Below are positions 1 through 38,130 of a stretch of 38,130 nt of DNA, piece after piece. The first letter of the stretch is position 1. Every line of letters starts with the position of its first letter. Position numbers and translations under genes: made by a program. The notes beneath the pieces are model-generated. The model was not told the DNA's origin and ran no database searches. It was given only the letters and a program-made list of their open reading frames with translations. The DNA comes from an uncultured Lentisphaerota bacterium (GTDB lineage Bacteria; Verrucomicrobiota; Lentisphaeria; Oligosphaerales; CAITYL01): the NCBI GenBank assembly GCA_903894975.1, contig CAITSE010000023.1, forward strand, positions 1 through 38,130, in the 5' to 3' direction.

Positions 1-4
1 AAAG

Positions 5-107
5 CGGGGTTCAGGGTTCAGGGCCGTGAAAGCAACTGTCAGATTGTGAAAGTGTTGTACATCCAGCAGACTCTGCCTCCTGAACCCTGACACCCTGAAC
101 CCTGCTT
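5..107. repeat. Inverted repeat with heptamer arms (GGGTTCA)n / (TGAACCC)n
   Basis: Left arm AAAGCGGGGTTCAGGGTTCAGGG (1-23); right arm CCTGAACCCTGACACCCTGAACCCTGCTTT (79-108). Reverse complement of the right arm is AAAGCAGGGTTCAGGGTGTCAGGGTTCAGG, so the outer AAAGC flank matches too. Confidence 0.85.
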
Positions 108-162
108 TGCTGGCAGGACGGAGTTCTGCAAGCGCCTCAGGGGATGCAGAATGCGGTGAGAG

Positions 163-1773
163 TCAGCGGAAGGTGCGGTAATCGATCCCGTACTGCTTGA
201 TCTTGTACTGGATGATCCGCTTGGTGAGCCCCAGTTTCTGGGCGGCCTGGGTCTGGTTGCCGCGGGAGTCTTTGAGGGCTTCGGTGATCAGCTCGATCTC
301 GAAATTTTTCACGAGACTGAGGAAATCGCCCTTTTCCTCGCGCTGGGGAACGTACCGGTTCATCTGGAGGGAAGGCGGCAGATGATGGCCGTGGATGACG
401 CCGGCATCGGCCAGGAGCACGGCCCGCTCAATGACGTTTTCCAATTCGCGGACATTGCCGGGCCAGTGGTAGGCGCTGAGCATGTCGATGGCCGGAGTGT
501 CCAGACGGAACACCTGCTTTTTCATTTCCCGGGCAAAGGCCTGGGTGAAATGATCCACCAACAGGATAATATCGGCCTTGCCACGTTCACGCAGGGGCGG
601 AAGATGAATGGGAAAAACATTGAGCCGGTAAAAGAGGTCGGCGCGGAAGCGGCTTTCATTAACGGCCTGTTCAAGGTCGCGGTTGGTGGCGGCAATGATA
701 CGGGCGTGAAACTGCAGGGTCTCGGTGCCGCCGACGCGTTCGAAATCACGGGTCTGAAGCACACGCAGGAGCCGGGTCTGGGCCGGCAGCGGCAACTCCC
801 CGATCTCATCCAGAAAAACCGTGCCCTTGCCAGCCCGCTCCAGGACGCCGGTGTGCCGCTGCATGGCGCCGGTGAAAGAGCCCTTTTCATGGCCGAACAG
901 CTCGCTTTCCAGCAGCGACTCGGGAATGGAACCGCAGTTGACCGCGACAAAAGGCTGGGTTGACCGCGGACTCAGCAAATGAATGGCCTCGGCCACCACG
1001 CCCTTGCCCGTGCCGGTCTCGCCGGTGAGGATGATGGTGGTCGGCACCGGCGCCACCTTGGTGATGAGCTTGCGTACTTCCATCATTACGGCGGATTTGC
1101 CGATGATCTTGTCAAAGGCGCCGCCGGGTTGCTGGGCGCGTTTCCACAGTTCGAAACGATCTTCCAGGCGCCGACGCTGCACAAAGGGGGCGGTGAGCTG
1201 GGCGACCTCGCCGAGGAAGGCCAGTTCGGCCTCGGATTGGGTGATCCGGCGTTGCTCCTTGTCCACCGACAGGGTGCCGATGGTCGACCCGCGGTAAGTG
1301 ATGGGCACGCAGAAAAAGGAGAGCGCGGCGTGCTGAAGAGACTTGAGCTCCTTGCGCAACCCGGACCGGTCGAGAAAATTGCGGTCACGGAACAGATCCT
1401 GAATGTAGACCGGGCGCCCTTCGGCGAAAACCCGGCCGGTGATCCCTTCGCCCGACCGGTAGCGCATTTTTTCAGACTTGGCCCCGGGAACGTCCGCGGC
1501 CGTGATGTCCGCCTGCAATTCCGCATCGCTTTCGTTAAGCAGGGTGATGACTCCGCGTTGCATGCCGCACTCGTCGGCCAGCCACTCCAGCACCAGCGCC
1601 AGCGCGGTGCGCAGATCCTCCGCCGCGGCCAGGTGCCGGGCGGTGCGCGAAAGCAGGCGAAGCTGGGCGACGGAGAACGCGGTTTCCGGCAAAGCCGGCG
1701 CGGCGGCGGATTTTGACATGGACGGGAACCCCCAGGCGGCCGGCGCAGAGAGGCCCCGGCCTGACCAGAACAA
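163..1773 (-). CDS. Sigma-54-dependent transcriptional activator (GAF + AAA+ + Fis-type HTH; NifA-like architecture)
   Basis: Walker A GETGTGKG, ESELFGHEKGSFTGA loop, GTVFLDEIGELP Walker B, RADLFYRLNVFPIHLPPLRER, C-terminal HTH GNQTQAAQKLGLTKRIIQYKIKQYGI; N-terminal GAF-like region. A downstream start (MSKSAAAP, ~1719) is possible. Confidence 0.95.
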   Translation of the reverse strand: MFWSGRGLSAPAAWGFPSMSKSAAAPALPETAFSVAQLRLLSRTARHLAAAEDLRTALALVLEWLADECGMQRGVITLLNESDAELQADITAADVPGAKSEKMRYRSGEGITGRVFAEGRPVYIQDLFRDRNFLDRSGLRKELKSLQHAALSFFCVPITYRGSTIGTLSVDKEQRRITQSEAELAFLGEVAQLTAPFVQRRRLEDRFELWKRAQQPGGAFDKIIGKSAVMMEVRKLITKVAPVPTTIILTGETGTGKGVVAEAIHLLSPRSTQPFVAVNCGSIPESLLESELFGHEKGSFTGAMQRHTGVLERAGKGTVFLDEIGELPLPAQTRLLRVLQTRDFERVGGTETLQFHARIIAATNRDLEQAVNESRFRADLFYRLNVFPIHLPPLRERGKADIILLVDHFTQAFAREMKKQVFRLDTPAIDMLSAYHWPGNVRELENVIERAVLLADAGVIHGHHLPPSLQMNRYVPQREEKGDFLSLVKNFEIELITEALKDSRGNQTQAAQKLGLTKRIIQYKIKQYGIDYRTFR

Positions 1774-1835
1774 AAATGTACCGCAGGCCCGAGGGAATGC
1801 AAGCCCAGGCTCGGGAGCCGTTGGCGATGGAAAAG

Positions 1836-1857
1836 TAACAAAACTGTGTCAATGTTA
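1836..1857. promoter_or_regulatory. Dyad TAACA-N12-TGTTA, candidate activator binding site
   Basis: TAACAaaactgtgtcaaTGTTA lies in the divergent intergenic region about 150 bp upstream of the sigma-54-like promoter; a second dyad ATAAG-CTCA-CTTAT is at 1876-1889. Confidence 0.3.
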
Positions 1858-2004
1858 AAATCATTTTGGGTGGGAATAAGCTCACTTATCCTTATTTGCG
1901 ATACGATATTGTGGTTTATACTCAATCGGAAACGCCATTTTCGTGGTTGCAATCAGGGTTTTAATATGTTTGAAAATAGATGGATGTAACGATTTTGTCC
2001 GGCA

Positions 2005-2020
2005 TGGCATGAGGCGGGCT
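2005..2020 (+). promoter_or_regulatory. Candidate sigma-54 (-24/-12) promoter
   Basis: TGGCATGAGGCGGGCT versus consensus TGGCACGN4TTGCW: GG and GC doublets with 10-nt spacing, TGGCA intact. Confidence 0.5.
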
Positions 2021-2118
2021 TTCCCTGACGGCATCCCGCGCCGAAATGACCGGCGGCGGACCTGACGGCATTTCATCCCCCCCGATCCGACAATCCGACC
2101 CATAAGGAGTCCCTGGCC

Positions 2119-3024
2119 ATGATCCGGAAACTGGAACGTTCAATCCGCCGCGCCGCCATCCTCGCCTGCAGCTTTGGGATTCTGGCCGCCGCCACCCGCG
2201 CCGAGGACACGCCCGCAGCGCCCGCCCCGGCTTCCCCTCCGGCCATCACCCTGGCCCCGCCCGCGGCAGCCGCCGACGGCTGGGAACGACCCACCGGCTC
2301 GCTGAGCCTGGACTACGCCAGCCGCTATGTCTGGCGCGGCATGGTGGCCAATCAGGATCCGGTGCTGCAACCGTCCCTCACCCTCAGCTGGTACGGCTTC
2401 TCCGTCAACGCCTGGGGCAACGTCGACACCACCAATTACGGCGACCACGAGGGCGGCTATAACGACCGCAAATGGGAATTCTCGGAAGTCGACTATACGC
2501 TGTCCTATTCCCACACGTTCGAGAAGAAGACGACCGGCCTGCCCTTCAATGTCGCCCCGACCCTCGGCTACATCTCCTACACCTTTGACGGCACCACGGT
2601 GGAGAATACGCAAGAGGTCTTTTTCGGTGTCGGCCTGCCGGACGTCCTGCTCTCCCCCACCCTCACCGCCTACTATGACGTGGACGAGTGCCACGGCTGG
2701 TACCTGAACGCCGCCGTCAGCCATTCCATCTCCCTCTACAAGAAAGAAGACAAGGACATCCTCGCACTGATCCTCGGCGCCAGTCTCGGCTGGGGCAGTG
2801 CGCAGGAGAACGGCTTCTACTACGGCGGCACCAGCGAGCAGGGGCTCTCCGACTTCGGCCTGTCCGCCGGCATCAAGTACGCCGTCACCGACAACTTCGC
2901 CATCACTCCCTACGTCAAGTACTCGGACATCATTACCAAGGGGTTGAACGACGTGCGTGACAACCTCTCCGGCGCCACCTCGAGCCAGACGGTGTTCGGC
3001 GTCAATGCCACTTATTCATTCTGA
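2119..3024 (+). CDS. TorF-family-like putative outer membrane porin
   Basis: Signal peptide; GSLSLDYASRYVWRGMVANQDPVLQPSLTLSWYGFSVNAWGN; beta-rich; ends in aromatic F (NATYSF). RBS AAGGAG at ~2103. Confidence 0.75.
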   Translation: MIRKLERSIRRAAILACSFGILAAATRAEDTPAAPAPASPPAITLAPPAAAADGWERPTGSLSLDYASRYVWRGMVANQDPVLQPSLTLSWYGFSVNAWGNVDTTNYGDHEGGYNDRKWEFSEVDYTLSYSHTFEKKTTGLPFNVAPTLGYISYTFDGTTVENTQEVFFGVGLPDVLLSPTLTAYYDVDECHGWYLNAAVSHSISLYKKEDKDILALILGASLGWGSAQENGFYYGGTSEQGLSDFGLSAGIKYAVTDNFAITPYVKYSDIITKGLNDVRDNLSGATSSQTVFGVNATYSF

Positions 3025-5291
3025 TCTCCCAGCCCGGGGCCGTTCAGGACGGCCATGACCGGGCGGCGGCGGAGCGGAAGGCGCAACGGCGCCGCTTCCG
3101 TTCCGCGGTCGTTTCCGGTCTCTGTCAGGCTGGCGCGGGCGCCGCCCGCGGCGGTTTCTGATTCCGTGGTCAGAACCCGCGCCGGCGCCGGGTGCCGCAA
3201 TTCCAGGCGCCGGCCGACGGCGCAAGTGGTCCAGGTGACGATAAGCGGCCCGGCCGGTTGCGGCGCCTCGCCGGAAGCCGCGGTGCGGATACGGACGCCG
3301 GCCACGGCCAGGTTCAGAGCGGCCAAGCGCAGGGCGGGAGAAAGGCGGCGGCCGCCGCCTTCGAGCAGGAGCAGGCTTTCGCCGCGGAGTCCGCAACGAA
3401 AGAGTTCCAAAGCGGCGGGAGGACAACCGGGACCGGCAACGATCAATGCCGCCGTGCCATGGCCGGAACGGACGAGTTGCTGGAGCATGGCGCGGGCCAG
3501 GGTGAAACTGTCGGGAAGCACAACCACGGGCGGTGTCGCCGCAACCGGTCGCCAGATCAGGCCGGGTTGACCGGCGCCGTCGCCGGAGAAAACCTGCGCA
3601 GTTCCGGCCGGCAGCTCGCCGGGCAGGAATGGCAGAATGAAGATTCCCAGCAGGACCATACCCGCGCCGGCGGTACGCAGGCCGGGATGGAAGCGTCGTC
3701 CCAGGGCCGTGGCCAGGATCAGGTAAAACAGGATCACGGCAGCCAGGGGCGGCCGGACCACGGGCAGGCTCACGGCCAGGTCGCGTCCGGCTTCGGCCAG
3801 GGCATCGGTCAGACGGACGCTCAAATCCAGACCGCGGGCCAGCAAGCGCTCCGGTCCCGGCCACCACGGGCTGATCAGGAAAGACGCCGGCAACTTCAGA
3901 CAGGCCAGGAAGAGCATCCACCAGACGGTGAGACCGGTGAGCGGGTTGATCCAGAGGCAGGACAGGATCAGCCGCTGGTTGGTCCAGGCGACAAGTCCCG
4001 CGGCGGCGGCCCAGCCCAGAAGGCTGCCGGCGGCCAGGTCGGCCAGACGCGCCCGCAGGCCACGCCAGAACCGGTGCGGCCGGCAGCGTTCCGGGCGCCA
4101 GGCGTCGGCTTCACCGATCCAGTCACGGAACCGGCGCACGACATGCCATCCGGCGATCAGAAAAAAAACCAGAAGAAAAGAAAACTGAAAACCGGTCTGA
4201 AAAAGCTGGAGTGGGTTCCACAACAGCAAGATCAATGCTGCGGCCGCGACAGAATTGAGGGGGTTCACGGCCTGGAACCACGCGCGGCCCGCCGCCCACA
4301 GGGCGATCATCAGCCAGGAGCGCACGGCGGCGGCCTCGGACCCGGTCATGACCACATACAGCCCCAGCAGCGGCGGCAGCAGGGCGTGGCGCATACGGAA
4401 CGGCAGCCCGGCCAACGCCAGGGCGGGAAGCAGGATCGAGGCGAGGATGGCGACGTGCAGCCCGCTGACCGAGAAAATGTGAATCGTCCCGCTCTGCAGG
4501 AAGCGGGCACGCAGCTCCGGGGCCAGTTCTTCGCAGCGGCTGAAGATTACGGCGGCTAGGATCCCGGCCTGAGCGGGACTGGCAACGCCCGCGCAAATGC
4601 GGTCCAGCAAGGCGTCACGGCCACGGTACAGCGCCGCCGGCAGCCACCGCCAGCCGCAAACCGGTCCGGTAATTTCCAAGGTCTGAACCTGGAAAAGAAG
4701 GAAAACCCCGCGGGTCCGGAGATAGGCGCGGTAGTCGAAGTCCTCCAGAAACGGCGCGGCGTCCGGTTCGAGCATGGCGCCGATGGCGCGAACCCTGCTG
4801 CCGTAAGGCGGAGTGACGACCGTTTCGCGCGGAAGACGCAGGAGGATGTCACCGCGGACGTTTCGCCAGGGGGCGCCGTTACCGCCAGGGGTGCGGAGTC
4901 GGACCAGGCTGGCGCGGAGTCCGGGACCTGGAGCGGCAACATCCTCGCGGGAAACGGGTTCAGTAATAATGGCTTCTATTTCTACCGCGCATTCGGCGCG
5001 GGGCAGGGCCGTGCGGCAGGTTTGCCAGGGGGCAGCCAGGTGCAGGAGCGTCAGCAGGGCGGCAAGGGGCAGCAGGATGGCGAACCGCCGACCGGCGCGG
5101 TCCTGGATGAGCCAGAGCAGCCCGCCGGCGGCCAGGGCCAGGAGCGTGGCGGCCCAGACCGGAAGGCTTCCGGCAGCGCCGAGCCAGGCGGTCAGAATGC
5201 CGGGCACAAGCCAAAGCCCGGCGGCCAGGGCCGGCAGAGTCCGTCCATCCGGCAGTCCGGCGCCGGGCCCGCCCGTATCCACCTCCCCCAT
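3012..5291 (-). CDS. ComEC/Rec2-family competence-like membrane protein
   Basis: GTIHIFSVSGLHVAILASIL and FQTGFQFSFLLVFFLI Competence-domain motifs, N-terminal DUF4131-like region. Start chosen at MGEVDTGG (5291), preceded by GGAGG; the longer ORF start (5408) overlaps the upstream gene. Confidence 0.85.
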   Translation of the reverse strand: MGEVDTGGPGAGLPDGRTLPALAAGLWLVPGILTAWLGAAGSLPVWAATLLALAAGGLLWLIQDRAGRRFAILLPLAALLTLLHLAAPWQTCRTALPRAECAVEIEAIITEPVSREDVAAPGPGLRASLVRLRTPGGNGAPWRNVRGDILLRLPRETVVTPPYGSRVRAIGAMLEPDAAPFLEDFDYRAYLRTRGVFLLFQVQTLEITGPVCGWRWLPAALYRGRDALLDRICAGVASPAQAGILAAVIFSRCEELAPELRARFLQSGTIHIFSVSGLHVAILASILLPALALAGLPFRMRHALLPPLLGLYVVMTGSEAAAVRSWLMIALWAAGRAWFQAVNPLNSVAAAALILLLWNPLQLFQTGFQFSFLLVFFLIAGWHVVRRFRDWIGEADAWRPERCRPHRFWRGLRARLADLAAGSLLGWAAAAGLVAWTNQRLILSCLWINPLTGLTVWWMLFLACLKLPASFLISPWWPGPERLLARGLDLSVRLTDALAEAGRDLAVSLPVVRPPLAAVILFYLILATALGRRFHPGLRTAGAGMVLLGIFILPFLPGELPAGTAQVFSGDGAGQPGLIWRPVAATPPVVVLPDSFTLARAMLQQLVRSGHGTAALIVAGPGCPPAALELFRCGLRGESLLLLEGGGRRLSPALRLAALNLAVAGVRIRTAASGEAPQPAGPLIVTWTTCAVGRRLELRHPAPARVLTTESETAAGGARASLTETGNDRGTEAAPLRLPLRRRPVMAVLNGPGLGDQNE

Positions 5292-5377
5292 CGTGACATT
5301 CCTCCCCGGAAGGACCGGACGCAACGGTCTCCCTCCGTCACGACCGGCGACTCTGCGAAACGAGCGGCCCCAACACC

Positions 5378-7489
5378 TCAGGGCGCCGCGGGAGCGACCA
5401 AACCGCAATCCCGAAGCACGAGCACGCCCTGACGCGTAATTTCATCAAAGGTGCCGGCAACGGTGACGGGCTGTCTACGAATCTGGGAGGTATTGAGAAC
5501 CGCGCGGATGTCTTCAAATTCCTTGCGGCCGAAAACACATTTGACGTTGCCAAAAAGAACCATCACCGAGACGGGATCATACCCGCCGGTGACCGGCGTG
5601 CCGATGACCGTGAGCTGGCGTTTGGCATAAGCCTTGGCCGCAGCCTCGGGAGCGAGAGGACGCAACCGTTCCAGCAACGCCTCCGGGGACAGCGGCTCGT
5701 TAGCGGGGATCAAATCGACCACCAGCGGCCTGACCGTGTCAGCCGGCACTGGCGGTGGCTTCGGCAAGGGGGTCGGCGGGACAATCTCGGGACCGAGCTC
5801 CGCCGTGGCCTTGAGCCGGGCCTCTTCCAAGTTGGCCCGGGATTGCGCCTCTTTGGAGCGTTCCAGCGGCAACGGGGCACTCCCCTGGATCTGCGGCTTC
5901 AGGTACCGTTCCAGACGCTTTGGCGTTTCCGCCAAAACCATGTCGCCGAACGAGTTCTGCTCAATGAGCATGCCAGAGCGGGTGGTCTTGTCGATAAGCG
6001 TGACCTCGGTATCCGGCACCCATAGGCTGAACACCATTTTGCGTTTTTCATTGCGAACGGTCTTGACATGCTTGCTTTCGCGCGGGCCCAACGGATGAAC
6101 TACCTTGATATCGTGCTCGCCTTCCAAGATGCCGCGCAGGATCAGAGGCTTGGACTCGCGGCCGGGTTCGCTACCGGCGGCTTCGGTGCGCCCCACCGGC
6201 ATGTCGTCCACCAGCACGTCGCACCCCGCCGGGGTGGTCACCACTTCCAGCGAGCCGATGCAACTGCGCAGGGGGATGGCCACGGTTTCGGGCTGGTTAT
6301 CGCGGACATTGGCACGGAATTTTTCGACATCATAGCCGGGCAGGGAGAGTTTAAATTCATACTCGCCGGCGGGAAGTTCGTCGAGAAACATGGGGGTTTG
6401 CCCAAGGAGCCGCGGCCCGAGCGAGAGGACGGCGCCGACGGGGTTCGAGGTGATGAGCAGGGTAGCGGACTTCTGGCGGAGCTGGAAAGGCTTGTCCGGC
6501 ACCAGCGCGGGATAATGGATCTGGCGACTGAGATCTTCATAACCGCGCAACGAAAAGGTGAGCGCATGTCGGCCGGGGGGCAGGTTTTTCAGGTAGGCAG
6601 GGGTGACCCCCTGGTCGGCGCCATCAAGCAGGACCTTGGCGCCGTGCGGCTCGGAGTCGACTAGGATAAGCAGAGGCGAGGGAGGTTCGGCGACACCCTT
6701 GGTGGCGGGCTCGGCGACGGCAGCCGCAACCGCGCCTGTACCGGTTTGGAGCGTGGCCGTTCCCGTCGGAGCGGCGGTGGCTCCGGACGAGGTTGGCGCA
6801 ACGGTTGGAGTGGCAACTGCCGGCGCCGCCGGGCCGCCGAACATCGCCATCGGCGCGCCGCTGCCGGGACCGGCTGGAACGGGCGGCTTGGCGATGACCG
6901 GCGCCAACGCCACGGCCGGAACGGAGGGGGCGGACGCAGCGGCCGGCTTTCCCGGGAAGAACGTGAACCAGACCAACGAGCCGGCCAATCCCAGCAAGAC
7001 CGTGAACAGGGCCGCCAGAAACAGCACGGTCAGGCTGACAGATTTACGGGCGGGTTGACCCGGGGCTGGCGCCGCGGCCGCGGCGCTCGCCGCCGGAACC
7101 GGAGGCGGCGGCGCGGAAGCGGGAGACTTGGCCGGCGAAGTGGCCGGGGAATGGGCGGGAGCATGACCGGGAAGCTTGGCCTCGGGCACAATCTCGCCGG
7201 AATCAGTGGCCAGAAGAATACATTCACCGATGCCAATGCGGTCACCGTTGTGGATTTCTTCGCGCGTGGTTCCCTGAAGCTTGCGGCCGTTGATGCGGAT
7301 GCCGTTGGTGCTCTGCATGTCTTCCGCGGACCATTTGTCCTTGTCGCAAGTCAACTTGCAGTGAGTGCGGGAGACTCCGTCTTCGGTCAGGATTAAGTCG
7401 TTGCCTTTTTCCCGGCCGATGATGAACGAACTGCCTTTAAGTTCGATAATTCTGCCTTGATCATGACCGGTCAATATGCGTAATTTCAT
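5378..7489 (-). CDS. FHA-domain protein with Pro/Ala-rich linker, one TM segment and PEGA-like repeats
   Basis: N-terminal FHA motifs (FIIGREKGNDLILTEDGVSRTHCKL... STNGIRING); PEGA-like repeats (SEPHGAKVLLDGADQGVTPAYLKNLPPGRHALTFSLRGYE; SNPVGAVLSLGPRLLGQTPMFLDELPAGEYEFKLSLPGYD; TTPAGCDVLVDDMPVGRTEA). Confidence 0.88.
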   Translation of the reverse strand: MKLRILTGHDQGRIIELKGSSFIIGREKGNDLILTEDGVSRTHCKLTCDKDKWSAEDMQSTNGIRINGRKLQGTTREEIHNGDRIGIGECILLATDSGEIVPEAKLPGHAPAHSPATSPAKSPASAPPPPVPAASAAAAAPAPGQPARKSVSLTVLFLAALFTVLLGLAGSLVWFTFFPGKPAAASAPSVPAVALAPVIAKPPVPAGPGSGAPMAMFGGPAAPAVATPTVAPTSSGATAAPTGTATLQTGTGAVAAAVAEPATKGVAEPPSPLLILVDSEPHGAKVLLDGADQGVTPAYLKNLPPGRHALTFSLRGYEDLSRQIHYPALVPDKPFQLRQKSATLLITSNPVGAVLSLGPRLLGQTPMFLDELPAGEYEFKLSLPGYDVEKFRANVRDNQPETVAIPLRSCIGSLEVVTTPAGCDVLVDDMPVGRTEAAGSEPGRESKPLILRGILEGEHDIKVVHPLGPRESKHVKTVRNEKRKMVFSLWVPDTEVTLIDKTTRSGMLIEQNSFGDMVLAETPKRLERYLKPQIQGSAPLPLERSKEAQSRANLEEARLKATAELGPEIVPPTPLPKPPPVPADTVRPLVVDLIPANEPLSPEALLERLRPLAPEAAAKAYAKRQLTVIGTPVTGGYDPVSVMVLFGNVKCVFGRKEFEDIRAVLNTSQIRRQPVTVAGTFDEITRQGVLVLRDCGLVAPAAP

Positions 7490-7693
7490 GGATTCACCCG
7501 ATTATCATCATGCACCACCACGATCCGGATATGTGAAAAACCGGTTTCCGGCCCGGGCCGGACGTTTCCACCGGTTTTGGCTTTCCCTTGAGACTTTCAG
7601 ACCAAGGTTTAAAGCGTCCAGTTCCCCAGTACATTAAACCGGTTGCCGCCGCCGGCCAACTGCCGGTTCAAGGAATCCCGGTGCCACAAAAAG

Positions 7694-7820
7694 TCTGTGG
7701 TCTGTGGTCTGTGGGGGAAAACAAATACGAAATGCCGGCATTCGCGCAAGATGGCGAGACCTCTCCGGTTGAGAATCCGCCGCCCCCTCTTCCCCACAGA
7801 CCACAGGCCACAAGCCACAG
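7694..7820. repeat. Inverted repeat with heptamer arms (TCTGTGG)3 / (CCACAGR)n
   Basis: TCTGTGGTCTGTGGTCTGTGGGGG (7694-7717) and CCCCACAGACCACAGGCCACAAGCCACAG (7792-7820). Confidence 0.85.
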
Positions 7821-7836
7821 CCCCCCCCCTTCCTCT

Positions 7837-8703
7837 ATGATCGATCTGCACTGCCACAGCACCGCCTCGGACGGTTCCTGCCGCCCCGGCGACCTGCCCG
7901 GACTCGCCCGCGCCGCCGGCCTGTCCGCCCTGGCCCTGACCGACCATGACACGGTGGCGGGACTGGAGGCATTCCTTGCGGCCGCGCCCGCCGCCGGCAT
8001 CGAACCAGTGACCGGCGTGGAATTTTCATGCAGTTGGTACGACGGCACCATGCATATCCTCGGCCTGTGGATCGACCAGGCCGACCCGGCGCTGCTGGAA
8101 CTGCTCGCCCGCGAACGAGAGTCGCGCCGGGTACGGAACGAAAGCATTCTGAAAAAATTGGAATGCCTGGGCATGCCCCTGAGCGACGTGGAAATGGCAA
8201 CGGCCACAGGCGAGAGCGGCGTCATGGGGCGGCCGCATCTGGCCAAAGCCCTGGTCACGGCCGGGCACTGCCAGGACCCGCAGGATGCGTTCGCCCGGTT
8301 CCTGGGCCGCGGCCGCGCCGCCTATGTCCGCCGTTATCTGCCGCTTCCCGAAGCCGTGATCCGGATCATCCACGGCGCCGGCGGTGTCGCCGTCTGGGCC
8401 CATCCCACCGCCCAGCTCCGGGCGTCCCCGGCCCGCCTGCGCCAGACGGCGCGCGCCCTGATCAAGGCCGGACTCGATGGCATGGAAACCTATTACCCCG
8501 AGTTCACTCCCGCGGAGGTAACGCTGGCCCTGGAGGTGGCGCGCCAGCTCAGCCTGCTCCCCTCCGGCGGCAGCGACTTCCACGGCTCCTTCACTCCGGA
8601 TCTCCGGCTCGGCACCGGCCGCGGCACCCTTGCCGTCCCCGACGACATCCTCCCCGCCCTCCGGGAAAAAGCCGCCGCCCACCGCCGCGCCGCCCGGCCG
8701 TAA
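7837..8703 (+). CDS. PHP-domain phosphoesterase (TrpH/YciV-like)
   Basis: MIDLHCHSTASDGSCRPGDLPGLARAAGLSALALTDHDTVAGLEAFLAAA; VWAHPT; LPSGGSDFHG. The longer ORF start at 7588 reads through an inverted repeat, so the start at 7837 is preferred. Confidence 0.88.
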   Translation: MIDLHCHSTASDGSCRPGDLPGLARAAGLSALALTDHDTVAGLEAFLAAAPAAGIEPVTGVEFSCSWYDGTMHILGLWIDQADPALLELLARERESRRVRNESILKKLECLGMPLSDVEMATATGESGVMGRPHLAKALVTAGHCQDPQDAFARFLGRGRAAYVRRYLPLPEAVIRIIHGAGGVAVWAHPTAQLRASPARLRQTARALIKAGLDGMETYYPEFTPAEVTLALEVARQLSLLPSGGSDFHGSFTPDLRLGTGRGTLAVPDDILPALREKAAAHRRAARP

Positions 8704-8724
8704 AAAGCCGCCGGGAAAATCCGT

Positions 8725-8795
8725 TTTTACCACAAAGGACACATAGAATACAAGGGAAAACGTCAGGGCTGCATTGCCGTTGCCTTTGTGTAAAA
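8725..8795. repeat. Inverted repeat TTTTACCACAAAGG / CCTTTGTGTAAAA
   Basis: Left arm 8725-8738 and right arm 8783-8795, intergenic, 1-nt gap between arms. Confidence 0.7.
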
Positions 8796-8940
8796 TACGC
8801 CTACACGCTGGATTAAAAATCCCCACAGGGCGGAGACACAACCCGAGCGTCTCCCGTCCCTGTCATTTTCACGCCGCCACAACTCGAAATTCCGGGTCTC
8901 TTAAGGTCTGTCCTTTTGAATCTTGACACCCCGTCCTGTT

Positions 8941-9014
8941 GCGGAAAATCTGCGCCAATCTGCGAATGAAGATTTTTCGCGAAGGTTTTACCGCGAATTG
9001 CGCGAATTTTCCGG
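8941..9014. repeat. Imperfect inverted repeat GCGGAAAATCTGCGCCAATCTGCG / CCGCGAATTGCGCGAATTTTCCGG
   Basis: Reverse complement of the right arm, CCGGAAAATTCGCGCAATTCGCGG, aligns with the left arm with a few mismatches; the left arm contains an internal AATCTGCG direct repeat. Confidence 0.65.
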
Positions 9015-9131
9015 ATTGAAGGCCTTCTTCGCCGCGGCCGCCACGCCTCCCTGTGGGCCGGTTCGCCGCGGACACGGAGTGGGATATTGTATTTGTCCCT
9101 TTCCACCGCATCCTTCATGGAAACCGGCACC

Positions 9132-10155
9132 ATGAACAAAACGGCTTCCCCCGCAACCGCCTGGCCCCTGCCCAAAACCGCCCCGGCCCGCGTCGGCATC
9201 TGTCCGGAACGCCTGGAACGGGCGACCGCCTACGCTGATGCTTTACGAGGAGCTCGCCCTGTCGCTGCAAGACCCCGTGCACCGCTTCCTGCCCGAATTC
9301 GCCGGGCTCAAGGTTGCGGTCACCGAGCCCAATGGCGCCACCCGGCTGGAGCCGCCCCGACGCGACATCACCATCCACGACCTGCTGACCCACACCGGCG
9401 GACTCAGCTACGCCCTGGCCCAAGAGTTCGGTAACACCGGCCGCGATTCGGCGGCCTTCATCACCGCCTTCTGCAAAGAACCGCTCCTCGGCCACCCGGG
9501 CGAGAAATGGCGCTATTCGAGTTCCAATGATGTACTCGGCCGCGTCATCGAAGTGATCTCCGGGCAACCCCTCGACATCTTTCTGGAGGAACAGATCCTG
9601 CGCCCGCTGGATATGCGCGACACCGGCTTCTTCGTCCCGCCGGACAAGCGTGACCGCTTCACGGTCCTCTACGAACACAACGCCGACGCGCGCATCGTCC
9701 GCCGGCAGACCGAGGACCGGCCGTATCTCGAAAAACCGGCCTTCCTTTCCGGCGGCGCCGGCCTGGTGTCAAGCACCGCCGACTATCTGCGTTTCTGCCT
9801 CATGCTGCTGGGCGGCGGCACCCTGGACGGGACGCGCCTGCTCAGCCCCAAGACCGTCGAACTGATGCGCCAGGACCACCTGCCGCCGGGCCATCTGGCG
9901 ATCGAACCCTTCAAGTTCGGCTACGGCTACGGTGTGTCGGTGGTGCGCAGCCTGACCGAGAAGCAGAACATCGGCTCGGTCGGCGAGTTCGGCTGGGGCG
10001 GAGCCGCCGGCACCAACGCCTGGATCGACCCGCAGGAGAACATGATCTCCATGGTCATGTTCCAGCTCAAGCCCGCCCGCATGCCGATGATCGACCACCG
10101 GGTGAAGGTCGCGCTCACCCAGGCAATCGTCGGCCCCGGCGAGAGTATGTTATGA
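9132..10155 (+). pseudogene. Beta-lactamase-family serine hydrolase, N-terminal out-of-frame deletion
   Basis: Frame 9132-~9235: MNKTASPATAWPLPKTAPARVGICPERLERATAYAD; homology-like frame resumes in another frame at 9238: MLYEELALSLQDPVHRFLPEFAGL... HTGGLSYAL... WRYSSSNDVLGRVIEVISGQPLDIFLEEQILRPLDMRDTGF. The SxxK segment expected just before MLYEE is absent. Confidence 0.75.
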
Positions 10156-10197
10156 ACAACCCGTGCGCCGGAGACGGCGCGCGGCCGGGGGCAACGC

Positions 10198-11151
10198 ATG
10201 CCGACCAGATACCGCTACCGCATCGAGTTCACGCCGGGCATCGAGTTTGATGCCGTGGGCGAGGAATCTCTTCTCCTTGAAGCCGGCATGGACGTCGTCG
10301 TCACCTGCGAACGATTCGAGGATCTGGGGCGCATCCGCCGCGCTTTTGACCGCGCCCCGGCCGATGAAGACGCGATGGCCCATGACCTTCAGGAAAACGA
10401 AAAAGGCCGCCGCATCCAGGGACTCATCGTTCCTGTCGTCCGCCGCATCGCCGGTCCGGCGGACCTGGCCCAGGCCGCGGAAAACCGCGAGCGCGAAACC
10501 ACGATGCAACGCTCAGTCCTCCAGAAAATCGGCGAGTACCGCCTGGAGATGAAACTGATCAACCTGCACCTGGTCCAGGACCGCAGGCTCCTCGTCGTCC
10601 AGTTCGCCGCCGAAGGCCGCGTCGATTTCCGGGAACTGCTCCGGGACCTCTCCCGCGTCCTGCACCTCCGCGTTGAACTGCGCCAGATCGGCGTCCGCGA
10701 CGAAACCGCCGTCCGCGGCGGCCTCGGCTGTTGCGGCCGCCCCTTCTGCTGCGCCACCTTTCTCGCCGATTTCCAGAGCATCAACGTCCGGCTCGCCAAA
10801 GAGCAGGGGCTCTCGCTCAACCCCGTCAACATCTCCGGGGTCTGCGGCCGGCTCAAGTGCTGCCTGCGTTACGAGGCGGAAGGCTACCGCGAACTGCGCC
10901 GCGAACTGCCGCGCCCGGGATCCCTGGTCCTCACACCCGACGGCGAGGGCAAGGTGCTGGACGTGCAGCCGCTCAAGCGCGTGGTCCGCGTCTCCCTGCC
11001 GCCCGCCGGCGGCGAAGTCGGCCCGCGCGTAGCCGATTTTCCCGCGGACCAACTGAAGTCGCTGCACCCCCCGGGCTGCTGCCGGCATGAAGAAGATGAG
11101 GATGCTACGGCCGGAGGAGATGAACCCGAAGCCGTGGACGCCCGCCCATGA
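10198..11151 (+). CDS. PSP1 C-terminal domain protein (YaaT/RicT-like)
   Basis: FAAEGRVDFRELLRDLSRVLHLRVELRQIGVRDETAVRGGLGCCGRPFCCATFLADFQSINVRLAKEQGLSLNPVNISGVCGRLKCCLRYE. Confidence 0.92.
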   Translation: MPTRYRYRIEFTPGIEFDAVGEESLLLEAGMDVVVTCERFEDLGRIRRAFDRAPADEDAMAHDLQENEKGRRIQGLIVPVVRRIAGPADLAQAAENRERETTMQRSVLQKIGEYRLEMKLINLHLVQDRRLLVVQFAAEGRVDFRELLRDLSRVLHLRVELRQIGVRDETAVRGGLGCCGRPFCCATFLADFQSINVRLAKEQGLSLNPVNISGVCGRLKCCLRYEAEGYRELRRELPRPGSLVLTPDGEGKVLDVQPLKRVVRVSLPPAGGEVGPRVADFPADQLKSLHPPGCCRHEEDEDATAGGDEPEAVDARP

Positions 11152-13007
11152 AGGCGTTCCGGTCACCAGCGCCCGCCGGCCCGGCGGCGGCGGTTGCGGA
11201 GTCCGCGCCGCGGCGGGTGATCTTCTGCCGAAGCCTGCTGGTGCTGACGGTATTCCTGCTTCCCGTAAAATTCGGCCTGCCCGTCACCTACTGGGAGGCG
11301 CCCGTACTGCCGGGCAGCGGCTGGGAATGGCTACTGGGGCTGTGGCCACCCTTCCTGGCGCCCTGTCTGGCCGGAACATGCCTGCTCGCCGCGGCGCTGC
11401 TGCTGCCCGTGCCCCGGGCGCCCCGCCACGCCTGGCTGCTGCCCACACTCTGGGCCGTGCTGCTACTGGCCCAGTTGCCGGGACTGCGCCATACCACGGA
11501 ATGGGATTCGGCCCTGCTCATGCTCGGACACTGGGCGGGCGTCGCCGCCCTGGCCCTGGCCGGATTCTGGGTCTGGAGCCATGACCGGCGCCTGGCCGAC
11601 TGGCTGCTGGCGGCGGCCGCCGCCGGTACGCTCCTGACGGCGCTGGCCGGCTGGGAACAGTATTTCTGGGGCTTCGACCGCACCCTCGAATTCGCCCTTG
11701 ACCAGCAGCGGCAGAGCGGCCGGCCGATCAACCCGGACCTCCTAAACCGGATCCAGCAGCACCGGGCCTACGGCTCCTTCGTCTATCCCAACAGTTATGC
11801 CGCTCACCTGATTCTGACCCTGCCGCTGGTTCTGGCAGCGGCCTGGCGCGCCGGCAACCACTTCGAGCCGGCGCGCCTCTCCCGCTTGCTCTTTTCCGTG
11901 CTGGCCCTGACGGTGACCGGTGGCGCACTCGTGCTTTCCGGCAGCCGCGCCGCCATACTGGCGTTGGGCCTGGGACTGGGCGGAATGCTGGCGCTACTGC
12001 CGTGCGCAAGCCCGGGGCTCCGACGCCTGCGGGCCGGGTTGGCCATGGCGGCCGTACTTGCCGGCCTGGCCGGGGTCTGGTTACTGGGCCAGGGACGGGC
12101 CTTGGAAACGGTGGCGGCGCGGGGCGACTATTGGCGAGCGGCCGTGACCATGGCCCGGCAACAGCCGGCCTGCGGCGTCGGCCTCGGCGAGTTCCACACT
12201 TGGTATGCGCGTCTCAAGCCGGCGGACGCCGAATTCACACGCCAGCCCCATGCCATGATCCTGGGCATGGCCGCCCAGGCCGGGCTCCCGGCGGCCCTGG
12301 CCGCCCTGGGCTGTTGCTTCTTGCCGCCCCTGCTCCTCGGCCGCCGGCCGGACGACCGGTCCGTCCTTTTCTGGACTACCGCCGCCGTTCAGGCCGGGCT
12401 GCTTGCCTGGGGTTTTCATGCCCAAGCTGATTTCAACAGCGAAATCCCGGGCACCGTCATGCTCGTCGCCCTGCTCCCGTTCATCGTCCTGCCGCGGCCG
12501 GAAGACGAAGATACTTCCGAACCCGCCCGCCGCCCGGGCGCCGACCCGAGTTTCACGGCCCGCGCCGGCCTGCGCCTCGGCGCCGGGCTGCTGGCCCTGG
12601 TCTGTCTCGCCTCGGCCTGGCGCATTCCCGGCGAACAACTTCAATTGATTCTGTTTCAGGTCGCGGACGCTCCGAATCCGGAGGCCAGGGCTCTTCTGCC
12701 GGATCTAACCCGGGCCACGGCCAGGCTCATGCCGTTCTCGCCCGGCCCCTGGCTGATCCTGGCCCGCGCCGAGGAGGCCGCCGGCGACCGGCCGGCCGTA
12801 AATGCCGCCTGGCGGGAAGTTCTGCGCCGAACCCCGCACCGCGGCGTGTTCCACGCCCGGGCCGGACTCGCCCTGCTCGCGACCGGCGCTCCGTCGGAGG
12901 ACGTCCGCCACACCCTGGTCGAAGCCGAAACCTGGTATCCCGACAGCGCCGCCACCCGCGATCTCCGCAACCGCCTGGAAAATACCCGGACGGCACCGGA
13001 GCGTTAA
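11148..13007 (+). CDS. O-antigen ligase/polymerase-like (Wzy_C-type) membrane protein
   Basis: Multi-TM; GSFVYPNSYAAHLILTLPL, LVLSGSRAAILAL, RGDYWRAAVTMARQQPACGVGLGEFHTWY; soluble C-terminal helical region. ATGA overlap with the PSP1 gene stop. Confidence 0.8.
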   Translation: MKAFRSPAPAGPAAAVAESAPRRVIFCRSLLVLTVFLLPVKFGLPVTYWEAPVLPGSGWEWLLGLWPPFLAPCLAGTCLLAAALLLPVPRAPRHAWLLPTLWAVLLLAQLPGLRHTTEWDSALLMLGHWAGVAALALAGFWVWSHDRRLADWLLAAAAAGTLLTALAGWEQYFWGFDRTLEFALDQQRQSGRPINPDLLNRIQQHRAYGSFVYPNSYAAHLILTLPLVLAAAWRAGNHFEPARLSRLLFSVLALTVTGGALVLSGSRAAILALGLGLGGMLALLPCASPGLRRLRAGLAMAAVLAGLAGVWLLGQGRALETVAARGDYWRAAVTMARQQPACGVGLGEFHTWYARLKPADAEFTRQPHAMILGMAAQAGLPAALAALGCCFLPPLLLGRRPDDRSVLFWTTAAVQAGLLAWGFHAQADFNSEIPGTVMLVALLPFIVLPRPEDEDTSEPARRPGADPSFTARAGLRLGAGLLALVCLASAWRIPGEQLQLILFQVADAPNPEARALLPDLTRATARLMPFSPGPWLILARAEEAAGDRPAVNAAWREVLRRTPHRGVFHARAGLALLATGAPSEDVRHTLVEAETWYPDSAATRDLRNRLENTRTAPER

Positions 13008-13029
13008 GAATCATTCACTCCCGGTCAAA

Positions 13030-13349
13030 TAGTCAAGTACCACCGGCTGAGCCGGTGGCTTGTTGGACGCTTCGCTTGGGCCGCTCAAAGCGGCTATTCG
13101 TTGAGGTTTTGCCGTCTAAAGACGGCGGTGTTAGTAGCCGGGCAACGCGAGTTGCTGATCCAAACGATTGTCGTTTACCTCCTGATACTTGATGTACTCC
13201 CTGATTACCTTCTCGTCACGGCCCACCGTGGACACATAGTACCCCCGAGCCCAAAATGTGACGCCGGTAAAATTCCTCTTGACATTGCCGAACTCCCGCG
13301 CGATGTGAATCGCGCTTTTCCCTTTGATGTACCCCACCACTTGGGTCCA
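13030..13349 (-). mobile_element. IS200/IS605-family 3' remnant: C-terminal part of tnpA plus hairpin-rich end
   Basis: Minus-strand peptide VVGYIKGKSAIHIAREFGNVKRNFTGVTFWARGYYVSTVGRDEKVIREYIKYQEVNDNRLDQQLAL is the C-terminal half of an IS200-type Y1 transposase; the N-terminal HUH half is absent. Perfect hairpins at 13040-13058, 13080-13094 and 13111-13126. Confidence 0.85.
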
Positions 13350-13400
13350 TTGGAATCCATTGGGGGGTCCATTGGGGTCCATTGGGGGTCCATTGGGGTC
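13343..13400. repeat. Short tandem repeat of TCCATTGG units leading into the REP-like sequence
   Basis: TCCATTGG at 13346, 13356, 13368, 13378 and 13389 (spacing 10-12 nt), each followed by G-runs. Confidence 0.85.
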
Positions 13401-13571
13401 AGAGCTATCTTTGCGAGCGTAATTGGTTTGCAGCGCTTTGGAATATTCTGACCAAAAACGTCCAGCCAAAACGTTTTGAATTGTCCGCAAACCATCTGCA
13501 TGGGATCAAGTTACTGCGCAACTAGGACACTGTCAATTCTAACCCATGTTGGCGAGAAACCAGAGCGGACT

Positions 13572-14582
13572 TCATCCCTGATCGCCGTGGCTTTGCAGGC
13601 TTGCCACCGCCTGATCCCACCAGGAACCGGGCGTCTGTTCCTGAGCCCGCCCGCGCTCACTGGCATGGACAAACCCGCTATAGGACAACTCCAGCTCCCG
13701 CGCCATCTCTCCCGGACGCAACCGGCCGCGGCAATGCCGTCGCACCAAGGCCGCCAGCAAATCCCGCGCCGCCCGGTCCCGACACCGCCGCACCTTCAAC
13801 ACTTCCTTGGGAATCCCGGTTACCCGAGCCGCCGCCGCGACCACCTCCGCCAAGGAAAACCCGCCTTGACGCATCTGCAGCTCGGGCTGCTCCCGCCCGG
13901 CCGCTGGCCGCCGTAAAAGAAATTCCCGCCGAACCCAGTCCACAAAACCCTCGCTCCCCAGAATGCTCCGCGCCTCGGCCGCCGCCGCCGGATCGCAAAT
14001 CTCCTTCATCAACCCCTCCTCCACAAACAACCGGTACCCCTGCATCTGCTTGCGCAACGTGGCCCCGAACCCCTTCAAAATCCCCGCCATCCGCAACCAT
14101 TCCGGTGTTTTCGCCAACCCGATCAACGCTGGGAAACTCGACCATTTGAACTCCGCCAGCACCCGCCGCCGTTCTTCCATCGGCAAATTCTTGACCGACT
14201 GCACCCGCACCGGGTTCAGATGGATATAACGCGACAACGTATCGTAGTACCCCCCCCCCTCCACCAATTGCGCCTTGAACCGCCCCTGGAAGATATGCCC
14301 TGAACTCTTGTCACGCCGGTTCACAAACACCGTGAACGATGTCAGCAGGCTCTGCATGAACCGGCTCAGGTTCGCCTGCCGCGTCCGCAGGAACAGGTGA
14401 AAATGATTCGGCATCAGACAGTAACTCAACACCTCCACCTCGAAATCCTCCGCAAACCGCCCCAACCGCTCCAAAAACAGCCGGTAGTCCGCCCTAGTCC
14501 GGAACACCCGTTCCCGCCGGTTCCCCCGGTTCATCACATGGTACAGCGCACCCGGATATTCAACTCGCAATGGCCTGGCCAT
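13572..14582 (-). CDS. REP-associated tyrosine transposase (RAYT, Y1_Tnp family)
   Basis: MARPLRVEYPGALYHVMNRGNRRERVF, YCLMPNHFHLFLRT (HUH), FQGRFKAQLVEGGGYYDTLSRYIHLNPVR (catalytic Tyr); long C-terminal helical/HTH-like extension. Confidence 0.93.
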   Translation of the reverse strand: MARPLRVEYPGALYHVMNRGNRRERVFRTRADYRLFLERLGRFAEDFEVEVLSYCLMPNHFHLFLRTRQANLSRFMQSLLTSFTVFVNRRDKSSGHIFQGRFKAQLVEGGGYYDTLSRYIHLNPVRVQSVKNLPMEERRRVLAEFKWSSFPALIGLAKTPEWLRMAGILKGFGATLRKQMQGYRLFVEEGLMKEICDPAAAAEARSILGSEGFVDWVRREFLLRRPAAGREQPELQMRQGGFSLAEVVAAAARVTGIPKEVLKVRRCRDRAARDLLAALVRRHCRGRLRPGEMARELELSYSGFVHASERGRAQEQTPGSWWDQAVASLQSHGDQG

Positions 14583-14683
14583 AACTCCATCCTTTTCTCG
14601 TCCGACCTACTCCCCCCGGTTCCCTTCTCTTCATGACTTTCATGACGGCCAAACCATACAGCGCCTTTCCAATAATACCAACC

Positions 14684-14785
14684 AATTAAGCTCACAAAGA
14701 TAGCTCTGACCCCCAAAACTCCCCAAAACTCTAAAACTCTCCCCCAAATTAAGCTCACAAAGATAGCTCTGACCCCCAAAACTCC
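14684..14785. repeat. 39-bp perfect direct repeat, two copies 63 bp apart
   Basis: AATTAAGCTCACAAAGATAGCTCTGACCCCCAAAACTCC at 14684-14722 and 14747-14785. Confidence 0.9.
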
Positions 14786-14814
14786 TCCTTTCCTGCCCCC
14801 CCCCAAACTGACCC

Positions 14815-15207
14815 CCCAAAGACCGGGTCAACTTCCCGCCGCAGCCAGGGCAAGGTCGCCATGTCTACTATCTGTACTATCTGGGTTGTCTCAACTTCCC
14901 GGCGCAACCACGGCAGTCCGGCCAAATCCAAACCGGCATCTGGCGCAATCTCCTGATGTAACTAGGGAAGGCCGGCCAGGTCCAGGCCGGGAACCGTACC
15001 GGCGACCGGCGCGAGGGTGTCGAGTTCACGCCACGACAGCGTGGCGGAGCGGAGGCCGGCCACAGGCCTGACGCCGGGTTCGCGCCACGGCAGTTTCGCG
15101 GTCGGGATCGACTTGAGCGCGCCGAATACGGCCGGCCCAACGACCAACAGCCGCGCGGCGAAAAAGCGCGACACCGAACCAAACGGATTTCCGCCTCCCC
15201 GCTTCAT
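14815..15207 (-). pseudogene. Degenerate small repeat-protein gene with an in-frame stop
   Basis: ORF 14962-15207 continues in frame after TAG as LHQEIAPDAGLDLAGLPWLRREVETTQIVQIVDMATLPWLRREVDPVFGG; LP-W-LRREV-like units recur, and the TAG sits where TGG (W) occurs in the other units. Confidence 0.4.
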
Positions 15208-15224
15208 CCTTTATCCCTCATCCC
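15203..15224. repeat. Single-arm heptamer run (TTCATCC / TTTATCC / CTCATCC)
   Basis: CTTCATCCTTTATCCCTCATCCC; G-rich strand reads GGGATGAGGGATAAAGGATGAAG. Confidence 0.6.
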
Positions 15225-15384
15225 GTCAACTTCACGGCAAAAACCAAATCACGGCCGCCGGTCGAAAAGCCGGCGGACGGGCGTTCACTGTAACCTGCTT
15301 GGAGGGATGCGCCAGCAGCTCCCTCGGAAGCCCGGCGGGCATGAATCCGTACAATTCGCCCTGATCCGCATCCCCCGAAAACAA

Positions 15385-15420
15385 TTTATCCCCGCAGGCG
15401 CTCTGGCCTGCGGGGATAAA
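15385..15420 (-). terminator. Intrinsic terminator-like hairpin downstream of tRNA-Val
   Basis: Perfect 15-bp stem TTTATCCCCGCAGGC-GCTCTG-GCCTGCGGGGATAAA; on the minus strand followed by TTGTTTTC. Confidence 0.75.
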
Positions 15421-15422
15421 AA

Positions 15423-15499
15423 TGGTGGGCAATACAGGACTCGAACCTGTGACCCCTACCATGTCAAGGTAGTGCTCTAACCAACTGAGCTAATTGCCC
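15423..15499 (-). tRNA. tRNA-Val (anticodon GAC), CCA encoded
   Basis: Minus strand GGGCAATTAGCTCAGTTGGTTAGAGCACTACCTTGACATGGTAGGGGTCACAGGTTCGAGTCCTGTATTGCCCACCA; anticodon loop TTGACAT. Confidence 0.95.
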
Positions 15500-15517
15500 G
15501 CGGAAAAGTGAGTCTCA

Positions 15518-15545
15518 AATATAACGCCAGCCGTCGCCACTGCAA
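15518..15545 (-). promoter_or_regulatory. Candidate promoter for tRNA-Val
   Basis: Minus strand TTGCAG-N16-TATATT, with CTGGCGTTATA spanning the spacer/-10 junction. Confidence 0.5.
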
Positions 15546-15861
15546 GACTGGATTCGGAAGACGGTTGAATTCCCCTGCATCCCGGATGCGTTTTCCGGGG
15601 AAACCCCAAGGCCGACGACAAGACGATTCCACTCCAGCGTGACACAGGCAATCCTGCCTGCCTTCCTCCCACGCCAAGGCACGGCGAAGTCACGCCAAAA
15701 TAGTTCGGCATCAGTGCAGTAATCAGCTTCACGTCGTCAAATATGGTAACCGGCGCATTCCCGGCGTATACTTCTCCCGGTTTTGTTCCAGGCCTGACGC
15801 GAGGGTGACGTATGAGCGCCCGGTGACAAGGCCGGGATTGTTTCGCAAGAGGAGGTCGGCC

Positions 15862-18800
15862 GTGGGAGAGAATCTGGTGTCGGCGGGAAAGCCACAACTG
15901 GCCCTGGAACTGGTTCGCCAGACCGTTCATGGCACGTCTCTTTCCTTCGCAAAAATCGAGCCACTGCTGCGAAAGCTCCTGCCGCGGCCGGAATGGGAAG
16001 AAGGCGGCACGCTTTACGCCCTCCAGCGCCTGCTTCTGGAACAGGGCGTGGCGGAAGCCCGTGACCTGGCGGCGCAGATTCACCTCGGCATTCTGAAAGA
16101 CGCCGTCCAGGCCGGCCGCGCCCGCCGCTGTGATCCGGCCCATCCCTGGCGCACCCTGGCCGCGGCCACCCTGGCGCACCTGCCGCCGGACCTGCCCGTC
16201 GACTGGCGCGATGATGCCGGGGCGCTCGCGATCCTCACCCGCGCCGTCCAACTTGAACGCGACCGCGGGTTTCTGCTCACTACTACGCCGGATCTGTATC
16301 CTCCCATCCGCAGTCTCTCCGAGGAATGCCAGGGCCAGCGTCAGCGTCTACGGACTTTTTCTTTTTTCTGGAATCTAATCCCTCCCAACTTGTTGTGGAA
16401 AGATTTCACGCTGCCTTCCGGAACCGCGCTGCCCGCCGGCGCCGATACCGACCCGGCCGCGGCCGACGCCACCCGCCTGGCGGACCTGGCCGCGGCCGTC
16501 ACCGGATCGCAGCCTTCCACGCCCCAGGCTAAAACCGCCCTGGCCTGCCTGCTCGCCTGGCCGGACCGCGCCGCCGCGGAATACATCCTGCGCCTCGGCT
16601 CCGCCCTGCCCGCGGTACAAGCGTATGCCATGCACGCCCTCGCCCTCCGCACCGGCAATGACTATGCCACTTGGGGCGAATGGGCGGACTATCTGCGGCG
16701 GACCATGGCGGAACGCAACTGGCAGCAGGCCACCGCCAGCCGCCTGCTGAGCGAAAACCGTGCCGAGCTCCGCCTGCTCTGGTACACCTGTCAGACGCCG
16801 CAGCCCGACCCCGTTCTCCTGGAGGCGCTGACCGCCGCCGTGGCAGAATCCGCGCACCGGACCGTCCAGCCCGCGGATTTTGTCCGGCGCCGGGAAGCGG
16901 TGCTGACGCCCGCGGACGTCGCCCGGCTCCAGGGTCTTCCCGTCCCGCCAACTGCGCCCGCCCCGCCCCGGCCAGCCGGCGGCCTCTCCATTCCGCCGGG
17001 GCTTGGCCTTCCTCCGGTATTGACGGAACCCATTGCGCCGCAGTCAGCCGCAGCACGCCTTTCGCCAATGTCGCCGCCGATCCTCCCGCGCATCATCCCT
17101 ACCCCGGCGCCGGAGCCGGAAAAACCGGCCGCCCCGCCGGAGCCGTCGCTTTGGGAAGAACACATCCAACCGTTCCTGACGGCGAACTGGTACATCCTGG
17201 CCGGGCTCCTGATGGTCGTCGCCGGCGCCTCGCTGCTGGCCTATTTCACCTGGGACAAAAGCCTGCTCGTGCGCTACCTCTTCCTGCCGGTACTCCTGGC
17301 CGCGTTCACCGGGGGGTTGGCCGAACTGGGGCTGCGCCTGACCCGGCGGCATCCGGACCTGCGCGCCACCGGCACCTTCCTCCTCGGCGGCGCGATCTGC
17401 CTGCTGCCAGCGAATTTCATGGTGCTCTGCCGCGCCGGCGACGATCCGCAGGCCGCGCGTCTGCTCCTCCCGGCCCTCGCCCTCTACGCCGCGGCGGCCG
17501 GCGCCGGCCTCTGGCGCTGGTGCGGTGAAGTCCGCAGAGAACTGCGCCCCCTGCTCGCCCTGCCGCTACTGGCGGTGAATCTCCTGGCGGTGCTCGGCGA
17601 CATGCCCGGCGTCCGCGATGCCGCCGCCGGTCACCGTTCCACCCTGGTCCCCTTCACCATCACCGCCGCCGTGCTCCTGGTGCTCGCCGTCGCGAACCGT
17701 TTCCTCCGGCTCGTGCTCACCCGGGAACTGCTTGACGCCAAATGTGTTCCCTGGTTTTTCGGCATCACTCTGGCAGCCACCACTCTCCAAGTCTCCGCCT
17801 GGCGGCATTTCCATCTCGGCATCACCCCGCACCCGCGGGACTATGCCCTGGCCGTGATCCTGGCCGGCGCCGCGCTCCTGCGCTGGGAACGGCGGGCCGG
17901 CGAACTCCGCAACACTGGCGCTGCCTACGGCGGCGAATCCTTCCTCGGCTATGCCGCCCTGTTCCTCGGCATCCTCATGGCCGCCGGCAACCAGCACCTC
18001 CGCGTCATCGCACTGCTTCTGGCGGGCGGGATCTGGCTGGTCCAGGCCCCGCGCCGCCCGGGCATCGTCCACTACTGGATCGGCGTCACCCTCTGCCTGC
18101 TCGGCGGCGCCGCCACCGGCATGCTTGAAACCTTCCCGAAACGCCGCGAACTCAACCTCCTGCCCGAACTCGGTTTCGCCCTGGCCCTGGCCGCCGGCGC
18201 CGCCCGCGCCCTGGCCGGACGCTTCCGTGAACCGCGTCTGCGCCAGGTCGCCCTGGAAATCCAGCCGCCGATCCTGCTCGTCACCGCCCTGGTCGCCGTC
18301 CTCTCCCAATACCACCTGCGCTCCGCGCCGTGGCAGACCGGGCTCATCCTCCTGGCCGTCGCCGGATTCTTCGCCGTCCGCGCCACCGTCACCGCGCGCC
18401 GGGACTGGCTCCACATCGCCGCCGTCAGCGCCGGGCTGGCCCTGCCCTACCTCGGCTGCGCCGACATGACGGAGTACCGCTTCGACGAAAACACCCTGGG
18501 CCTCGGCTTCGGCCTGCTCGCCGCCGTCTGGCTCGCCGCCGCGCGGTTCCTGCCTTCCGCCACCTGGCGCCGGACCGGCGGCCGGATCGTCACCGCTTTC
18601 GGCCTCGCCGGCATCGCCGGGCTGCTCCTGCGGTTGCTGCTGGCCTGTCGGCCCGAAATCGGCGGCGCGGAACTCGCTGGCGGCGTGCTGCTTGCCGTCG
18701 CGCTCGGCGTCACCGCCTGGCGGGCACGCTCGCGGCTTCCGGCCATGTCCGCCGCCGGCACGCTCGCCGTGATCCTGCCCCTGTTCCGCGTCCCCGCCGC

Positions 18801-21800
18801 CGCCGCGCCGGAACGCTGGCACCACGGCACCGGCCTGGTTTCCGCTGCCGTGGCCTTCCTCCTGACCCTGGTCTGCTTCCAATTCCGCCGCGCCCTGGCC
18901 GAACCCGTGCCCGCCATCCCCGCGCCGGCCCCGGATCCCGCCGCCCCAACCCGGCCCGGCGCCGTCTCCGCGGCCGCCCTGGTCACCATCCCGATCCTTT
19001 CCGCGGCGTTCTGGCTGTGCGGGAAAGCGCTCATCCTTCAGCTTCAAAATCACCACGGTCAGATTCCGTTTATCGCCGCCATCGCCTTGGTCTCCGCCAC
19101 CTTTTATGCCGCGGCGATTTATTTCCGCCAACGCCCGGCCGGAAGCGGCCTGTTCCATCTCTCCTGGCCGCTGCTCGCCGCCGGCATCGCCATGGGCTGC
19201 GATCAAGCCGGGTGCGAGGGGCTGGCCATGCTCGAATACCCGCTGCTTTGGACCGGTGTCGCGTTCACCCTCCTCACCGGAGTGGAAGCCCTTGCCGCAC
19301 GGCGGCAGGACTGGGCGGAAACGCTCCTCGCCCGGCCCCGGCGCGAGATCCTCGCCTGCGGCAGCATTCTGGTCACAGTAATCATCACCATGCTGGTCAT
19401 CCAACTTTCGGAATCCTACACCCGGCACACCGGCCTGCAAGCGCTGGCCATCTTCACCGCCGCCCAGCTCGTCTGGCATGCCCTGCGGACCTCGCAACGC
19501 CGGTTTGGCGCCGTACTTTTCGTGCTCACAACCGCCTGGCTGTTCGCCGCTCCGGACGCGGCCGAACGGAATTTCGGCGCGCTGCCGCTGTTCCTTTTGG
19601 CCGTCCTGACGGCGGACCTCGCCCTGGAAGGAGTCCCGGGGCTCCGCGCCTTCCTGCGTCCTCTCCAGGCCCCGTTCATCGCCGGCGTCACGCTTCTCGG
19701 CGCCTTTCTAGCCTTCCTGGCGGCCGGCCTTCCCGACTCCCTGATCCACGCCGTAGGGACCCAGGACCTGCTCAACCTCACCATTCCTCCGGCCGAAACC
19801 GGCATGCTCCTCGCCGCCATGCTCCTGATCGCCCGCACCCAGAACTGCGCGTTCTTTGTCCTCCCGGCGGCGGCACTCGGCTACCAACTTCTCCTGCTTC
19901 CCTGCACCCTGAACGAACTGTTCCGGCCGTGGCGGCTGGCGGACTTCGCCCTTGTCCTCTGCCTGCTGCCCTTCGCCGGCGGCATGCTGCGCACCTGCTG
20001 TCCGCGACTGCTGCAAGGGCCGACGCCGCAAGTGCCGGCCGCCGAAACCCTGCCCCAGGCGCCCTGGCTCACCATCCCGGCGCTCGGTCTCGCCCTGGGC
20101 GCCGCCTTCGGCCAAATGGCGCTGTCCTCGGCCGGAATCACCACCGACACCCGCGGCATGCAGACCCTCGCGCCGTTCGCCGCCGTCCTCGCCTTCGCCC
20201 TGGCCGGACTGTATTGGCGCCGGGGCGGGTTCTGGACTGTGGCAGCCGGACTGCTGCCCGCGGCCAACCTCTTCGCCATCGCCGTGCTCCGCGGCCGGGA
20301 ACTGCTGGACGCCCAGATGACGGAGGTCCACATCCTCTGCCTGGCCCTGGTCCTCACTCTGGCCGAGTTCGCCCTGGCCCGGAAACTCGTACTGAAAGCC
20401 GCGCTCACCACTGCCGCACACCGGCTGCACCTGGGCTGCGCCGCGCTGGCGGGAACGATCCTGCTCCTGATCGGCGTCAACTACCTGGCTAACCCGGACC
20501 TGACGACGATCCCGACCATCCGCTTCCTGACCTCGGGCCTGCTCGCCCTGGCCGCCGGACTCTATTTCCGCGGCGCCGCGCGCCGGCCGGAAAATCTGCC
20601 GACCCGGGACGGGCTCTGGCTGGAGAGCTTCTGGCACGCCGCCCTCGCCCTCGCCCTCTGGTGCGGCGCGTTAATGATCCCGGCCTTGCGGACCCCGCAC
20701 GCCGCGCTCTATGCGCTGGCGCTTCCGGCCCTGGCCTGCTGGGTGGCGGCGGAATTCTCCCGCCGAACCGCGCCGGCCGCCGCCCCGCCGCCCCGCCTCA
20801 TTCTCGCGGAACGCTTCGCCACCAGCGCCACCGTGTTCGCCGGACTCGTCCTGATCTTGTACGGCTCCCGCCTGCCCTTCCAGATGCTGCTCTTCCCGAA
20901 CCTCCCGCCCGACCTGCATCTCTACCACACCGGCGCGCCCGCCGCCGTGCTCATGGGCCTGATCCTGATCCGCATCCGCGGCCTCGGCGGCGCGACCTGG
21001 ACGGCGTTCACGGGCGGCCTCGCGCTCATGGCCGGCACGTACTTCAGCGTGACCTGGCTGCCCGGACTCTCGCCCTTTGACTTCCCCATGGCCGGCGCCT
21101 GGACCGCCCTTGGCGCGGCGCACCTGCTGATTTTGCTGAGCTACCAGCAGTCGCCGCTGCGCAGTTTCATCCAGGATCTTGGCGGCATTGGCGCGGAAGA
21201 ATGGCACGCGCACCGGCGGCAGTGGGGGCTGTTCCTGACCGCCGCGGTGCATGTCGCCGTCCTTTCCGGCCTGCTCCAGGACTATTCCACGCACAGCCTG
21301 GAGACCACGCCGCTCCTGCTGGCGCTCGCCACCGTCCTCCTCCACCAGGCCGTGATCGGGGCGCCCTGGGCCAAGGCCTATTATGTCCTCGCCGGGCTCG
21401 AAATTCTGGCCGCCCTGCACCTGGACTTCTTCTTGCCGGCCGGCGCCCCCGGCCTGATCCCGGCCAAACAAGTGGTCTGGTACCTGCTCACGCCATGGCT
21501 GGCCGCGGCGCTCCTGTGGTCCCGCCTCAAAGAATGGGTGCCTGCCCGGGCCGTCTGGAACAGCGCCGGAGGCCTGGCCCTGCTCTGCGCCGCGCACCTC
21601 GTTTATCACGGCCCGAGAACCGGCGTCGGCCTGCTCATCGCCCTCCTCATGCTGCTGGCGGCGCTGCGGACGCCGCGGCCGGAAGACGCCCCGCCGCCGC
21701 ACCCCCTGCCCGCGCTGCTGCTGGGCGCGCCGCTGTGGTTCGTCTATTTCGGCACACTCCGGCTCACCGGCGACCACGCCGACGGCTGGCGTCCGCTGCT

Positions 21801-22980
21801 CGCCGGCGCCGCCGCGCTGCTGGCCACCGGCATGCTCGCACGCTTCGCCGACGCGCTGCACGACAGGCTCCGCCAACCCGGCCGGCCGGAGGATTCCGCC
21901 CAGCCCGCTCCGGACCGTTTCCTCGCGCACGAAGTTCTCGATCTCTGCCGGCGCCGGACCGAGGCCGTCGCCCGCACCCTGCTGTGGCTGGCCTTCGCCA
22001 TCCTCTCTCTTGTCACCAGTCCTCGCAATGACAGCCTCGACATCATGCTGGCGCTCGCATTCGTCTGGGGCGTCGGTGCTGTGGCCTGGTACCGCGAAGG
22101 CCGGTTCCGCGACGGCGTCCTGCCCTACGCCGCCAGCCTGCTCAGCCTGGCCGGCGCCTGGATCGTCCTCCGGCGGTTGCTATTCCGCCACTTCGATTTC
22201 TGGACCTACGAGTACGACATCTGGCTTGGCCTCGGCGCCTCCATCGCCTTCAGCGCCGCCAAGCGCCTGGTCAGGCATCAGCAGCCGGGGCTCAGCCGCA
22301 CCATCACCGGCACCGTCTGGCTCCTGCCCGTCCTGCAATGCCTCTGGCTGCTGACCAACCACATGAGCGCCGACCTCACCCTGCTCGTGATCGGCATTCA
22401 GGCCATGCTCTTCGCCTGGCAGGGCGGCGGCAAGCGTGATTCCCCGTACAATGCCGTGGCCATGCTCGGCTTCGTCAGCTTCATCTGCCTGCTCTTCTGG
22501 GCCAAGCTCGACCTGCGCTGCATCCAGGCCTATGTCCTGCCCGCCGGATTTGGCGTGCTCGGCCTGCTTTGGCTGTTCGGCTCCCATGTCCCGCCACCCC
22601 TGCGCCACGCCATCCGCCTGGTCACCGTCCTCGGCATGCTCGGAAGCTGCGGCTATTATGCGCTGCTGGACAACCGCTACCCCGTCAGCTTCCACCTGAC
22701 CATGCTCCTGCTGTGCCTGATCGTGATGGCTTTCGGCCCGCTCCTGCGCGTCCGGCTCTACCTCGGCCTCGGCTTCGCCGGCTTTGCCACCGACCTGATC
22801 GCGTTGGTAGTCAAGGAGTTCCGGACTCTTGACCGTTCCCTGCAGATGATGGGCATCGGCCTGCTCCTGCTCCTGCTCGGCGTCGCCGTGGTCGGCGGCG
22901 CCATCTTCTACAAAACCAACCGCGACGCCCTCCGCGCCCGCTGCGCCAGTCTCGGCGCCAGATTCGGCGTCTGGGAATAA
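15862..22980 (+). CDS. Giant polytopic membrane protein (~2372 aa; DUF2339-like in character), N-terminal soluble region then dozens of hydrophobic segments
   Basis: Single uninterrupted ORF. GTG start at 15862 preceded by GAGGAGG (15849-15855); the ORF track start at 15805 is another GTG. Soluble ~430 aa, Pro-rich linker, then TM-rich from HIQPFLTANWYILAGLLMVVAGASLLAYFTWDKSLLVRYLFLPVLLAAF. Confidence 0.85.
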   Translation: MGENLVSAGKPQLALELVRQTVHGTSLSFAKIEPLLRKLLPRPEWEEGGTLYALQRLLLEQGVAEARDLAAQIHLGILKDAVQAGRARRCDPAHPWRTLAAATLAHLPPDLPVDWRDDAGALAILTRAVQLERDRGFLLTTTPDLYPPIRSLSEECQGQRQRLRTFSFFWNLIPPNLLWKDFTLPSGTALPAGADTDPAAADATRLADLAAAVTGSQPSTPQAKTALACLLAWPDRAAAEYILRLGSALPAVQAYAMHALALRTGNDYATWGEWADYLRRTMAERNWQQATASRLLSENRAELRLLWYTCQTPQPDPVLLEALTAAVAESAHRTVQPADFVRRREAVLTPADVARLQGLPVPPTAPAPPRPAGGLSIPPGLGLPPVLTEPIAPQSAAARLSPMSPPILPRIIPTPAPEPEKPAAPPEPSLWEEHIQPFLTANWYILAGLLMVVAGASLLAYFTWDKSLLVRYLFLPVLLAAFTGGLAELGLRLTRRHPDLRATGTFLLGGAICLLPANFMVLCRAGDDPQAARLLLPALALYAAAAGAGLWRWCGEVRRELRPLLALPLLAVNLLAVLGDMPGVRDAAAGHRSTLVPFTITAAVLLVLAVANRFLRLVLTRELLDAKCVPWFFGITLAATTLQVSAWRHFHLGITPHPRDYALAVILAGAALLRWERRAGELRNTGAAYGGESFLGYAALFLGILMAAGNQHLRVIALLLAGGIWLVQAPRRPGIVHYWIGVTLCLLGGAATGMLETFPKRRELNLLPELGFALALAAGAARALAGRFREPRLRQVALEIQPPILLVTALVAVLSQYHLRSAPWQTGLILLAVAGFFAVRATVTARRDWLHIAAVSAGLALPYLGCADMTEYRFDENTLGLGFGLLAAVWLAAARFLPSATWRRTGGRIVTAFGLAGIAGLLLRLLLACRPEIGGAELAGGVLLAVALGVTAWRARSRLPAMSAAGTLAVILPLFRVPAAAAPERWHHGTGLVSAAVAFLLTLVCFQFRRALAEPVPAIPAPAPDPAAPTRPGAVSAAALVTIPILSAAFWLCGKALILQLQNHHGQIPFIAAIALVSATFYAAAIYFRQRPAGSGLFHLSWPLLAAGIAMGCDQAGCEGLAMLEYPLLWTGVAFTLLTGVEALAARRQDWAETLLARPRREILACGSILVTVIITMLVIQLSESYTRHTGLQALAIFTAAQLVWHALRTSQRRFGAVLFVLTTAWLFAAPDAAERNFGALPLFLLAVLTADLALEGVPGLRAFLRPLQAPFIAGVTLLGAFLAFLAAGLPDSLIHAVGTQDLLNLTIPPAETGMLLAAMLLIARTQNCAFFVLPAAALGYQLLLLPCTLNELFRPWRLADFALVLCLLPFAGGMLRTCCPRLLQGPTPQVPAAETLPQAPWLTIPALGLALGAAFGQMALSSAGITTDTRGMQTLAPFAAVLAFALAGLYWRRGGFWTVAAGLLPAANLFAIAVLRGRELLDAQMTEVHILCLALVLTLAEFALARKLVLKAALTTAAHRLHLGCAALAGTILLLIGVNYLANPDLTTIPTIRFLTSGLLALAAGLYFRGAARRPENLPTRDGLWLESFWHAALALALWCGALMIPALRTPHAALYALALPALACWVAAEFSRRTAPAAAPPPRLILAERFATSATVFAGLVLILYGSRLPFQMLLFPNLPPDLHLYHTGAPAAVLMGLILIRIRGLGGATWTAFTGGLALMAGTYFSVTWLPGLSPFDFPMAGAWTALGAAHLLILLSYQQSPLRSFIQDLGGIGAEEWHAHRRQWGLFLTAAVHVAVLSGLLQDYSTHSLETTPLLLALATVLLHQAVIGAPWAKAYYVLAGLEILAALHLDFFLPAGAPGLIPAKQVVWYLLTPWLAAALLWSRLKEWVPARAVWNSAGGLALLCAAHLVYHGPRTGVGLLIALLMLLAALRTPRPEDAPPPHPLPALLLGAPLWFVYFGTLRLTGDHADGWRPLLAGAAALLATGMLARFADALHDRLRQPGRPEDSAQPAPDRFLAHEVLDLCRRRTEAVARTLLWLAFAILSLVTSPRNDSLDIMLALAFVWGVGAVAWYREGRFRDGVLPYAASLLSLAGAWIVLRRLLFRHFDFWTYEYDIWLGLGASIAFSAAKRLVRHQQPGLSRTITGTVWLLPVLQCLWLLTNHMSADLTLLVIGIQAMLFAWQGGGKRDSPYNAVAMLGFVSFICLLFWAKLDLRCIQAYVLPAGFGVLGLLWLFGSHVPPPLRHAIRLVTVLGMLGSCGYYALLDNRYPVSFHLTMLLLCLIVMAFGPLLRVRLYLGLGFAGFATDLIALVVKEFRTLDRSLQMMGIGLLLLLLGVAVVGGAIFYKTNRDALRARCASLGARFGVWE

Positions 22981-23244
22981 ACCGGGAGAGGGGCATCCTG
23001 CCCACTAACCCCGGGGGGCGGGTGTCCACACCCGGCAACACAGGCCGGCGGACTTCCAGCCCGGCGAAATTTCCGCCCGGCAGCGGCACGGCCCCCGCCC
23101 GAAACAAAAAAGTCTATTTGACTAGACATGGTTTATAAAGAATCCGCTCCCTCTCTTATGGATTGACTGCCAAACCTGTTTATAGTCTGGGGACAGGCCA
23201 TGGACCGTCCGGACATTCCGGACGCGCGGCCCAAGGACTCTTCC

Positions 23245-23859
23245 ATGAACCGCATCGGCACGGCATTGGTCATTTCCGGTCCCAGCGGCGCCGGTAAAAG
23301 CACTGTTTGCGCCCAGGTCCTGACGGCCTGGCCGGATCTGCGTTTTTCCGTTTCCTGCACCACCCGCACCCCGCGCCCCGGCGAGGTGAACGGAAAAGAC
23401 TATCATTTCTTGGCGCGCGCAGAGTACGACCGGCTCATCACCGCCGGCGAATTCCTCGAACATGCCGAGGTCCACGGCAACGGCTACGGCACCCTCCGCC
23501 GCGAAGTCGAACCGTTCCTGGAGCGCGGCGGCGACGTGCTGCTGGACATTGACGTCCAGGGCGCGCGCCAGGTCCGCCAACGCATCGCCGGCACACCCCT
23601 GGCCGGACACACCGTATTTACCTTTCTGGCGCCGCCGTCACTCGCGGTGCTGGAGCAACGGCTGCGCGGCCGCGGCACGGATGCCGAAGAAGTCATCCGC
23701 CGCCGTCTGGAAAATGCCCGGTGCGAACTGGCCGCCTGGCGCGAATACGAGTACCTGGTCATCAACGACCAGGTCACGGACGCCGCGGCCGACTTGCTGG
23801 CCATTCTCCGGGCCGGTCACTGCCGGAGCACGTCAGCGATGTGGGACCCGCTGGCATGA
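23245..23859 (+). CDS. gmk: Guanylate kinase
   Basis: ALVISGPSGAGKSTVCAQVL, SCTTRTPRPGEVNGKDYHFL, EFLEHAEVHGNGYGT, DIDVQGARQVRQ, FLAPPS, RRLENARCELAAWREYEYLVIND. Start at 23245 with AAGGA upstream. Confidence 0.97.
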   Translation: MNRIGTALVISGPSGAGKSTVCAQVLTAWPDLRFSVSCTTRTPRPGEVNGKDYHFLARAEYDRLITAGEFLEHAEVHGNGYGTLRREVEPFLERGGDVLLDIDVQGARQVRQRIAGTPLAGHTVFTFLAPPSLAVLEQRLRGRGTDAEEVIRRRLENARCELAAWREYEYLVINDQVTDAAADLLAILRAGHCRSTSAMWDPLA

Positions 23860-23882
23860 TCAGTCGCTGTGACAGGAAAAGC

Positions 23883-23987
23883 CTAGGGTTCGGGGTTCGG
23901 GGTTCGGGGTTCGGGGTTCGGGAGGAGGACGGCCCCCGTCGACCGCAAGTTTTCACGGGATTCTGAACCCCGAACCCTGAACCCTAG
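23883..23987. repeat. Inverted repeat with heptamer arms (GGGTTCG)5 / (CYGAACC)3
   Basis: CTAGGGTTCGGGGTTCGGGGTTCGGGGTTCGGGGTTCGGG (23883-23922) and CTGAACCCCGAACCCTGAACCCTAG (23963-23987). Confidence 0.88.
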
Positions 23988-24089
23988 ATTTTTCCCCGAA
24001 TCGACCCGCCGAAACTCGCCGACGCCTAACCCTGCCCGACTTGGCCGGGCATGTCAGGAATTGACGGTTTTTTATGCCGGTCGGCCCGA

Positions 24090-24120
24090 TTGACTTGCCC
24101 CCTTCGCCGGATTATATAAT
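24090..24120 (+). promoter_or_regulatory. Candidate sigma-70-like promoter for the pil gene cluster
   Basis: TTGACT (24090) with TATATA at 24113 (N17) or TATAAT at 24115 (N19). It lies inside the longest ORF version, supporting the later GTG start at 24206. Confidence 0.5.
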
Positions 24121-24205
24121 AGGCCGCCATGTTGCCAGCGACATGGCGTGCCGACTGGACTGCGACGAATATTCGCATTGCGCACCTTATACGGAGACAC
24201 GGGCC

Positions 24206-25921
24206 GTGGCCGAGAACGACGAACTGTTGGTCGATCTTCTGATCGGCAAAGGGCTCATCACCCAGGAACAGGCCGCAGCCGCGCGGGCCAAGGCCGAGCA
24301 GGACGGCACCACCATCATCGACAACATCATCATCCTCGGCTTCCTCGCCGAGGAAACCGTGATGATGTTGCTGGCGTCCGAGTATGGGATGGAGTGTTTC
24401 GACCTGTCCGGCTACAAAATTCCGCCGGAAGTCATTGCGGCGATGCCTCCGGACATTGTCCGGCGCTACAAGGTGGTGCCGGTGATGCGGAACGGCCAGA
24501 CCCTGACCGTGGCGCTGGCGGACCCCACCGACGTCGAGACCCTGGACTCCCTGCGCTACATCCTCAAGACCGACGTTGAGGGCGTGCTGGTCTCCCGCAA
24601 GCAGATCAAAGAGGCGATCACCCATTATTACAGCACGATCGAGGAGAGCGTCGACAGCTTCCTGGAGGACTTCACCGAAGCCAACGTCGAAGAAGTTGCG
24701 CAAGTTGGCGGGATGGACATGGGCGACGCAAAGGCGACCGACGACGACGCGCCGATCATCCGCCTGGTTTCCCTGCTCATCCTGGAGGCCTACCGCAGCC
24801 GCGCGTCCGACATCCACCTGGAGCCGCTGGAGCGCCGCTTCCGCGTCCGCTACCGCATTGACGGCCAGCTCAAGGAAATTGACGAACCGCCGCCGAAGTA
24901 TTTGCAGAACAACATCATCAGCCGCCTCAAGATCATGGCGAAGATGGATATTTCCGAGCACCGCGTCCCGCAGGATGGCCGCATCCAGATCAACGCCATG
25001 GGCAAGAGCTTGGATCTGCGCGTGAACGTGCTGCCGACCCGCCACGGCGAATCTATCGTCATGCGTATCCTGGACAAGACCAGCGTACAGCTCGGCATTC
25101 CCGAACTCGGTTTTTTTGTCGACGACCAGCAGACCATCGACCGGATCGTCAGTTTTCCCGACGGCATCTTCCTGGTGACGGGGCCGACGGGGTCGGGCAA
25201 GACCACCTCGCTCTACGCCTTCCTCAACACCCTGAACAAGCCCTCCCGCAAAATCATCACGGTGGAAGACCCGGTGGAATACGAGTTCGCCGGCATCAAC
25301 CAGTGCCAGGTCAACGAAGACGTCGGCATGTCCTTTGCCAAAGCCCTGCGCGCCATGATGCGTCAGGCGCCGAACGTGATCATGGTCGGTGAAATCCGCG
25401 ACATGGAGGCGGGTGAAATCGCCATCAATGCGGCGCTCACGGGACACTTGGTCTTCAGCACCTTGCACACCAACGACGCCCCCTCGGCCATCACCCGCAT
25501 GATCGACATCGGCATCAAGGAATTCCTGATCGCCTCCGCCCTGCGCGCCGTCATGGCCCAGCGCCTGGTCCGGCGCATCTGCCAAAAATGCGCCAAACCC
25601 TACCAGGCCACGGAAGCCGAGCTGGAGTCGCTGCACCTGACCCCCGACTTCTTCAACGGCATGGAACTCAAGCGCGGCGCCGGCTGCCCGGACTGCAACA
25701 ACCGCGGCTACCGCGGCCGGATGGGCATCTATGAAATCTTTATCGTCGGCGAGCAGATCCTCGCCCTCATCTATGAGCGCGCCTCGTCCGGCATCATCCG
25801 TGAAAAAGCCCGATCCCTGGGCATGCGCACCCTGCGGGAGGACGGCCTGCGCAAGGCCGGCGCCGGCCTGACCTCCCTGGAAGAGGTGATCGAAGAAACC
25901 GCCGCCGACGCGAGCGACTGA
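24206..25921 (+). CDS. GspE/PilB-family assembly ATPase (first copy)
   Basis: MshEN-like N-terminus, GPTGSGKTTSLY, GEIRDMEAGEIAINAALTGHLVFSTLHTNDAPSAITR, CxxC pairs CQKC/CPDC. GTG start at 24206. Confidence 0.95.
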   Translation: MAENDELLVDLLIGKGLITQEQAAAARAKAEQDGTTIIDNIIILGFLAEETVMMLLASEYGMECFDLSGYKIPPEVIAAMPPDIVRRYKVVPVMRNGQTLTVALADPTDVETLDSLRYILKTDVEGVLVSRKQIKEAITHYYSTIEESVDSFLEDFTEANVEEVAQVGGMDMGDAKATDDDAPIIRLVSLLILEAYRSRASDIHLEPLERRFRVRYRIDGQLKEIDEPPPKYLQNNIISRLKIMAKMDISEHRVPQDGRIQINAMGKSLDLRVNVLPTRHGESIVMRILDKTSVQLGIPELGFFVDDQQTIDRIVSFPDGIFLVTGPTGSGKTTSLYAFLNTLNKPSRKIITVEDPVEYEFAGINQCQVNEDVGMSFAKALRAMMRQAPNVIMVGEIRDMEAGEIAINAALTGHLVFSTLHTNDAPSAITRMIDIGIKEFLIASALRAVMAQRLVRRICQKCAKPYQATEAELESLHLTPDFFNGMELKRGAGCPDCNNRGYRGRMGIYEIFIVGEQILALIYERASSGIIREKARSLGMRTLREDGLRKAGAGLTSLEEVIEETAADASD

Positions 25922-25968
25922 GCAAGGAACCCGGGCCGCCCCGCGGCCCGCAGCTTGGAACCGGACCC

Positions 25969-27669
<1,701 letters not shown>

Positions 27670-27712
27670 TCCCCGGCCGGTCCCGAACCGGCTTTTGTGA
27701 AAGAAGGTTCCC

Positions 27713-28795
27713 ATGTCGATCGAAATGTCCGACATGCTGCAAATGGTGGTGGACGAAGGCGCCAGCGACCTGCATCTGCCCGTCGGCTCGCCCCCGGTCC
27801 TGCGCATCCACGGCGGGTTGCACCCGCTGGACGTGCCGTCCCTCGTTCCCGAGGACACCGAGCGGCTGATGAAGTCGATCACCTCCGATGCCAACCAGCA
27901 AAAGTTGCGCGAAGTCGGCAGCGTCGACTTCGGCTTCGCCTTCGGCTCCAAGGCCCGGTTCCGCGTGAGCTGTTTCCGGCAGAAGGGCTCCTTCGGCCTG
28001 GTTCTGCGCTGCATTCCCCGCACGCTGCTGACCCTGGAACAGATCGGCCTGCCGCCGGCAATCAAGGACATCCTCTTCAAGCCCCGCGGCCTGGTTCTGG
28101 TTACCGGGCCCACGGGCTCCGGCAAATCCACCACGCTCGCCTCCATGATCGACGTGGTCAACAACCAGCGCGACTGTCACATCATCACCGTCGAAGATCC
28201 TATCGAATTTTACCACGAACACAAGAACAGCATCATCACCCAGCGCGAACTCGGCGTCGATGTCCCCTCCTTCGAAGAAGCCCTGCGCCGCGCCCTGCGC
28301 CAGGATCCAGACGTGATCCTCGTGGGTGAAATGCGCGACCTGGAGACCATCAAGGCCGCGGTCACCGCCGCGGAAACCGGCCATCTGGTCTTCGCCACCC
28401 TGCACACCACCGGCGCCGCGGAAACCGTCGACCGCATTGTCGACGCCTTCCCCACCGATCAGCAGGAGCAGATCCGCGCCCAGCTTGCCACCTGTCTGAT
28501 CTGCGTCATCTCCCAGGTGCTGCTCGCCCGCGTAGACAAGCCCGGCCGCGTTGCCGCGTTCGAGATCATGATCTCCACCCCCTCGATCCAGGCGCTCATC
28601 CGCGACAACAAAACCTTCCGCATCACCTCCGACATCCAGACCGGCGCCAAGTGGGGCATGAACACCCTCGACGCCCACCTCCTTTCCCTGTACGAAACCG
28701 GCAAGATCGGCTATGGTGAACTGATCACGACCTGCCGGGACAGTGAAAGCATTGTGCAGAAACTCCAGCAGTCCGGCACCGGCGCGCGCCGCTAG
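27713..28795 (+). CDS. pilT: PilT-family retraction ATPase
   Basis: [88 protein letters not shown]. Confidence 0.95.
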
Positions 28796-28840
28796 CCTAA
28801 ATTATTCACGAACCGGTTCCAACCTGTGAGGTGATTCCCC

Positions 28841-30145
28841 ATGGCGATGAAATTTGCCTACACTGCAATGGACGGCCAGGGCAAGGAACAGCACGGCCGC
28901 GTCGAGGCGGAAAATGAACAGGAAGCCTCCGCCAAGCTCAAACAACAGGGGCTTTTCCCCACCGGCATCAAGGAAATCCGCTCCGGCGGCGGCGGCCGCG
29001 GCCTTCAGGCAGGCGGCGCCACCGCGGCGAAAAAGGGCGGCCTGCTCAGCATGCAGCTCGGCACCCCGACCCTGAACACCAAAAAGCTTTCCACCGCCAC
29101 CCGCCAGCTCGCCACCTTGCTCAACGCCGGCCTGCCCCTGGTCCGCGCCCTGCGCACCCTGGAACGCCAGGCCAAGAAGGATATCTCCCTACGGCGCATC
29201 ACCGGCGACCTGGCCAATTCCGTCGAGGGCGGCAGCACCTTCACCGAAGCCCTTCAGGCCCACCCCAAAACCTTCAGCAAACTCTACATCAACATGGTCC
29301 GCGCTGGCGAAGCGTCCGGCGCCCTCGAAGGCGTGCTCGAGCGGCTGGCCGTTTTCATGGAAAAAGGACAGCGCATCGCCGGCAAGGTCAAGTCCGCCAT
29401 GGTCTACCCGGTGATCGTGCTCGTGGTCGCCATGACCATCACCAGCGGCTTGATGGTCTTCGTCGTCCCCAAGTTCGGCAAGATCTTCGAGGAAATGCTG
29501 CCGGGCAGCAAACTGCCCGGGCTCACCCGCTTTGTGATCGGGATCAGCAACGCCATGGTCGCCCCGTTCACCAACCTTAACAACTGCATCATCTACGCCA
29601 TCCTCCTCGCCGTACTCGCGGTGGCCTTCTCCTTCGTCCGTAAAACCAAGTTCTGGAATTACTACCGGGATCTACTGGCCGTCAAGCTGCCGCCCATCAA
29701 TACCCTGGTGATACGAACTACCGTCTCTCGCTTCTGCCGCACCCTGGGCACCCTGATGCAATCCGGCGTCTCCGTGCTCCAAGCCCTGCAGATCGTCCGC
29801 GACACCGCCGGCAACGAAATCGTCTCCCGAGCGGTGCAGACCATCCATGACGCCGTCAAAGAAGGCGAAAACATGTCCAAGCCCATGTATGAAGCTGACA
29901 TCTTCCCCGGCATGGTCGTCTCCATGGTCGAAGTCGGCGAAGAAACCGGCGCCCTGCCGGAAATGCTCAACCGCGTGGCCGACATCTATGAGGAGGAAGT
30001 GGATCGCGCCGTGGAAACCCTGACATCCCTCATCGAACCGTTCATGATGGTCTTCCTCGCCATCGTCATCGGCACCATTGTCATCGCCCTGTTCCTGCCG
30101 CTCGTCGAACTCATCAAAAACATCGGCAGCCAGTCGGCGGGGTGA
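28841..30145 (+). CDS. pilC: PilC/GspF-family inner-membrane platform protein
   Basis: KFAYTAMDGQGKEQHGRVEAENEQEASAKLKQQGLFPTGIKEI, ATRQLATLLNAGLPLVRALRTLERQ, GEASGALEGVLERLA, VEVGEETGALPEMLNRVADIYEEEVDRAV. Confidence 0.95.
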   Translation: MAMKFAYTAMDGQGKEQHGRVEAENEQEASAKLKQQGLFPTGIKEIRSGGGGRGLQAGGATAAKKGGLLSMQLGTPTLNTKKLSTATRQLATLLNAGLPLVRALRTLERQAKKDISLRRITGDLANSVEGGSTFTEALQAHPKTFSKLYINMVRAGEASGALEGVLERLAVFMEKGQRIAGKVKSAMVYPVIVLVVAMTITSGLMVFVVPKFGKIFEEMLPGSKLPGLTRFVIGISNAMVAPFTNLNNCIIYAILLAVLAVAFSFVRKTKFWNYYRDLLAVKLPPINTLVIRTTVSRFCRTLGTLMQSGVSVLQALQIVRDTAGNEIVSRAVQTIHDAVKEGENMSKPMYEADIFPGMVVSMVEVGEETGALPEMLNRVADIYEEEVDRAVETLTSLIEPFMMVFLAIVIGTIVIALFLPLVELIKNIGSQSAG

Positions 30146-30185
30146 CCCCCGTAGCGCCGGATCGGCGCAGGATGCGGCCGACCGC

Positions 30186-30213
30186 TTGCCTGCGCTTGAT
30201 CTGGCGTTATAGT
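30186..30213 (+). promoter_or_regulatory. Candidate promoter for tRNA-Pro
   Basis: TTGCCT-N16-TATAGT, with CTGGCGTTATA at the -10, as at the tRNA-Val promoter. Confidence 0.5.
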
Positions 30214-30261
30214 AGGCACGGTTTAAACGGAAACCCGATGCGGGCTCCGTGCAAAACCGCT

Positions 30262-30360
<99 letters not shown>

Positions 30361-30397
30361 CGGCACTCATTCCCACGAATTTTGGTGGAGTGATCGC

Positions 30398-33300
30398 ATG
30401 ATGATGGTGTTTATCCGGTTTTTCCGGCCGCTCGTAACCCTATCAAAAAAACACCCCATCGCCGTCAAAGTTTTCTTGTTTTGTCTTTTCCTGTCTCCTT
30501 CTGCCGCCATGGCAGTAGATGAGTTTTCCTACGATTGGCGACTCGCCAAGGAGTTGCAGGAACACCAGGCCTTGGCGGATTATGCCGGCCGGCAGATTCA
30601 GATCATGCTGCTCAACCCGCGGTATGCGGAACACAAAGAGCCGCTCCAGCTTGAACAGGCCCGGATCCTTTACAACACCGGCCGTTCCGCCCAGGCTGAC
30701 GCCATCGTCGCCCAGATCCCCTCCGCCAGCCCGGCCGGATTGAATGCCCGGCTCCTCCAGGCGCGCGCCGCGTTCTCGCGCAAAGATCTGGCCACCGCCA
30801 AAAAATTGTATGCGGACTATTTCGCTAAGCAGGACAAGCCGGTCGACGACAGCGAAGACGCCATCCGCGAGTTCCGCCAGGCCGTGGTGATCTACTCCAA
30901 GGTGTTCGAGCAGGAAGGCAATGCCGTACAGTCCGGCAAAATCCTCGACCTGCTGGCCAAAATTCCCAAGGACGGCGACGACGCCATCAGCGAACGCGAA
31001 CTGCGTTTCCGTAAAGCCAAACAGGTGCTGGACACGCTGGAGCAGTCGTCCCTCGATGGCAAGCCCGTGGACAGCAAGGTCGTGGATGGGGTTCGGACGG
31101 ACTTGGAGAAGTTGCAATGGAGCACGGACATGATCATGGCCCGGTCCATGGTTGAAGTCGCCCGCGCCTATTATCTACAGAAAAATTATGACCAGGCGCT
31201 CAAGACCATCAAGAACAGCAAAGGCGTCTTTGTCGACTTCGACCAGGCCCTGAAGGCGGAAAAGAAGTCCGACCTTTCTCCTCTCCCCGGCGCCTGGCTG
31301 TATTTTGCCAAAGCCCAGATCGCCCTTCTCCCCCAGCTTAAGGCCAAAGATCCGGCCGCGGCGGAAAAGATGCTGAGCGACGTCATCCAACTGCTCCAGA
31401 AAATCCGCGAGCAGTATCCCAAATCCGAATTTGCCGTGCCCGCCACCACCGAATACTCCCGGGCCCGGGCCCTCACCAAATCCCTTTTCAACAAAGAGCC
31501 GGCCGGCGCGACGGCCGCCGCCGGCGGCGACGCCCGGACTCCCGCGGTGGACGAGGGCGCCCTGATGGTCAAAATCCAGGAAGCCACCCAATTTGCCAGC
31601 GCCAAAAAACCCGCCGAGGCCGCCGACCTTTATCTGGCAGCACTCCAGGGCCTGGGCCGCCACAATCTCCCCGCCACAATCGAAGCCGGCGCCGGGCTGG
31701 CGGCGACTTATACGGCGTTAAACAAACCCCTGCTCGCCCAGGCCGCGGTCCTCTATCTTTCCGATATCGCCCCCGAAGACGATGCCGTGCAACAGGCGCT
31801 TTTCCAAACCGGGCAGGCCCTGGCCATCGGCGCCAAAACCATTCCCGACATTACCAAACGGGAGGCCCAGATTGACGACGGCATGATGCTGTTTGAGCGG
31901 CTGGTTCAGATCGCGCCGAGGCATCCGCGCGCCCCGGACTTGGCCTATGCCGTGGCGGAAAACCTCTACGGCCGGGCGTCCGGCCTGGGCAAGCAAACCC
32001 AGGGCATGCCCGAAGGCCCCGCCAAAGAACAGCTCAAAAACCGCGCCCGGGAAGCCTACCTCGCCGCCGTGCCCAAATACCTGGCGGTCACCCAGCTTTT
32101 CCCCGCCCATGAACGGGCAGTCCGTTCCTGGTACAAGCTGGGCTGGATCTATTATTCCACCGACAACCCGGAAAAGGCGGCGGCGGCCTTCCTGAAGTAT
32201 GTCGCGGAAGAAAGCAATCCCGACCCAAAGATCGGCGAGGATCGGCTGGAGGCGAAATTCCGCGCCGCCGACCAGATGCTCTTCAACAACCGGCCCGAAG
32301 AAGCCCGCGTCCAGCTCCAGGAACTGCTGGTCTGGCTGGAACCGGCCGAGGCGGCCACCCGCAACCTGGATCTCAATTCCGCCGTGGCCAAACGGGTGAA
32401 GGAAGACGCCACCGCGTACCTGGCCTGGTCCTATGATTTGCAGGGCGAGGGGCTCCGGCCCAAGATCGCCGGCCTGGAAAACCGGATCGCCGAAGGGCGC
32501 GCCCGGGCCGAGGAAATTGACGCGCGGCGCGCCCAGATCACCCGCTCTCTGGACAATTTTGCCGCCGAACAGGACAAGGCGCGCAAAGAAGAGACCGCCC
32601 TGGAAAAAGCCCTGACCAGCGAACCAGGTGTCACCGAACGAGCCAAAATTTTCGCCGAGGAAACTCAGGGCAAAAGCGGACCGGAACTGGAAATCGCCAA
32701 ACGGATTGCCGAGGACAAAGTCCAGAAAATCGCCAGTGAAGCCGTAAAAAACGAACAGACCCGCCTGCGCGGTGAGGCCGGGGAGCTGAAGGAAGAACGC
32801 GAAACCCTCTTCCGCCTCAAGGACGAGCAGGACGGCCGGCTCAAGCTTCTGACCACGCGGGCCGCCACGGCCAAACCGGAAGCCGCCGACGCCGAAGCCC
32901 GTCTGGCGGATGCCGACAGCAAATGGACCTCAGCCCAAAAGGCCGTGACGGAATGGATCGCGGCGCTGGCCAAGGCCCAGACCGAAAACACCAAACTGGA
33001 TCAGGACACGGAATCCTTGAAGGCCGCGGTGGCCCAGGCCAAAGACACCGACACCCGCGACGAAGCCCGCCGCGCCTGGCAGCAGGCCATGGGCCGGCTC
33101 CGGGAAGTTCAAAAACAGCTGCGCGACCTGCGCGATCAGGAAGTGCGCATGCTCAAACTCCAGAAAACGGACTTGCCGGAACTGCAGCAGAAAAAAGCGC
33201 AGGCCGCCACTGCCGCCACCGCCGCCCGCAGCCGGGCGACCGGCCTGGAAGCCGAACAACGGCTGGCCGAAGCTGAAGGCTCCCTGATCCGGGCCCGCCT

Positions 33301-34555
33301 GGAAGCCGGCAACCGGGCGGAGGCGCGCAACGCCGCCGCCGTGAATGTGCTCAAGAACAAAGGCATCTCCGGCATTCCCAACGACCCGGAATATGCCGCC
33401 GCCACCAAAGCGGAAATCGACGCGCGCCGCAAGACTTTGGCCGGCCGCGAGGCCATGGACACGGTCCGCACCGCCGACCTCAGAAAAGAAGACGCCGCCA
33501 TCGTCACGGAGCGGGCGGAACTGGGGAAAACCCTGGAGGCGATGCAAGCCGAACGCCAGCCCCAGCAAAAACGTATCATCGAACTCAAGACAGAAGCGGA
33601 AACGCGGTTCTGCGCCTACCTCGCCGCCTATCCGCAGGGCAAACAGATCCCGGACGTCCTGTCGCGCCGGGGTACCATTTTGTTGGAACTCAAACGGATT
33701 GACGATTCCAAGCGCGTCCTTACCGAACTTTCCACCAAATTTCCGGAGAGCAAAGCCGCCAAGCAAGCCTATTTCAACATGGGCCGGGCCCTGTTCGAGA
33801 CGGGTGACACCGCCGCCGCCGCCGAGGCGTTTGCCAAAGCGCTGACTACCGCTCGCGACCTTCCCGCCGGCAACCTCACCTATATCGTCGAAAAAATGCT
33901 GTCCGGAGACCAACCCCAACTGGCCCGGGACGCCGCGTTGGAACTGCTGGCCCGGGCCGGCAACCCGGCTCACCCGGATCAGGCTTTCCTCGCCAAGTTC
34001 AAGGAACAGATTTCCGTCCAAGCCGCCGAGGCCCTGCTCGCCACCGGCGAAGACCAGGACCGGGCCCGCGCGGTGGAAATCCTCGCCGCCGTACTCAAAC
34101 AGAACGATCGAACCGCCTATTTCTTCCAAATCAAGTTTCTGTTAGCCCGGGCCAAGCGCGAAATGAAGCCGCCAGACCTTGACGGGGCGGTTCAGGATCT
34201 AGCCGAAGTCACGCAGTACGCCACCGATCCCTTGTCCAAGGCCCGGGCCTTCTGTGAAACGGGCGACTTGCTCGTCCGTTCCGCCGGTAACGACCCAGCC
34301 AAGCTCAAGCCGGCCGCCGGACGCTACATGCAGGTCGTGCTCATGGCCGATCCCGCCAATGTCGAACTCCGTCCCTGGCTAGAGCGTGCGCTAGTTTCCG
34401 GCGCCGGCATCTTTGCCAAGATCGGCGACACTGCCGCCTTGGAGAAATTTAAGAAGCAATACGCGGAAACCTTCCCCAAGGGCGCCAAGGCCGGTGAAAT
34501 GCGGGGCCTCGGCGCCACGCCGGCTCCAGCCGCCGGCGGCGCAGGGAAGAAATGA
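30398..34555 (+). CDS. Large secreted/periplasmic TPR and coiled-coil protein (1385 aa)
   Basis: N-terminal signal-like segment (VKVFLFCLFLSPSAAMA); TPR-like helices (e.g. RSWYKLGWIYYSTDNPEKAAAAFLKYV, AKQAYFNMGRALFETGDTAAAAEAFAKAL); central charged coiled-coil stretch. Confidence 0.8.
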   Translation: MMMVFIRFFRPLVTLSKKHPIAVKVFLFCLFLSPSAAMAVDEFSYDWRLAKELQEHQALADYAGRQIQIMLLNPRYAEHKEPLQLEQARILYNTGRSAQADAIVAQIPSASPAGLNARLLQARAAFSRKDLATAKKLYADYFAKQDKPVDDSEDAIREFRQAVVIYSKVFEQEGNAVQSGKILDLLAKIPKDGDDAISERELRFRKAKQVLDTLEQSSLDGKPVDSKVVDGVRTDLEKLQWSTDMIMARSMVEVARAYYLQKNYDQALKTIKNSKGVFVDFDQALKAEKKSDLSPLPGAWLYFAKAQIALLPQLKAKDPAAAEKMLSDVIQLLQKIREQYPKSEFAVPATTEYSRARALTKSLFNKEPAGATAAAGGDARTPAVDEGALMVKIQEATQFASAKKPAEAADLYLAALQGLGRHNLPATIEAGAGLAATYTALNKPLLAQAAVLYLSDIAPEDDAVQQALFQTGQALAIGAKTIPDITKREAQIDDGMMLFERLVQIAPRHPRAPDLAYAVAENLYGRASGLGKQTQGMPEGPAKEQLKNRAREAYLAAVPKYLAVTQLFPAHERAVRSWYKLGWIYYSTDNPEKAAAAFLKYVAEESNPDPKIGEDRLEAKFRAADQMLFNNRPEEARVQLQELLVWLEPAEAATRNLDLNSAVAKRVKEDATAYLAWSYDLQGEGLRPKIAGLENRIAEGRARAEEIDARRAQITRSLDNFAAEQDKARKEETALEKALTSEPGVTERAKIFAEETQGKSGPELEIAKRIAEDKVQKIASEAVKNEQTRLRGEAGELKEERETLFRLKDEQDGRLKLLTTRAATAKPEAADAEARLADADSKWTSAQKAVTEWIAALAKAQTENTKLDQDTESLKAAVAQAKDTDTRDEARRAWQQAMGRLREVQKQLRDLRDQEVRMLKLQKTDLPELQQKKAQAATAATAARSRATGLEAEQRLAEAEGSLIRARLEAGNRAEARNAAAVNVLKNKGISGIPNDPEYAAATKAEIDARRKTLAGREAMDTVRTADLRKEDAAIVTERAELGKTLEAMQAERQPQQKRIIELKTEAETRFCAYLAAYPQGKQIPDVLSRRGTILLELKRIDDSKRVLTELSTKFPESKAAKQAYFNMGRALFETGDTAAAAEAFAKALTTARDLPAGNLTYIVEKMLSGDQPQLARDAALELLARAGNPAHPDQAFLAKFKEQISVQAAEALLATGEDQDRARAVEILAAVLKQNDRTAYFFQIKFLLARAKREMKPPDLDGAVQDLAEVTQYATDPLSKARAFCETGDLLVRSAGNDPAKLKPAAGRYMQVVLMADPANVELRPWLERALVSGAGIFAKIGDTAALEKFKKQYAETFPKGAKAGEMRGLGATPAPAAGGAGKK

Positions 34556-34606
34556 TTCCGTGCCGGAAAGCCGGTACGGATGACGAAGGAGACAAGGAAT
34601 CATACC

Positions 34607-35365
34607 ATGAACTTCACCCGGATCATGCTCTGGACGGCGGCCTTCTGCCTGACCACCCTCCCGGTTTTTGCCCAAAAGGCGGGCGACTGGTACATCGTCA
34701 AGAAAAACAACGAACGAGTTGACGGTGTCCGCATCACCTATGATCCTGCGGCCGGCTACCGCGTGTTCCAGGCCGAAAGCGGCATTTCCACCACCGTCCG
34801 CCGGGACGACGTCCAGTCCGTGGTCACACCCAAGCCGGCGGAAATCGCCGCGCTGGACAAGAGCCTGGAAGCGGGCGCCGCCGACGCCGTTCTGGCCGCG
34901 GCCCCGGGGCTGATGACCAAATACCAGTATCTCGGCTGGAGCGCCTACCTGCGCTATCTCGAAGGCATGGCCAAACTGACCAAAAAAGACGGCGACGGCG
35001 CCATGCAGGCCTTCAAGGCCGGCTTGGAAAACCCCGACCAGTTCGAAGCCCAGCTGACGCGCGGTCGCATTCAGGTCCTGCTGTTGCAGCAGAAAAATCA
35101 GGAAGTCCTCTCCCTGATCGACAAGATGATCGCCGACGCCAAGTCCGACCGCGAAGCCGCCTTTGCCTTCAACACCCGGGCCCGCGCCTACGCCGCCATG
35201 GAAAACCGGAAGAAAGATGCCGTCCGGGAATACCTCAAAACCTTGCTGGCCACCAAGGCCGACCAGGCTCCGACCGAGCGCGACGAAGCCCGCCGCGCCG
35301 CCGTGGCCCTGCTCAAGGAAATGGGCGACAACGCCGCGGCCGCGGATGTTGAAAAGATCAAGTAA
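34607..35365 (+). CDS. Secreted TPR-like hypothetical protein
   Basis: Signal peptide MNFTRIMLWTAAFCLTTLPVFAQ; helical repeats; start at 34607 with AAGGAG upstream. Confidence 0.7.
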   Translation: MNFTRIMLWTAAFCLTTLPVFAQKAGDWYIVKKNNERVDGVRITYDPAAGYRVFQAESGISTTVRRDDVQSVVTPKPAEIAALDKSLEAGAADAVLAAAPGLMTKYQYLGWSAYLRYLEGMAKLTKKDGDGAMQAFKAGLENPDQFEAQLTRGRIQVLLLQQKNQEVLSLIDKMIADAKSDREAAFAFNTRARAYAAMENRKKDAVREYLKTLLATKADQAPTERDEARRAAVALLKEMGDNAAAADVEKIK

Positions 35366-35426
35366 CGGCCTCAGCTTTTTTGCATAACTGACAGAATCAG
35401 AAAACGAACCGACAGGAGAATACATC

Positions 35427-36209
35427 ATGAAACGCTGGATGAAGCTGTGGAACTTGGCGGCGGTGACGACCCTGACCCTTCCGGCCTTGGCGGCCCGGGC
35501 ACAGGAAGTGGCAGCGGCGGCCGGTGGGGAAGCCCCCGCGGCGGCGGCTGAGGCGCCGATGGGCGGCGGCAGCATGTATCAAATTATCTTCGGCGGCGGT
35601 TTCTCCCATGCCATCGCCTTTATCCTGCTGATCATCACCTCGGTGGCGATCCTCGCCTTAATCATCGACGGCGTCCTCACCATCAAGCGCACCAAACTCA
35701 TGCCCGCCGAACTGGTCGATGGCGTGCGTGAAGCCCTCAATCGCGGCGACCTCAACGGCGCCGTTCAAACCTGCGAGGGCAATCCCGGCGCCCTCTCCCG
35801 CATCCTGCTCACCGCGTTCTCCAACATCCAGGAAGGCTATGAAGTCATCCAGGAAGCCGTTGCCTCCAGCGCCGAGTATGAAAACGAAAAACTCATCCAA
35901 CGCATTAATTACCTCAACGTCTGCGGCCAGCTCGGCCCCATGATCGGCCTCTTCGGCACCGTCATGGGCATGATCTCGGCCTTCGCCGGCCTGGGCGCCG
36001 GCGCCGCCGGCGCCGCCAAGACCGGCGCGCTGGCCAGCGGTATCTCCACCGCCCTGTGGACCACCGTGCTCGGCATCGGCGTCGCCATTCCCGCTCTCTT
36101 TGCCTTCGTGGTGATCAAGAACAATGCCACCCGCCTGATCCTGGAAATGCAGCACACCGTGCTGGATCTGATCAAGGTGCTGCGCACCGCCGAAGTCGAG
36201 CAGCAGTAA
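35427..36209 (+). CDS. MotA/TolQ/ExbB-family proton channel protein
   Basis: NVCGQLGPMIGLFGTVMGMISAFAGLG and GISTALWTTVLGIGVAIPALFAFVVIKN; N-terminal signal-like segment and Ala-rich extension. Confidence 0.93.
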   Translation: MKRWMKLWNLAAVTTLTLPALAARAQEVAAAAGGEAPAAAAEAPMGGGSMYQIIFGGGFSHAIAFILLIITSVAILALIIDGVLTIKRTKLMPAELVDGVREALNRGDLNGAVQTCEGNPGALSRILLTAFSNIQEGYEVIQEAVASSAEYENEKLIQRINYLNVCGQLGPMIGLFGTVMGMISAFAGLGAGAAGAAKTGALASGISTALWTTVLGIGVAIPALFAFVVIKNNATRLILEMQHTVLDLIKVLRTAEVEQQ

Positions 36210-36276
36210 GACGGGCGGAGTCCGCGGGCCACCTTCGGTCCGCGGCGGCGACGGACGACCGACGGGAGATGCCTCG

Positions 36277-36705
36277 ATGGCAATGAAAAAACTCAAAAAA
36301 GCGGAAACCAATCTGGAAATCCCGATTGTTCCGTTGATCGATATTGTGGTGGAATTGATCATCTTCTTCGTCATCACCGGCGCCCAGCAGGACGCCCTGT
36401 TCGACGATACGATCAAGCTGGCCTATGCCAAGCATGTCACGCCTGAAAAAGCGGCGGAAAAGAAGGTCGTGATCATCAACATCAACAAAAAAGGCCTCTG
36501 CAACATTTCCAACAACCCGGTCGACCTGCCAGGCCTGCGGTCCTACCTCAAAGACGTCCGCTCCGATCCCGCCCTGGGCGTGGATACTCCCATCATCCTG
36601 CGCTGCGACGCCGAAACCGCCTATGAAAGCGTCGATGCCGTGATGCGGGTGATCACTGCCGCCAGGCTCTACAAAGTTCGCATCGCCGCCGTCACCGGCA
36701 AGTAA
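36277..36705 (+). CDS. ExbD/TolR-family protein (first copy)
   Basis: LEIPIVPLIDIVVELIIFFVITGAQQ; periplasmic domain DTPIILRCDAETAYESVDAVMRVITAARLYKVRIAAV. Confidence 0.88.
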   Translation: MAMKKLKKAETNLEIPIVPLIDIVVELIIFFVITGAQQDALFDDTIKLAYAKHVTPEKAAEKKVVIININKKGLCNISNNPVDLPGLRSYLKDVRSDPALGVDTPIILRCDAETAYESVDAVMRVITAARLYKVRIAAVTGK

Positions 36706-36769
36706 GGCCGCGCCCCGGCGCCGCCACCCGCGCCCACCGCCCGCTCCCACCGCCAAGGATTCCCGACCC

Positions 36770-37177
36770 ATGCCCAAAAAACAGGAAAAGCCGGAACAGG
36801 TCCTGACCTTTCCCATGGCGCCCATGCTGGACATGATGTTCCAGATTCTGGTCTTCTTCGTCGCCACCTACCGCACCATCACCCCCGAGGCGCACCTGGT
36901 CGTGAACCTGCCCGCCCCGGCCCGCCCGACCTTGAATAAAAAGCCCCCCACGCTCCTGGAAATCCGGATCCTGCCCGATCAATACCTGTTGAACGGGGCG
37001 GTCAAAAAATTCGAAACCCTGCAGGACGACCTGACCACCCTCGCCAGACAGGACTCGGAACTAACGGTCATGATCAAGGTCAGCCCCAAGTCCAAGGTCG
37101 ACAACCTGGTGCAAGTTCTTGATATTTGCAAAACCAACAAACTCAATAACTTGAATTTGTTGACACTGACGCAGTAA
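36770..37177 (+). CDS. ExbD/TolR-family protein (second copy)
   Basis: LTFPMAPMLDMMFQILVFFVATYR; KKPPTLLEIRILPDQYLLNGAVKKF; immediately downstream of the first ExbD. Confidence 0.85.
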   Translation: MPKKQEKPEQVLTFPMAPMLDMMFQILVFFVATYRTITPEAHLVVNLPAPARPTLNKKPPTLLEIRILPDQYLLNGAVKKFETLQDDLTTLARQDSELTVMIKVSPKSKVDNLVQVLDICKTNKLNNLNLLTLTQ

Positions 37178-37201
37178 GCTTCGAATGGAGAAGCCCTTTT
37201 C

Positions 37202-38130
37202 ATGGCCGATGATCCGCAATTGACCGCAGCCGATCCGGAGGCTCCGCCCGCCGGAGAGCCGGTCGCGGCCATGCCGCTGAACGTGGAGGAGGTGCTCGAA
37301 GAGTACCGCCGCCGGCAGATGATTGAGCACATGACCGGACCCATGGTCTCGGTCATCGTCCATCTGGTCGTGCTGGTGGTCTGCTTCTTTTTCATGGTCG
37401 CGCCGGTGGATGTGACACCCAAGGATTACGAAGTAGAGATCAAGGACATCCAAGTCAAGGAACTGCAGGAAAAGGTCCAGGAAAAGCTGCAGGAAATCGT
37501 CAAGAACGCGGATAACACCCCCGTGCCGACGGTGGACAAACCGGCGGGCGCCGGCGAATCGGAAGCCTCGGAAGTGACCAACAGCCTGGACTCGAACATC
37601 GCCCAACAGGATGTCTCGATTGAAGGCCTGTCCGACGTGAAATTTTTCGGCGAATCCCCGATCCGAATCGCCGGCGTGTATGCCGGGCGCAGCGCCTCGG
37701 GCCGCGCCGGCATGATGGGCGGTGGCGGTGGTGGCGGCGGCCGGGGTAGCGGCCCGACAGCGACAACGGAGTCCGCGGTGCTCCGAGCCCTGCGCTGGCT
37801 GAAAGCGAACCAGAGCGCGGACGGTTCCTGGTCGCCCCAGTTCCCCGGCGCCATGACCGGCTTGGCGCTGCTGGCTTTCCTGGCCCATGGCGAGACCCCC
37901 TCGCCGGAATGCAAAGAATTTGGCGAAACCGTCAACAAAGGGCTGCAATGGCTGACGGCCACAATGATGAAAGCCAACGTCGTGGACGGCAAGGAATACA
38001 GCCACGCCATCGCCACCTACGCCCTTTCCGAAGCCTACGGCATGACCAAGATTCCGGCCCTGAAGCCCGCGATGGAAAAGGGGTTGGCCACGATCATCGC
38101 CGGTCAGCAGGCGGGCGGCGGCTGGGATTA
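37202..38130 (+). CDS. Single-TM protein with Gly-rich linker and prenyltransferase/squalene-cyclase-type alpha-toroid repeats (C-terminus beyond window)
   Basis: Open-ended ORF: MADDPQLTAADPEAPPAGEPVAAMPLNVEEVLEEYRRRQMIEHMTGPMVSVIVHLVVLVVCFFFMVAP... GMMGGGGGGGGRGSG... TESAVLRALRWLKANQSADGSWSPQFPGAMTGLALLAFLAHGETPS... VNKGLQWLTATM. Confidence 0.82.
   Translation, partial: MADDPQLTAADPEAPPAGEPVAAMPLNVEEVLEEYRRRQMIEHMTGPMVSVIVHLVVLVVCFFFMVAPVDVTPKDYEVEIKDIQVKELQEKVQEKLQEIVKNADNTPVPTVDKPAGAGESEASEVTNSLDSNIAQQDVSIEGLSDVKFFGESPIRIAGVYAGRSASGRAGMMGGGGGGGGRGSGPTATTESAVLRALRWLKANQSADGSWSPQFPGAMTGLALLAFLAHGETPSPECKEFGETVNKGLQWLTATMMKANVVDGKEYSHAIATYALSEAYGMTKIPALKPAMEKGLATIIAGQQAGGGWD

Follow-up and report, generated by a model that had tools for sequence, protein, structure and literature searches.

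Ton and Tol are the two well-studied users of the ExbB/ExbD class of motor, working with a TonB- or TolA-type arm. What does such a motor move when the protein encoded in the place of TonB ends in an alpha/alpha toroid? The question is raised by a stretch of 38,130 nucleotides (the window), which is an entire contig (G000:C23) of a 4.46-Mb Lentisphaerota assembly of 376 contigs and 89% completeness, with Lentisphaerae/Lentisphaeria as its closest relatives among named genomes; all absence calls given here are limited by assembly incompleteness. An ORF scan of positions 30398-38130 yields six open frames on the plus strand in the order TPR (1385 aa)-TPR (261 aa)-ExbB-ExbD-ExbD-[TM + alpha-toroid] (Table 1), with the place, strand and domains that an earlier note on this DNA had assigned to them.

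Table 1. Features of the window in and before the toroid operon, with the basis of each assignment.
Feature	Position	Strand	Basis
PilB-type ATPase (two), PilT-type ATPase, PilC/GspF	24074..30145	+	Pfam T2SSE, MshEN, T2SSF
ORF 1, large exported TPR protein, 1385 aa	30398..34555	+	ORF scan, Pfam
ORF 2, second exported protein, 261 aa	34580..35365	+	ORF scan; without a Pfam family over cut-off
ORF 3, ExbB/TolQ-family motor subunit, 260 aa	35427..36209	+	MotA_ExbB
ORF 4, ExbD/TolR paralog 1, 142 aa	36277..36705	+	ExbD
ORF 5, ExbD/TolR paralog 2, 135 aa	36770..37177	+	ExbD
Toroid-headed transducer, first 309 codons, open at contig end	37202..38130	+	ORF scan, C339 overlap
TM helix with GPMVSVIVH; Ser50 and His54 correspond to Ser-xxx-His of TonB/TolA	37340..37405	+	Alignment
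Putative D-box-like strand YEVEIKD, 22 residues past the His	37427..37447	+	Pattern and position compared with PMC12215075; function inferred
Conserved pre-toroid motif SPIRIAGVYAGRSASGR	37655..37705	+	Arg and Gly-Arg near-invariant in the family; common to vWA/YfbK protein P0001
Start of alpha/alpha toroid (remainder in C339, L031:141-813)	37754..38130	+	AlphaFold model of homolog, Foldseek PDB matches

The toroid gene runs off the contig, and the 140 terminal bases of the window match exactly the first 140 of another contig of the assembly (G000:C339), an identity typical of an assembly-graph overlap. The only other close genomic match to the gene is a paralog with 76% protein identity, which is too diverged to be mistaken for a 140-base exact overlap; this paralog (G000:C206, L032:10072-11649, minus strand) is full-length and has no motor of its own. 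Extending the contig, as the earlier note had proposed, thus completes the gene: translation of the joined sequences gives a toroid protein of 533 aa. It is followed in C339 by rpsO (ribosomal protein S15) and then by pnp, whose product (PNPase) was assigned from its sequence, and not by a tonB gene.

When named genomes were searched with an alignment of the toroid protein, 469 relatives turned up. Of these, 80 loci were kept, and their gene order was scored with profiles built on the proteins of the window itself. The full order TPRbig-TPR2-ExbB-ExbD-ExbD-toroid on one strand recurs in 38 of the 80 kept loci, far beyond chance, and about 12 more are consistent with it but cut by contig ends. 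The conserved loci stem from Lentisphaeria, Kiritimatiellae and Verrucomicrobia, so that comparable gene sets, suspected by the earlier note, do exist across PVC classes. The isolate Oligosphaera ethanolica DSM 24202 carries the whole operon (L048), which makes it an isolate in which the role is testable. Strong toroid matches (E <= 1e-69) were obtained in 57 of 145 genomes sampled over the phylum. With TPR2 taken as marker of the core, both TPR2 and a strong toroid match are found in 44 of these genomes, TPR2 only in 12, the toroid only in 13 and neither in 76 (Fisher p = 9e-15, shared ancestry ignored). Some genomes have the core without a linked toroid, with toroids encoded elsewhere. At loci L127, L133-L139, L141, L142 and L144-L146 the TPR-TPR-ExbB-ExbD-ExbD core stands without an adjacent transducer and is followed by mutL or unrelated genes.

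We then characterized the motor. The window ExbB, which has an exported-looking N-terminal extension, matches Pfam MotA_ExbB over the cut-off (2.4e-26). Among the NCBIfam models TolQ scores best for ExbB (1.6e-21) and TolR for ExbD1, both far under the tolQ/tolR cut-offs. The ExbD domains of both paralogs exceed the Pfam cut-off (1.9e-19 for paralog 1 and 4e-20 for paralog 2), and the membrane Asp is present in each (PLIDIVV and PMLDMMF, respectively). Across loci it is kept in 94 of 96 copies, the remaining two being cut by contig ends. ExbB residues were numbered on what we take to be the E. coli ExbB and TolQ reference sequences, whose numbered residues agree with those in PMC12215075. The equivalents of Ser34, Thr148, Thr181 and Pro190 are all present in the window ExbB and are conserved among 40 copies of its family (38/40, 40/40, 40/40 and 39/40, respectively). 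The equivalent of Trp38, the contact of the TonB His, is Leu in the window and unconserved in the same 40 copies, which counts against the docking model described below. Judged by these residues the motor looks competent, and the presence of two different ExbDs suggests that one of each sits in the ExbB pore.

Cryo-EM of the E. coli Ton and Tol motors has revealed a Ser-x3-His-x6-Leu-x3-Ser motif common to TonB and TolA, of which Ser-His is the conserved part touching ExbB and TolQ and the His is essential; past the membrane, the TonB D-box strand 45-ISVTMVT-51 meets ExbD and the suspected R-box of TolA, 50-IDAVMVD-56, meets TolR (PMC12215075). The membrane helix of the toroid protein reads GPMVSVIVHLVVLVVCFFFMVA. 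Its GPxxSxxxH pattern played no part in the alignment of 15 relatives, yet all 15 have the Gly, Pro, Ser and His unchanged. Ser-xxx-His is kept in 72 of 81 near-full-length members and the His alone in two more. The remaining positions of the full SHLS motif, Leu and the second Ser, show no conservation. His conservation was counted on alignment A1 and an unselected set; alignment A2 was left out because its rows had been picked by a Ser/Thr-xxx-His pattern. Several core-bearing lineages have Asn or Pro where the docking His would be, and three operon copies lack the His; these departures, like those at the Leu and the second Ser, weigh against the docking model. A rule that the His is lost only without the motor core fitted one genus (10 of 10 sampled toroids of family f22) but is contradicted by the core-bearing genomes with Asn or Pro.

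The strand that follows the helix resembles a D-box in pattern and position, and a true TonB from the same genome (at C239) carries a similar strand, YEVTVEE, about 25 residues past its His as counted by eye. On sequence grounds the front half of the transducer is TonB/TolA-like, comprising a predicted docking helix and a putative D-box-like strand. The description 'without a canonical TonB' in the earlier note thus holds for the head, which has no TonB_C domain, and fails for the front half.

The head itself is a toroid according to an AlphaFold model, a fold search and Pfam, and a vWA/YfbK fold was not encountered at the C-terminus. In the model of the O. ethanolica homolog the toroid spans residues ~140-480, mostly with pLDDT >90, and is preceded by a low-confidence tether. 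The best PDB matches in Foldseek are alpha/alpha toroids, namely GH76 mannanases, squalene-hopene-cyclase-like proteins and AprG. Pfam returns for the window protein SQHop_cyclase_C alone, at a sub-threshold score, and repeated QxxDGSW-type motifs give a profile-search match to squalene-hopene cyclase (8e-16). TonB_C (PF03544) matches none of 62 relatives and is absent from the 533-aa window protein, whose C-terminal end is the toroid. The full-length protein, these relatives and the downstream rpsO-pnp pair together rule out a hidden TonB_C domain or a tonB gene just downstream. The toroid therefore occupies the TonB position in place of the TonB C-terminal domain, as the earlier note had proposed; of the findings named there as speaking against its reading (a TonB_C domain, a downstream tonB, an unconserved gene order) none occurred.

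The toroid shares its fold and its QxxDGSW-type repeats with squalene-hopene cyclases and has the fold of other alpha/alpha toroids (GH76, AprG), but differs in that it is tethered to the membrane on the periplasmic side, next to a motor, and in that the catalytic DxDD is unconserved. The search for catalytic residues that the earlier note had suggested finds no DxDD in the window toroid, a D.DD string in only 8 of 62 relatives and no invariant Asp-Asp pair in the toroid alignment. A terpene cyclase identity was dropped for the lack of DxDD in the window toroid. Alignments of the family show many invariant aromatic and polar residues, indicating a surface or cavity with a conserved task. In these genomes, an annotation as squalene cyclase or prenyltransferase may conceal a motor component.

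The two exported proteins complete the gene set. The 1385-aa protein, encoded by the first gene of the operon and in register in the conserved loci, has a signal peptide, TPRs at its ends and a coiled-coil stretch in the centre (Pfam TPR_1, 2.1e-11; a weak match to tol_pal_ybgF, 1.7e-9, lies under the cut-off). The AlphaFold model of the 261-aa protein (pLDDT 91.3) comprises a small N-terminal beta domain followed by TPR-like helix pairs, which bears out its earlier description as TPR-like; its closest PDB matches are the TPR proteins MamA and BamD.

Elsewhere in the window genome there are two ordinary TonB_C proteins, one of them adjoining its own ExbB, and the toroid operon is therefore a parallel system. 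A TonB-dependent receptor plug was not found in this genome. Two further genomes of one family (G004 and G012) contain the full operon, with no TonB_C and no receptor plug found; thus the toroid system need not serve TonB-dependent receptors. The operon shares with TonB-ExbB-ExbD the motor and the Ser-xxx-His helix and resembles it in the putative D-box-like strand past the membrane, but dispenses with TonB_C and with the receptors, and has two ExbD paralogs and two TPR genes. With TolQ-TolR-TolA it has in common a TPR protein in the operon, the Ser-xxx-His helix and motor subunits that score slightly nearer to TolQ/TolR; it differs in having no TolA C-terminal domain, TolB or linked Pal.

Gene order, fold, motif conservation, co-occurrence and the absence of TonB_C are direct observations; proton driving, docking, pulling and a partner are inferences, with homology as the ground for the driving of the toroid by pmf. 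Taken together, the observations make it probable that the operon encodes a force-transduction machine of the TonB/TolA class with a toroid as distal head. The arguments are the complete six-gene order in nearly half of the loci across PVC classes, the conservation of a helix motif by which TonB and TolA dock (PMC12215075), the D-box-like strand with its parallel in the genome's own TonB, the retained ExbB Ser/Thr/Thr/Pro network and ExbD Asp, the co-occurrence of TPR2 and toroid, the confident toroid with toroid PDB matches behind a disordered tether, and the operons kept in G004 and G012. In such a machine an ExbB pentamer with the ExbD1/ExbD2 pair in its pore would draw on the proton gradient. 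The toroid protein would be the transducer, its Ser-xxx-His helix docking on ExbB and its post-membrane strand binding ExbD, and a mostly disordered tether would carry the toroid into the periplasm. There the toroid, rather than working as a terpene cyclase, would take over from the TonB/TolA C-terminal domain as the head that grips, seizing a partner that is then pulled or remodelled by the motor. With the two exported TPR proteins the operon may supply periplasmic partners or adaptors of its own. The toroid head suggests that nutrient receptors are not the only partners on which cells pull with such motors. A toroid transducer that is spread across classes of Verrucomicrobiota and present without TonB-dependent receptors points to another kind of pmf-driven envelope work.

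Neighbouring genes suggest the cell envelope, broadly, as the place of action. General envelope upkeep at the outer membrane or in division, as for Tol-Pal, is the job we favour, with a probability well below one half. Rather unlikely is the sub-case of the force-transduction reading that commits itself to a role as Tol-Pal substitute, in which motor and toroid, working where the cell divides, would constrict or stabilise the outer membrane by pulling on a partner that binds it or peptidoglycan. The preference of ExbB for TolQ and of ExbD1 for TolR among the NCBIfam models argues for it, but their scores fall far short of the respective cut-offs. The genes after the C206 toroid paralog are RodA/FtsW, FtsA and FtsZ, and one Oligosphaeraceae genome has FtsA and a tubulin-like gene downstream of the operon itself; this linkage to division genes is, however, limited to these two genomes. 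Also in favour, LptE-type and BamD/YfiO-type genes lie divergently upstream of the operon at about 1000-2670 (minus strand) of L063, L070 and L104, recorded under Kiritimatiellia, Kiritimatiellae and Spartobacteria, with Pfam support on L063. TolB_N matches none of 26 relatives, all of which have OmpA-type domains, but the absence of TolB is uninformative since it gives only 7 weak matches in the 145 genomes of the phylum, with or without a toroid. The argument for a Tol-Pal replacement from missing TolB was dropped for this reason.

An improbable reading takes the toroid for a head of GH76-like fold in the periplasm, either an enzyme or a glycan binder, in a system that works with type IV pilus parts in the import of polysaccharides or in surface attachment. 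In its favour, GH76 mannanases are among the best fold matches, weak Pec_lyase matches occur in 20 of 62 toroid relatives, and the invariant aromatic/polar set is large. On the other hand, no glycoside hydrolase Pfam exceeds the cut-off in the window toroid protein, which also lacks DxDD, and the family has no invariant Asp-Asp pair. PilT-PilC lies just upstream of the operon in the window and in nine Lentisphaeria loci, and pilus-centred glycan uptake loci have been described for Akkermansiaceae (PMC13174399); yet this pilus linkage does not extend beyond one lineage, and other loci have mutL or different neighbours instead. An obligate pilus partner was dropped because the neighbourhood differs between lineages. 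In the window, gmk, two PilB-type ATPases, the PilT-type ATPase and PilC/GspF occupy positions 23200-30145 (plus strand) directly before the operon. The pilus genes end 253 nt before it on the same strand, and we do not claim them as operon members. A very long open frame of ~2392 codons (15805-22980, plus strand) lies upstream of the guanylate kinase gene.

An ordinary Ton system serving TonB-dependent receptors through a merely unrecognised TonB domain shares motor class and docking motif with the toroid operon but is very improbable, and a receptor-linked Ton system was rejected, given the toroid at the protein end, the lack of TonB_C among the relatives, the separate true tonB genes in a genome where no plug was found, and the G004 and G012 operons with neither TonB_C nor plug.

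The layout has a published precedent in PVC operons of the type TPR-tolQ-tolR-tolR-transducer with vWA heads (Williams-Jones et al. 2025, PMC12204202). Both in these and in the toroid operon a TPR gene, a tolQ-like gene and two different tolR-like genes precede a transducer with an SHLS-type helix, a motor box (putative in the toroid protein) and a disordered tether. In contrast, an alpha/alpha toroid here replaces the distal vWA/YfbK fold, and a second small TPR protein belongs to the set. The text of PMC12204202 contains neither 'toroid' nor 'prenyltransferase', and no description of a toroid combined with ExbD was found in the open-licence literature. The layout is thus already known from the vWA-headed operons and the toroid head is what is new, so that the 'notable variant' expected by the earlier note is one in its head, but not in its closely similar gene arrangement.

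A zf-HC2/TM/vWA/YfbK protein, P0001, is encoded in the window genome (G000:C165, L033:8164-12153, minus strand) and has a counterpart, L188, in G002. P0001 contains a near copy of the post-membrane strand and linker of the toroid proteins (SPIRISGVYAGRSAAGR), with 36% identity to the toroid protein over 116 aa (E = 6e-6) and the strand, the linker and a SPIRIxGVYAGRSAxGR motif in common. The same segment is found in its counterpart from a second genus of the family and not in the other vWA proteins examined; P0001 has no Ser-xxx-His helix. Judging from the sequence, the shared segment may be a docking site and tether fitted to two heads. The strand, linker and GRxxxGR-type motif of the toroid proteins recur in vWA/YfbK proteins of the window genome and of one related genus. 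On this ground we tentatively consider that the conserved PVC TPR-TPR-ExbB-ExbD-ExbD motor could be a general power take-off, in which the docking segment and the linker stay the same while the head behind them is exchanged, toroid and vWA/YfbK being two types of head. As part of the same tentative proposal, toroid heads would be encoded away from the motor, often in several copies. Standalone TM-toroid proteins, often in tandem, occur in genomes of genus g55 (e.g. L119, L147-L156), where the helix is without Ser-xxx-His and the TPR2 core is absent; they probably represent a derived, uncoupled use.
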